64,000 nucleotides of DNA, taken from NCBI RefSeq assembly GCF_029867415.1, contig NW_026705389.1, positions 1 to 64,000 on the forward strand. Direction: 5' to 3'. Source of the stretch: Vicia villosa (taxonomy: Eukaryota; Streptophyta; Magnoliopsida; Fabales; Fabaceae). Position 1 is the first letter of the stretch; the number at the start of each line of letters is the position of its first letter. Both the position numbers and the translations under genes were made by a program. Shown in pieces: positions 1-64,000 of the stretch. The notes beneath the pieces were generated by a model that did no database searches, was not told where the DNA came from, and was given only the letters and a program-made list of their open reading frames with translations.

Positions 1-684
1 AAAGGATCTGAAAGTAAGACTCAACCAAGCAATGATGAAGTTACTAACAGCTTCACCACCAGAAGTCATGGTTCATCAGAAGAAGTTCCTCCTATCCCCG
101 AAGAGACTTGGGATACATTAGGAGAACCAAGCGGAAAATTCGACTACATGGTGAAATACTCCGCTCCTGAAAGTTCAAGAATCTCTCTTGAAGATATTGT
201 TCCAACTGGATGGAACATTGATTATGAGTACCTCTCTCAGCCAAAAGAGATGTATAACCCTTGCTATTCATCATCATCTACTGGTGAAATCATCATTGAG
301 GATTATATCCCCAAGTCACCTTCCGAGGCTACGGATCTAGAGTTCACATATCTAGTCAATGCCATCTTGGGAGAAGAGCAAGACCAAAATACAGAAGAGG
401 ACGATCTCAAAAGTGTCTCCGACAACGAGTCTCTCCATTCAGAAGATTGGAAGTTTCCTCAAAAGAAAGTTCGACATACTCCACTTGGAAAGGGGTATGC
501 TCACACAGCTCAGTCTGCTGAAGTAGAAGAAGATCGTCTGAGTGTTGCAAAGACAGTGGTTGGTAAATCAAGACCTACCACAGGCCAGCTTAAGCCTAAG
601 GTTCCAGATTACTTAGTGCACAATGGGGTTCGCCACTACTGGACAGTTGTTGAAGTTTCAACTGTTGTTCGCACTCCTAAGTAG
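1..684 (+). CDS. C-terminal part of Ogre gag-pro polyprotein (partial)
   Basis: The frame is open from base 1 and ends at the TAG at 682-684, so the true start lies upstream of the window. The 227 visible residues are polar and acidic, rich in Ser, Glu and Asp, with no recognisable catalytic motif. In Ogre/Tat elements such a low-complexity stretch follows the protease and precedes the RT reading frame. The assignment rests on position: the RT frame of the same element begins 360 bp downstream in another frame, and Ogre elements are known to join the two parts by splicing or readthrough. I infer, but cannot show, that the protease lies just upstream of the window. Residue 50 is the first Met in this stretch and is not taken as a real start. 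Confidence 0.6.
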   Translation, partial: KGSESKTQPSNDEVTNSFTTRSHGSSEEVPPIPEETWDTLGEPSGKFDYMVKYSAPESSRISLEDIVPTGWNIDYEYLSQPKEMYNPCYSSSSTGEIIIEDYIPKSPSEATDLEFTYLVNAILGEEQDQNTEEDDLKSVSDNESLHSEDWKFPQKKVRHTPLGKGYAHTAQSAEVEEDRLSVAKTVVGKSRPTTGQLKPKVPDYLVHNGVRHYWTVVEVSTVVRTPK

Positions 685-1045
685 GAACTTTCACCGTTAT
701 TTTGTCCTCTCACCATAGCCCAGGGTGAAGAGATGTTTCATAGGGCTTTGCATTTTACTATTTCTTAGGAAAATGTCCCTCTTTGCTTCGCCCAAAGCAA
801 TAGAGTTTTGTTTTATAGGGTCTTTGTTTCAAGAAATGACTGTCAATAAATAAAAATGTCATTCTGTTCCTTCGTTTAGTTTTTCCTTTTCTCTTTTTCG
901 GAAATTGGTAATCCTAAAAAACACCCTTAAAAAACATCAAATGTTCCATTAACTGCATACACCGAGTCTTCCCTCGTTGTCTAAATAAAACTTATCACAC
1001 ATATGCAGATTAATCATAAAATACCCCGTTGAAACGTGCGACCGT
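685..1045 (+). other. Noncoding gap between pro and RT frames, probable Ogre intron region
   Basis: These 361 bp are AT-rich, contain stops in all forward frames and separate the two polyprotein frames. Ogre elements from legumes are known to carry an intron at this place. A plausible acceptor is the CAG at about 1006-1008 (atatgcag followed by att), after which the RT frame is open through to the first Met at 1046. I could not identify the donor with confidence; it may lie inside the upstream reading frame. Confidence 0.4.
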
Positions 1046-2387
1046 ATGACTTCTCCAAGCTTTGAGTTTCCTGTATTCGAGGCAGAGGAAGAAGAAGACG
1101 AAGAAATATCAAAGGAAATTTCACGGTTACTTCAACAAAAGGAAGAGGCCATTCAGCCATACAATGAGCCTCTAGAGATCATTAACCTTGGTTCCGATGG
1201 AAACAGAAAAGAGGTTAAGATTGGAGCTTCGCTCAGTTCAGAGATCAGAGAGAGTTTGATACAGCTGCTCAAAGAATTCTCAGATGTCTTCGCTTGGTCT
1301 TATCAAGATATGCCAGGGTTGGATACCAGTATAGTGGAGCATCACTTGCCATTAAAAGCAGAATGCCCTCCGGTCAAGCAAAAGTTAAGAAGAACTCATC
1401 CGGAAATGGCCATGAAAATCAAAGAGGAAGTTCAAAAGCAGATCAACGCAGGTTTCCTCGTCACTTCAGAATACCCTCAGTGGTTAGCTAACATTGTTCC
1501 CGTTCCTAAGAAAGACGGAAAAGTCCGCATGTGCGTCGACTACAGAGATTTGAACAAAGCTAGCCCTAAGGATGATTTTCCTTTACCACATATTGATATG
1601 TTGGTAGACAGTACAACAAAATCCAAAGTTTTCTCATTCATGGACGGATTTTCAGGATACAACCAAATCAAAATGGCACCTGAAGACATGGAAAAAACAG
1701 CTTTCATCACCCCCTGGGGCACGTTCTGCTACCGTGTTATGCCTTTTGGACTAAAGAACGCGGGGGCAACTTATCAAAGGGCCATGACTACACTTTTCCA
1801 CGACATGATGCATAAGGAAGTGGAAGTCTACGTGGACGACATGATTGCCAAATTAGAAAATGAAGAAGATCACATACAGAATCTGACAAAGTTATTTCAA
1901 CGCTTACGGAAGTTTCAGCTTCGCCTGAACCCCAACAAGTGTACCTTTGGTGTCTACTCAGGAAAACTCCTTGGTTTCATTGTCAGCAAACGAGGAATTG
2001 AAGTAGATCCAGACAAAGTCAAGGCAATTCAAGAAATGCCTTCGCCCAGAACCGAGAAACAAGTTAGAGGATTTCTTGGACGTCTGAATTACATCTCGAG
2101 ATTCATATATCTCATGACTGCAACTTGCGCTCCTATTTTCAAACTTCTACGGAAAAATCAAAGTTGCGTCTGGACAGACGATTGTCAGAAAGCGTTCGAC
2201 AGCATTAAGGAATATCTGCTCGAACCACCCATCTTGTCTCCTCCAGTGGAAGGAAGACCTTTGATAATGTACTTAACCGTCTTAGAAGATTCCATGGGTT
2301 GTGTCCTTGGACAGCAAGACGAGACAAAGAGAAAAGAGCATGCCATTTACTACCTGAGCAAGAAATTCACTGACTGTGAATCCCGCT
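1046..2387 (+). pseudogene. Ogre reverse transcriptase and start of RNase H (5' half of split pol)
   Basis: The sequence encodes a Ty3/gypsy RT. Visible motifs are the DYRDLN box, MDGFSGYNQI (catalytic Asp near residue 200), FCYRVMPFGLKNAGATYQR and the YVDD box at residues 262-265 (codons from 1829), followed by the connection and the first strands of the RT-associated RNase H. The coding frame stops being native at 2387, where a nested LTR begins. Reading on into that LTR adds about 27 foreign residues before a stop at 2470. The second half resumes at 19054 after the duplicated CCGCT. Counting one copy of the duplication, 1046-2387 plus 19054-21140 is 3429 nt, exactly 1143 codons including the stop, so the frame was intact when the insertion happened. 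The first Met at 1046 is the first in frame; the true N-terminus may be added by splicing. Confidence 0.92.
2383..2387 (+). repeat. Target-site duplication, left copy (CCGCT)
   Basis: CCGCT directly precedes the LTR start TGTCATACCCC. The same five bases follow the last LTR end at 19049-19053. Five bases is the usual duplication for Ty3/gypsy integrases. Confidence 0.95.
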
Positions 2388-2777
2388 TGTCATACCCCAA
2401 AATTTGCCCTCCAGATCTCGCTTTTGCGAAGGCTTTGCATATCATTTGCATCTTGTCATTAGGACATTAACTTAATTTTGCATTTATTCAAAAAAAATGA
2501 AAATATGCATCACATGTTCATCTTTGCGCATTTTGCTCGTTTTTTACCATTTAACAATATTTTCGGTTACTAATCCTTTTTAGGCTTACAATTCTAATTT
2601 TTATTCAAACTAGGTTTAATTTGAATTTTAATTGAAATCAGTAAGTCATTTTATTTTTATTTGCATTTGTTTTATTTGTTTTTGTTTTTTTAGGTGCAAA
2701 TAAAGATGAGATCCATTGAGCTTAAAATTGATCCAAATCCATGTTGCAAAGCCCATTTTTTTTAACCTAATTTATTC

Positions 2778-2785
2778 TATAAATA
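2778..2785 (+). promoter_or_regulatory. LTR TATA box
   Basis: TATAAATA lies 390 bp into the LTR, with transcription expected to start about 30 bp downstream. The identical site of the second LTR is at 11151-11158. Confidence 0.7.
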
Positions 2786-3993
2786 CTAATATCTTTTGCA
2801 TTATGAAGGGGAGGAATCCTAACCTAAACAAGAACTTTCTTCCACGTACAAAATTTCATCAGCTTTCTAACCCTTGTACACTCTCCTCCCACTTTCACGT
2901 AGAAACCTATTCTATCTCTCACACGTACATATTCGTATACATATATTGTTTTTAGTCAACACCTCTGGTGGCAATTGTTCCAATTTACGGTCCGCAAGAG
3001 TAGCTGTAACAGAAGCAGAGAAAAGGAAAACTCATACATTAACAAGCTACAAAAAATAGCAGTAGTGATTCGGATCCAAATGGTCAAAGCAACAAAACTC
3101 TGAGCAGAAAAATCAGAAGAACCGAATTGAAGAACCGTCGTCGAGGAATGGAAGAGACCGCAACCCCTTCCCGTTCATCGCCACCAAGAGTGATTAACCA
3201 CCGTGAACCATCCCTGCCATCCCTTACGGTTAGCGTTCGATTTTTTTTAATCGCGTTTTACTAGCTCATGCACTCTTAATGATTTATAAGTATGTATTCT
3301 GGTTCATGTTAGTGTTTAGAAGGTGTTTGAGTCAGTGTTGTTAAGATTTGACGTAAGAATCATCTTATGCCATTATTAGGGCAAGATATCTCTTTTCCTT
3401 CGTATTCATATTTGCAGGTACCTTTGGATCAAACGAGCCGCATATTCGAACTCAGGATTTGTTTTTATGGGGATCTGGGCATTCTTGCTGTTCGTTTAAC
3501 GATGATTTATGCGTTTGTTATGTTTACAGGTTTTGCTATTTTTTACGAATACCCTTGCCTTGCTGTTCTATTTTCTCTAAGATAAATGCTTCTTTTGTGA
3601 AAATATTTGGTTCTATGTTGTTCCTCTCTTGGAGATCTTCGATTTTGGTTTTTATTTCATGCGATTTCATGGAGAGATAAGGGAGATATGTTGATTTAAA
3701 GTTGCTTAAAATTCATCTACTTCATGCGATTTTGGTTTTTATTTCATGCTGCCTCCATGAAGAAGATGACCGAGTGTCATCATATGGTTGGTCCGCTCCG
3801 TTTTTGTCTTCTAGCGGTGGACATGTGGCGGCACACGATTGGCCGTGGTGGCCTTTTGTCCTCTAGTCACTTAATACCAAAAGGACCAATTGATGTTATG
3901 TCACTTACGTTGCTTTTATATTTTATTTATGCCACATTTTTATTATTTATCACTTGGGCTGAGTTTATTAACAGCAAAAAGCTTTGGTATGAA

Positions 3994-4062
3994 TGGCTGG
4001 CGGTGAGAATGTATGATTGCTAAGTCCTGGGTTCGATTCCAGGAGTATGCATTGTTTTTTTT
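3994..4062 (+). other. tRNA-like Pol III module inside the LTR
   Basis: An A-box-like sequence (TGGCTGGCGGTG, 3994-4005) is followed by a perfect B box (GGTTCGATTCC, 4030-4040) set in a 5-bp T-stem (CCTGG/CCAGG, 4026-4043). A run of at least eight T ends the module (4054-4062), as a Pol III terminator would. The D and anticodon arms cannot be folded with confidence, so this is a tRNA-like relic rather than a tRNA gene. The second LTR has the same module at about 12367-12437. Confidence 0.5.
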
Positions 4063-5854
4063 GTGTTTATTTATTTGCAGATCAAGTGATGCAGCCCCAC
4101 GCAAGCTCACGATGCTACCTCACATATACACCGTCAGATCATTTCACAAACAGATCCAGCGAGCGTAGAAACGCAGGAATACCATGCACCTCAGGAGAGC
4201 ACCACACTGGATCACACGCCCAGCTAAGTTCTATTCTTTTTTTTTTCTTTCTTTTCTTAAATTCCATTAATTCATTTATTAATTTTTTTTTTCTTTCTCC
4301 AAAATTTATTTTATCTTAGCTTTTACTTTTATCATGTAGTAATGTCATAACCAAATATTTTATTTAATCGAAAACCCGATTTTATTCTTAATATTAAAAA
4401 TAACTGTTTTTTTAGTTTTTTAAAAATTAATACTTATTCTAGGATTACAACTTAATTTTTGGGTTCATTAAAATTATTTTTATGCCTTAAATCCTGATCA
4501 CTGTCAATGGTAGATGTTATCCATTAATGCATCTTTTAGCCTTAGAAAGTTTGTAGGACACCATAAGTTTTCTTAACAAACCCTTCAGGGTTTGTAAACC
4601 TTTTTAGGGTAAGAACATTCATGCACTAAAATCACTTTCTTTTGTGCAAATTTTCAGGATTAATCAGAAATGTTCCGCCTACGCGCCATGCCGATCAAGA
4701 GGCTAAGTTTCTAAAATTTTTTCTTTTATTTCTATTTATTTATGTCAATTAAATATTATTCTTGTTATTTTGCCTTGAATTAGCCATACACTCATTGCCA
4801 TCTTTTTCTGTTGTCAAATGGTCAGGGTCAATGCTTCATGCTTCAAGGCAAACCTCTGCCCGTCAAACTTCATCCATCGAAGCTAAAGGTTGTCAAGTTG
4901 CCAAAGCTACGAATGTTGGTAACCCTAAACCCTATTTTTATTACTTATGTCAAACCCTATTTAGGGATCCGCTGGTTTCTTATTCCCTTCCCCCACTATT
5001 ATGTAACTGTTTACTGGTTGTATTGTTTGGCCTTGAAGGCACTTAAATTATATTATTATATTATTATTGTGTGGTTAGTAATGTAGGGAGTGACAAGATT
5101 AATTAATCAAACGTTAGATCACTAACAAGATAAAATATTCGAATACAACCACGTGATTGTTGCACCCACACACCTTTAGGATAATCCCTCTGGTTGCCTT
5201 TGTTGCCTGTTGCCTTGTTGCCTTTAAGTGTACTAAATAGTCAAAGTCCCTCGATTCCGAGGATACCTAAAGCAAAACAAAATGTTGCCCTAAGTTCATT
5301 ATCATCAATTCTGCCCCTCGAAGCTGCCTCGGTAAAAAATGATGATTTGTCCCAATTGCTAAGGTATCCTCGCATGATGCCTAAAAAGATTAATGACTAT
5401 TATATCCTTCCCTTAGACTACCTGCCCTCTTTATGGCAAGGGACAGTCTTATGGCGAACGATTATTCGATGACCCTTAAACATCCAATTGAAAGACTCCC
5501 TACCCTTTATGGTATGGATAGATCCTTTCGCCCGAAAAGCTAAAAGAACGAATTTTCAAACTTAGGGTAGTTGCTACTAATTGCTTGCTCTAAATTCAAA
5601 AACTATTTTCTCACTCTTTTCAAATCAAGTTCAAAAAGACTACGCTTATTTACAAGCTAAAGTTCTTCTTCGAAAATCATTTCAAATTCAAAATACTTTT
5701 CACACCTCCTTTCAAAACAATTTCAAACAAGGCTACGCTTATTTACAAGCTAAAGTCCTTAACGAAATCTTTTACTATTCGCACACTGCTTTTCAAACAA
5801 ATCAAATATTTTTCAAAGTGAGCTAAGCAATTAAGAGCCCATGGATAACCATGG

Positions 5855-5887
5855 ATGCAAAGGGTGCCTTACACCTTCCCTTTGCAT
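5855..5887 (+). other. LTR 3' hairpin before polyadenylation region
   Basis: ATGCAAAGGG (5855-5864) pairs perfectly with CCCTTTGCAT (5878-5887) around a 13-nt loop. The third Ogre-like element has the same hairpin at 60222-60254 with a compensated base pair (ATACAAAGGG/CCCTTTGTAT). The outer Ogre has a wobble-containing version at 29427-29455. Confidence 0.7.
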
Positions 5888-6036
5888 AACTTACCCCCCG
5901 AACTCAAAATCTTTTTAAAGGTCTTTTCCTGTTCTTTTAGCCTTTCCTAAAAATTGGATAAAATAAAAGTCGGTGGCGACTCATGCTTAACCGCGACATT
6001 TTCAATTATAAAAGTCAGTTCACCGTATTACAGAAC

Positions 6037-6054
6037 TGGCGACTCTGCTGGGGA
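6037..6054 (+). promoter_or_regulatory. Primer binding site (tRNA-Arg type)
   Basis: TGGCGACTCTGCTGGGGA starts 5 bp after the LTR end. It is complementary to the 3' end of a plant tRNA-Arg, the primer type reported for Ogre elements. The copy after LTR 2 is at 14412-14429. Confidence 0.8.
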
Positions 6055-7240
6055 TGCTTTCGAATAAAAGAGGGGTTACCTTAGAGTTAGGATCACTTTA
6101 AATTTGTTTGATTTGTTTGCTTTATCTTTAAAGGTTGTTTTGGGTATTCTGCTGTGTGAAAGATCCTACACCCGGATCTAGTGTACCTTAGGTATGTGGC
6201 ATGAGACCAGGGAGGCTGTACGACATGTATCGTTATGGTTGAACTGGTGGCCACCGTTAGTGCGACGCTTTGGTTTGTCCTGATGGCCCTTGAATACGAT
6301 CGAGGAGACATTTGGCTATCGCGTGGTGTCATAAGCACTAATTCGCCCTTAGAACCTTAGTTGAACTTGACTTTGGCCTATAGGAAGTAGCGAGATAGCT
6401 GGCTTTGGGTTCCTGACTGAAGCCGGTTGATACTCGATGCTACACTCATTGAGATTGGACTCTAGGGATGCTTTTGGCTGGCCGATCGAGTGCCATGTTG
6501 AGACAATGCCCGCGAGAAAGATCAGGGATATGAGCACCATAGAACCCGATTACTATTCTAGGACAGGTTGAACCAACTTAACTTCAGTGGGGAGGGTACT
6601 TACCTACGAACTTCACGCAAACCTTTAAACCTAAGGACACTTGTGTGACTTGTCTGTGCTTTCCACTAACCCTTTGGTTTTCTTGCAGGTTTTCCTGTGG
6701 GACTCAGTTGTCTTTACCATCTTACACATTGCCTGATGCATTGCATAACATCATGACACCATGACATCATACGCATAACATGATCTAACTAACCATTTCA
6801 AGGATCTTAGGGATTTAGGGCGCACAATTTCAGGTGCTCTGATCAAGGACTGAATTCCTAATCAAGGGGCAAGAGGATTTTCCTCTGGCCACATACCTTC
6901 CGATTCAGAGACACTGTACCTATTAAGGGGCAAGAGGATTTATTTTTCTCTAGCCATACTCTTTCAAATTCAGAAGTATCCCGAATCAGAGGCTATGACC
7001 CACTCGATATGGTGAGCTTGATTCTCAAAGAAAGACGTTCAAAGACAAAGTTCATATTTCTTCAGACAAAGACGCGACCAAATCATTTTCTAATGTTGCT
7101 AACTAAAATCCTAAAGATCCGTGAAAAGATTGCATTTGCATTCATAACATCACATAAAAACTAATCTCACCTTTCAGGTCGACCAACTGGTCATGCAACT
7201 ATCATCAACAAAATTAAATGCATCCCAAAGTATGGCTCTT
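6055..7240 (+). other. Noncoding 5' internal region of nested element
   Basis: No supported gene. The beginning (GGGGTTACCTTAGAG) is homologous to the region after the PBS of the third element (from about 60454). Two imperfect copies of a unit with GGGGCAAGAGGATT, each capable of an AGAG/CTCT hairpin, lie at about 6845-6980. The rest shows no feature I recognise. The second unit repeats the region at 14430-15614. Confidence 0.6.
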
Positions 7241-7698
7241 CCAGATATGGTCTAATATACGACTCGTTCTAGTATCCTTCATCAGATATGGTCTAATGTA
7301 TGGCTCGTTCTGATTGTTCTCCTTCAGATATGGTTTAATGAATAACTCGTTCTGGTTTCCTACTTCCAGATATGGTCTAATGTACGACTCGTTCTGGTAT
7401 CCTTCATCAGATATGGTCTAATGTATGGCTCGTTCTGATTGTTCTCCTTCAGATATGGTTTAATGAATAACTCGTTCTGGTTTCCTACTTCCAGATATGG
7501 TCTAATCTACGACTCGTTCTGGTATCCTTCATCAGATATGGTCTAATGTATGGCTCGTTCTGATTGTTCTCCTTCAGATATGGTTTAATGAATAACTCGT
7601 TTTGATGTCCTACTTCCAGATGTGGTCTAATGTATGACCCATTCTGGCATTCCTCTTCAGATATGGTTTAATGAATAACTCGTTCTGATGCCCTACGC
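7241..7698 (+). repeat. Tandem array with 125-bp higher-order period (hairpin units)
   Basis: Units starting CCAGATATGG recur at 7241, 7366, 7491 and 7616, an exact 125-bp period. Each period holds three related units of about 41 bp of the form [stem] TATGGTYTAAT...CTCGT [stem]. The stems alternate CCAGA/TCTGG, ATCAGA/TCTGAT and TCAGA/TCTGA, so the outermost pair changes on both sides. About eleven units are visible. The copy in the second unit is at 15615-16072. Confidence 0.9.
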
Positions 7699-7896
7699 CA
7701 GATACATTCCGGAAGCTCGAACCCCGGACATTCTGAAAGTTCCAATCAGATGAACATTCTGGAAGCTTGATCTCTAGACTTCTGAAACATTACAATCAAG
7801 ATATACATTTCGGAAGCTGGAACCCCCGACATTCTGAAACACTCTTATCAGATGCACATTCCGGAAGCTCGAACCCCGGATACTCTGAATCTCTAC
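7699..7896 (+). repeat. Four tandem ~50-bp repeats (CAGA..CCGG..CCGG..TCTG)
   Basis: Units begin at 7699, 7747, 7797 and 7849 (spacing 48-52 bp). The consensus is CAGAT-CATTCCGGAAGCT-GAACCCCGG-CATTCTGAA. The outer CAGA/TCTG and inner CCGG/CCGG parts can pair, giving nested hairpins. The second copy is at 16073-16270. Confidence 0.8.
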
Positions 7897-7957
7897 ACCA
7901 GTTCCACAACAACGACGCAAGCCAGATGCACCTAAGCGTCAATTCACCAAAATCAAT

Positions 7958-8224
7958 ATGTCGTCGGCTCAGACCTTACAACATCCGTTGAAGATCAGAT
8001 TGATTACTCTGAGGGATGCTCTTAAGAATTCTAACACCTCTGGATATAAACTCAATGCGAGGTGCGCGCACCATTCCAACATTCTTGGACATTACAAAAA
8101 CAATTGCTGGACACTGAGGAATAAGATTCAAGATCTAATCGATAACGGGGAAATCAAATTCAACCCTCCCGAAACTCCTGTGGTGATCACCGCTCCTATG
8201 CCTAGTCATGACGAGACAGATTGA
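7958..8224 (+). CDS. Gag C-terminal remnant with zinc-knuckle-like motif
   Basis: The 88-codon frame contains RCAHHSNILGHYKNNCWTLR followed by KIQDLIDNGEIKF. This fits the C-x2-H-x5-H-x4-C knuckle and the following helix at the end of Tat/Ogre gag proteins; the gag of the third element has the same pattern at about 62620-62700. The upstream part of gag is missing and replaced by repeat arrays, so this is probably a relic, although the frame remains open. The start at 7958 is simply the first Met. No protease, RT or integrase follows. Confidence 0.6.
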   Translation: MSSAQTLQHPLKIRLITLRDALKNSNTSGYKLNARCAHHSNILGHYKNNCWTLRNKIQDLIDNGEIKFNPPETPVVITAPMPSHDETD

Positions 8225-10147
8225 CGTCTGGACGGACGAACTTTTGGATCATTAGATCTACTTTCATTTGCATGTTTCTTTTCTGTTTGTTTAAATGTTC
8301 GAATTATGATAGACATTATCTGTTTTAATAATCATCATCAGTGCATTGCATATGTTTGTCTTGAGTAAATTATTTCGCTATCACTCATTCTAAACTGCAT
8401 CTTTACTTTGCATATGCTTTATGGTACTCAACTCCTGCTAAAGTTGTATACCTTTTGAGGGAGCATGACGAAAATGATACCGCAACCTCATACAGTATGC
8501 TTTTGAGCGGACTATGCTGACGATGTACAGGCATTGTTTCAATTCCTAAACAGTGGAGATATAAGGATGTTAATCCCTCGTCAACCCCTTTGAGCCTAAG
8601 AAGTAGAAGTTTCTTTCTTGTACTAATTAAAACCCTTAATCATAACCTGGGGCAGGGTAGTTCTCAGTTAATTTGGCTGTGCATTCTATTTTAAGAGAAT
8701 CATTCAGTACACCTTTCAACAAAGGTTTCAATCACAAGAGTTCATCCGCACACATCAAAGAAGTGTTGGAGAAGTCAATCAAAAGCCAATGATGGTTCAT
8801 CAATCATTAAGTAAGGCAGTCAATATCTTTCAAAAAAAAAATGATGACGAAAAACATATATACAAAGAAAAGCCTGCTAAGTCAAAAACCAAAAAGATGA
8901 CTTAGGCAAAAATCAAGGCATCCCGCTGACTGTAAGCTCAAAATAGACAGTTCAGGCAAAAGTTAGGGATATCAAAATAAAAAATGAAAAAAGAAGAGTC
9001 AATAAATTCCTGAACAACACAATGTTGTGACTACCAAAAGGAAGAAGTGACTGCCATCTCAAAAAATTCTCTTTGCTTGTGAACCATCATCATTATCAAA
9101 GGTGCAAATCCAAAAGTCTCCTGGAAACGGAATGCATAAGTCGAATTAACTGAGCTTAGGATTGAAGATCATCACGAAGAAGGGTGGGTACAATCAAATT
9201 TTGAGCCTTTATCCTTTGTTTCTTAAACCGTGAACCAAGCCACGTTACCACCCTTGAAAGTCCTAACTGAAGCATGGTTAGTTCGAAAGCATACTGTCAC
9301 AACAAAGGTATCCTGACTCCTTAAGGTTTATCACAAATGCTGAGTCGATATTTCATTTTTACAAACATCACGTTGTTACAAATATCATGTTTTACAAATA
9401 ACACACTTTTACATCTCTGGTTTTAATGTTTTTCAAAAAACTCAAGACAGACATATACATTGCATCTCATGAATTCATTATTAAGCATATTCTGCTACAT
9501 AATTTCAAATGTTAGCATCAGAAAGAACTTGCACAGGGTACAACTAACGACTGAAAGTTATCCCGACAGACAAGATTACTCCAAGACACAATGTCTCCTA
9601 CGAATACAAGGGGCATGACACAATCAATATGGGGCAATCCAGTCAAAATTCAAAGAATCTCTCAAATGCCAAAAAGTCAAAGGCATACATCTCAAATGGG
9701 TTTCAAAATATTTCCCGATCAATCTGGGGCAATCCAGTCAAGATTCCGAGAATCTCTCAAGGATGCCAAAAACAATCAGGGGCATGCATCCAAGTAAATC
9801 AATATGGGGCATTGTCCTGGGCCTATATGATTACGAGGGGCATGACGCCAGAGTACACATCTCATAAAGTCCTCGCGAGGCGAATCTTTCCAAGGTCCCT
9901 ACCAACTGGGGCAAATCTATACAAGCCCAGTTCGACATCTTGATCAATACTCAGTGGTGTGTCCTAATCAAATCCAGGAATGGTATGTACTATAATACTA
10001 GGGGCAACGTTCAAGACACCCACGTCTTCCCACAAAGCTGATTTTGCAAGAACATATCCCAACAGAGTTCACACCTTCAACGCTACATATCTTTTCTCCC
10101 CAGTCAGGGTATATCAAGTTACTGATCATCCCCAAACAAACATTTCA
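8225..10147 (+). other. Noncoding 3' internal region with two conserved hairpins
   Basis: No gene is supported. The region is homologous to the DNA after gag in the third element (62776-64000), for example the shared GATGTACAGGCATTG and GGGGCAGGGTAGTT. Two hairpins lie at 8877-8905 (CTAAGTC/GACTTAG) and 8926-8955 (CTGACTGT/ACAGTTCAG, one bulge), each followed by GGCAAAA. They match in form the hairpins after the integrase stop of the outer Ogre. From about 9590 to 9960 there are imperfect repeats with GGGGCAATCCAGTCAA and GGGGCATGAC. Short open frames here are not supported. Confidence 0.65.
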
Positions 10148-10535
10148 GAGTTAAGTCGATACCTTTGACGGTTCCTTAACGACCTACTTCAAATTTAAGT
10201 CGATACCTTTGACGGTTCCTTAATGATCTACTTTCAGAATTAAGTCGATACCTTTGACGGTTCCTTAATCCACTTCAGAGTTAAGTCGATACCTTTGACG
10301 GTGCCTTAACGATATACTTCAGAGTTAAGTCGACACCTTTGACGGTTCCTTAACGACACACTTCAGATATAAGTCGACACCTTTGACGGTTCCTTATACA
10401 ATCTATCTGCATATCTGAGTCGATACCTTTGACGGTGCCTCAACAATATGCTTCAACTTTAAGTCGATACCTTTGACGGTTCCTTAAATAACCCAACACA
10501 GATTTGAGTCGATACCTTTGACGGTTCCTCAACAT
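10148..10535 (+). repeat. Nine-copy hairpin array (AAGTCGATACCTTTGACGGT core)
   Basis: Nine units of 41-46 bp share the core RAGTCGAYACCTTTGACGGTKCCTY. The bases flanking the core form stems that change in step: GTTAAG/CTTAAC (copies 1, 4, 5), TTAAG/CTTAA (2), ATTAAG/CTTAAT (3), TATAAG/CTTATA (6), TGAG/CTCA (7), TTTAAG/CTTAAA (8) and TTGAG/CTCAA (9). An inner ACC/GGT pair may close a 6-nt loop. The array lies about 225 bp before the polypurine tract. It is absent from the second unit, where this part is deleted. Confidence 0.9.
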
Positions 10536-10750
10536 TCAAAAAAGGGAAGACAACAAAAGCAGAAATTTTGCAACAATCCACACTCCAAACATAATCTAAT
10601 GCATGATGGCATCTTCAAGCCCATCTCCGACAAAGGTCTCTACTTCAGCAAGGGCAAATTTCTTGGTATTCTAGTGTTCAATCATCTTCCACCTTCATTT
10701 AGCGACTGGCATACAAACCACTCTACATCTTCAGGTTTAAGATAATTGAA

Positions 10751-10760
10751 CAGGGGCAGC
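10751..10760 (+). promoter_or_regulatory. Polypurine tract before LTR 2
   Basis: CAGGGGCAGC directly precedes the LTR start at 10761. The outer Ogre has the similar TAGGGGCATC before its 3' LTR. This G-rich tract would prime plus-strand synthesis. Confidence 0.6.
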
Positions 10761-13700
10761 TGTCATACCCCAAAATTTGCCCTCCAGATCTCGCTTTTGC
10801 GAAGGCTTTGCATATCATTTGCATCTTGTCATTAGGACATTAACTTAATTTTGCATTTATTCAAAAAAAATGAAAATATGCATCACATGTTCATCTTTGC
10901 GCATTTTGCTCGTTTTTTACCATTTAACAATATTTTCGGTTACTAATCCTTTTTAGGCTTACAATTCTAATTTTTATTCAAACTAGGTTTAATTTGAATT
11001 TTAATTGAAATCAGTAAGTCATTTTATTTTTATTTGCATTTGTTTTATTTGTTTTTGTTTTTTTAGGTGCAAATAAAGATGAGATCCATTGAGCTTAAAA
11101 TTGATCCAAATCCATGTTGCAAAGCCCATTTTTTTTAACCTAATTTATTCTATAAATACTAATATCTTTTGCATTATGAAGGGGAGGAATCCTAACCTAA
11201 ACAAGAACTTTCTTCCACGTACAAAATTTCATCAGCTTTCTAACCCTTGTACACTCTCCTCCCACTTTCACGTAGAAACCTATTCTATCTCTCACACGTA
11301 CATATTCGTATACATATATTGTTTTTAGTCAACACCTCTGGTGGCAATTGTTCCAATTTACGGTCCGCAAGAGTAGCTGTAACAGAAGCAGAGAAAAGGA
11401 AAACTCATACATTAACAAGCTACAAAAAATAGCAGTAGTGATTCGGATCCAAATGGTCAAAGCAACAAAACTCTGAGCAGAAAAATCAGAAGAACCGAAT
11501 TGAAGAACCGTCGTCGAGGAATGGAAGAGACCGCAACCCCTTCCCGTTCATCGCCACCAAGAGTGATTAACCACCGTGAACCATCCCTGCCATCCCTTAC
11601 GGTTAGCGTTCGATTTTTTTTAATCGCGTTTTACTAGCTCATGCACTCTTAATGATTTATAAGTATGTATTCTGGTTCATGTTAGTGTTTAGAAGGTGTT
11701 TGAGTCAGTGTTGTTAAGATTTGACGTAAGAATCATCTTATGCCATTATTAGGGCAAGATATCTCTTTTCCTTCGTATTCATATTTGCAGGTACCTTTGG
11801 ATCAAACGAGCCGCATATTCGAACTCAGGATTTGTTTTTATGGGGATCTGGGCATTCTTGCTGTTCGTTTAACGATGATTTATGCGTTTGTTATGTTTAC
11901 AGGTTTTGCTATTTTTTACGAATACCCTTGCCTTGCTGTTCTATTTTCTCTAAGATAAATGCTTCTTTTGTGAAAATATTTGGTTCTATGTTGTTCCTCT
12001 CTTGGAGATCTTCGATTTTGGTTTTTATTTCATGCGATTTCATGGAGAGATAAGGGAGATATGTTGATTTAAAGTTGCTTAAAATTCATCTACTTCATGC
12101 GATTTTGGTTTTTATTTCATGCTGCCTCCATGAAGAAGATGACCGAGTGTCATCATATGGTTGGTCCGCTCCGTTTTTGTCTTCTAGCGGTGGACATGTG
12201 GCGGCACACGATTGGCCGTGGTGGCCTTTTGTCCTCTAGTCACTTAATACCAAAAGGACCAATTGATGTTATGTCACTTACGTTGCTTTTATATTTTATT
12301 TATGCCACATTTTTATTATTTATCACTTGGGCTGAGTTTATTAACAGCAAAAAGCTTTGGTATGAATGGCTGGCGGTGAGAATGTATGATTGCTAAGTCC
12401 TGGGTTCGATTCCAGGAGTATGCATTGTTTTTTTTTTGTGTTTATTTATTTGCAGATCAAGTGATGCAGCCCCACGCAAGCTCACGATGCTACCTCACAT
12501 ATACACCGTCAGATCATTTCACAAACAGATCCAGCGAGCGTAGAAACGCAGGAATACCATGCACCTCAGGAGAGCACCACACTGGATCACACGCCCAGCT
12601 AAGTTCTATTCTTTTTTTTTTCTTTCTTTTCTTAAATTCCATTAATTCATTTATTAATTTTTTTTTTCTTTCTCCAAAATTTATTTTATCTTAGCTTTTA
12701 CTTTTATCATGTAGTAATGTCATAACCAAATATTTTATTTAATCGAAAACCCGATTTTATTCTTAATATTAAAAATAACTGTTTTTTTAGTTTTTTAAAA
12801 ATTAATACTTATTCTAGGATTACAACTTAATTTTTGGGTTCATTAAAATTATTTTTATGCCTTAAATCCTGATCACTGTCAATGGTAGATGTTATCCATT
12901 AATGCATCTTTTAGCCTTAGAAAGTTTGTAGGACACCATAAGTTTTCTTAACAAACCCTTCAGGGTTTGTAAACCTTTTTAGGGTAAGAACATTCATGCA
13001 CTAAAATCACTTTCTTTTGTGCAAATTTTCAGGATTAATCAGAAATGTTCCGCCTACGCGCCATGCCGATCAAGAGGCTAAGTTTCTAAAATTTTTTCTT
13101 TTATTTCTATTTATTTATGTCAATTAAATATTATTCTTGTTATTTTGCCTTGAATTAGCCATACACTCATTGCCATCTTTTTCTGTTGTCAAATGGTCAG
13201 GGTCAATGCTTCATGCTTCAAGGCAAACCTCTGCCCGTCAAACTTCATCCATCGAAGCTAAAGGTTGTCAAGTTGCCAAAGCTACGAATGTTGGTAACCC
13301 TAAACCCTATTTTTATTACTTATGTCAAACCCTATTTAGGGATCCGCTGGTTTCTTATTCCCTTCCCCCACTATTATGTAACTGTTTACTGGTTGTATTG
13401 TTTGGCCTTGAAGGCACTTAAATTATATTATTATATTATTATTGTGTGGTTAGTAATGTAGGGAGTGACAAGATTAATTAATCAAACGTTAGATCACTAA
13501 CAAGATAAAATATTCGAATACAACCACGTGATTGTTGCACCCACACACCTTTAGGATAATCCCTCTGGTTGCCTTTGTTGCCTGTTGCCTTGTTGCCTTT
13601 AAGTGTACTAAATAGTCAAAGTCCCTCGATTCCGAGGATACCTAAAGCAAAACAAAATGTTGCCCTAAGTTCATTATCATCAATTCTGCCCCTCGAAGCT

Positions 13701-14407
13701 GCCTCGGTAAAAAATGATGATTTGTCCCAATTGCTAAGGTATCCTCGCATGATGCCTAAAAAGATTAATGACTATTATATCCTTCCCTTAGACTACCTGC
13801 CCTCTTTATGGCAAGGGACAGTCTTATGGCGAACGATTATTCGATGACCCTTAAACATCCAATTGAAAGACTCCCTACCCTTTATGGTATGGATAGATCC
13901 TTTCGCCCGAAAAGCTAAAAGAACGAATTTTCAAACTTAGGGTAGTTGCTACTAATTGCTTGCTCTAAATTCAAAAACTATTTTCTCACTCTTTTCAAAT
14001 CAAGTTCAAAAAGACTACGCTTATTTACAAGCTAAAGTTCTTCTTCGAAAATCATTTCAAATTCAAAATACTTTTCACACCTCCTTTCAAAACAATTTCA
14101 AACAAGGCTACGCTTATTTACAAGCTAAAGTCCTTAACGAAATCTTTTACTATTCGCACACTGCTTTTCAAACAAATCAAATATTTTTCAAAGTGAGCTA
14201 AGCAATTAAGAGCCCATGGATAACCATGGATGCAAAGGGTGCCTTACACCTTCCCTTTGCATAACTTACCCCCCGAACTCAAAATCTTTTTAAAGGTCTT
14301 TTCCTGTTCTTTTAGCCTTTCCTAAAAATTGGATAAAATAAAAGTCGGTGGCGACTCATGCTTAACCGCGACATTTTCAATTATAAAAGTCAGTTCACCG
14401 TATTACA
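10761..14407 (+). repeat. Long terminal repeat 2 of nested element
   Basis: The 3647-bp copy is identical to LTR 1 as far as I can see, except for two extra T in the T-run after the tRNA-like module (12427 onward). It is followed by a second PBS and a second internal region, so it serves as 3' LTR of unit one and 5' LTR of unit two. Confidence 0.94.
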
Positions 14408-14429
14408 GAACTGGCGACTCTGCTGGGGA

Positions 14430-17400
14430 TGCTTTCGAATAAAAGAGGGGTTACCTTAGAGTTAGGATCACTTTAAATTTGTTTGATTTGTTTGCTTTAT
14501 CTTTAAAGGTTGTTTTGGGTATTCTGCTGTGTGAAAGATCCTACACCCGGATCTAGTGTACCTTAGGTATGTGGCATGAGACCAGGGAGGCTGTACGACA
14601 TGTATCGTTATGGTTGAACTGGTGGCCACCGTTAGTGCGACGCTTTGGTTTGTCCTGATGGCCCTTGAATACGATCGAGGAGACATTTGGCTATCGCGTG
14701 GTGTCATAAGCACTAATTCGCCCTTAGAACCTTAGTTGAACTTGACTTTGGCCTATAGGAAGTAGCGAGATAGCTGGCTTTGGGTTCCTGACTGAAGCCG
14801 GTTGATACTCGATGCTACACTCATTGAGATTGGACTCTAGGGATGCTTTTGGCTGGCCGATCGAGTGCCATGTTGAGACAATGCCCGCGAGAAAGATCAG
14901 GGATATGAGCACCATAGAACCCGATTACTATTCTAGGACAGGTTGAACCAACTTAACTTCAGTGGGGAGGGTACTTACCTACGAACTTCACGCAAACCTT
15001 TAAACCTAAGGACACTTGTGTGACTTGTCTGTGCTTTCCACTAACCCTTTGGTTTTCTTGCAGGTTTTCCTGTGGGACTCAGTTGTCTTTACCATCTTAC
15101 ACATTGCCTGATGCATTGCATAACATCATGACACCATGACATCATACGCATAACATGATCTAACTAACCATTTCAAGGATCTTAGGGATTTAGGGCGCAC
15201 AATTTCAGGTGCTCTGATCAAGGACTGAATTCCTAATCAAGGGGCAAGAGGATTTTCCTCTGGCCACATACCTTCCGATTCAGAGACACTGTACCTATTA
15301 AGGGGCAAGAGGATTTATTTTTCTCTAGCCATACTCTTTCAAATTCAGAAGTATCCCGAATCAGAGGCTATGACCCACTCGATATGGTGAGCTTGATTCT
15401 CAAAGAAAGACGTTCAAAGACAAAGTTCATATTTTTTCAGACAAAGACGCGACCAAATCATTTTCTAATGTTGCTAACTAAAATCCTAAAGATCCGTGAA
15501 AAGATTGCATTTGCATTCATAACATCACATAAAAACTAATCTCACCTTTCAGGTCGACCAACTGGTCATGCAACTATCATCAACAAAATTAAATGCATCC
15601 CAAAGTATGGTCTTCCAGATATGGTCTAATATACGACTCGTTCTGGTATCCTTCATCAGATATGGTCTAATGTATGGCTCGTTCTGATTGTTCTCCTTCA
15701 GATATGGTTTAATGAATAACTCGTTCTGGTTTCCTACTTCCAGATATGGTCTAATGTACGACTCGTTCTGGTATCCTTCATCAGATATGGTCTAATGTAT
15801 GGCTCGTTCTGATTGTTCTCCTTCAGATATGGTTTAATGAATAACTCGTTCTGGTTTCCTACTTCCAGATATGGTCTAATCTACGACTCGTTCTAGTATC
15901 CTTCATCAGATATGGTCTAATGTATGGCTCGTTCTGATTGTTCTCCTTCAGATATGGTTTAATGAATAACTCGTTTTGATGTCCTACTTCCAGATGTGGT
16001 CTAATGTATGACCCATTCTGGCATTCCTCTTCAGATATGGTTTAATGAATAACTCGTTCTGATGCCCTACGCCAGATACATTCCGGAAGCTCGAACCCCG
16101 GACATTCTGAAAGTTCCAATCAGATGAACATTCTGGAAGCTTGATCTCTAGACTTCTGAAACATTACAATCAAGATATACATTTCGGAAGCTGGAACCCC
16201 CGACATTCTGAAACACTCTTATCAGATGCACATTCCGGAAGCTCGAACCCCGGATACTCTGAATCTCTACACCAGTTCCACAACAACGACGCAAGCCAGA
16301 TGCACCTAAGCGTCAATTCACCAAAATTAATATGTCGTCGGCTCAGACCTTACAACATCCGTTGAAGATCAGATTGATTACTCTGAGGGATGCTCTTAAG
16401 AATTCTAACACCTCTGGATATAAACTCAATGCGAGGTGCGCGCACCATTCCAACATTCTTGGACATTACAAAAACAATTGCTGGACACTGAGGAATAAGA
16501 TTCAAGATCTAATCGATAACGGGGAAATCAAATTCAACCCTCCCGAAACTCCTGTGGTGATCACCGCTCCTATGCCTAGTCATGACGAGACAGATTGACG
16601 TCTGGACGGACGAACTTTTGGATCATTAGATCTACTTTCATTTGCATGTTTCTTTTCTGTTTGTTTAAATGTTCGAATTATGATAGACATTATCTGTTTT
16701 AATAATCATCATCAGTGCATTGCATATGTTTGTCTTGAGTAAATTATTTCGCTATCACTCATTCTAAACTGCATCTTTACTTTGCATATGCTTTATGGTA
16801 CTCAACTCCTGCTAAAGTTGTATACCTTTTGAGGGAGCATGACGAAAATGATACCGCAACCTCATACAGTATGCTTTTGAGCGGACTATGCTGACGATGT
16901 ACAGGCATTGTTTCAATTCCTAAACAGTGGAGATATAAGGATGTTAATCCCTCGTCAACCCCTTTGAGCCTAAGAAGTAGAAGTTTCTTTCTTGTACTAA
17001 TTAAAACCCTTAATCATAACCTGGGGCAGGGTAGTTCTCAGTTAATTTGGCTGTGCATTCTATTTTAAGAGAATCATTCAGTACACCTTTCAACAAAGGT
17101 TTCAATCACAAGAGTTCATCCGCACACATCAAAGAAGTGTTGGAGAAGTCAATCAAAAGCCAATGATGGTTCATCAATCATTAAGTAAGGCAGTCAATAT
17201 CTTTCAAAAAAAAAATGATGACGAAAAACATATATACAAAGAAAAGCCTGCTAAGTCAAAAACCAAAAAGATGACTTAGGCAAAAATCAAGGCATCCCGC
17301 TGACTGTAAGCTCAAAATAGACAGTTCAGGCAAAAGTTAGGGATATCAAAATAAAAAATGAAAAAAGAAGAGTCAATAAATTCCTGAACAACACAATGTT

Positions 17401-17908
17401 GTGACTACCAAAAGGAAGAAGTGACTGCCATCTCAAAAAATTCTCTTTGCTTGTGAACCATCATCATTATCAAAGGTGCAAATCCAAAAGTCTCCTGGAA
17501 ACGGAATGCATAAGTCGAATTAACTGAGCTTAGGATTGAAGATCATCACGAAGAAGGGTGGGTACAATCAAATTTTGAGCCTTTATCCTTTGTTTCTTAA
17601 ACCGTGAACCAAGCCACGTTACCACCCTTGAAAGTCCTAACTGAAGCATGGTTAGTTCGAAAGCATACTGTCACAACAAAGGTATCCTGACTCCTTAAGG
17701 TTTATCACAAATGCTGAGTCGATATTTCATTTTTACAAACATCACGTTGTTACAAATATCATGTTTTACAAATAACACACTTTTACATCTCTGGTTTTAA
17801 TGTTTTTCAAAAAACTCAAGACAGACATATACATTGCATCTCATGAATTCATTATTAAGCATATTCTGCTACATAATTTCAAATGTTAGCATCAGAAAGA
17901 ACTTGCAC
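14430..17908 (+). other. Second internal region of nested element, 3'-truncated
   Basis: It repeats 6055-9534 almost exactly, including the 125-bp array (15615-16072), the 50-bp array (16073-16270), the gag remnant and the two hairpins (17251-17329). It breaks off after ACTTGCAC at 17908. About 1.2 kb of internal 3' sequence, including the nine-copy hairpin array and the polypurine tract, is missing. Confidence 0.9.
16332..16598 (+). CDS. Second copy of gag C-terminal remnant
   Basis: This frame encodes the same 88 residues as the copy in unit one (7958-8224), including the C-x2-H-x5-H-x4-C knuckle. It is part of the tandem duplication of the nested element. The only nearby difference is one C-to-T change at about 16327, just before the start. 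It is probably a non-functional relic. Confidence 0.55.
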   Translation: MSSAQTLQHPLKIRLITLRDALKNSNTSGYKLNARCAHHSNILGHYKNNCWTLRNKIQDLIDNGEIKFNPPETPVVITAPMPSHDETD

Positions 17909-17940
17909 TATTATGTAAATGTTAGCATCTCATGAATTCA
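17909..17940 (+). other. Templated filler at a deletion junction
   Basis: Thirty-two bases join the truncated internal region to the truncated LTR. They split into three pieces that each match nearby sequence: cactattatgtaa (as at about 18011-18022), aaatgttagcatc (17881-17893) and gcatctcatgaattca (17836-17851). Each switch occurs at a few shared bases. Confidence 0.85.
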
Positions 17941-19048
17941 CTAAACCCTATTTTTATTACTTATGTCAAACCCTATTTAGGGATCCGCTGGTTTCTTATT
18001 CCCTTCCCCCACTATTATGTAACTGTTTACTGGTTGTATTGTTTGGCCTTGAAGGCACTTAAATTATATTATTATATTATTATTGTGTGGTTAGTAATGT
18101 AGGGAGTGACAAGATTAATTAATCAAACGTTAGATCACTAACAAGATAAAATATTCGAATACAACCACGTGATTGTTGCACCCACACACCTTTAGGATAA
18201 TCCCTCTGGTTGCCTTTGTTGCCTGTTGCCTTGTTGCCTTTAAGTGTACTAAATAGTCAAAGTCCCTCGATTCCGAGGATACCTAAAGCAAAACAAAATG
18301 TTGCCCTAAGTTCATTATCATCAATTCTGCCCCTCGAAGCTGCCTCGGTAAAAAATGATGATTTGTCCCAATTGCTAAGGTATCCTCGCATGATGCCTAA
18401 AAAGATTAATGACTATTATATCCTTCCCTTAGACTACCTGCCCTCTTTATGGCAAGGGACAGTCTTATGGCGAACGATTATTCGATGACCCTTAAACATC
18501 CAATTGAAAGACTCCCTACCCTTTATGGTATGGATAGATCCTTTCGCCCGAAAAGCTAAAAGAACGAAATTTCAAACTTAGGGTAGTTGCTACTAATTGC
18601 TTGCTCTAAATTCAAAAACTATTTTCTCACTCTTTTCAAATCAAGTTCAAAAAGACTACGCTTATTTACAAGCTAAAGTTCTTCTTCGAAAATCATTTCA
18701 AATTCAAAATACTTTTCACACCTCCTTTCAAAACAATTTCAAACAAGGCTACGCTTATTTACAAGCTAAAGTCCTTAACGAAATCTTTTACTATTCGCAC
18801 ACTGCTTTTCAAACAAATCAAATATTTTTCAAAGTGAGCTAAGCAATTAAGAGCCCATGGATAACCATGGATGCAAAGGGTGCCTTACACCTTCCCTTTG
18901 CATAACTTACCCCCCGAACTCAAAATCTTTTTAAAGGTCTTTTCCTGTTCTTTTAGCCTTTCCTAAAAATTGGATAAAATAAAAGTCGGTGGCGACTCAT
19001 GCTTAACCGCGACATTTTCAATTATAAAAGTCAGTTCACCGTATTACA
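17941..19048 (+). repeat. Truncated long terminal repeat 3 of nested element
   Basis: It corresponds to 4925-6032 of LTR 1, so the first 2537 bp are missing. It begins within the telomere-like CTAAACCCTA stretch and ends normally with ATTACA before the target duplication. One substitution relative to LTR 1 is visible at about 18568 (gaaattt versus gaatttt). Its last 50 bases are read in frame with the downstream Ogre pol, which creates a spurious start at 18999. Confidence 0.93.
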
Positions 19049-19053
19049 CCGCT
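19049..19053 (+). repeat. Target-site duplication, right copy (CCGCT)
   Basis: It follows the LTR end ATTACA and repeats 2383-2387. After it the outer Ogre reading frame resumes. Confidence 0.95.
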
Positions 19054-21140
19054 ACTCCATGCTCGAGAAGACGTGTTGTGCTTTGGCCTGGGCTGCCAAG
19101 CGTCTCCGCCAGTACATGATTCGACATACTACTTACTTGATCTCTCATATGGATCCAATCAAGTACATATTTGAGAAGCCTGCTTTAACTGGGAGAATTG
19201 CCCGTTGGCAGATGTTGTTATCAGAATACGACATTGAGTATCACGCACAGAAAGCCGTGAAAGGAAGCATTCTAGCTGAGCACCTGGCTCACCACCCACT
19301 CAATGGTCATGAATCAACCAGTTTCGATTTTCCGGACGAGGACGTCATGTACCTCAAGATGAAAGATTACGACGAGCCACTACCAGACGAAGGACCTGAG
19401 ATAGGATCCCAGTGGGGCTTAATCTTTGACGGAGCTGTCAATGCTTATGGACGAGGAATTGGGGCAATCATTGTTACACCTCAGGGTACCCAAATTCCAT
19501 TTACTGCCAGATTAACTTTCAAATGCACAAACAATGAGGCCGAATATGAAGCTTGCATCATGGGTCTCGAAGAAGCCATGGATCTAAGAATCAAACACTT
19601 GGATGTATACGGAGATTCTGCTTTGGTCATCAATCAAATCAAAGGAGAATGGGAAACACGCCAACCAGGGCTAATTCCTTACAAAGACTACGCGAGAAGA
19701 TTGTTACCATTCTTCGACAGGGTAGATTTTCATCACATTCCTCGTGAAGAAAACAATTTGGCTGATGCATTAGCCACACTCTCTTCCATGATTAGGATAA
19801 ATCATTGGAATGACATTCCTCGGATCGATGTTATGCGCCTGGATAGGCCCGCTCATGTGTTCACAGTAGAAGCAATCATCGACGACAAACCGTGGTATCA
19901 CGATATCAAGAACTTTCTTCAAAAGCAAGAGTACCCTCTTGGGGCGTCAAAGAAAGATAGAAAGACTGTGAGAAAGTTAGCTTGTAGATTCTTCCTAAAT
20001 GAAGATGTTCTGTACAAGAGAAACTTCGACATGGTTCTGCTCAGATGCGTTGACAGAAAAGAAGCAGAAATACTCATGAGAGAAATACATGAAGGTTCCT
20101 TTGGTACTCACACCAATGGACATACCATGACAAGGAAAATACTGAGAGCAGGATATTATTGGCTGACGATGGAGTCAGATTGCTTCCAGTACGCAAAGAG
20201 GTGTCACAAATGCCAGATCTACGCCGATAGAATTCATGTGCCACCATCTCTTCTCAACATACTCTCTTCCCCTTGGCCTTTCTCCATGTGGGGAATCGAC
20301 ATGATTGGAATGATCGAACCAAAAGCGTCCAACGGACATCGCTTCATCTTGGTAGCCATAGACTATTTTACCAAATGGGTTGAAGCAGCTTCATATGCAA
20401 ACGTTACAAGACAAGTTGTCGTCAAGTTTATCAAGAATCACATCATATGTCGCTACGGCGTTCCTAGCAAGATAATCACTGACAATGGGTCAAATTTGAA
20501 TAACAAAATGATGAAGGAGCTTTGTGAAGAATTCAAGATCGAACATCACAACTCATCTCCTTACAGACCAAAGATGAATGGAGCTGTAGGAGCAGCTAAC
20601 AAAAACATCAAGAAAATCATTCAGAAGATGGTCATCACTTACAAGGATTGGCACGAAATGCTCCCGTATGCTCTTCACGGTTACCGTACATCAGTACGTA
20701 CTTCGACTGGAGCAACTCCTTTCTCCCTTGTATATGGCATGGAAGCAGTCCTACCTATAGAGGTTGAGATTCCATTAATGAGAGTTTTGATGGAGGCAAA
20801 ATTAACAGAAGCCGAGTGGTGTCAAAGCAGATTCGATGAATTGAACTTAATCGAAGAAAAGCGCATGACAGCTTTATGCCACGGACAGCTATATCAACAA
20901 AGAATGAAGAAAGCTTTCGACAAAAAGGTTCGACCTCGCACAATCAAAGAAGGCGACCTTGTACTCAAAAAGATTCAATCTCTTCTCACAGATTCGAGAG
21001 GGAAATGGACTCCCAATTATGACGGCCCCTACGTGGTCAAGAGAGCTTTCTCAGGAGGAGCCTTAATACTCACGACTATGGATGGAGAAGAATTCACCCG
21101 TCCTGTGAACGTCGACGCAGTCAAGAAATACTTCGCCTAA
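19054..21140 (+). pseudogene. Ogre RNase H, archaeal-type RNase H and integrase (3' half of split pol)
   Basis: This continues the pol frame broken at 2387. After the rest of the RT-linked RNase H comes a second RNase H with Asp (19428), Glu (19536), Asp (19614) and Asp (19764), the additional archaeal-type RNase H known for Tat elements. The integrase has an HHCC zinc region (about 20090-20220), then catalytic Asp at 20298 and Asp at 20481. The third position, exactly 35 residues on, is GGA (20589-20591), encoding Gly instead of the invariant Glu. The end (TAA at 21138-21140) has a GPYVV-type C-terminal domain and no chromodomain. No other stop or frameshift is visible. A longer open frame from 18999 includes 18 codons of the nested LTR and is an artefact of the insertion. 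The enzyme set is therefore split, and the integrase is probably dead. Confidence 0.93.
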
Positions 21141-21155
21141 ATAATCAAAAGAACA

Positions 21156-21316
21156 GCTCGCTAAGTTGAAAACTCGCAAAGAGCGGCTTAGGCAAAAAAG
21201 AGCGTCTCGGTGAATCGAAAACCCGAAAGGGCGATTCAGGCAAAAATTAGAGACATAAAAAAAATATACATTAATCAATCCCGGTAGACTTAAAACCCGA
21301 AAGGGGTAGTTTACGC
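21156..21316 (+). other. Three nested hairpins after the integrase stop
   Basis: Hairpin 1 pairs CTAAG (21161) with CTTAG (21187), with inner CTC-GCAAA-GAG. Hairpin 2 pairs TGAATCG (21211-21217) with CGATTCA (21232-21238), with inner CCC-GAAA-GGG. Hairpin 3 pairs GTAGACT (21284-21290) with AGTTTAC (21308-21314, one G-U), again with CCC-GAAA-GGG. GAAA is a GNRA tetraloop. Each hairpin is followed by GCAAAA. The nested and third elements have the same arrangement with other stem sequences. Confidence 0.8.
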
Positions 21317-22080
21317 AAAAGTTAGGGATATATGGCAAGTAACTGTGTTTAGGACAAACTTGATCATTCAAAATCCATAGCGGAGTGTTCATTAGCAGTA
21401 GGTCATCTTCTCAAAGCACGAATACAGCGCAACTCGGAGTGGAAGGGAAAGATAACGGTCGTCACGTTTCATCGTAGCCCTTTTCCCGAAAATTACCAAT
21501 TTCCAACTTTGTAAATACTCCATGGAATCAAGCATTTGGCTGATTACCATTCCATATATAATAATTTGAGCCTTGTGCTTTTCCTTTGCAATCTAGTCTT
21601 TTTCAGTTTCTTGAAATGCATTTTAAGTTTAAACAGTCAATTTCTTGAAACAAATGTTTTCATAAAATAAAAATGAATTTACTTGCAAAAATAAAGGTGA
21701 AATTTCTTTCTGAGGTTTACAAACAATAGGAAGAATGCAAACAGTTGCTCCGAGAACGGTTGAGACTCCGGGAACCAAGATTTCCCCATGAGGTCGCTTT
21801 GCGAACATCTCCCGATGACGGATCTTTACTTCAATTCATATTACTTACTTCGGACAGCGGACAACTGATAACCCGGTATTCCCAAGAGAGTTCGAACTAC
21901 AAGAAGAGGACATCTTCTGATCAACAAGAATTCAAGTCGTATCATAGGATTTTACATCTGCGACAATTCTATTCACGTTCACTTTACATTTTATCATTGT
22001 CATAATATTCATGCATACATTACATCATAACTGCATAGTCGAATCAGGCTTTGATCCTGTGAATGCCTAAGTCATTGAGG
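21317..22080 (+). other. 3' untranslated region of outer Ogre, no gene seen
   Basis: The region is noncoding. It contains a segment related to the noncoding DNA of the nested element but otherwise shows no repeat or ORF that I can support. Confidence 0.6.
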
Positions 22081-22920
22081 CATGAACTCAAGTTTCCCCT
22101 GCAAGTTCCAGAGAAACTTTTTCCTTCGAGACAACAGTTCATACACAAGGATCTCCCCAAGCAAGTCAACAAATGGTTGTCTCCCTCAAGGAAATAGTTT
22201 GTTCACTTTTGGAATTCCTCAGCCGAGAATCTCCCGCAGAGCGACATTCGACAGTCTTCTTCAGATAAGATAGTCTGCTTCACATTTTGGAATTACCTAG
22301 AGGTTTGGTATTTCCCCAGCAGGGTCAAGAGGTGCCACTTTTTGGTTAAAAATTTTTTTTTTCAGAATCTCCCAGCAGATCGACAAATGATTCCCCAGCG
22401 GAGTCAGTGAATGATAGTCTTCGTCCAGAAGATAGTTCAGATTCCCCAACAAAGTCAGCAAATGGCAGTCTCTTTCAGCAGAAGACAGTTTGCTCACTTT
22501 CTATCATAACAGAGTCAGCAAATGGCAGTCTCTTTCAGCAGAAGACAGTTTGCTCACTTTCTATCACAACAAAGTCAGCAAATGGCAGTCTCTTTCAGCA
22601 GAAGACAGTTTGCTCACTTTCTTTCATGACAGGGTCGACAAATGGCAGTCTCTCCCAGTAGAAGACAGTTTGCTCCCCTAGCAATTGGCAAATGGCAGTC
22701 TTTTCCCAAGAAAAGACAGTTTGTCTGATAAATACTCAAGAGATCGACAAATGGCAGTTTCTTCGAACAGTTTGTCTGTTTCTGGGATGTTTAACTCCCC
22801 ACAGAGTCGATGAATGGCAGTTTTCCTCTTAGGAAAACAGTTCGTTGATTCCCTAGGCATCAGTCGACGAATGGCAGTTTCCACCCCGAAAACAGTTCGT
22901 CCGCCTTCAAACAAAGTCAT
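22081..22920 (+). repeat. Hairpin array with AATGGCAGTC core (outer Ogre 3' region)
   Basis: Three 60-bp units at 22457, 22517 and 22577 are followed by more diverged ones up to 22900. The outer stems are AGCAAA/TTTGCT (three units), GGCAAA/TTTGTC (one wobble), GACAAA/TTTGTC, TCGATGAA/TTCGTTGA (two wobbles) and GACGAA/TTCGTC. Inner stems also vary in step: GTCTTTTC/GAAAAGAC and GTTTTCCT/AGGAAAAC. A related unit with AACAAA/TTTGTT lies at about 22167-22196. The unit near 22632 keeps only four pairs. Confidence 0.85.
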
Positions 22921-22982
22921 TAGCCCCTCAAAAGATCATGAGGCCATATGACATTCTTTCAAAGACGTCAAGTCAAAAGGGA

Positions 22983-23220
22983 AGATGGTGAAGTTTCTTT
23001 ACAGCCGTCAAATGGCATCTTATCTCCAAGCGCTGGTAAGAAGTTTGACGAGGAAACAAACCTTTGAAGTTTCTTTACAGCCGTCAAATGGCATCTTATC
23101 TCCAAGCGCTGATAAGAAGTTTGACGAGGAAACAAACCTTTGAAGTTTCTTTATTTACCATCAAATGGCGTCTCGTCTCCAAGTGCTGATGAGAAGTTTG
23201 ATGAGGAAACAAACCGTTGG
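22983..23220 (+). repeat. Three double-stem hairpin repeats (outer Ogre 3' region)
   Basis: Three 76-77-bp units begin at about 23006, 23082 and 23159. Outer stems are CGTCAAA/TTTGACG in the first two and CATCAAA/TTTGATG in the third. Inner stems are TCTTATC/GGTAAGA, TCTTATC/GATAAGA and TCTCGTC/GATGAGA. All pairs are kept, one or two of them as G-U. Confidence 0.88.
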
Positions 23221-23575
23221 AAATTTTCTCTTTATCTGAGATATTGTCCAAACACAACCGAGACCAGTTTCGAGATATGGACATCCGAAACGAGGAGAGG
23301 TTGTTTACCTTTTTCTAAGTATCAACACTTAGTTAAAGAAGATGGATTACGCATCCAACATTGCCATCCATTCACCAGAATCCACATCAAGTATTTCTGC
23401 AGGAGTTTGTCTCCTCATCCCCCGCCAAGCGCGACAACGGGATCAAGTCATGCAAAGACTATGTCAGTTACAACATCTCAGGAGCGCCCAAAATTCGGGC
23501 ATTCTTTGATATTTAAGTCTCTTTTACGCAGGAGAGATCGAGATATCAATCTCTCTCCCTCCAGATAAAAGAAAC

Positions 23576-23590
23576 TTAAATAGGGGCATC
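23576..23590 (+). promoter_or_regulatory. Polypurine tract before 3' LTR
   Basis: The purine-rich AAATAGGGGCATC directly precedes the LTR start at 23591. It is comparable to CAGGGGCAGC before 10761. Confidence 0.6.
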
Positions 23591-25130
23591 TGTCATACCC
23601 TAATTTTTGACCCCCCTGAGATGGCATATCTTCAGGATTTTTCATCAGGTCAAGACAAGTTCCCAGAGCAGTCACTTCTCCATCTGGTATCCAATCGAGG
23701 ATGCTCAAAGACAAGAAAGTTCAGGCAAAGGATCAATCAATACAAGGATTAGTCCCTAATACAATCATGAGGCTCAAAGACTTCACTTTTCTCATCTATG
23801 ATTGATTAGACATCCAGTCATATGAGTACAGGTTTACTCAGGTCACCAGACTAGGGTTTTGAGCCTATCAAGGACTAAAATCAGGGATCACTTTTGGGAA
23901 ACCCTAAAAAGCCTCAGGGAACCATTCAAAGACATCAATCATCTTCAAATAACTCATATTACAAGATCTACTGGACATCACACTTCAATTCAAAGTCTAC
24001 AGTCATTATTTTCACATGGTCGACAAATTAGGGTTTTGACCTAATTCACCAAGATAGTTGACTTTTAATCAGGGCATGAATCCAAAACTCAAGACATGAT
24101 TCAAGAATCTCTACTACCTCAATATAATCCATTTACATCATTCATTTGAGGAAAAGATCTTGTTTCTACACAAAAGCCCAAAAATTCACTTTGTTAGGAA
24201 AAAGTCAACTGTGAAGGATCATCATTGACTTTTAAGGTTTTTGGTCAAAAAATGACTTTCAAAGATCAATATCATCAATATATGGATGTCAAAGTCATTT
24301 GACCAAAGAAATTCAAAGAAATTCATCAAGGAGCGAAAAGTCGGGAATTAGGGTTTTTGAAGGCATGGTGAGAACTCAAAATTTCACCTACACAACTCAA
24401 AAAACTTCCAACATGAAAGTTGTAGATCTTGCAAAATAAAACAACATCTTACAAAGGAACTTTTTTCAAAAGATCAACCATTTATGAAGTTTTGGAAATT
24501 TTGAAGTTTAGGTCATAAACACTTAGAAATTTTTCTAAGTGTTTTAACCTAGTTTTCATCCAACTTTGGGCTCATTTTTCACAAATTTCCCAAATGATTC
24601 TGAAGAAGACATAAAATAATGATTTGAAGTAGATGTTTAGGGCTTTCCAAATTGTGTTCAACCTTCTCCAAATTCAATTTGAGCTAGGAGTTATGCTTGT
24701 TCAAAGTTGGCCTCATGAAGTGAAATTATAGGTCATGTACAATTTGAAACTTTGCAATTTTGTGCATTTTGCTTCACTAAATGATGCTACACGACCTCTA
24801 ATACATCTGAAGACATGTCATACATTCAAATTCATCATTGCATAAGGATTAGAGAAGATTCCCAAAAACAAAGGCATGTGATTATGTAATGATTGCATTT
24901 TTGAATTTATGGCAAATGGTGAATCATCAAGGAATCTTGCTCTAAGCCAATTAGAACTCTCCTCTGAATCAGAAATGTTCCCTAAGATCATGCAAGATCA
25001 ATGGTTGGGGAAGCTAGCCCGAAAATGCATCATTGCATTTGGGATATTTTCAAACTTTCTTCATGGCTAAGAAACCAAACTCACCTCATTAAGCAAGCTT
25101 ACTATGATCAATTACTCTGAACCAATTCCC

Positions 25131-25138
25131 TATAAATA
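25131..25138 (+). promoter_or_regulatory. LTR TATA box of outer Ogre
   Basis: TATAAATA in the context CCCTATAAATAGAGGCCTCA lies 1.54 kb into the LTR. A closely similar box occurs at 58263-58270 in the third element. Confidence 0.7.
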
Positions 25139-26084
25139 GAGGCCTCATTCTCATTCAGAAACCACACCAAAGCAACTCAATTCCTTGCTTTCTCTTTCTC
25201 TTCTCATGCTTATTGTTTTTCAAAGTTCTTTGGCAAGAAGAATCGTTTTCTTCAAACCAGAGCTCATCTTTGGAAAGTAAGCATTCTAACATCTCAAGGG
25301 AGGTCATTTGAGGTGATCCAAGCACCTGGATCACTTCTGTAAGTGGAGGAACACCATTGTTGCTCTCACTTTGGAGCATTTGCAGTTGGAGGTCCATGGA
25401 GTAATTCAGGAGGTTCTGAGCCAAGCCAATCATCCAGGCACATTCCTCAGGTCATAGTGAAGCTAACCAGATGGCTGCAGCTCATCTGTAACTCAAGAAT
25501 CAACACCCTCCATGTTCACTTGAAGCTGAAATCGAGGGAGGACCATAGAGCAATTCAGGAGGATTCAAGCTCCAACAAGCATTCAGTTAGCATCATTGAG
25601 TCTCAGGGAAGCTATTGAGATCATTCATTCAAGCCCAGGTGCTCTCAATCATCCTCACGACCTCCATTTTCAGAGGTAAGTTCCTGAACCTCACTTCTCT
25701 AATTTAAGTACTCTTTGTGAAATAGCTCGATTCTATCTTGTTCAGCATCATCAGAGGATTGAAAACCCTCTATCATCATCCATTTATCTTGCAGTATAGT
25801 CATTTAATTTGATTTTGAAATTTTAGGGTTCTTCACGATTTCTGGTAAATTAGTTAGATGTAGTTAATATTAATTCATGTTAGTTACATATTTAGAATCG
25901 TGAGTGAATTTAGAGCAAGTTTCATGTTTACATCATTGCAAATGGTTGAGAGTTGAGAGAGTTCAGAAATTTGAATTGATGGAGCTTGAGGTTGAAGACG
26001 AAGATGGAGGGTGGCGCCATTTTTCAAATCTCTGAGCAAAGTTTGTTTTATTTTTAATGATAGGCATTCCCTTAACGACTGAAC

Positions 26085-26170
26085 AAACTTGCCCTAGTGG
26101 CCTCCCATACGCCCTTAGTATCATCATGCCTCAAGTCTGGGGTTCGAATCCCCCTCGCCCCAGACTTTTT
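26085..26170 (+). other. tRNA-like Pol III module A in LTR
   Basis: An A-box-like TGCCCTAGTGG (26090-26100), a perfect B box GGTTCGAATCC (26141-26151) in a GGGG/CCCC T-stem, and a T5 run (26166-26170) follow one another with tRNA-gene spacing. No full cloverleaf is evident. Confidence 0.5.
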
Positions 26171-26245
26171 GATTCTTTTATTTTTCAAGGATTTGCAACT
26201 TGTTTTGAAACATAACCAAATGAAGGCAAGTCACTATCACCACAC

Positions 26246-26330
26246 GCGCGTTGGCTCAGTGGTGTTTGTTTTGAGTGTGTAACCTAGAGGGCGTGGGTTC
26301 AAACCCTCCAAGGGCCAAAACTATTTTTTT
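26246..26330 (+). other. tRNA-like Pol III module B in LTR
   Basis: A perfect A box TGGCTCAGTGG (26252-26262), a perfect B box GGTTCAAACC (26296-26305) and a T7 run (26324-26330) lie 80 bp after module A. Acceptor-stem pairing is not clear, so it is called tRNA-like. Confidence 0.55.
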
Positions 26331-26880
26331 ACACACAATTTCTTTCATTTTCTCACAAACTTCACATATTTATTTAACCTATCAAATTAATTTATTTTCA
26401 CTTCATTTTTCACACACTTATCATTTAATATACCTATTTTGGGAATAAATAAAAAAATCATAAAAATATTATTTATTTCATATATTTTTTATTAGGTTTA
26501 AAATAGTATGTTTTAAGTGTTTTCTTAAATACTTTAAATACATATATTCACTTTGTTTTAACCTAATCATTTTGTAAATAAAGTTTATGATAAAACCCTA
26601 ATTGTTTAGGTCTTAATTAAGTAAAAATCTTTATTTTTACTTTGATTAAGTTGACTTTTGTCAATATTCAAAACTGTTTTCAATCTCTAATTAAACGGAC
26701 GATTAAGGTTTTCAAACAACAAAACCTTGTATCATTCCAAATCATTGTCAAATTGCTTTTACACCAGTACTGCAAAGTACTGGGCCTCTAATAGAGTGTA
26801 AGTCCCAAAAACCTTCTCTTCTTAGCTTGTTTTCAAAACTGTATTTTCAAAATCTTCTTTCTGTTTTCAAAATATTCTTC
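26331..26880 (+). other. AT-rich LTR segment, nothing else seen
   Basis: This is low-complexity AT-rich sequence within the outer LTR, with no ORF or repeat that I can support. Confidence 0.6.
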
Positions 26881-26881
26881 T

Positions 26882-27374
26882 GGTATTTGAAGGGCATTAT
26901 TCCCGGTGAAACTCTTCAGATACCTATGTGACCTTTGTCCATCTTCACTTCTTCTGTTTTCAAAAATCATTAACTGTTTATAATAAATATTCAACTGTTA
27001 TCAACAAAACAACAAAAATTACTGTTGAGGCTCTGTACATACTTCTTCAATGGCCTCCACTCCATCCAGGTTAGGCTTTACAAGCTTTCAATTTACAGTC
27101 TTTATTTAAATTACTGTCAAATATAAACTGTCCATATATTAGTTTAGAACTACGTTTGAGTATAAACCTTAGGACAGTTAAACTATATATATATTATAGG
27201 AATATGGCCTAGGATTGAGAATGTCTTCCCGGTGAAGGCTCTTTCCTAATTAGAGATCTGTAGTTCAAACCCCCAAGATGAATTATTCCCGGTGAAACAT
27301 CTTGGTAAAAACCTTAGAATCCAAATAATAGGACACATCCACCCAAAGAGGAATTATTCCCGGTGAAACCTCTT
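26882..27374 (+). repeat. Hairpin family with 17-nt loop ATTATTCCCGGTGAAA
   Basis: Three hairpins share a 17-nt loop (NATTATTCCCGGTGAAA) and differ in stem. At 26882-26924 GGTATTTGAAGGG pairs with CTCTTCAGATACC (13 pairs, two G-U). At 27273-27305 CCAAGATG pairs with CATCTTGG. At 27346-27374 AAGAGG pairs with CCTCTT. A weaker relative with a CTTCCCGGTGAAGG core is at about 27212-27247. The third element has the first type at about 60076-60114 with one mismatch. Confidence 0.9.
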
Positions 27375-27424
27375 ACCCATTTGCTTAGAGCCAAAATAAG
27401 TTCAAAACTACATAAGCTTTCTCT

Positions 27425-29168
27425 TGTGCTATAACAAGGACCCTCGATTAGCCTCCTCTTGGGCTTTGTACAAGGACCCACAGGCTTCTTAAAAGCATTT
27501 CCAGCTTCCTCTTGAGCTTGTATACAAGGACCCATCAGGTTTCTTATAAACATAGGAACAGGTCTTTAGTCACCTTTTAGCCTACCCTGGTGAGTTTCTT
27601 CCAATTTAAACCAGACTTTAAACAAGTTAAGTTTGTCTCAATTTTGCATTGAGTACACCTTTTGGAATGAGAGACATGGATAGTCTCTGTCACCCTTATC
27701 TTCATCAATCTTCCTTAGCAGAGTCTAGGATCCATGTTTGATCATCCTCAGCATTGAGTCAGCCTTCATCTTGGGCTTTAAACAAGAAGTCTCCACTAGA
27801 TAATCTTTCTGCCATTCATTTTAACAAATTCCCTGGAAAGGGTTAGCCTCCAACATCTGTCTAAAATAAAATCCCTGGAAAGGGTTAGCCTCCAACATCT
27901 GTCTAAAATAAAATCCCTGGAAAGGGTTAGCTTCCACACATTCCTTCATTTCAATAAAACCCCTGGAAAGGGTTAGCCTCCAAAGTCAATTAATAAAAAG
28001 TCAAAAAATAAAGATTCATTTCTCTTAGGAGATAATTTCCCCAAAAGAGTCAAAACCCCTGGAAAGGGTCAGCCTCCAAAAACATGATAAAAGTCAGTCT
28101 TTTAATAGACAAATTCACCAGCTGAGTCAAAATCCCTGGAAAGGGTTAGCTTCCAAAGAAAAACAGTCTTTTTAATCTCCAGTAGAGTCAAAACCAACAA
28201 AAACAGTTAGCCTCAACCTTGGGCTTCATACAGGGCACCAAACAATAAAACTCCCCTGTCAAGAGTCAGCCTCAACCTTGGGCATTGTACAAGGCAGATA
28301 ATAGAGTCTCCCCAGTGAGTTCTTCATCATTCAGTAGCCACAACCTTGGGCTTTGTACAAGGCAGATAAACCATACTTTCATGTGTCAAAGATTCCTAAC
28401 ACTTAGGATCTTTCCCCATATAGTCATCCATACTCAATTCATTTATTTAAGAGTCCGCCACAACCTTGGGCTTTGTACAAGGCAGAAAATAATGTTTTTC
28501 ATAGCTAGAGTCAGCCTCAACCTTGGGCTTTGTACAAGGCACATAAATAGAGTCTCCCTCAGTAGAGTCAGCCTCAATTCTGGGCTTTGTACAGAACACC
28601 AAATAAAATCCATCAAATAAACACTCTCCAAATAGAGTCAGCCTCAATTCTGGGCTTTGTACAGAACACTAAAATACCCTGTAATTAATCCCCAGTGGAG
28701 TTATCATTTCAATAAGTCAATAAAATCAATCAAAAAGCCTCAAGCTTGGGCCTCATACAAGCCAGCTAAAGTCAAATCTTTTATACAGTAGATAGACATA
28801 GCTTATCTCTATAGAGAGATATTTTTACTACTCTACCACATTCAAACAAACAAACATTTCAAATTTCAATTTCAATCAAAGTCTCCCATTTAGGACTCTG
28901 AAAGACATGCTCTGGCACATCCCCAGACTTGTACACTTTCCCTAATTTGGACGAGCATCTTTCTTTCATTTAAGAGGCATCTGACTGGCATACTTGCACA
29001 CACAAGTAAGGTCCCCCTCTTGAATGAAATGAATTCAGTTATTCTGTCACTCTTTCAAAATGTTTGTGGTAGAATAGTACAAATACCTCTCTGTAAATAT
29101 GATTTCATGTCTCTTTACTGTAAACAGAGATTTAATTCCAAGCTTCAACCTTGAGCTTCAAGCAAGGC
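27425..29168 (+). repeat. Hairpin family with GGGCTTTGTA loop
   Basis: About thirteen units related to CCTTGGGCTTTGTACAAGG are scattered here. The stems vary in step: CCTTG/CAAGG (most), TCTTG/CAAGA (about 27769), TTCTG/CAGAA (28578-28596 and about 28647), GCTTG/CAAGC (28744-28762), and CCTTG/CAGGG or TCTTG/CAAGG with one wobble pair. They are interspersed with AGAGTCAGCCTCAA spacers. Confidence 0.88.
27831..28160 (+). repeat. Tandem CCCTGGAAAGGGTTAGC repeats
   Basis: Six copies of CCCTGGAAAGGGTTAGCCTCC occur at irregular 41-100 bp spacing. CCCT-GGAA-AGGG forms a 4-bp stem closed by a GNRA-type loop. Here the stem does not vary, so there is no covariation evidence for this family. Confidence 0.8.
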
Positions 29169-29426
29169 ACAAAAAAACAATTAATTTCCCTAGTTAGTTC
29201 CCCGAACTACATTAAGCTCTGACTTCCACTAGGGATATGTAGGCATGAGGTTCACAAGGAATCTCACCGAGCTAATAAAATACCAAAAATAGTCAGTCTG
29301 TCTGTCTGTCTGTCTTTTCAAATCAAATCAATTCCTTCTCCTAACACAAAGGAGAAACTTTCCCAATCATTAGCAGCAAACACAATCACAATGACACAGA
29401 GAAGGTTCCTGTAGAGTACTACAGAT

Positions 29427-29455
29427 ATGTAGGGTGTTTAAACACTTCCCTATGT
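29427..29455 (+). other. Terminal LTR hairpin of outer Ogre
   Basis: ATGTAGGG pairs with CCCTATGT through eight pairs, two of them G-U, just before TATAACCGACC. It is the positional counterpart of the hairpins at 5855 and 60222. Confidence 0.6.
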
Positions 29456-29710
29456 ATAACCGACCTCCCGGACTCCAGAATTTCTAGTCTAGGTGAAATC
29501 CCCACACTTAGCAAACTCCTAGGGTTTAGTTGAGATCTTTTTTCCCCTTTCCTACTCGTAGGACAATAAGAAAGTTCGTGTGATATCGTAGGAAGAACTG
29601 AAATAAAATTCATCCCGCCACGGGCGCATTCTCCTTCCAAATTTCGCGTGAAGGGTCTAGCGTGCCGTCCTCCCAAGTGAAACGGGGAGGTAAAAGAAAA
29701 CGACACCACA

Positions 29711-32387
29711 GCAGTCTTCACATCCATATGTTCCAGTTCTAGGTCAAACTATGCCACCATGGCAAGAAACATTCGAATGGACCTATGCTTCACAACAAAA
29801 GAAAATACATCATTGAAGTCGACACCTTCTTTCTGAGTGAAACCCCTTGCAACTAACCTTGCCTTGTATCTTTTTGACGTCACTCCTTCAATTCCTTCCT
29901 TAACTTTGAAAATCCATTTACAGCTGACTAACCTTGCCCCAGCAGGTTTCTTGATCAGTTCCCAAGTGTGATTATCATGAAGAGATTTCATCTCATCATT
30001 CATGGCCTTCAGTCATTCGGTCTTATTTCGACTCCTCATAACTTCCTTATAGTCTCTAGGTTCTTCGTCTAGAACCTCACTTGCAGAGATTAAGGAATAA
30101 GCAATAAGATATGCATACCCAAGTCTCTAAGGTGGCTTGATGACTCTTCTCGACCTATCTCTCGACAATAGGTAGTCATCGACAGTTTCCTCAACTTCCT
30201 TAGCATCTTCTGCTTCTTCTTCGACTTCATCTGGAATATGCAATTCAGCATCAACTTGCTCCACCTCAACAAGAATCTCTACCTGTTCCAGCTCTTCTGC
30301 ACTTCGACCATCATCATCACCAGTTTTCTTGAAATCCATCTCAGCTTCATTCAAAACTACATCTCGACTGGTGATACACCTCTTGTGACCTGGCTCTATG
30401 CACCATAGCCTATAAGCTTTGACTCCTTCAGGATATCCCATGAACATGCATTTAAGAGCTCTAGGTTCGAACTTGTCTTGCCTAATGTGAGCATAGGTTA
30501 TGCAGCCAAATACTCTCAGTATGTTGAGATCTGGTGGATGTCCCGACCAAAATTCTTAAGGTGTCTTCATATCTAACGCTGTTGAAGGACATGTGTTTAT
30601 CAGATATGTTGCTGTCGAAATAGCCTCAGCCCAAAACACCTTCTTTAATCCAGCACTAGTCAACATGCATCTGACTCTCTCCAAAATAGTTCGATTAAAC
30701 CTTTCAGCCAAACCATTTTGTTGTGGAGTACCTGCAGTATTTTTATGCCTTGCAATACCAGAGGCAACACAAAAACTGTCGAATGCCTCATTGCAAAATT
30801 CAAGGCCATTATCGGTTCTCAACCTCTTGACCTTCCTGCCAGTCTGATTTTCACCCAGAGTCTTCCAACTTTTGAAATTCTCAAAAGTTTCATCCTTAGT
30901 CTTCTGGATGAATACCCATAACTTCCTGGAATAATCATCAACTATGGATAGAAAATACCTTGCTCCTGAATATGATAGACACCTTGCAGGCCCCCAAAGA
31001 TCAGCATGGATGTAATCAAGGGGTCCATGAGTTCTTTGTTTGCCTTTGTTGAACTTCACTCTGCAAGATTTTCCATGTACACGGGGTTCAAAAAACTTCA
31101 GCTTTTCGACTTTGTCTCCACCAAGCAGATTTTGTTTCTCTAATTCGACCAGACCTCTTTCACTGACATGGCCCAATCTCATGTGTCAGATTTTTGTCTT
31201 CGACAAAGGTTTCGTGGATGCAACATTTGTCAAACCACTTACAACTTCAGCCTCAAGGATATACAAGCCTTGTCTCTTCACGCCTCTTAAGACTTCCTTC
31301 GACCCCTTCATGACTCTTAGGATACTTTTTTCTCCTTGGAAAACATATCATTTCTTGTCGAATTCACCAAGAGAAAGTAGATTTCTCTTCAAATCAGGAA
31401 CATACCTAACTTCAGTCAGCAACCTTATTTACTCGTCATGGAGCTTGAATCTCACATATCCAACACCTGCAATCTTGCAAGCTTTGTTGTTTCCCAGCAG
31501 TATTGATCCACCATCTTGATCACATAATTCCTCGAACAAGTCTTTGTTTGGAGTCATATACCGAGTGCAACCTGAATCCATAATCCACTCCTTCCTAGAG
31601 TCACTGCTCGAAACCACAAAGACATCAGATGATTCAAAATTATCTTGAACAATGGCTGCATTGCCATTATCTTTACCTCCATGATCTTTAAGGCGTTCAG
31701 GGAACACCTTTCTTGTGTGACCCTCCTTCTTGCAATGATAGCATCGAATGTCGGATGCTTCGCCGCTGTAAGACTTCGACTGGCTTTTGCCATTCTTCAT
31801 GTCAAACTTGCCATCCTTTCATAAGAATTTGCCCTTAACGGCCGAACCTTCACCAACAGTCGAAGGTTTATGCTCCTTTCGTTCGTTGAAGTCCTTAGAA
31901 TACATGGCTGATTGAAATTCTTCAAAGGTCAGGGACTCCCTTCCATACAAGAGAGTTTCTTTGAAGTGAGCATGTGATCGAGGAAAAGCGAACAATAGTA
32001 ACAGCGCTTGATCTTCATCATAGATCTTCACATCAATATTTTCAAGATCAAGAATCAGCTTATTGAACATATCCAACTGCTCAGCCAACACTTTATTTTC
32101 AATCATCTTGAATTAATACAAAGCTTGCTTCAGGTAGAGTCGATTTACCAGCGATTTGGTCATGTACAAACTTTCAAGTTTCGTCCAAGGCTCAACAGAA
32201 TTGCGCTGCGTGCTTTCTCGATCATAGTCGTCTTCTCCGCTGCCGTTAATGCAGCATTCATGGCTGCCTCTCCCTTCAACGCTTCCAAGCAACCCTGCTG
32301 AACCAATAGGGCTTTCATCTTCAAGCGCCACAGGCCGAAATCATTCACTCTGGTGAACTTTTCAATCTTATACTTTGTTGAAGGCAT
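29711..32387 (-). pseudogene. copia gag-pro-int-RT polyprotein, degenerate and truncated
   Basis: The gag starts at the ATG at 32387-32385 (MPSTKYKIEKFTRVNDFGLW). It shifts frame near 32170 and has a stop near 32110. The gag zinc knuckle (about 31746-31700) reads CYHCKKEGHTRKVF, with the last Cys changed to Phe. The protease motif WIMDSGCTRYMTP is at about 31587-31549. The pre-integrase segment has lost one zinc-binding Cys. The integrase core (about 31080-30600) keeps its Asp, Asp and Glu in LDYIHADLWGP, LRTDNGLEF and PQQNGLAERFNR. An acidic linker (about 30400-30130) leads to the RT start (WELIKKPAGARLVSCKWIFK, about 29970-29910). In-frame stops between these blocks make it non-functional. 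Confidence 0.9.
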
Positions 32388-32412
32388 CTTCTCCACGCTC
32401 ACCGCACCAATT

Positions 32413-32851
32413 TGTTGTGAATTCAATGTCAAGAGCAAAGTATAAAACAAAGGGAAGAATAAAGGACAAGGAAGAAGAAGAACACAAAAATTGGTTATAA
32501 CTGCTATTCTTTTACTTTCTCTTAGAAAACAAGATTACAAGTTTACAAGAATAACAAATAATCTCTCTCACCCTAAATTAGGATTTGCTGTGTGCAATGA
32601 TAAGAGACTAGTAGGCTATTTATAATAAAACCTAACATACTAACTAATGAGCTTTTCCACAAGGCCCATTACACAAGCCAACTTAATAAACAAGTTAACT
32701 TAACAAATTAGGGTTTAAACACTAAAACCTAATTTAACATGCTAACAACCCTAGCATCTTCGACACAAGCATGTGAACAACCTTCGACTTTATGCTTAAT
32801 TCTGTCAAACCAAAAAACTACTCTTCGACCATACTAGAGTTTGATCCAATA
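32413..32851 (-). repeat. copia 5' LTR
   Basis: On the minus strand it ends TTCACAACA next to the internal region and begins near TATTGGATCAAAC, probably a mutated TGTTGG. The TGTTG...CAACA termini support about 439 bp. A TATA box (TTATAAATAGC) lies at about 32630-32619 on the minus strand. The adjacent PBS-like sequence (TTGGTGCGGTGAGC) is not the usual initiator-Met type. The outer boundary is uncertain. Confidence 0.6.
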
Positions 32852-33337
32852 TCTCTCTCTCTCACACATATATATATAAACTAACTCCTACAAGGATCAT
32901 AATTTTTGTAATTAGTTCTCCATAGATATGGCATCCAAGAATCACTCTTTTTACAATTTAACACATTCTTATTTTGCCTCTTTAAAACCGAAAATATATT
33001 TCTTGTTTGCATCTTTTTTAAGTTGTATTTACGCAAAATCGAAAGTGCATTTCTGGTATAAACTGGAAGTATATTTCTGATTTCTATATAAAACAAAATA
33101 TCCACGAAAGATCCACCTTTTTTTAAATTAACCATATTGTAAGATTTTTATTATATATATTGCTTTGAAAATAGGATTTGTATGATATACTTATTTAATT
33201 TTTGTTTGTATTAATTTTAATGAAAAAAAGTATAGTTGACTTTAATAAAGAAATCAATTAAATTTATTTGTTAGTTGAAGTGCTTTGTGTTATAAATAAA
33301 ATGAAAATAAATAAATTGAAATAAAAATATAAAAAAA
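32852..33337. other. AT-rich DNA, nothing recognised
   Basis: A TC/AT microsatellite is present at about 32852-32878. GAAAATATATTTC-like motifs recur, but no gene is seen. Confidence 0.6.
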
Positions 33338-33574
33338 GGTTAAATATATTTTTAGTTTTTATAAAATTATCACTTTTGACTTTTAGTCCCAATAAAAAAT
33401 TATTGACATTTAGTCATCTATAAAATTACTTTTGCACGCATTTTTAGTCGATGTATAGAGACTAAAATTGCGTGCAAAAGTAATTTTATAGGGGACTAAA
33501 AGTCAATAATTTTTTTTATAGTGACTAAAAGTCAAAATTGAGATATTTATAAAGACCAACAAGATATTTAACCC
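33338..33574. mobile_element. MITE with GGTTAAATAT terminal inverted repeats
   Basis: The 237-bp element begins GGTTAAATATATTTTTAG and ends AAGATATTTAACCC. Nearly the whole length is a long imperfect palindrome with repeated GACTTTTAGTC blocks and an inner 22-bp arm around ACGCATTTTTAGTC. The GGTTAAATAT family with GTCCCTATAAA-type arms is common in legumes and is usually placed with Mutator-like MITEs. A clear 9-bp target duplication is not visible. Confidence 0.8.
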
Positions 33575-34329
33575 AAAAGTAACAAGCAAAAGATCATAAC
33601 TCATTAGTTTAATCAAATTACATAATCCATTTGTGTTTATTTATTTAATCAAATTCTATCATTCATTATTTTTACCGTACCTAAAAATAAAAAACACAAA
33701 AGTTCAATCTTTGAATACTGAAATAGAAGTGAACATAAAAAACATTAGGAACAGAAATACATTTTCGATTTTATATCGAAAATGTATTTATGATATCAAT
33801 TTTATCGTAAAATAGGGTCAATCTCAAAAACGAATGAATTATGTGTGTGACGGTGCACACTAAAAATATTTCTGATTTTCATGAATATTTTTGGAATTTT
33901 GCTTTTATTAAATAGACTTAGTCTGACCTAACCTTAAATAGGCTAAATTATTGGCCAATATACGGCCTGATATATTCTCATCCCTACTAATTGATTAACC
34001 CTAGGGCTCAACCGAATAAAGGGGTAGAAACTAATTTTCTTATGCCTTTTTGCACTTGGTTTAATTTTTGGCTCAAGTATTTTATGCACCGCGCTTTTTA
34101 TTTCTTGAAAACTCTCTTTTTTACCTACAAATAGCGAATTAAAGAGATCTCTTTCCCTTATTAAAGAATTGAGATGAAATATTAACTATCCAGTAATGAT
34201 TTTCTTAAAGTAATATGAAGCAACATGGCCATTTCTACCATGACTTGTACACTTAAATATTTTATGATTAGAATTTGTTTTAGCATGTCACAAATTATTA
34301 AAGGGTTTGACATACCTAGATCAAATTTA
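33575..34329. other. AT-rich DNA with one strong hairpin
   Basis: At about 33752-33791 AATACATTTTCGAT pairs with ATCGAAAATGTATT, a perfect 14-bp stem with a short loop. It probably belongs to an unclassified short inverted-repeat element, since CGAAAATRTATTTC motifs also occur near 33000. No gene is seen. Confidence 0.5.
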
Positions 34330-34800
34330 TTTTAAGTTCCTATTTGATTAGATAGAATCATGTCTAAATTATCTCTACCTTTGATAAAATTATTAAGGGT
34401 TCCATGCATATCTTTAACTTTTTTTTTCAAATTCTCATAATCTTCCCACTCAATATCCATGTTATCAAAAGAAGTAGAAATAGAACTAATACTTAAAACA
34501 CGTTTTTTATGTTGGTGCATTTTCTCGATTATATTTTTCATTTTAATTTTCAAGGGACTGAATATGGTTTTCATTGAAGGTAAATTTAGCTTTAACTTTA
34601 CTTTTTTTTTCATTTTCCTCGTACTGTCATAATACATAAGTTATCTCCATCATCTTACTTTGATTCATCAGATGAATATATACTCATATCATCTTAATCA
34701 AATTCATTAGACGAGTTTGATTCGTCATTTCCTTTGGTGGAGGCTCTTTCACTTTCATATTTTTCATTCTAAATATTATCTTTTGGCAAGGATTTTGGGT
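34330..34800 (-). pseudogene. copia gag fragment (linker after zinc knuckle)
   Basis: The minus-strand translation includes YENLKKKVKDMHGTLNNFI followed by a KGRDNLDMIL segment. Upstream of it is a Ser/Asp-rich stretch ending DNLCIM. This resembles the acidic region and coiled-coil segment that follow the gag knuckle in many legume copia polyproteins. It is interrupted by stops and no other domains flank it. The assignment rests on resemblance only. Confidence 0.45.
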
Positions 34801-35189
34801 TGCGTTTTGTTAAATAAATGGATAAGAATTAATATGAAAGATACTATAGGTTAGAGTTTTTTTTTTACTTTATTATGTATTAGAATATGGTAATTAAGTA
34901 TTTTAGGAAATTAAATTTCTATATAATTTAAATTAACATTTCAATTATTTTTTTTAATGAGCCAATAATTTATTCGTTTTCAAAACATTGGATACAAATT
35001 GGTAAATTTTTATAATTTATATAGACTAATTTTAAAAAAAGAAATCAAAACTTATAAATATATGTGATCTTTTGAAAATCAATGAAAACCGTGAAATTTG
35101 AAAAATAAATAAATATGTAGGGATCAATTTGTAAATTTTAAATGTATAAATTTTTCCAATATCTAAAATTAATTCTAAAGAACTTCCAA
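34801..35189. other. AT-rich DNA, nothing recognised
   Basis: I see no ORF, repeat or RNA gene here. Confidence 0.6.
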
Positions 35190-35399
35190 ACCCTTAGTTA
35201 TTGAGAATAACTTTTGAATAGCGGGGAAGCTTTCGCATTGATCCCATGGTTTTTGCTGCTTCCACCCGCCTTCGTCAGTCAAGCCACCAGATGGAGGTGT
35301 ATCTAAGTCTTCGAGACTGTCATTCCGAGATATTCTCACAGAAGTCCAATGAGCCACTTCTGTGAAGGAGAGAGTGGACCTAATTGAAAAGGACTTATG

Positions 35400-36339
35400 A
35401 AATTCTCTCTTGAAGGAGTAAACCGATTGTTGCTAAGGTTACGATGGATGAGAAGCTTTTTCAAGAACTTAGAAATCCTTAAAAGAAGGCGTTAATCATA
35501 AAAATCCTTGGGAAGAATGTGGGTTATCGTTTTGTGAAGGATATGTTGATGAAGATGTGGAAACTTACCAAATGCTTTGAGATCATGGATGTTGAGAATG
35601 GTTTCTTTATGGTCAAGTGTGAACTGCTTGTAGATAGAGAGATAATTGGGTTAAGGGAGATACTAACACCTTGAATATACATATGGAAAGGTTTGCTAGA
35701 ATTTTTGTGGAGATTGATTTGACTTTTCCAATTATCGAAAAAGGTCAATGTAAATGGCCATTAGTACATCATGTAGTATGAAGATCTTCATGTTATTTGC
35801 TCTCATTGTTGTTGTTATGGACATCACACATGTGATTGCAAGAATATACGGAATAATCTACTATTGTTGGCCATTTCTACAGTGGCGCAACCAATGGTCC
35901 CCCATAAAACAACATTATCCATGAGCAAAGTCTAAAAGAGCTGCATCAGGAAGTGATCGATGATAACGTCAAAATTGTAACAGAAGAATCTAGAAAAACA
36001 AATGTAGTTCATAGTGATTGGCTGGAGGTGCATAGGAAAAAAGTAAAAGAGTCAGTTATGGTCAAGGGAAATCTTTATCCAACAATGTGCCTAAAAGGAA
36101 TAAACGCTGACAACAAAACTGTTGGACCCGATCAACTTGACACGGTTTCCAAGAAGCATATATTTGATAAAAGAGGACCAATCCTAGACGCGCGTCAGCC
36201 GAAACAAAGAGGGGACCCATGCTCCAAGTCTAGATCTGCCATTATGAAGCCACATCTTTCTATTAGTGGGCCTTTGCACAAAACTGGTCCAACTGTTAAT
36301 TCCTTCCCAACACATAAGGGTGTGCCTAGCACTACTTAA
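35400..36339 (+). pseudogene. LINE ORF1 relic (DUF4283 plus zinc knuckle)
   Basis: The translation includes LIIKILGKNVGYRFVKDMLM and MDVENGFFMVKCELLVDREI, which match the DUF4283 region of plant LINE ORF1 proteins. At 35798-35840 there is an intact C-x2-C-x4-H-x4-C knuckle (CSHCCCYGHHTCDC). The downstream 128-codon open stretch (35953-36339) is the polar C-terminal part. The protein would bind LINE RNA. Stops and frameshifts separate the parts. Confidence 0.7.
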
Positions 36340-36573
36340 TACACCTCTATTATTCCCATAGCAAATTTGGATTCAAAGAAAATCACACGATAAAATATTC
36401 CACATTTTAAATTGACAACAAGCCAGGAAGATGGAAATAACCAATGCATTATGGATGAGGGTGCTACTTAAGAAGAGAAAGTTGTTCGTGAAATTCCCAT
36501 TGAATGGTAGTCGGCTACGTAAATTGTCATGTGTCTGATACTTGCTTTGTCACCTTTATCAACCAGACTAGTT

Positions 36574-39500
36574 ATGTTAGGTTTCAAAGAACTCATCATT
36601 CTCTCTTGGAATATATGGGGAGCTTATAATAATAAAGCTAAAAGATACATGATGGATGTGATTAGAAAACACTCTCAACGTTTTAATCATTATGGAAACA
36701 CACGTTTTCATAAGACCAAATAATTATGGGATATAGATAGATATGTGATTATTCACTACGTGGATGCACATGGTCAATATGGGAGGCATTTGGGTGTTAA
36801 ATTAGAATGGTAGTAACATTGTCACTATCATGCATGATGTCTTTATAGATACAATTACTATAAAGTTATCATAAGAAACTTCCTTTTTATATGTAACTCT
36901 AATTTATGCTAGTCTCGTCTACACTTCTCATCTTGACTTGTGGCTCCACCTTATTGACTGGAGGGACACTTTTGATGGTCCTTGGATGCTAATTGGAGAC
37001 TTTAATAACATCATTAATTCGAGTGAACAAGAAATAGTTAATTTTAATAATTCTAGGGCATCTACTTTGTTGAATGCCATTGATAAATGTAATCTAGTTT
37101 AAGTAGACGTGATTGGTTGGAAATTCACATGGGATAGGCCTTGTACTGGTAATCAAATGGTCTATCACAAGCTAGATAAGCCCTTGTTAACATTGCATGG
37201 TCCGTGACTTTCCATGATTCATATGTTGAGGTGTGGTGTAAATTTCATTTTGATCTTAACCATATTCTCCTTAGGTGTGACTTTCCCCTCCAAGACCAAG
37301 AGTCGTCTCCTTTTAGGTTTGAGCCAACTCGGATAACTCACTCAGAATACTCCAATATAGTCTAGACTACTTAGGGGAAATCCCCATATAGCATTGTAAC
37401 TCGTCTTCAAAATGTGTAGCATGATTCTATCCTTTTTAATAAGGAAACTTTTGGCAATATCATCAAACAAAAGCATAATACTGAAAAGAGACTCAAGGGT
37501 ATCCAACGCTCTTTGGAGATAATATATTCGGCAAAACTAATTTATCTCCAATAGGATATTCAACAGGAGTATGATGAGATCCTTGCGCGAGAGGAGATTC
37601 ATTGGTATCAAAAGCCTATAGATGATTGGATTAAATTGGGAGGTCATAACACCAAAAATTTTCATACCAAGACTGTAATCAAGAGGAAGAGAAATAAATT
37701 CCATGGCCTTCATATTCCTAACGGTGTTTGGTGAAATGGATTCCAGGGTATTTTCTTTAAATAGTTTTGGAATATAGTTGGAGATTACGTTCTCCAACTT
37801 ATATCAGATGCTTTTGTGACAGGTAGCTTTCACTCCTAAATTTTTGAAACTCTTATCGCATCATTCCTAAGATAGGATGCCCCTAAAATTGTAAGGAATT
37901 CAGACCCATTAGCTTGTGAAATACTATTTACAAGCTTATTACAAAGATTATAGTTAAAATATCGCAACATCATCTAATTCAGATACTTGGACCCTTCCAA
38001 AGTAGTTTTTTACTTGGTAAAACGAAAACTAACAATGTCTCTATCCTCCAAGAAAAATTCATTCCATGCATAAACCTAACAAGAAAAAGATGACATGGTG
38101 TACAAAATAGATCTTGAAAAGGCCTATGATCATGTTAATTAAGATTTCTTGGAATTTTGTTTGAAGGAAAACGAGTTTCCTTCCATTAGTATTAAGTTTA
38201 TTATGCATTGTGTAACTAGCCCCTCTATGTCTATTCTTTGGAATGGGAGACGACTGCCAAATTTTGTTCCAACTAATAGGATTACGAAAAGGTGACCTCT
38301 TTTCACACCATCTCTTTGTTATCTGCATGGAATTATTGTTGCATACAATCATCAAGGAAATCGACAAAGGTCATTGGAAACCTATTAGGTTATCTCATAA
38401 TGGACCCCCTTTATCGCATTTATTTTTTGCAGACAATATTCTTCTTTTCATGAAGGTTTCTAACTCCCAAGCAGAGATCATTTATGATATCTTGAATTGT
38501 TTTGCCATGTTTTTTGGCCTTAAAGAGAATTTTGCTAAATCAAATATGTTCTTATCAACTACCACTAAGAGGGGTGAAATGTGTTTAATCATCTCCAGCA
38601 CAGGTATCAAGCAAACTCTTACTCTAGAGAAATGGTTGGGTTTCTCTATGTTTCATGGTTGTCTTCAACACAAGGAATTTGAGTTCCTAGAGTTGAAAAC
38701 CAGTTAGAGATTAGCATCTTGACAATATAATTTGTTAAACAAGTTTGGTTGTTTGAATCTGGTTAGGCCTTTCCTGAACTCCATCCCAAATTATTATATG
38801 CAAGTGGCTTGGCTACCTTAGCCAACTTGCAATTTATTGATAGGATGGCTAGAATTTTTTCTAGAAAGGTAATTCAAACTCCGGTGTGCATCTCGTTGGC
38901 TGGAATAAAAACACTAAGCCCAAAAATATAAGTGGTCTTGGGATCTGGAAAGCAAAAGAGTCCAATAATTATAAGCTGGGCAAGCTGATTTGGGGTTTCC
39001 ATCAAGAATGTGATTCCATATGGGTCCAAGTTTTGAAGCATAAGTACATTAGTGAAGAAACGTCCCTTAATATGAAAAAGAAACCTAGATGAGTTATTTG
39101 GAATGCAATTATGAAAGCGCTCTCTGCTCTAAAAAATGGCTTTGAATTTAGATTGGGGGATGATAACTCTTTTTTCAAGTTTTCCAATCGGTATGGGGTA
39201 GGAAAATTAATAGAGCAGGTTTCTTATGTGGATATCCAGGATTTAGAAATGAGAGTGAATGATGTTTACTTGGATGAGAATTGAAACTTCAATTTATTAT
39301 ATACTAATATTCCTTCGGGTGTTTATGACTGCCTTAAAGCGCTCTCTATTTGTTTGAATTATACGGTGCTTGATCGATTAACCTAGAAAGGCAATTTAGA
39401 TGACATCTATATTGATCGGGATAGTTATAACTGGCTCAACAGACTTGAATTTTTTCATAATATGACATATAATAACTCTTGGAAATGGGTATGGCATATT

Positions 39501-40330
39501 CCTACTCTTGAAAAAATGAAATTCTTCTTTTGGATGACTTTACATAAGTCATTTCCTACAAGATCGGTGGTGCATCATCGTGGTATACTCCAAACGGATC
39601 TATGTCCTATATATAATCAGGATGTTCAGACGCCTCTACAGTGCCTGAGAGGCTGTGAATTTGCTACTTGCTTTTGGAAATATATTAGCCTTTTAGACCC
39701 ATTATTATTTCAAGGGGATAATTTATATGAATAGATTATGCATGGCATTAATGGCGGCTCTATCTTTTTGGTTGCTTGCTGGTGGTTGTGGCGTGCTAGG
39801 AACAAATCGTGTCTTGCTAATGAAGTGGTATTTTCCTATACTTTGAAACTCATCATAGTGAGTTATGCTAATTTGTTAGCTAAATATTTTGTCAAGCATA
39901 ATCTATCTCATCGAACAATAACGATCACATGAAATGCACACAGAGGTAGTAATATGATTTTGAATGTTAATGACCATAGCCTCGGTAATCGTGGCATCTC
40001 GGGTTTTGGTGGATTGAGTCGAAATGCTGATGGTGTTTAGGTTCACGGTTTTGCGGGTAATATTGGTTATTCCAACATCCTTCACACTGATCTAATGGCG
40101 TTATATCATGATTTGTGTATGGCCTAGGAACTTGGCATCAAAGACCTTATGTGTTATTCTAACTTCTACTATGTTATCAAGCTTATCTCAAAGTCGGTAT
40201 GTTTTACATCATTATGTCGCGATTCTTCACAACATTAAAGAAATTCTCACTAGGGAATATCGAGTTCAAATATTTCATAGTCTCGAGGAAAAAATGCTTG
40301 TGCTGACTATCTAACAAAATATAGGCGTAG
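36574..40330 (+). pseudogene. LINE ORF2 relic (endonuclease, RT, zf-RVT, RNase H-like)
   Basis: The endonuclease start LSWNIWGAYNNKAKRYM is near 36610, and a GDFNNIINSSEQ motif near 37000 marks the catalytic core. RT blocks run from about 37890 (RPISL-NTIYKLITKIIV) through LRKGDLFSHHLFVICMELL (38281 onward) to FFADNILLF (about 38420), where the catalytic FADD has become FADN. A zf-RVT domain follows (39480-39700). The last part (39950-40330) is an RNase H-like RVT_3 domain with GISGFGGLSRNADG. Multiple stops and shifts are present throughout. Confidence 0.85.
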
Positions 40331-40466
40331 TAATGATGCGGTGTACCGGTCTTTTGCAGAGCATCAGATAAGAATCACCACTCTTCTACTGGTTGAGGAC
40401 GCTAGTGAGTTTATTTTCATATGTATTCTTCTTCTTCTTTTTTTTTTCTCTTGTACCAAAAAAAAA

Positions 40467-41434
40467 TGTAACCGTTAGTTTAAAATTCACATTATATAAA
40501 TAAAAAAACATTTGAAATTCTTACCATTTAATTGATATTTAAAATTTATCAAATTTGACATACACAAAATATTCATCAAAACAAAAAACTTCATAAAATT
40601 TCTTCATTTTAAAAATACTCTAAAATTATAATCAAAACAATATAATTTAAACAAAGGAATTTGAATTACTAAATTACGTGAATTGAAAATAAAATCTCAA
40701 TAAAAAACACCATAATATAATTGTGTACGATTCTGAATTTTATTTCCTTTTTTCACACTCTAACTTCACTTATGGGGAAGGAATGGGACATTGAAAAAAT
40801 CTAGAGTGGGACAACTTTTAATTCCCATCACTTTGGTAAGTTGTTGCGGTCCCCCTAATAAAATAGGGCAGATAGCTTCTTTGGTCCCTTTAATTCCCCA
40901 AAGTTAAATGATAGATTTGAATTAAGGCAAAAATATTAATTAAGATTGTAAAGGAAAAATAAATAAAATAAAATTTCAGATTTTTTATTAAATTCAAACA
41001 ATTCTGGAATAATGAAAAAAATACCTTTTTTTTTCTTTTTTTTTTTTAATTTTTGGTAAAAAATGAACTAGAATTTTTGTATGGTGAATAGACTTGTTGG
41101 TAAGTTTGCTAAGTTTGGGGGTATAAGGTAGAGGTGAGGTACTAAGTAGAAATTTCTCTTCCTTTTCAGATAGCCCAATCTAATTGTTAGCCCAAGCAAA
41201 ATTTCATTCCCAAACAAGTCACAATTATTGACCAAAACAAACAACCTAAATAATAATCGGCATGGTGAAGAATAAGAATACATATTTATATTAATTAATC
41301 TATTTTATGAAAAAGAGTCACATTTTTGTCTTTCTAAAATTATACTTTGTTTAAAATAATTAAATCAATAAATATTTTTTTAAATATTTTAAAAACTAAC
41401 ATTTTTAAAAAGATTTAATATTCTTTTTAAAATG
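40467..41434. other. AT-rich DNA, nothing recognised
   Basis: A-rich and T-rich tracts are present. A short minus-strand open stretch near 41068-41283 shows no recognisable domain, and I do not call it a gene. Confidence 0.6.
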
Positions 41435-41656
41435 AAGGTTCATTTTGATCCCTTAACTTTAAAAAATGATGTATTGATCCCTCAATTCATAAAAACGTGT
41501 CTTTTTTTTTTGTCTAACTAGTGATGAAAAATCCCAAAAATCAGTGGCTAAATTAATCACTAATGAACGAAAAAACTAAAATGATACATTTTGAAGAGTT
41601 AGAATGACTAATATGAAACTTTTTAAATTAAGTGATCAAAATGAACTTTGAGGGGG
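41435..41656. mobile_element. MITE with long terminal inverted repeats
   Basis: The left end AAGGTTCATTTTGATCCCTT is mirrored by the right end AGTGATCAAAATGAACTTTG. Inverted homology continues inward for about 45 bp with mismatches. The size of about 220 bp and the absence of coding capacity fit a MITE. The target duplication is not clear. Confidence 0.7.
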
Positions 41657-41874
41657 TTATATATGGGACGGAAAAGAGTATTAAATTTTTTAAAATTTTT
41701 ATTATTAAATACAATATATGGGTTGAAACATCAACACTAGTTTTATAGTCTAAGAACGGACAAATGCAAAAACTATTTTTTTTTAAAAGATCTATTCGAA
41801 TGCTTGATCATATAATTAAGAGACTCATATATCTATCACTCGAGCTCACCTATTAATGTTTCTTGGTCATTTGC

Positions 41875-42258
41875 TAGGCCTGGGAAAAAGGTCCAATAAT
41901 AAGCACTGAAAAGAAAATCACACTGAATAGCTGAATCCTCATCACTGCCAAGGACAAGCGATCACGCCCTCCACCACATCTCTCATTATTGATATAGAGT
42001 TGAACGGACGTTTATACAAGATGTTGAATAACGCGCGGGAGGTTTTAACCTCCTATACTCTATAAAGACCAGATCACATCATTTTAGATATTAAATTCAT
42101 TCCCACTCCCATACTACTTTTCACTCAGTAATTGACTTAGGCGTGGGAGTACTAACCTTGCAGGTTCATCCCCTCTTTGTCGTACTAGACTTGCTCCACC
42201 ATGCCAAAACTTCGTTTAACCACTTCACTACTCATTTCTAATTCCTAAAAGGAAATAG
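41875..42258 (+). repeat. Left LTR of old gypsy element
   Basis: It aligns with 48015-48393 through blocks such as GCGATCACRCCCTCCA-CACATCT, GGTTTTAACC, CTATAAA and GCGTGGGAG. It is followed by TTCCCTATGTGGGAAAC, which looks like a decayed PBS. A TATA-like CTATAAAG lies at about 42060. The left edge is uncertain. Confidence 0.65.
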
Positions 42259-42445
42259 TTCCCTATGTGGGAAACAAATCTTGATTCCCACCGTTTTTCC
42301 ATAAAAACCACCATCTCTTCACCAAAGACACAAATCACCGATCTTTTCTCTCTCATATCATCGATCTCCACCTTGCAGATCATCGACCCTCTTCTAAAAA
42401 AACAACTTCTTTCTTAAACAAATCAGATAATAAACTCTTGAAGAT

Positions 42446-44030
42446 ATGGCAACATTAACGATTACCAGATCCGCCGCTCAGTGCTAAGTCGTTGTTGCAT
42501 CCCCTGAGGCTAAGAAAGCTTTACTCCTCCTTTAGTGGATAACGATCCATTCCACGTGACCTCTCACTTTGATCATGAACAAGAAGATTTTGCTCCACCG
42601 ATGATTGATCGGGGAACGGCCGAAACATTGTCATTCTTCCAACTTGTGTAATAGTTCCATCCAAGGACAACCTTCGCATCAACCTCTTTCACAATTGTTG
42701 ATGCTTGGATACGAGATGTTCTTTAATGTTAAACAACTACAAACCAACCTAAGAAAGTTAAGTGTATCTTTCCTACTGAATAGTTCATATAACCTGGTAC
42801 AATAGAAAAATTCCCAAGCCATGGCAAACATGCTAATCCGAAATAAAGAGAATTTGCAAGCGCTCCTAAGCATGCCAACACTACGTGTGAGGTGCCATTA
42901 TGTAGTGACCAGGAAATCATGTCACAATCTTCTCTAGTAGATAAATTATGTCACAATCTGCTTTAGTAGATATAACCTCACCACACATAGTAGTTTGTAA
43001 ATAACCAAGTCGGAACCAAAGCAGAAGACATCATATTCCTCACTTGCTCCAGAGGAAGGTGTAATAGTCACACTTCACCAGAGGTTCATTGGCCCCATAA
43101 CTCACTAAGACACTATGCTCGGAAAAGGCTAAGGTACGAAGCAAATAACGTGATCTCTGGAACCCAATCTTCACGTGCATTCTGAATAATAGGATTCAAC
43201 ATGCTCAAGAAAAACCTCCAAAGCTAAATAGTTGTAGCAACACTAGGGATCCAGATGAACAGTTTGAACATGTCGACAAAAGGCTGGATTATTACCATGG
43301 CTTGGGGATCCACGAAGTTTAAGCTCTTCTTGTTAACCCTTAATAGAGATACCATTACTTGGTTCAAAATCCTTCCAGGAGGAAGCATAGACTTGTGGAA
43401 GGAACTCTTCAATTTTTTCATTGCTCAATTTACCACTCAAAAGCAGCAACTTCCTACCATGGTTGTAATCAATGGGATCATGCAAAGAAGAAAGAAACCC
43501 CACGTTAGTACATCGACATATTTACCAAGGTATCGGTAGAGTTATGAGGTTCAGACGATAGACTAAAGATCTAGATCTTTAAAATGGGACTGAGATCACA
43601 CTTCAGTTCAGGGAAAACATAGACTAGAAGGATCTGGTAATTTAAGAAACCTTCTGAATAGGGCTCAATCCAATATCAATTATGAAAATAAAACCTGAGG
43701 AAAGATAAACCTCGGGTAAGGTCGAGCTCCAAAAAAGGATAATAACCATCGCAGATATGACTGAGGGCGAGGACCCTTAATCCATATTTTTTGCATGCAC
43801 TCATTTAAACATATCAAGGGAAAAATATGGAGGGAATGCTCGAACACTGGTTTTAAAGAAGGTGAGATTCATAATCCCTACCCGATTAGGAAGACAATCA
43901 GGACAAACAAATCAAAGTATTTTCGTTTCCACAAAAGGCAAGACCATGGTACTAATAAGTGTGTCCTCCTAAAGAATGCAATTGATGAGAAAGATAAAAA
44001 GGGAAGGATCACTGGGTACACTTGAGACAG
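42446..44030 (+). pseudogene. gag relic of old gypsy element
   Basis: A start ATG lies at 42446. The recognisable core at about 43330-43500 (LNRDTITWFKILPGGSIDLW, then FNFFIAQFTT) is the retrotransposon gag domain. At about 43910-44020 HKRQDHGTNKCVLLKNAID is the C-terminal knuckle and helix, with its first Cys lost. Many stops and shifts break the frame. Confidence 0.7.
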
Positions 44031-44339
44031 AGATTAGAGAGGCGACCAAAACCAGAAGAAATTTCATAGAGGACGGGATGAGTCCCCAAAAAAAGAAATC
44101 ATCTTCTCAATTAGAGGAGATTCACCTAAGAAGATTAACGATGCTATAAGTAGATCCAAGAGGATGAAGGAAAATAGAAGCGAAGAGGAATAAGAAGGAT
44201 GGGGATACAATAATATATCACTACCATTATTGGAGAATTTATAGAGTAACAACCACTCCAGGAGGACTATGAAAAGGAGGATTGACAAGTTAATGGTAAT
44301 CAAGAAAGAAGAAGGAATAGTCTTTGATAGAAAGCCAAA

Positions 44340-44890
44340 AAGGCTAATCTTTAGATTCTATGATAATAAAAAGGTAAGGATCCTAAACGATATTTTTCTT
44401 TGGTGATAACAACAACAATAGCCAATTTTGATGTATCCATGATCCTTATCAATGGGGGAAGCTCGTGTGACATCATGTACGCATAACTCTTTGAAAAGCT
44501 TGGACTAAAAAGAGAAAAGTTGTAGCCATTCAAAGGATTTGACCTACAGGCCTTCAACGGCACCATAAATTGCCCTTGGGGTTTATTAAGCTGATCGAAA
44601 CCTTGGGAGAAGGGAGAGACACTAGGACGGGCAAACTGTAGTTCCTAGTGATCTACTACAGGAGCGTCTACCATTGTATCTTAAGCATACCCTCCACAGA
44701 AATGCTATACATTATGGCCTCCCAGATCCATCTCAAATTAAAGTATCACAGTGTCCATGAAGAGCCAATAACAATCCATGTCGGCCTATCTAGAGCACAG
44801 AGTATACATAAAGTCTTACAACACAACTGGAAGGGCAATGATAAAGAGAAGGAAATGGAGATCAAGATATCTCTCTTGACAAGCAACTAG
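44340..44890 (+). pseudogene. Aspartic protease relic of old gypsy element
   Basis: The sequence near 44430-44480 translates to DVSMILINGGSSCDIMYA. This matches the usual DVSRILIDGGSSCDIMY of Tat-type proteases, with the catalytic Asp changed to Asn. LQPFKGFDLQAFNG follows. The frame ends shortly after, and no RT continues from it. Confidence 0.65.
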
Positions 44891-45379
44891 AAAGGAAAGT
44901 AATAAAATCTCCCAAAAGAGAGAACCAAAGATTCCGCCGAGTACTAAGAAGTGGTTCATATTTAGGAGGTGTAGGAGAAAACTCAGAGTATGATCGAGTA
45001 ACACCGTATCATCACAGCTAGAGGAGAATAAGCAGCGATCACATCACTTGGTTAAATTTTTCTTTATCATATATTCATGCTATACTCTATTTTTAAAAAT
45101 GAATGAATAAAGTTTCAATGAATTCTCTTCTTTATGATTGTAAAGAATAACTATGAATCAAGGGTGTTGTTGCAAACACTACAAGCATAAGACCAAAGCA
45201 ATCAAAACCCCGCGACGAAAGTCACATGGACAAAATAAAAAAATCACAAAGTGGTAATCCATATTATCTCTCTCTTGGTAGCTAACCACTATATTGTCAG
45301 AAGTGAGTCCCCACTATGTCGCCATGAACCACGGTTAAACTTGAGGAAAGGTAAGGGTACTGACTTTTGACCGAGCACG

Positions 45380-47560
45380 GTACCTAGAGATGTCTAAAAA
45401 ACTTTCCGCCACAACCTAAGACGTCTGCAGATTCCCTAAGAAATGAACTTGGGGTACTAAAGAAACTACATAATAGGTAAAACAATGTAAAATGAACAAA
45501 ATGAGACAATGTCATGGAGAAACTATTAGGGGATTTATTTACAACAAATATTACACCGCTATAATCTTCCAAAAAAACTACAACTACGAGGATGAATCAT
45601 CTCCATTAAAGATTGATTTTCTGTCCACCATCTCAATATAAGGACGGAATTTCTCTACAAGAGTGGCCTCATCTGTGGACAAAGTAGACAGGGAAGACGA
45701 TAGAGCTTCATCTTTTTCCGTCATTTCCTACATAATGGATTGAATTCTTTTAGCCAATAAGTAGGGGCATCCATAATTCTGCACTTCTATCCATATCTCC
45801 CTTAATATATCAGACATTCTAATAAGCTCCTCCAAGTACCATTTTCAATTGATAGTAAGAGAGTTGACATGTTTTTGAAGTACTTCTTTTTTCTTTCGAA
45901 GACGATCGAGCAAGAAGACATCTCCCTTTCCACCATCACCAAAGGCCAAGAGAATTGATGCTTAGAAAGTATGGTATGCTAGTTGAACTAGCTCCTTTTG
46001 ACCAACGGCTTCATCCTTGGATGAGATATACATATAATCCTCCATAGATATAGAGGATAAAAACTCCCTAGATGTGCGAGGACCGGGGCGGACAATAGCA
46101 AAGGAGACAACGCAACTGTGTACGATGTAGTATGAATGCTAGAACTAGGATTTCCTAATTCTTAACTAACCAAGAAATGTTGAGCAGAAGTCCCTCCCTC
46201 ACGAGTCACCCTAAAAAAGGGTCTAATTAAATGGTTACCTCCAACCACGATCGACGAAGAATGTAGGGTGCTTTCTACCATGACTCAGAGAATCCTAAAC
46301 TTTCACTTGAATTGGGATGGGAAGAGTGATCGCCATTTGACTGGCACATGGATCTGTACAAAGAGTTCTCCCTAAAGCCTTCCCGACATTAGCAACCATA
46401 TGCAAGGGGACGAACCTATGTGTACTCTTTATCTAGAGCATTGCGTTATATCACTTCATATTATCTACAAATTAAATACTAGTTAAAGACAAATCAATAG
46501 TGGTCATCTAAACAACACCAGAGAAAAGAGACAATCCTTCTCATTTCTCACCAGAGATAACCTTCTTATCCTTCTTAAAAATGACTTCTACTGACAGGCG
46601 CATCTCTATGAGCCGCTTCTTCAGTTTCCTTGCACCGCTCCCAAAACAACAATGTTGTTAGCATGGCCCAGATCTTCGAAGAAGGCTACCAATTTCCTCT
46701 TCATATAAAATAATTTTTGGGATAAGTTATCTAATACATAGATGTAAGAATCAACATCTACCAAGAAATGGCTCTGGCGCCACAACTTGTCCAAACATTG
46801 ATGAGGTGGATTAGACTATATGTTGAAGATATTAGCATTAACCACCTTGGTGACGGGGATAATTAAATAACACATGTCCTTAAATTGCTTCGTGATCTTC
46901 GAGTAGACTTTAAACCTCCTAGGATTCTACCTAAGGGAGATAAGACCTTGCCTTTGGGATGAATAAGCATAAATCCGTTGGGATTTAGAAAGATGGAATA
47001 AAAATGTCAAAGATGACACACGTTTCTTGTACTCACACCAATACTAAAATACTTTAATATAAGCCCAACTCACTGGATTTAGTTGTGAAGGGAAGATACC
47101 AACTTTAGAGAAAACAAACATTCGAGGAGAGGAATGACACACACATAGTATTTTTTGCAAGTTCTGTTATCTTCATCATTAGGAAGTACTCCCTAGTCTG
47201 AGGAGGGACCCAACTCCGTAAATGCATGGTCTAAACCACCTTCACAAATGAATACAAAAATGGTTCCAACGTCTCTTGATCCATCCACACTACAAAATTA
47301 TCTCATGTATTCCGAGTTTTAGGTTTAAAGTTATCCACATCACAATGAATGTCAATGCATAAAAGGAACGACTATAATAGAAGTGCAAGGTCGACACGAA
47401 GACAAATTCGTAAAATGATAGGTAGCAATAAAATTCACCGGAGCATGAAATTGAGGTGATAAAGTGTGAAATGAAAAAGAAATTCAAACCAAAACATTAC
47501 TTTGAGAAGACGAACTCAATGACTCAAATATTATATGTTCCACCAAAAGAGATGGAACAA
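45380..47560 (-). pseudogene. Antisense ORF relic between gag-pro and 3' LTR
   Basis: Minus-strand translation shows longer open pieces than expected by chance. One contains CVIPLLECLFSLKLVSSL and, after a stop, MLIHPKGKVLSPLGRILGGL (about 47140-46880). A charged, probably coiled-coil part reads LLDRLRKKKEVLQKHVNSL (about 45930-45870). Extra antisense ORFs at this position are known in Tat-lineage elements. I infer this is one. No domain can be named with certainty. Confidence 0.4.
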
Positions 47561-48014
47561 GCTCGAAGTAGCAAAAAATGGGAAGAGATTGAGGAATATT
47601 GAAGAAGTAAGAAAATAGATTTAAAAATTTCACATATGGCAAAAATAAGAATACAATAGCCCTAAGACTCCTTATGTATTCCCCGGGGAAGGTGAACCGT
47701 GCGATCCTCGGTATTGGGAATTACGAATCACATCTCCAACAGTCAAAATCTTAGCGCATAATATTAAAAAGCACTCAAACGCTCTAGTATTAGAAAGAAT
47801 TATTACCGACAAACATAAGGACACATGTTAAAACGTACCTGCAAAACATTGATAATCACGAGAAAAGAATTTAATGCATTTCTCCCAAAAGACATTAACG
47901 CCCATTAAAGAACTTTTCACTCTCTTCCACTATAGAGCGAAGTAAAGACAAACTCGGTAAAACCATCACTCTATGATATAGGAACACGGGCTTAAGGGAA
48001 AATCGTTTTAGGTC

Positions 48015-48393
48015 GTACGCAAGGCCCACTAAGAAGGCCTAATAATAATTGTTGAAAGGGAAGCCACACTGAACAGGTGAACCCTCATATGTTTCAAGGA
48101 AATGCGATCACACCCTCCATCACATCTTTCACCACTAATATCTGCATCTGCACAATACGCCTAATCAAACGCGAGCGGTTTTAACCACCTAAACTATATA
48201 AAAATCATATCGTCCCCATTTTAGGTATTTAATTCATTTTAACTGTCGTACTACACTTTTCATTCAATATTAACTAGAGCGTTGGAGCGATAGTCGTCCA
48301 AATTCACCCTCTTTCCTCAGTACAAGTAACTCGTTCTAGCGTGCCAAGACCTCATTTCATCACTTCACATTCGTTTCTGGTTTTCATACGGAA
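48015..48393 (+). repeat. Right LTR of old gypsy element
   Basis: It aligns with the left LTR over its whole length and ends about ATACGGAACA. A TATA-like ACTATATAAAAA lies near 48197. The start is uncertain. Confidence 0.65.
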
Positions 48394-48424
48394 CAATATT
48401 ACGTCTATACTATTTACAAGAAAT

Positions 48425-48771
48425 TAGGGGTGGCAAAACGGGCCCGGCCCACGGGGAAAGCCCGTTTTACCCGCACTTTTTCGCGGGGCGGGGCGAGGTT
48501 TTAGGCCCGCTCTCTTTAATGTGCCCGCCGCGCCCCGCCCTGTTTTTTTTTTGGATTTTGCGGGCATTTGTTTTTTATAGAATTTTACTATTTTTAGGCC
48601 TAAAAAGCCGAATGCCCGCGGGCTTTCCCCGCCCCGCCCTCATTTTTTGCGGGGCGGGGCAAGGTTTTAGACCCGCACTCTTGAAAAAGCCCGCCCCGCC
48701 CCGCCCCGTTTTTTCGCGGACTTTTGCGGGGCGGACCTAAACGGGGCGGGCATGCCCGTTTGCCACCCCTA
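48425..48771. mobile_element. GC-rich hAT-type MITE
   Basis: The 347-bp element begins TAGGGGTGGCAAAACGGGC and ends GCCCGTTTGCCACCCCTA. It is flanked by the perfect 8-bp duplication CAAGAAAT (48417-48424 and 48772-48779), the size typical of hAT transposases. The interior is composed of GCGGGGCGGGGC blocks in both orientations and is extremely GC- and CpG-rich compared with the surroundings. It encodes no transposase. Confidence 0.93.
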
Positions 48772-48919
48772 CAAGAAATACACCATTTTCATGTGTTGGT
48801 CTTTAGATATTTTTCTACATAAAAAATTGTCATATTGTTTTGACAAAATTTTATCATCTCACATTAATTTCTTTTTTTTAGCTATTTAATATATAACACA
48901 TTGGTGTATGGTCGATGGT

Positions 48920-49083
48920 GGTGCATATAAATATAGCCATCTTTTGATCCCCTTATTTGGTCAAGTATTTTAAGTTTTTACTATACAATTTTCATAAGTT
49001 TGGTGCATATATAAACATAGCCATATTTTTATCCCCTTATTTGGTCAAGTACATTTTTAAGTTTTACTATACAATTTTCATTG
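48920..49083 (+). repeat. Tandem duplication of 82 bp upstream of RNase H gene
   Basis: Two copies start GGTGCATAT at 48920 and 49002 and share ATCCCCTTATTTGGTCAAGT and CTATACAATTTTCAT. Each contains a TATA-like ATATAAA. They lie 330-490 bp before the ATG of the downstream gene and could be part of its promoter. The remaining DNA between 48780 and 49411 shows nothing else. Confidence 0.75.
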
Positions 49084-49411
49084 GTTAACAATAAGGTAAA
49101 CAATAAACAATCTCTTTTTTATTCTCATGCAGCCTTTATATGGTAGAGTTCATGCTAATAATGCACGTAAAGTAGGGAACATTTAAAGAATATGTTTAGG
49201 TTGGTAGTTCTTGAAGAAACCTCATTATTCCAGAATATAAAAAAAAAATGTTGCCTAAGTATGTAAAATTTTGAATCTTTTTTTCTTTTCTTTCACTCCA
49301 ACTTCATAAATTAAAGATGAAATTCCATGAAGCATGTTTCATTGCTTCCATTCATAATAACTACTAGGACAAACCCTCTCTTGATCAAACCTTCTTCATA
49401 ACATTCATAAA

Positions 49412-50026
49412 ATGTTAGATGTTATAAATATTTTGAGGTGCCAAAACCTAGTTCAAAATCCAGTTTGTAAATTAATTAGTAGATATTTTCACAAGGAACC
49501 AATTCCAGTTTTGTGGAAAAAACCAAATATAGGATGTACAAAACTAAACTTTGATGGATCATGCAAGGGGATAAGTGGAAAAGCAAGCATTGGAGGTGTA
49601 GTTAGAAACCACAAGGCAGAATTTCTACTTGGCTATGCTGAATCAATAGGTCAAGCAAATAGTACAATTGCTGAACTTATAGCCCTAAGGAGAGGCCTTG
49701 AATTAGTGCTTGAAAATGGTTGGAATGATGTTTGGCTTGAAGGTGATGCAAAAACATTGGTTGAAATTATTATGAAAAAGAGAAAAGTTAGATGCATGGA
49801 AGTTCAAAGACATGTTAGTCATATAAATTCTATTCTTTTACCTGAATTTAAGAATTGTTTTGTGAGTCATATATATAGGGAAGGAAATAGGGCAGCTGAT
49901 AAATTTGCTCAAATGGGACATTATTTGGATGAGCCTACAATTTGGAGGGATGTTCCTCCTCATGAAGTTTTGGCTATTGTTCTTGAAGATGCTCAAGGTA
50001 AAATTGTTCTTAGAAGAAAAGGATGA
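49412..50026 (+). CDS. RNase H-like (RVT_3) domain protein, probable host gene
   Basis: A single intact 204-codon frame encodes an RNase H fold of the plant RVT_3 type. The four catalytic acids are present: Asp48 in NFDGSC, Glu88 in IAELIALRRGLEL, Asp112 in LEGDAK and Asp163 in REGNRAADKFAQ. The fold covers about residues 42-175, preceded by a short N-terminal segment (LISRYFHKEPIPVLWKKPN) usual for this family. Such proteins occur as C-terminal domains of LINE ORF2 and as many stand-alone plant genes. Here no RT or zf-RVT precedes it, and the frame is clean while every surrounding transposon frame is broken. It is therefore best read as a cellular, possibly domesticated gene. It would cleave RNA in RNA-DNA hybrids if active; its substrate is unknown. 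The ATG at 49412 is the first after the upstream stops. No exon is evident upstream. Confidence 0.75.
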   Translation: MLDVINILRCQNLVQNPVCKLISRYFHKEPIPVLWKKPNIGCTKLNFDGSCKGISGKASIGGVVRNHKAEFLLGYAESIGQANSTIAELIALRRGLELVLENGWNDVWLEGDAKTLVEIIMKKRKVRCMEVQRHVSHINSILLPEFKNCFVSHIYREGNRAADKFAQMGHYLDEPTIWRDVPPHEVLAIVLEDAQGKIVLRRKG

Positions 50027-50639
50027 TATATTTTAATAATTATATACATTTTTGTTTTGTTTTTGTTTAATTATATGTAGGGAATACAAACAAACAAAAA
50101 AGTCAATATTTTTTAAGGATTATATAGGTTTTATATAGGTGTAATATATATTTGTTCATGTAGACATGCATATTGAATGTATAAATGAAATTATTTGTTG
50201 GGCATGGTGTTGTGATAATCTTGAGATTTAAGGGAAATGGTTTTAGACTCTATGAAACACTATTTTAAAGAAAATGAAAGGAGGTAAATTTGACAATTTA
50301 AATAAAAGTAAAGACTTGTCAATGACTTGAAAAAGTAAATTGATTCAAAGTAATCCATGGTTAGAATAGTAAATTTCTTTCTTGGTGTTGAGTTCATTTG
50401 GTTTATATTAACATATCAATTTAGATTCAACAAAAATTTTAGATACTTTAGTTTTTCTCTCATTCGTAGGCTTTTTTGTGTTGTTATTTTATGATATATT
50501 AATCTAGGCATTTTTTTTATAAAAGAATTAATTACATAAGTTTCGTTAATTCAACTTAGTTAATAGATGCAAAGGTATTTGATTGCAGAGATGTAAATTC
50601 AAACCCGCAACATCTTGTCTTGGAGGTGGTCTTTTTGCG
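50027..50639. other. AT-rich DNA, possible degraded tRNA-related sequence
   Basis: No gene is seen. Near 50540-50630 CAACTTAGTTAATAG and AAATTCAAACCC resemble decayed A and B boxes of a tRNA-derived SINE. The likeness is weak. Confidence 0.35.
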
Positions 50640-50813
50640 GAGATATTACTCACTCCAATTATTCCTATTACGATTTTGTTAAAGAGCCTTTATGGTTCTT
50701 ATCGTAATTATAATTGGGTTGTAATTTCTGTGTTTGAGCGTTTGCCGATTCTTTTGTAAACAGGTTGGAGAACCCTTAGTTCTCCGATTTATATAATATC
50801 TTGTTTACCAAAA
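50640..50813 (+). mobile_element. LINE 3' end fragment
   Basis: The segment contains GGAGAACCCTTAGTTCTCC, followed by TATATAATATCTTGTTTACC and a run of A. This is the layout of plant L1 3' ends, as at 40440-40466 in this window. No coding part precedes it. Confidence 0.45.
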
Positions 50814-50869
50814 AAACATCTAATTTATTTTATTAGTAAAGGGTAAAATTTTGATCACTAAAGTTGTTT

Positions 50870-51139
50870 GATAATTCTCAAAACACACTACACTATTCTT
50901 AGTTGCTAGATTAGTTAGTTCTTTATTATAGGCTTAAACTAACTAACTAACAAGTCGATAGTTTGTTAGTTAGTTAGGCCGATTGTTTAAACAACAAGAT
51001 ATTAATGTTGTAAAATATGTTTTGATTAACAATGAATACAATGCACAAGTTACACCATCATAACTCATCTTTCATTCTCATAATTAGTGAGTATTTGTAT
51101 GATTGCTTGCATTGCAAGAAACATATAATTGTGCAAACA
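50870..51139 (+). repeat. copia LTR 3' portion with AACTAACTAAC hairpin
   Basis: It contains an inverted repeat AACTAACTAACTAACAA/TTTGTTAGTTAGTT (about 50937-50975) and ends GCAAACA before the PBS. The start is not determined. Confidence 0.5.
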
Positions 51140-51140
51140 A

Positions 51141-51158
51141 TTGATATCGAGAGCCTGA
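51141..51158 (+). promoter_or_regulatory. Primer binding site (initiator-Met tRNA type)
   Basis: TTGATATCGAGAGCCTGA resembles TGGTATCAGAGC, the usual copia PBS, with two or three changes. Confidence 0.6.
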
Positions 51159-51198
51159 TTAAATAAAAGGTAAACATGACAGGTTTTTTGAGGGGTCA

Positions 51199-52270
51199 TT
51201 GAATTGGGAAATACACAATGAAGTGTGTGATTTCAAGGAATTTTTTCCAATAATTATGAATATAAATGATGGGTTTCCTTCTTATATCTTAATTCTTTAT
51301 CGAAGTAATTGGGAAAGATCGAGTGCTTTAGTGAAGTCTTTGTTTGGAGCTCAATATATGCTTGAGATAGTACAAAATGGCTACAAGGAACTAGTAGAAG
51401 AACCCACATATTCTCAAAGAACCATATTCAAGGAGTCAAACGAAAAGGATTGCAAAGTTTTGTTCTACATTCAACAAAACTTATCATCATTTTGAAAATA
51501 TTTTTCAAAGGTATCAAAATCAAAGGAGGCATGGGATATTATTGAAAAGTACTGTAATAGTGGAGATAAAGTGAAGTAACTTAAGCTTAAATCTTTAAGG
51601 AGAAAGTATGAGTTAATGCATATGGAAGAAAAACAAATGATAATATTTTTCAAAATTGATTGCATTAGTGAATCAAATGAAGACCATGATAGTGGAGATA
51701 AGGTGAAGCAAGTTAAAACTAAATATTTAAGGAGGAAGTATGAGTTGATGCATGTGGAGAAAAACAAAAGACAAGTGATTATTTTTCAAAATTGATGGCA
51801 TCAATGACTCAAATGAAGACATGTGGTAAGAGATTTACTAATTAACAAGTGTTTGCAAAAGTGATGAGATTTTCTAACTTTAAGATTTGATTTCATAGTG
51901 GTGTAATTTCAAGAATCCAAAGACTTGAAGATCATGAAAATAGAGGAATTAAAAAGTTCATTTAAAGCTCATGAAGTCATAGTAATTAGTAGAGTAAATA
52001 AGAGGTTAGTTCAGCAAGCTCTGCATGATCAGATGATGAAGAAATATGGACATGAAAGGAAGTTAAATAGTAATAGGCAAATGATATGCTTCAACACTGG
52101 AAGTTGGTCAAACAATGGAAAATTATAAAGTCAGATTCTCCAAGAGATAAGGAGGTTCTAGCACGAGTCAATCAAAAAAGAAGGAATTTGATAAAGGAAA
52201 GATGCAATGCTATAATTGTGAAAATTTTGGAAATTTTTCTCATGAATGTTGGAATAATAAATAAAGAAAT
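51199..52270 (+). pseudogene. copia gag (UBN2 type) with zinc knuckle, degenerate
   Basis: SLFGAQYMLEIVQNGYKELV and KDCKVLFYIQQNL are hallmarks of UBN2-type copia gag. An internal tandem duplication of 132 bp (44 codons; 51559-51690 and 51691-51822) repeats the SGDKVK...LRRKYELMH block. A knuckle near 52210-52255 reads CYNCENFGNFSHECW, with the expected His changed to Asn. Stops interrupt the frame at several places. The encoded protein would have formed virus-like particles. Confidence 0.8.
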
Positions 52271-54095
52271 AAGAATCAATTAAGTGATGAAGAGACACAT
52301 ATAACTCATGATGATGATGATGATGACGACTATGAGTATTGAGTGGTGAGTATTGAGTATTGAGTAATAACAATTGATATCTAGAATTTGATCCAATGAT
52401 CCAAGGGTCCATAATAATCTATGCATGGTGCATAGATTTTTATTTATGCATGGTAACTGCACCCGTTTGAAACCTACTATGTATACATGGGATGATGTCC
52501 GCCTACTAAGTATAGGGAAATTGGTTAAAAATGGCTTTTTATTTACCATGAATGGTAATGCACTGCAACCGTTTGATCCACAAAAGAAGTTGATTATGAA
52601 GTCAAACTTATAAAATAATAGAACATTCTAATGCAACATTTAAATTAGAAAGGATGTGTGCATGTCACACATTGATGAACATGATTGGATATACAATATG
52701 AGGTATGATGATCTAAATTGTAGAAGAAAAAGTGATTTGGGAACTAATAATTTTGTGTAATTCCTTTATAAACTAAATGCATACACAATGATATGTGATA
52801 ATTTTTTGAGAGGCAAGCAAAGAATGTTGGCTTTTGCATCAGACATGCCTAAGAGATCAAACGATGCACTAAAGGTGGTATATTTTGATAACTGTGCCAA
52901 AATATTGTATCATCACTAGGTGAGAGCAAATATTTATTCTCTTTTGTTGATAAATGTGCCAAAATATTGTGGTTGTATACCGTCAAGTTCAAAAGGGAAG
53001 TCCTTGAAGTGTTCAAGAAGTTCAAAACCTTGATTGAGCCGAGAGTGAGAAAGAAATAAAGTTTTTGAGAACTAATAGTGGTAAAGAGTTTACCTCAAAT
53101 GAATTTGATTCTTTTTTCATCATTGAAGGAATTTTTCATTAGTTGTGATTTGATTTTAAATGAATAAACAACATGGAAGTCGCATAACACATCAGGGAAA
53201 ATAATTGATATCAATCATGTTTTTGTAGAATTTATTGAAAGTGAAGGATCATATTAAGTGATTGATGTTGAAGGCACTGAAGTTGCATATAATGGACCAA
53301 TAAAGACTCAAACTTATGTGAGACCACCTAGAACAAGGCAAAATCCTATAAGACTTGTAGATTGGGAAATATTATCTAGCAATATGTTCAATATTAAAGC
53401 AGACTCATACATTTTGCTATGCTAGATGATGATAAGCCAATCAATCATGATGAGGCTGTGAATACTAAGGTATATAGGGATTAAATGATGGAGAAAATCA
53501 AGTAAGAGGAAAACAATCACACATTGAATCTGTTTGATTTACTTAAGAGAAAGAAAACTATGAAGTGAGTCTTTAAGGTTAAGATGAATCTGAATGGAAA
53601 AGTTTGAGAACATAAGGCAAGGTTGGAAGCCATATGCTTCTTGCTGAAATATAGTATTTATTATAATGAGGTGATTTATCATGTGGCAATACTTGAGACA
53701 CTTAGACTAGTTATGATAATAGCTAGTAGCGGAAGTTGGTCCTTGTATCACTTGGATGTAAAGTATACATTCCTAAATGCTTCATTAGAAGAAACAATTT
53801 TTTATTCAACCACTAAGTTTTAAGGTAAAAGGCAAAGAGAATAATTTTATAAGCTGCAAAAAGCCTTGTATGGATTAAAGCAAACCCCTAAAGCTTGGAA
53901 CAAGAGATTTTACTAGTTTCAAATTTATTTGGTATTTATAAAAGGCGCGGTTGAGTATAATGTATATATGAAAAGTTTCAACCATTTAAGTATCATGATG
54001 ACATACTTTTATGAGATGAATTCCTCTTTACTGGAAGTAAATAATCATAAATTAAGAATCTAAAGGAGAAAATGAAGGTTGAACTTGAGATGGCT
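52271..54095 (+). pseudogene. copia integrase and RT relics
   Basis: Integrase traces are weak (SLGESKYLFSFVDKCAKILW near 52910-52970). RT is clearer: HLDVKYTFLNASLEETIF (about 53750-53800), KLQKALYGLKQTPKAWNKRF (about 53850-53910) and a broken DDILL...FTGS block near 53998-54040. The native sequence ends at about 54095 (KVELEMA). A stretch at about 52310-52600 has no copia similarity that I recognise and may be an insertion. Confidence 0.7.
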
Positions 54096-55726
54096 CAAAA
54101 AATACCCAAGCGTAAGGAGCACTCAAAATATAATAGAGTTGCCATCAAATTTTATTTATTCCAATAGGAAAGAGAAAAATATCAATAAAAGCCTTAAAGA
54201 ACGACGATATGGTCGTTGCAACCAAATTGGATTCGGGAGTCGGTTATGCGTGAGAAAGGTATTATCACCCCTCACATCTGTTGTATTCAACGGGACCCAT
54301 TTAATTAGTTTTGTGATAGAATGTTAGCGTGATTTTTACTTGTGATCTTCTACTTATTGAAGATTATTTACAAAAGAAAGAAAAGGGAAATTCTTAGGTT
54401 TTTTATTAGTGAGCTCGACAATATTTCAAAATCTTGTGCCTAGTTATTCTCAAGTGAAATGGGAAAATAAGAGCATCTTGATTTGTGGCAACAAATGTTT
54501 TTGGATTGGTGTATTTTAGCGAAAGATTTTCAGATTGCATTCGAGCGGAAAAACATTGCTTACCGCCCAGTCATGGAAGAAGGGAAACATTGTGAGTCCA
54601 TCACGTTAGAATGGAAGAAACAAGATCTGAATTCTCACATATTGTGTTTTAATCACATTCGAGCACACAAAATTTTTAACTACTTGCACATGAGAAGAAT
54701 AAAGTGTTAGTTCGAGTTTCGCATCAACTTGATAAAGCATCATTCATTTACGAAAAGTTTTCGGAGTCGCGCTAGGGCGAAAAAAGAGGTTTGATTGGTT
54801 ATGATTAATTTTAGGAGGGAGACGAGTATACAAAAGGCAAGTTATATAACAGGTATCCAAATACTCGGGGAAAAGGTAGGATATACGTCTATCTCGTCAT
54901 TTTTCATCCCTTTTATTGCAAAAAGTATTTGAATAGAATCGAATTAAAGTCCATGGATAAAGGTGAGAATTTAAACGACAAGCTATACAACAGGCATCCT
55001 AGTACTCAGAATAAAGGGACATACATCCAATTGGCATTCAACTGCATTTATTACGTTTTTTGAACAGAGACGAGTATCCAAGCAACAAGCTATACATCTT
55101 GCATCCAAATAATTACGGAAAAGGTATTACCTATGTCCATTTCGTCTTTTTTCATCCGGTTTACTGTGAAAAAGTTTTTAAGGTTTTTTATTTAATCGGA
55201 AAAGAAACTTGATTTTGACGAAGTATTTGGTTCGTACTTGTTTTGTAATTTATTTGAAAATCGGCTTGATGTTGATCACACATTTTTATCTTTTGAAGAG
55301 GTTGATTTTAGGTTGTCAAGGAAAAAATGCACGCTGTAGCAAACGATTAATAACAACCAAAACCATCTTCGATGATTTTTCGAAAATGGTTAAGCGCAAC
55401 CGATTGGGATGAGTTAATAACCAAAATTGATCAGAAAAACGCAAAAATACGAATCCAAGGTAAAAAACGCATGGAATAGACTCGCAATATGAGAATCAAG
55501 AAACTCAATATGCGACCTATATGAGTTCGGTTTGGCCGAAATATGCATCCAATCGCAAAAATAATTACATATTAATTGATCAACGCAAAAATTCAATTTT
55601 GATTGTATATAAGTTTGCCAAAGTGGTTGAGATTCATGATATTTCCATTTTTTAGTTCTTGAGTTCATGAGAGCTTTTGAACCGATTTTTCAAAATTTCA
55701 ATTTGAAGGTGTTTTAAATTGGCGGT
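54096..55726. other. Unclassified repetitive DNA, probably LTR-derived
   Basis: No protein gene is supported. TTCGGGAGTCGGTTATGCGT and GGTATTATCACCCCTCACAT (near 54230-54280) belong to a phrase I associate with legume gypsy LTRs. Between 54800 and 55150 three diverged copies of a unit with GACGAGTAT, CAAGCTATA and GGTATCCAAATACT occur. Orientation and family cannot be decided from this window. Confidence 0.4.
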
Positions 55727-55787
55727 TGTTGCACCCCAATTTTTGACCTCTGAGATCCCATCATTTTCTAAGTGTTATGATCATTAT
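55727..55787 (+). repeat. First 61 bp of an Ogre-type LTR
   Basis: TGTTGCACCCCAATTTTTGA, followed by CCTCTGAGATCCCAT, is similar to the start of the outer Ogre LTR at 23591. It is interrupted at 55788 by another LTR; the rest should lie beyond the window. Confidence 0.65.
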
Positions 55788-56364
55788 TGTTATACCCCAA
55801 AATTTGCCCACGTCTTTTTTTTCAAAGAGAATTCAACAGACTTCTGTCTAAAAATTTGGAGTTTTATACAATCTTGGATTTTTATTTCATAAATATCCTG
55901 ATTTTATGAATACTCAATTTTTAGAATTTTTTATACAACATTTTGGTTCACTGTTAAATTTATTCTTACATAAACGCCAAATACTGTTTATCACTTCATA
56001 CACTGTTTATTTGAGATTTATTTTCAGATAAATAATGCTGACGCAGTTGGTACAGAATTAAAATTTGCAGGCGCGGAGTCCGAGTTTCAGATTATACTGG
56101 TAACAATTAAATTATTATTGGTTTTATTTCCCACTAATTTTTATTTTTATACTATATTATTTTTTCAAAATCTCTTTCTTTCTTTTCAAATATCTTCCTT
56201 TCTTTTCAAATCTCTTTCTTTCAAATCAAATCCTAACTTTATTCTATACCCCCTTTCTTTTCAAAACCTAACATACTTTTTTTTCAAATCCTACTACTAT
56301 TCAAATTTTCCCTTTTTACGGTACCACTCCATTCCCCAACGTCTCTATCTCTCTCTTTTCACTC

Positions 56365-56372
56365 TATAAATA
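56365..56372 (+). promoter_or_regulatory. First LTR TATA box
   Basis: TATAAATA in CACTCTATAAATACTCC lies 577 bp into the LTR, comparable to the position in the nested LTR (2778). Transcripts would start near 56400. Confidence 0.65.
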
Positions 56373-56474
56373 CTCCTCATTTTTTTCGTAATTGCTCACA
56401 TCAAATTTCACTCATCTCCCAAATTTCTATCATACTATCTCCTAATCATTTTCTCTTCTTCCCCGGCAAAAAAA

Positions 56475-56630
56475 ATGGCAAAGTGGGTGGATACGTTTCT
56501 TCTTGTGGTCATCACTGTTTTTGTGGTGATCATGTCCTTTTTCTGTCTGCATAGTCCTGAAAAATGCAGACCTGGGATGTTTACACTCCCGTACATCTAT
56601 ATACTGTTGTTTATAGCATGGATCTTTAAT
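56475..56630 (+). CDS. Small ORF behind LTR promoter, one predicted membrane segment
   Basis: The first ATG about 75 bp after the expected transcription start opens 51 codons. The start context AAAAAATGGC is favourable in plants. Residues 8-25 (FLLVVITVFVVIMSFFCL) form a single strongly hydrophobic stretch, followed by a Cys/Pro-containing tail. I do not recognise a family. The nested LTR has a different short ORF at the comparable place (2802), so conservation is not shown. It could be a translated upstream ORF of the element RNA or chance. Confidence 0.35.
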
Positions 56631-56642
56631 CGTCATACTTAA

Positions 56643-59500
56643 AGTTTGTCGTATCTGTCGCTTTCAAATAATGTATCGTACATAATATTTGTCGTACTGT
56701 TTGTTATATTTTTTGTTATGTAATATTTGTACTGTCAGTATTAAATATTGTATTATCTGTTGTACCGTCGTTTCATTATTGAGATGATATTATGCGTGTT
56801 TATTGCTAGTTAAATTTTTATTTCTATGCATTAAATCCTTTTCAATGTTATTATCAATAATTTCATTCGCGTACAGTATATATTTTTATGTTTTTGTTTT
56901 TCTAACAAACCATGTAAATAATTTTTCACCATTAACATAACAAAAACAAAGAGAAAAATTAACTTTAACTGTTAAGTTTTCACTTTAACTGTTACGTTAA
57001 TACCCGGACAGCCAGTTACCAGTCAAACCCGCTATCAGCGCAATTCTCCGTGTTTGTACCATCAGTCAAATCAATCTTTCGCACTTCAAATTTCCAAGAT
57101 TTTTTGTTCTAGAAGTCTTCTGATAATCACGTGATCAACAGAGACTCAACACTGCACAAAAATCAGGTACGCCTAACTGTCTCCTACACAAACAGTCTCT
57201 AACTAGGGTTTTTGTTTTTTTTTTCAGGAGAACGAGTTTTTGAGACCTCAAATGGATTTCATGGATCTCCATATGTCTCAAAGTACCACCAGAAAAATTT
57301 TCAAACTTCGATTCGCTCGGACGCACAGTCAATAGCTCAAACAGTCAACAGACGACCAGTTTGACCAAAAAGTCAACAGACAGTCAAAAATGCAATTTTT
57401 TGTCAACATCCATATTTTGTCAAAAGATTCATCATGTGATCAATGGTTGATCATAATTCATTAAGAAAAGTTCAGAAATCGACAAAACTCCAAGTTTCAA
57501 AATTAGAGTTTTTTACCTAAAAGTCAACAGAACTTTGACCAACCATAACTCTCTCATAATTTATCAGAAAAATTCCAACCAAAGCTCATTCTCAAGGAAA
57601 TTAAATTCTCTACAACTTTGATGTTGGGCCCGAGGTCAAGAGATGCTTCCGCATAAGAGATATAAGCCAAAACATTACAGGTCATTTTGAAAGTCAACAA
57701 AAAGCTGTTTATTGTCAAAGCCCATATCATTAAGATAACTTCTCCAAATGCAAAAAAGCTTCCAAAGTGGCGTGTAGAGGACATCTTGGGCTTTCCAAAA
57801 AGTACAAGAACACATTCATAGGATCAAAATTGAGGGAGATATGCCTTGATGAAGTTCACCTTTTTTGGAAAAATGCATGAAACAAGTAATGACCAAAATT
57901 TGATTCTTTTTCAAAAAGGCCAATTATTTTGTGATTCAATCTTGATTCTCATATGATTAAAGGCATTCACAACATATCCATGATTCATGATATTTTTATT
58001 TCATTTTTAATTGAATTTTATTCATTTAAAGTTTAATTAAAGTGAGATAATTCATGGATAATGCAAGGAAGCTTCATGTGATGCAAGCAATGACCATTCA
58101 AGATTCTTAAAGACAATATTGCAAGATTTAAGAGAATAATACTTGAGTGATTAAACCATGGTTAAGTTTTTAACCTAGCATAAAAGAATATTCCATTCTT
58201 TTTCCACAAAATTAATCATGACAATTTTAACTTGCTTGGCCTCCAAGATCAAACTCTTTGCCTATAAATAGAGCTTCATTTTCTTCATTCAAAAGGAGGA
58301 GGAACAAGGAGAGCATAACAACAACAACAAAGCCATAGCTTAAGAGTTTTATATTTTTCAAAAGTTTCAATAAAGTTGTAAAAATCAAGGCTCATTCAAA
58401 TAGCCACCTTCAATCAATTTCAATCACTCTATTCCACTCTTGGGACATCATAGAGTAAGTACAATGTAATTTTTAATATGCAGTAGTATTAGGAGTTCAT
58501 GAATTAAAAACTCCATATTTATGCATATTTTCAATTTCTCAAAAAAAAAAAGTTTTAATTTTAGTTTTAAGTTGGTAAAATGTTTATTTAATTTTTAACA
58601 TAAAAATATTTTATTTCTTTTCCTAATTAATTTATTTTTCTTAATTAATTAGTAATTATGTAAATATTGCTTTTTAATTATTTTCAACCAATAAAAAAAA
58701 ACTCCAAAAATATTTTCCTTTTAGATTTAGGTTTATATTTTTATAATCTAATATTTGACATAAAAATATTTTATTTTTATTCATAGTTAATTTATTTTGC
58801 TTAATTAATTAGTAATTATGTATATATTTGCTTTTTTTTAATTATTTCTAACCTATCAAATAATTCGAAAAAAAATATTTTATTTTTGTTAAATTAGGTT
58901 TATATATTATATACTAATTTTATACATAACTAGATTTATTTTTCTTGTTAAGTTTAATTATTTTGTATAACTATTTGTTTAATTAGCTTGTTAATTAACT
59001 TAAAATCAATTCCAAAATAAATCACAAAAAAAAAATGAATTAGGTTTAATTTGTTTTAGATTTAAGATTTTGTCATTTTATTTTCTCTTAACCTAATTAT
59101 ACTTTCAAAATATCTCTCTTATTATTGTGTAAATTTTTCACAATTTCAGGTTTATTTTTGTATATTATTTCTTATCTTTTTCTTTGTCCCGAATTGGAAT
59201 AAAAGATCAAATATGGCAAAGATTGTATGCAGTTGATTTAAGACTTTTGAAATTTATTTTGTAGTCGATATGATTCTATCAAGCTTCTGATAAATTTTCA
59301 TTGACTTTAAATCCGAGATCATCATTCACTCACCATCGATCTTCACTAACATCGTAAATATACTTGACTAGCTTCAAGATGATTCACGTGCTAACATACT
59401 AACAATTGACTTTAATTTCCGCATTTTATTATATTGTTCTTTATATTTCTTGTTTTATGCTTTATTTTATCATTCGTATTATTTATATTTATGTTATTTT
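56643..59500 (+). other. LTR body, no gene seen
   Basis: The stretch is AT-rich with long A and T runs and GTCAACAG-containing repeats around 57310-57400. At 57167-57228 a possible short intron is framed by CAG-GTACG and a T-rich TTTCAG-G, with CTAAC boxes inside. No protein gene is evident. Confidence 0.55.
58263..58270 (+). promoter_or_regulatory. Second LTR TATA box
   Basis: TATAAATA in GCCTATAAATAGAGCTTCAT closely matches the outer Ogre box at 25131 (CCCTATAAATAGAGGCCTCA). Confidence 0.65.
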
Positions 59501-59507
59501 CTCTTTG

Positions 59508-59822
59508 TCCATTTGGACATATTATTTATATTTATGTTATTTTCTCTTTGTCCATTTGGACATATTATTTATATTTCTGCTATTTTTTCTTTGTCCATTT
59601 GGACATATTATTTATATTTCTGCTATTTTTTGTTTGTCCATTTGGACATATTATTTATGTTTCCGCTATATTCTCTTTGTCCATTTGGACATATTATTTA
59701 TGTTTCCGCTATTTTCTCTTTGTCCATTTGGACATATTATTTATGCTTCCGCTATTTTTTTTCTTTGTCCATTTGGACGCATTGTTTATGTTTCCGTCAT
59801 CTTCTTTTTGTCCACTTGGACC
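59508..59822 (+). repeat. 43-bp minisatellite, eight copies
   Basis: GTCCATTTGGAC recurs at 59508, 59550, 59593, 59636, 59679, 59722, 59767 and 59810 (spacing 42-45). Each copy contains the near-palindrome GTCCA-TT-TGGAC; the last has a CT loop. All three forward frames are open through it only because the unit lacks stops, giving hydrophobic nonsense translations. Confidence 0.93.
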
Positions 59823-60221
59823 ATATTTTTACCTTTGAGCTAAAACATTAATAATCAAGATAAAACTAAAAAAAAAAAGCACTTTGCACACTTGCACCTC
59901 TATGGTTTTCCCTCTTATTACTCTTTTTTTAATCATACCATCATTTAAGAAAAGTATTAAATGCATAGGAAAGATCTTATAAATTGAGAGTAAGTAACTC
60001 CTAATTGCTTGCTCAAACACTTTCATTTTCAAACAACGTATTTTCAAAACTTCTTATCTATTTTCAAAACTTTCATCTGGTATTTGAAGGGCATTATTCC
60101 CGGTGAAACTCTTCAGAGACCTATGTGACCTATTGTCCATCTTCACTTCTTCTATTTTCAAATCAATAAAGCATTTAAACAAAAGTGAGCTAAGCAATTA
60201 AGAGCCCATGGATAACCATGG

Positions 60222-60254
60222 ATACAAAGGGTGCTTAAAACCTTCCCTTTGTAT
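60222..60254 (+). other. LTR terminal hairpin of third element
   Basis: ATACAAAGGG pairs with CCCTTTGTAT (10 bp). It is the homologue of 5855-5887, with the third pair switched from G-C to A-T. Confidence 0.75.
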
Positions 60255-60414
60255 AACCAACCCCCCGAACCCAAAATCTGTCAAAAGGTCTTTCCTGTTC
60301 TTTTATGCCTTTCCTATTTGGATAAAATAAAAGTCGGTGGCGACTCTTGCAAAAATATAAAAATCAAAACAAAAAGAGAAGGAGTCAGTTCGCAAAAAAC
60401 CCGAGTTACAGAAC

Positions 60415-60432
60415 TGGCGACTCTACTGGGGA
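60415..60432 (+). promoter_or_regulatory. Primer binding site (tRNA-Arg type)
   Basis: TGGCGACTCTACTGGGGA lies 5 bp after the LTR end. It differs in one base from the nested element's PBS. Confidence 0.8.
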
Positions 60433-61246
60433 CTTGAAAAATCTTTTTTAAAAGAGGGGTTACCTTAGAGATTTAGATTACTTTAATATTTGCTTATACT
60501 TGTTTATTTTGTTATTTTTGCTATTCTGGATATATGTGTGGTTCCGTCACTTGAGATACATTATGGAAAAATCCTAACCCGGATTAAGTACACATAAAGA
60601 TTAGGTGGAGGGTATAGTCATGTATGGCATACAAGGAGTTCAGTCCTTAAAAAGCTGGCATGAGAATCCTTCCGCTCAGTGGAGGTTCCTTGTTGGTAAT
60701 ATATGTTTAGCAAGTTCAATTGCGAAGACATTATTGCTTTCATTGAACTGTAGAAGCTGAGTTGGTCGTAGAACCCATTAACCCATCCTGGCCTTATTAG
60801 GTTGTGATGCAGAAACTATTCAGGTGTAGACTTGGATTAGTTGTCATGCGGAGAATCACACGCAGACGAGTTTTTCTTTAGAATATTATTGGCTCACAAC
60901 TTCAGTTGTGCAAGCCGGTAATATCCGAAAGAAGAATGTGGACTCTGACGTATCAGTAGAACATGTTGTGCAGGTGATTAACCCCTAGTACTATCCCATG
61001 TTTGGTTCATTGACCTCATGCTCGTGACATTGAACTTTTGAACCTATCTTATGTGCACCATGTTTGTGTTACCATGTCTGTATATGTGGCATTCATGCAT
61101 CATGCATACATACATCCATTTGCATACATACATCCAGGTTACCCATGAAACTTATCCTTGTCTGCCTCAATCCTCAGAGTTGTCTGTCTACCGTCAAGCT
61201 GATTCCTCCACACAAGTACGGAACTAGAGCCAACGTCAGATTAAGA
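60433..61246 (+). other. Untranslated leader of third element
   Basis: It starts with GGGGTTACCTTAGAG, shared with the nested element (6074 onward). The frame later used by gag is already open from 61064, but no conserved gag residues are seen before about 61247. Confidence 0.55.
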
Positions 61247-62775
61247 ATGGAGTATCAAGTGCAACATAACGTAGAGGTCAGAATGGAAATAGAGGATTTG
61301 AAGTCAAGTATGACCAAGCTCACTGAAATGCTGCAAGTTTTGATTGCTAGAGGGGAACCGCCTCAGAAGACTGTCATTGTTGAAGTCCCAAGTGCTGATG
61401 TTGACCCTCAACCCACTCAACAACCACCTTCTACATGACCTGAGTTTGGTTTGCCACCTGATTTTACTCCTCCCTATGAGAAGACTCCTGGTATTGGTCA
61501 ATCATCACGACCTGTGATTGGTCAAACTTCAAACCCAGTTATTCGTGCTCCTATCATGAATGAATCTCAGCCCATTGTGCATATTGTTGCTCAACATGCT
61601 TATGAGAATCCTTTATTTGAATACCAAGCTGCCAATTCCCAGAATGGAAGCCAAGGGGATGCTGGAGATATTGAAGATGTCAAAGAACAGTATCAAACTT
61701 TGGAAAAGCGATTGAGAGCCATGGAAGGCAATAATTACTTTGGGGTTGCTGCTAAGAATATGTGTTTGGTTTCTGATGTCGTCATGCCTGCAAAATTCAA
61801 GACTCCTGAATTTGAGAAATACAAAGGAAACACCTGTCCAAAAAGTCATTTGATCATGTACTATCGCAAAATGGCTGCTTACACTCAAAATGACAAACTG
61901 CTCATCCATTGTTTTCAAGATAGTTTGAGCGGAGTTTCGCTAAAATGGTATATGGGACTCGAGAGGAGTCGTATTCAATGTTTCCAAGACCTAACTGATG
62001 CTTTCATTAAGAAATATAAGTATAATTTGGACATGGCACCTGATCGCCGACAACTACAAAGCATGTCCCAGAAAGAGAAAGAGTCTTTCAAGGAATACGC
62101 TCAACGTTGGAGAGAGATTGCTTCTCAAGTAGAGCCACCTTTAGTTGAAAAGGAACTAACAGGCATGTTTATGGATACTCTCTCACCTTTCTTTTGGGAG
62201 AAGATGATCGGTAGTGTATCTTCCAACTTCACAGACTTGGTAACCATTGGTCAGAGACTTGAACAAGGAATCAAGAATGGGAAAGTTACACATGTTGTTG
62301 AATCCTCTAGTGGGGCGAGGAAGCCTTATGGAAACTTCCAGAAGAAAAATGAGACGAATGTTGTGTCGGAGACAGAAGATCTCGTCATAGACCTCATAAT
62401 GGCGATTAACCTTATGTGGCTGCTGTTGCTCCTGTGCGAGTTCAAGCTCCTCGACCTGAGGTTGCTAACCAAAATCAGATTCGTAATAGGGTTGACTTTG
62501 ACCCCATCCCTATGACTTATACTGAATTGTATCCTGCATTGGTTCATAAAGGGTTGATCACAACAAGATCTATGCCTCCTCCTCGAAACCCTCTCCCTGA
62601 TGGTTTAAGATCTGATCTTCATTGTCCTTTCCATCAAGGGGCAGCGGGCCATGATTTAGAAAGATGTTTCCCTTTGAAGACCAGAGTTCAAGAGTTGGTT
62701 AGATCAAAGATGTTATCTTTTAAGAATGTTGGTCCCAATGTTGTCACTAATCCTTTGCCGAATCAAAATGGCTGA
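61247..62775 (+). pseudogene. Ogre-type gag, broken by two stops and one frameshift
   Basis: The N-terminus (MEYQVQHNVEVRMEIEDLKS) is a probable coiled coil. The core around 61780-62260 (MPAKFKTPEFEKYKGNTCPK, then LSGVSLKWYMGLE and RQLQSMSQKEKESFKEYAQR) is the retrotransposon gag domain. The C-terminal knuckle HCPFHQGAAGHDLERC fits C-x2-H-x5-H-x4-C. An in-frame TGA at 61436-61438 (probably from TGG), a one-base shift near 62370 and a TAA near 62408 in the continuing frame break it. The gag ends at 62775 without protease. The Met at 61247 is chosen because the coiled coil starts there; 61064 is the first Met of the open frame. Confidence 0.85.
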
Positions 62776-64000
62776 AAACAGGTCAAAGACAATTATCTCC
62801 CTAAAGCCAGTGTATTAAGACAGGACAGCTCATCCTCGTCACTAATTAGTCACTAGGCCATGTTTCCCTACTGTTTGCATTTCCTTAGTTGTATTGTTTG
62901 CTTTTAAACTTTGTTTATTCATGAATGTTAGTTTTAATGAAATGAGCATCGTATGTTTGAATTCATTTTCATCTACTATGTCTATGTTTATGCTTCTTTT
63001 ACAATTTTTTTTTTCTATTTTGCTTTCTCTATCAAACTTGTGTTTTATGCAAAGATTGGAGGGAGGATGATGACAACGAAATACCCAGGTTGTTGAACCG
63101 TATACCTTCAAATAAAACTTTGCTGACGATGTACAGGCATTGCTTCAATTCCCAAACACTGGTGAAATAAGGAAGTTAATCCCTTGTCAACCCCTTTAAG
63201 CCTAGAAGTTGGTGTTTCTTTCTATACGAAATAACCCACATTTTAACCCGGGGCAGGGTAGTTCCCAGTTAATTTGGTTGTGCATTCTATTTTTAGAGAA
63301 TCATTCGATACACCTTTCAACAAGTGTTTTAATCTCAAGCTTTCCTCCGCATACATCAAAGAAATGTTGGAGACGCCAAGCAAAAGTCGATGATGGTTCA
63401 TTATAATCATTAAGCAAGGTAGTCACTATATTTCAAAAAAAAAAGTATCAAAAAAGAAAATCAACGAAAAGCCTGCTAAGTCAAAATCAAAAAATGACTT
63501 AGGCAAAAATTAAGGCATCTCGCTGACTGTAAGTTTCAAAATAAACAGTTCAGGCAAAATTTAGGGATATCAAAAGAAAGAAAAAAGGAGAGATAAGTCA
63601 ATAAATTCTTGAACCACAAAATGTTGTGACTATCAAAAGGAAGAAGTGACTGCCATCTCTAAGTTTTCTTGGCTTGTGAACTATCATCATTACAACAGGT
63701 AAAATTCCAGAAGTTTCTTGGAACCTGAATGCATATTCTGAATTAACTGAGTTTAGGACTGAAGATCATCACGAAGATGGGGTGGGTTACAAAAATTTTG
63801 AGCCTTATACCTTTTGTTTTTTTAAACCGTGAACCTGACCACGTTACAACCTTCAAAAGCCCTAATTGAAGCAAGGTTTATTTTGAAAGCATACTACAAC
63901 AAGGTTGCGTAAGTTGACTCCCAAGAGATTTACCAATCATTTATGTTGATACCATGTCTTTGCTTTATCTTTTACTTTGATTGTCTTAACCTTTGTGTTA
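62776..64000 (+). other. Noncoding region shared with nested element
   Basis: It aligns with about 8225-9340 (GCTGACGATGTACAGGCATTG, then CCGGGGCAGGGTAGTT and GTTCAGGCAAAA). The hairpins are at 63476-63502 (CTAAGTCA/TGACTTAG, 8 bp) and 63523-63553 (CTGACTGT/ACAGTTCAG with a bulge). No pol domain occurs between gag and this region. Confidence 0.8.

Follow-up and report, generated by a model that had tools for sequence, protein, structure and literature searches.

Why would hairpins in the LTR of an Ogre retrotransposon keep their loop while their stems change? The question is raised by three stem-loops in the window, which is the whole 64-kb stretch of DNA analysed here and the scope of all our evidence; they had been predicted to combine a common 17-nt loop with unrelated, perfectly pairing stems. 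These hairpins turn out to be part of a larger collection in the non-coding regions of Ogre-lineage elements, in which stems change pair by pair and loops or internal loops stay nearly constant (Table 1).

Hairpins with a common loop

The 16-mer ATTATTCCCGGTGAAA has four exact matches in the whole window, all on the + strand, at 26896, 27282, 27353 and 60093. The predicted sharing of a 17-nt loop by three hairpins is borne out, and their loops differ in the first base only. The description of the stems held in part. All of them pair, and those of hairpins 2 and 3 are fully Watson-Crick, but hairpin 1 includes two G-U pairs. The stems also differ in sequence and yet pair, as the word unrelated implied, but hairpins 2 and 3, 71 nt apart, share 91% identity across 33 nt, and among their six innermost pairs a single, compensated one is different. 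A fourth copy expected in the third element is present, but it has one broken pair and is not independent, the block around it being 91% identical to 26830-26964 over 138 nt. Since hairpin 4 is a homologue of hairpin 1 and hairpins 2 and 3 are near-copies, we count two or three independent stems, not four.

Table 1. Positions and structures of hairpins and hairpin arrays in the window
Feature	Position	Strand	Location	Structure	Energy (kcal/mol)	z
F1 hairpin 1	26882-26924	+	Outer LTR	13-bp stem including 2 G-U; 17-nt loop CATTATTCCCGGTGAAA	-17.3	-4.34
F1 hairpin 2	27273-27305	+	Outer LTR	8 Watson-Crick bp; 17-nt loop AATTATTCCCGGTGAAA	-10.2	-2.72
F1 hairpin 3	27346-27374	+	Outer LTR	6 Watson-Crick bp; 17-nt loop AATTATTCCCGGTGAAA	-6.5	-0.90
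F1 hairpin 4	60079-60121	+	LTR of third element	Homologue of hairpin 1; one A-G stem mismatch
F1 variant	27210-27248	+	Outer LTR	Core TTCCCGGTGAAG at 27226; GTCTTC/GAAGGC closes CCGGT; outer stems	-12.8	-1.87
F2 array	27422-29167	+	Outer LTR	13 units; 5-bp covarying stem; GGCTTTGTA-like loop, 9 nt in 11 of 13
F4/F5 array	22168-23202	+	Outer 3'UTR	13 units; outer helix, internal loop TGGCA/AG, inner helix
F6 array	10144-10533	+	Nested element, 5' of its second LTR	9 units; 19-nt loop TCGAYACCTTTGACGGTKC
F7 array	7238-7689	+	Nested element, 3' of its PBS
F10	29409-29424	+	Outer LTR	CTGTAG-AGTA-CTACAG
F9	29425-29457	+	Outer LTR	ATATGTAGGG-13 nt-CCCTATGTAT; abuts F10
F10+F9	60206-60254	+	LTR of third element	About 160 nt 5' of PBS core 60415		-4.79
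F10+F9	5839-5887	+	LTR of nested element	About 150 nt 5' of PBS core 6037		-4.77
F10+F9	54246-54293	-	Fourth, degenerate LTR	Found with the model; held out of model building

Stems of at least 6 contiguous bp around a 17-nt loop occur at 4.0e-3 of window positions (3.6e-3 within the LTR stretch) and stems of at least 8 bp at 8.6e-4 (1.6e-3 within the LTR stretch). Stems of at least 13 bp occur at 1.6e-5, which is a single window position, namely hairpin 1. The energy of hairpin 3 (z -0.90) is not distinctive. Across the four copies with the long loop, 30 of 32 cells are paired and five of the eight pairs have changed on both sides. This covariation score was reached by none of 500 shuffles and the number of both-side-changed pairs by 12 of 500; sliding the structure by 1-3 columns left 0-1 such pairs. 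In copies 1-3 the loops are identical at 16-17 of 17 positions and the 30-nt flanks at 5-16 of 30. A covariance model seeded with the four copies gave further matches in the window only from E 1.0 upward.

The 17-nt loop is predicted not to be open; the folds place in it a 2x2 internal loop followed by a short helix rich in G-U pairs, UUAUU/GGUGA. Because this inner helix has three G-U pairs, it would form on the sense RNA. The antisense folds of hairpins 1-3 reach -10.1, -9.0 and -5.3 kcal/mol, compared with -17.3, -10.2 and -6.5 for the sense strand. The self-complementary tetramer CCGG is present in all five F1 cores; in the variant it lies within a 5-nt loop, and in the predicted folds of the other copies it is partly paired. 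A loop-loop contact between RNAs through CCGG is possible, although the folds do not predict it outright. Just 5' of the F1 hairpins in the outer LTR, 26764-26783 forms a perfect 8-bp hairpin, CCAGTACT-GCAA-AGTACTGG, with a GNRA loop.

Host elements and predicted transcript layout

The outer element has its RT at 989-2470 and its RNase H, second RNase H and integrase from 18978 to about 21140 (domain matches in 18978-21137: RT_RNaseH 24-84, RVT_3 158-267, Integrase_H2C2 358-415, rve 434-531). A second, archaeal-type RNase H thus sits between RNase H and integrase, which marks an Ogre/Tat element without separating Ogre from Retand, and passages of PMC6317226 give this order for both. The tandem repeats expected in an Ogre/Tat 3'UTR are found in the outer element as well, with a 60-nt unit repeated 3.8 times at 22448-22675 and a 76-nt unit repeated 3.0 times at 22989-23219, both 3' of the integrase. 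The 3' LTR of the outer element runs on the + strand from 23591, where it starts with TGTCATACCC, to about 29716, an end placed by eye before a Copia fragment; its 5' partner was not found in the window. A comparison of the outer RT with viral contigs returned no relative. Matches to the 16-mer in 13 IMG/VR contigs were not taken as relatives, since by our estimate a collection of that size should contain about as many by chance.

The outer element is split by a nested Ogre-like element, in which a 7.15-kb block occurs twice (2388-9534 and 10761-17908, 99.9% identical). Another LTR piece follows at 17941-19048, so that 2388-19048 is arranged as a tandem LTR-body-LTR-body-LTR inside the outer RT frame. 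The nested element has no ORF of at least 150 aa, and five of its frames (77-131 aa) gave no Pfam match.

TATA boxes were identified in the outer LTR (CCCTATAAATAG at 25128) and in the third element (GCCTATAAATAG at 58260). Relative to the start predicted from the box at 25128, F1, F2, F9 and F10 are all downstream, and in both LTRs the F1 hairpin lies about 1.7-1.8 kb beyond the predicted start. No hairpin set lies between LTR start and TATA box. From these two boxes we infer that the hairpin-bearing regions are transcribed, and the placement of stem-loops in the RNA leader likewise rests on the TATA-box prediction.

Two minor features accompany this layout. The primer-site core TGGCGACTC is doubled at 5974/6037, 14349/14412 and 60338/60415, the extra copy lying inside the LTR 63-77 nt before the PBS, where GTCG-GTGG-CGAC may form a small hairpin over the LTR-internal core. 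In the outer LTR, two stretches within 26120-26310 resemble tRNA, with GGGTTCGAATCCCC and GTGGGTTCAAACCC similar to a B box; they were recognized by eye and are perhaps SINE-derived, and ARAGORN called no tRNA in them.

Hairpin sets in LTR, predicted leader and 3'UTR

Besides F1, at least five sets are built alike, namely F2, F4/F5, F6, F7 and a twin hairpin composed of F10 and F9. This makes at least six sets, in three elements and one held-out LTR. F2, F6 and F7 all lie within tandem arrays.

Stems in the F2 array include CCTTG/CAAGG, TTCTG/CAGAA, GCTTG/CAAGC and TCTTG/CAAGA, and the loops also vary. The two units with loops of 8 and 10 nt were left out of the pair test; in the remaining 11 of 13 units, all 55 cells are paired and three of the five pairs have changed on both sides. 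None of 500 shuffles reached the covariation score, and 74 of 500 reached the number of both-side-changed pairs. The first base outside the stem is unpaired in 13 of 13 units. With E values up to 0.0061, the F2 model matched 12 units on the + strand, of which 11 had served as its seeds. On average the F2 region folds with an ordinary z (-0.24), and we rejected energy alone as a criterion since local folding z over the window does not single out the F1/F2 region. Two other arrays in the LTRs were uninformative on covariation and were discarded: six hairpin units at 27830-28160 (F3, CCCTGGAAAGGG) have an invariant stem, and the hairpin units at 59477-59831 are too uniform. The latter array, in the LTR of the third element, repeats a 43-nt unit with TGTCCATTTGGACA 8.2 times and folds to z -8.5 on the + strand and -6.9 on the - strand.

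The F4/F5 units of the outer 3'UTR have an internal loop that reads UGGCA/AG in RNA, with the variants TGGCG, TGGTT or TGATA in three units, and their outer and inner helices both covary. F6 stems include GTTAAG/CTTAAC, TATAAG/CTTATA, ATTAAG/CTTAAT and TTTAAG/CTTAAA, and three of the nine units have one or two unpaired positions. The F7 helices vary as GTC/GAC, GTT/AAC and GTC/GGC in the inner part and as CCAGA/TCTGG and TCAGA/TCTGA in the outer part. Near F7, a 51-nt array repeated 3.7 times (F8, 7702-7889) consists of hairpin units whose stems, judged by eye and uncounted, seem changed as well (TCCGG/CCGGA, TCTGG/CTAGA).

A twin hairpin near the LTR end

The twin hairpin was first noticed among weak matches of the F1 model. 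In the nested element it reads CCATGG-ATAA-CCATGG followed by ATGCAAAGGG-13-CCCTTTGCAT, with identical copies at 14214-14262 and 18855-18903, and in the third element CCATGG-ATAA-CCATGG followed by ATACAAAGGG-13-CCCTTTGTAT. The F10 stem is palindromic in these two LTRs and not in the outer LTR, which is a 3' LTR and has no primer-site core behind its twin hairpin. The nested, third and outer twins each fold as drawn on their own. Their position in the LTR is the same, 48 of 48 cells are paired, and five of the 16 pairs have changed on both sides (2 of 500 shuffles); two further pairs changed on one side only, both to G-U.

A model built from these three LTRs found a match in the fourth LTR at 54302-54229 on the - strand, with an E of 4.5e-14. 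Of the 16 pairs in this copy, 14 are standard (including three G-U) and the other two are C-A and A-A. With this sequence included, the four distinct rows have 62 of 64 cells paired and seven of 16 pairs changed on both sides, in an alignment that was fitted to the structure. The loops are of 4 and 13 nt in the three LTRs and of 4 and 12 nt in the aligned fourth. The fourth twin scored 30.1 bits with a sequence-only profile versus 46.7 bits with structure, so that structure adds to the score, the two models being weighted differently. Its own minimum-energy fold is partly different and not distinctive (z -0.91).

Compensated changes and their possible sources

Over nine helices, 26 of 52 stem pairs show a double change from one Watson-Crick pair to another. 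The 421 cells comprise 390 Watson-Crick, 21 G-U, 4 A-C and 6 other pairs. Compensated changes exceed both the column-shuffle and the slide controls, in sequences that are few and related, so the shuffles overstate the case. Tandem units share ancestry and the counts therefore overstate independent events; moreover, F4/F5 and several F2 units were picked out using a motif and visual inspection, which makes their counts non-blind.

We considered whether a few chance hairpins were simply copied along with the repeats. The location of F2, F6 and F7 in arrays and the near-identity of hairpins 2 and 3 fit such copying, as does a loose scan (loop 7-20) that gave 70 hairpin pairs on the + strand and 89 on the - strand, mostly chance; from it only long-loop sets with repeated members were retained. 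A strict scan, requiring a near-identical loop of at least 9 nt and at least two compensated pairs, found 24 hairpin pairs on the + strand and 12 on the - strand, compared with a mean of 2.9 and a maximum of 6 in 40 shuffles. F1, F2 and F6 account for 16 of the 24, and the other 8 look like chance. Because these shuffles do not preserve tandem repeats, part of the excess is copy number. Nevertheless, the excess over the shuffles and the match in the held-out LTR both speak against chance, and copying alone gives no compensated changes, yet half of the stem pairs have them. We consider chance with tandem duplication the least probable of the explanations, and highly improbable.

The types of imperfect pairs bear on the strand at which a constraint would act. 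Collapsed and read on the sense strand, they are 13 G-U, 4 A-C and 5 other (one-sided p 0.025, two-sided 0.049). The difference is modest; it is drawn from 17 collapsed types, and the stems were trimmed once an initial count had been made. G-U is thus tolerated where A-C is not, to a modest degree. The final pair count adds F9, F10 and the inner F4/F5 helix and leaves out the fourth LTR (3 G-U, 1 C-A, 1 A-A). In F7, row 15995 is a duplicate of 7621, and the remaining units of that second copy were left out of the count. Columns beyond the trimmed stem, or Watson-Crick in under half of the rows, were never counted; these are F2 pair 6 (A-C in 12 of 13), F6 pair 7 (A-C in 2 of 9), F4/F5 outer pair 8 (A-C in 3 of 13), F4/F5 inner pair 1 (of 13, A-C in 5, G-U in 1, other in 1) and F1 pair 8 (U-G in 2 of 4).

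Folding of the two strands was also compared, in regions grouped after a first look. The sense strand folds better over the 35 windows of the outer 3'UTR (p 0.004) and over the 122 windows of the 3'UTR combined with the transcribed LTR (z -0.69 vs -0.30, p 0.0003). No significant strand difference was seen for the transcribed part of the outer LTR by itself (p 0.11), for U3 (p 1.0), the coding parts or the unrelated middle at 29717-57000 (p 0.76), or for either the nested (p 0.63 and 0.40) or the third element (p 0.15 and 0.58). The excess of G-U over A-C and, in part, this strand difference give moderate support to a constraint at the RNA level.

A DNA-level feature would be the opposite case, with cruciforms or paired protein-binding sites in the LTR serving transcription or chromatin. 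The perfect inverted repeats are able to extrude, the F1 core is centred on CCGG, and palindromic arrays such as the one with TGTCCATTTGGACA exist too. A cruciform, however, has no one-strand G-T preference, whereas G-U outnumbers A-C, and this favours a constraint at the RNA level. Hairpin 1, moreover, folds better as sense than as antisense, and the stretch between LTR start and TATA box is empty of hairpin sets. The DNA cruciform offered as one option in the original prediction is disfavoured by the 13 to 4 count and by the better sense folds of hairpins 1-3, and we give a DNA-level role of any kind very little weight.

Mutation bias is a more serious alternative, and one that the original prediction overlooked when it took a constant loop on a covarying stem as the mark of selection; that reading itself is supported and extends to the further sets. 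When template switching occurs at a short inverted repeat, be it in DNA replication or in reverse transcription, one arm is rewritten from the other, and the stems keep their complementarity as they drift. The mechanism has been described and yields multi-base compensated changes (in the portion of PMC8794818 cited here), and a section of PMC7004042 reports illegitimate recombination or abnormal strand transfer as a proposed source of these repeats. Clustered changes are indeed seen, as from CCTTG/CAAGG to TTCTG/CAGAA, where three adjacent pairs differ. The variable F2 loops are compatible with such copying, and a like pattern across sets with unrelated loops would suit a general mutational process. 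This explanation leaves unaccounted for, however, that the F1 loop outlasts its flanks (16-17 of 17 versus 5-16 of 30) and that the twin hairpin holds its place across separate LTRs. It further predicts as much G-U as A-C, compared with the 13 to 4 counted after some A-C-rich columns were dropped, and no inverted F1 loop was found in the window at up to 3 mismatches. Template switching may well have supplied the stem changes; as the whole explanation we think it unlikely, while giving it real weight.

Possible roles of the hairpins

Our leading interpretation, which we hold tentatively and at somewhat under even confidence, is that the hairpins have a putative role as repeated RNA docking sites for Gag. 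Gag would dock on the repeated hairpins in the RNA of the element, and docked Gag would mark genomic RNA for pairing and packaging. We prefer this interpretation because the sets lie downstream of the TATA box in the LTR, after the nested PBS and in 3'UTRs, and because the nested element, which has no ORF of at least 150 aa, still carries F6, F7 and the twin hairpin, as fits cis signals of an element served in trans. Since the loops of different sets are unrelated, one protein reading one loop cannot explain them all. Either Gag would have to read hairpins that differ in the bases they expose, or more than one protein would have to be involved.

We also put forward, with more reserve still, a broader reading in which the fast-evolving repeats of Ogre, which occupy a large part of legume genomes and give rise to satellites there, would be selected arrays of RNA hairpins rather than debris, each with its own loop or internal loop as an 'address' and with stems that turn over through compensated changes, and the twin hairpin would be a lineage-wide RNA module.

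The main functional rival to Gag docking is export of intron-containing RNA, in which hairpins in the leader and 3'UTR would recruit host export factors for the full-length transcript, again a putative role. The type D retroviral CTE has constant internal loops, which the UGGCA/AG loop of F4/F5 recalls. Ogre RNA contains a partly spliced intron according to passages of PMC6317226, and parts of PMC12786077 describe RTE and MTE from mouse elements. Like the IAP RTE and the MusD MTE (same source, in part), the present sets may be cis-acting structured RNA of a full-length transcript, with constant internal loops in F4/F5. The sets had no match to an Rfam family at E of 1 or less in 21000-29800, and the cited part of PMC12786077 states that RNA export of LTR retrotransposons in plants has never been directly studied. 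We regard export as rather improbable.

The hairpins can be compared with two further groups of known structures. Several stem-loops in or near the predicted leader recall the psi and dimer-initiation stem-loops of retroviruses and the 5' kissing-loop domain of Ty1 (as described in part of PMC5454406). The self-complementary tetramer in the F1 core is a possible further likeness to kissing-loop systems; neither F2 nor F6 has a loop of that type. Unlike psi and the Ty1 domain, which are few and unique 5' hairpins, the sets here are repeated over kilobases of LTR, leader and 3'UTR. ENE motifs have a U-rich internal loop that grips poly(A), and the UGGCA/AG loop is, in contrast, not U-rich. The ENE triple-helix motif of Evade/Copia93, a plant LTR retrotransposon, is an RNA structure that acts in cis (PMC12501189, in part), as the present hairpins would.

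Relation to described Ogre repeats

Tat/Ogre 3'UTRs are known for hypervariable short tandem repeats that seed satellites (Macas et al. 2009, as reported in part of PMC7004042). F4/F5 resemble these in lineage and place, with differing monomers after the integrase, and F6 is probably a 3'UTR tandem repeat of the same type. They differ from the described repeats in that their units are hairpins with compensated stems and that similar sets also occur in the LTR. The words 'hairpin' and 'secondary structure' are absent from the main text of PMC7004042 and PMC4659654, and 'hairpin' and 'palindrom' from PMC6317226; 'hairpin' in the relevant part of PMC3290532 concerns Silene repeats. Among the literature matches listed, in which subscription papers are thinly covered so that novelty is not proven, neither covarying hairpins in Ogre repeats nor any cis-acting RNA element of Ogre was described, and the structures that did appear were of other retroelements; a search for LTR retrotransposon together with stem-loop, covariation and compensatory had no match. 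A text search retrieved TTCCCGGTGAAA only in papers unrelated by title and GGGCTTTGTACAAGG nowhere. The covarying hairpins of Ogre repeats, absent from the matches listed, are the part that would be new here; the 3'UTR tandem repeats of Ogre and the leader stem-loops and kissing loops of retroelements are known.

Ogre elements account for 57% of the repeat-linked variation in genome size in the pea tribe (a figure from part of PMC4659654). If the arrays are selected, repeats called 'hypervariable' have a function, hairpin units are what later turns into satellite DNA, and defined motifs become available for direct tests of how the RNA of a giant plant retrotransposon is packaged, dimerised or exported. 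If they are due to template switching alone, they offer a clean example from nature of structure that arose with no selection, and a warning against equating covariation with function in mobile DNA.

Two other self-complementary stretches were seen in the window. The predicted U3 of the outer LTR contains a palindrome, AAACACTTAGAAATTTTTCTAAGTGTTTT, at 24510-24545, where the folding window at 24501 has z -7.1 and -6.6 on the two strands. At 33338-33573, 236 nt match their own reverse complement at 84%, and this stretch is probably a small inverted-repeat transposon.
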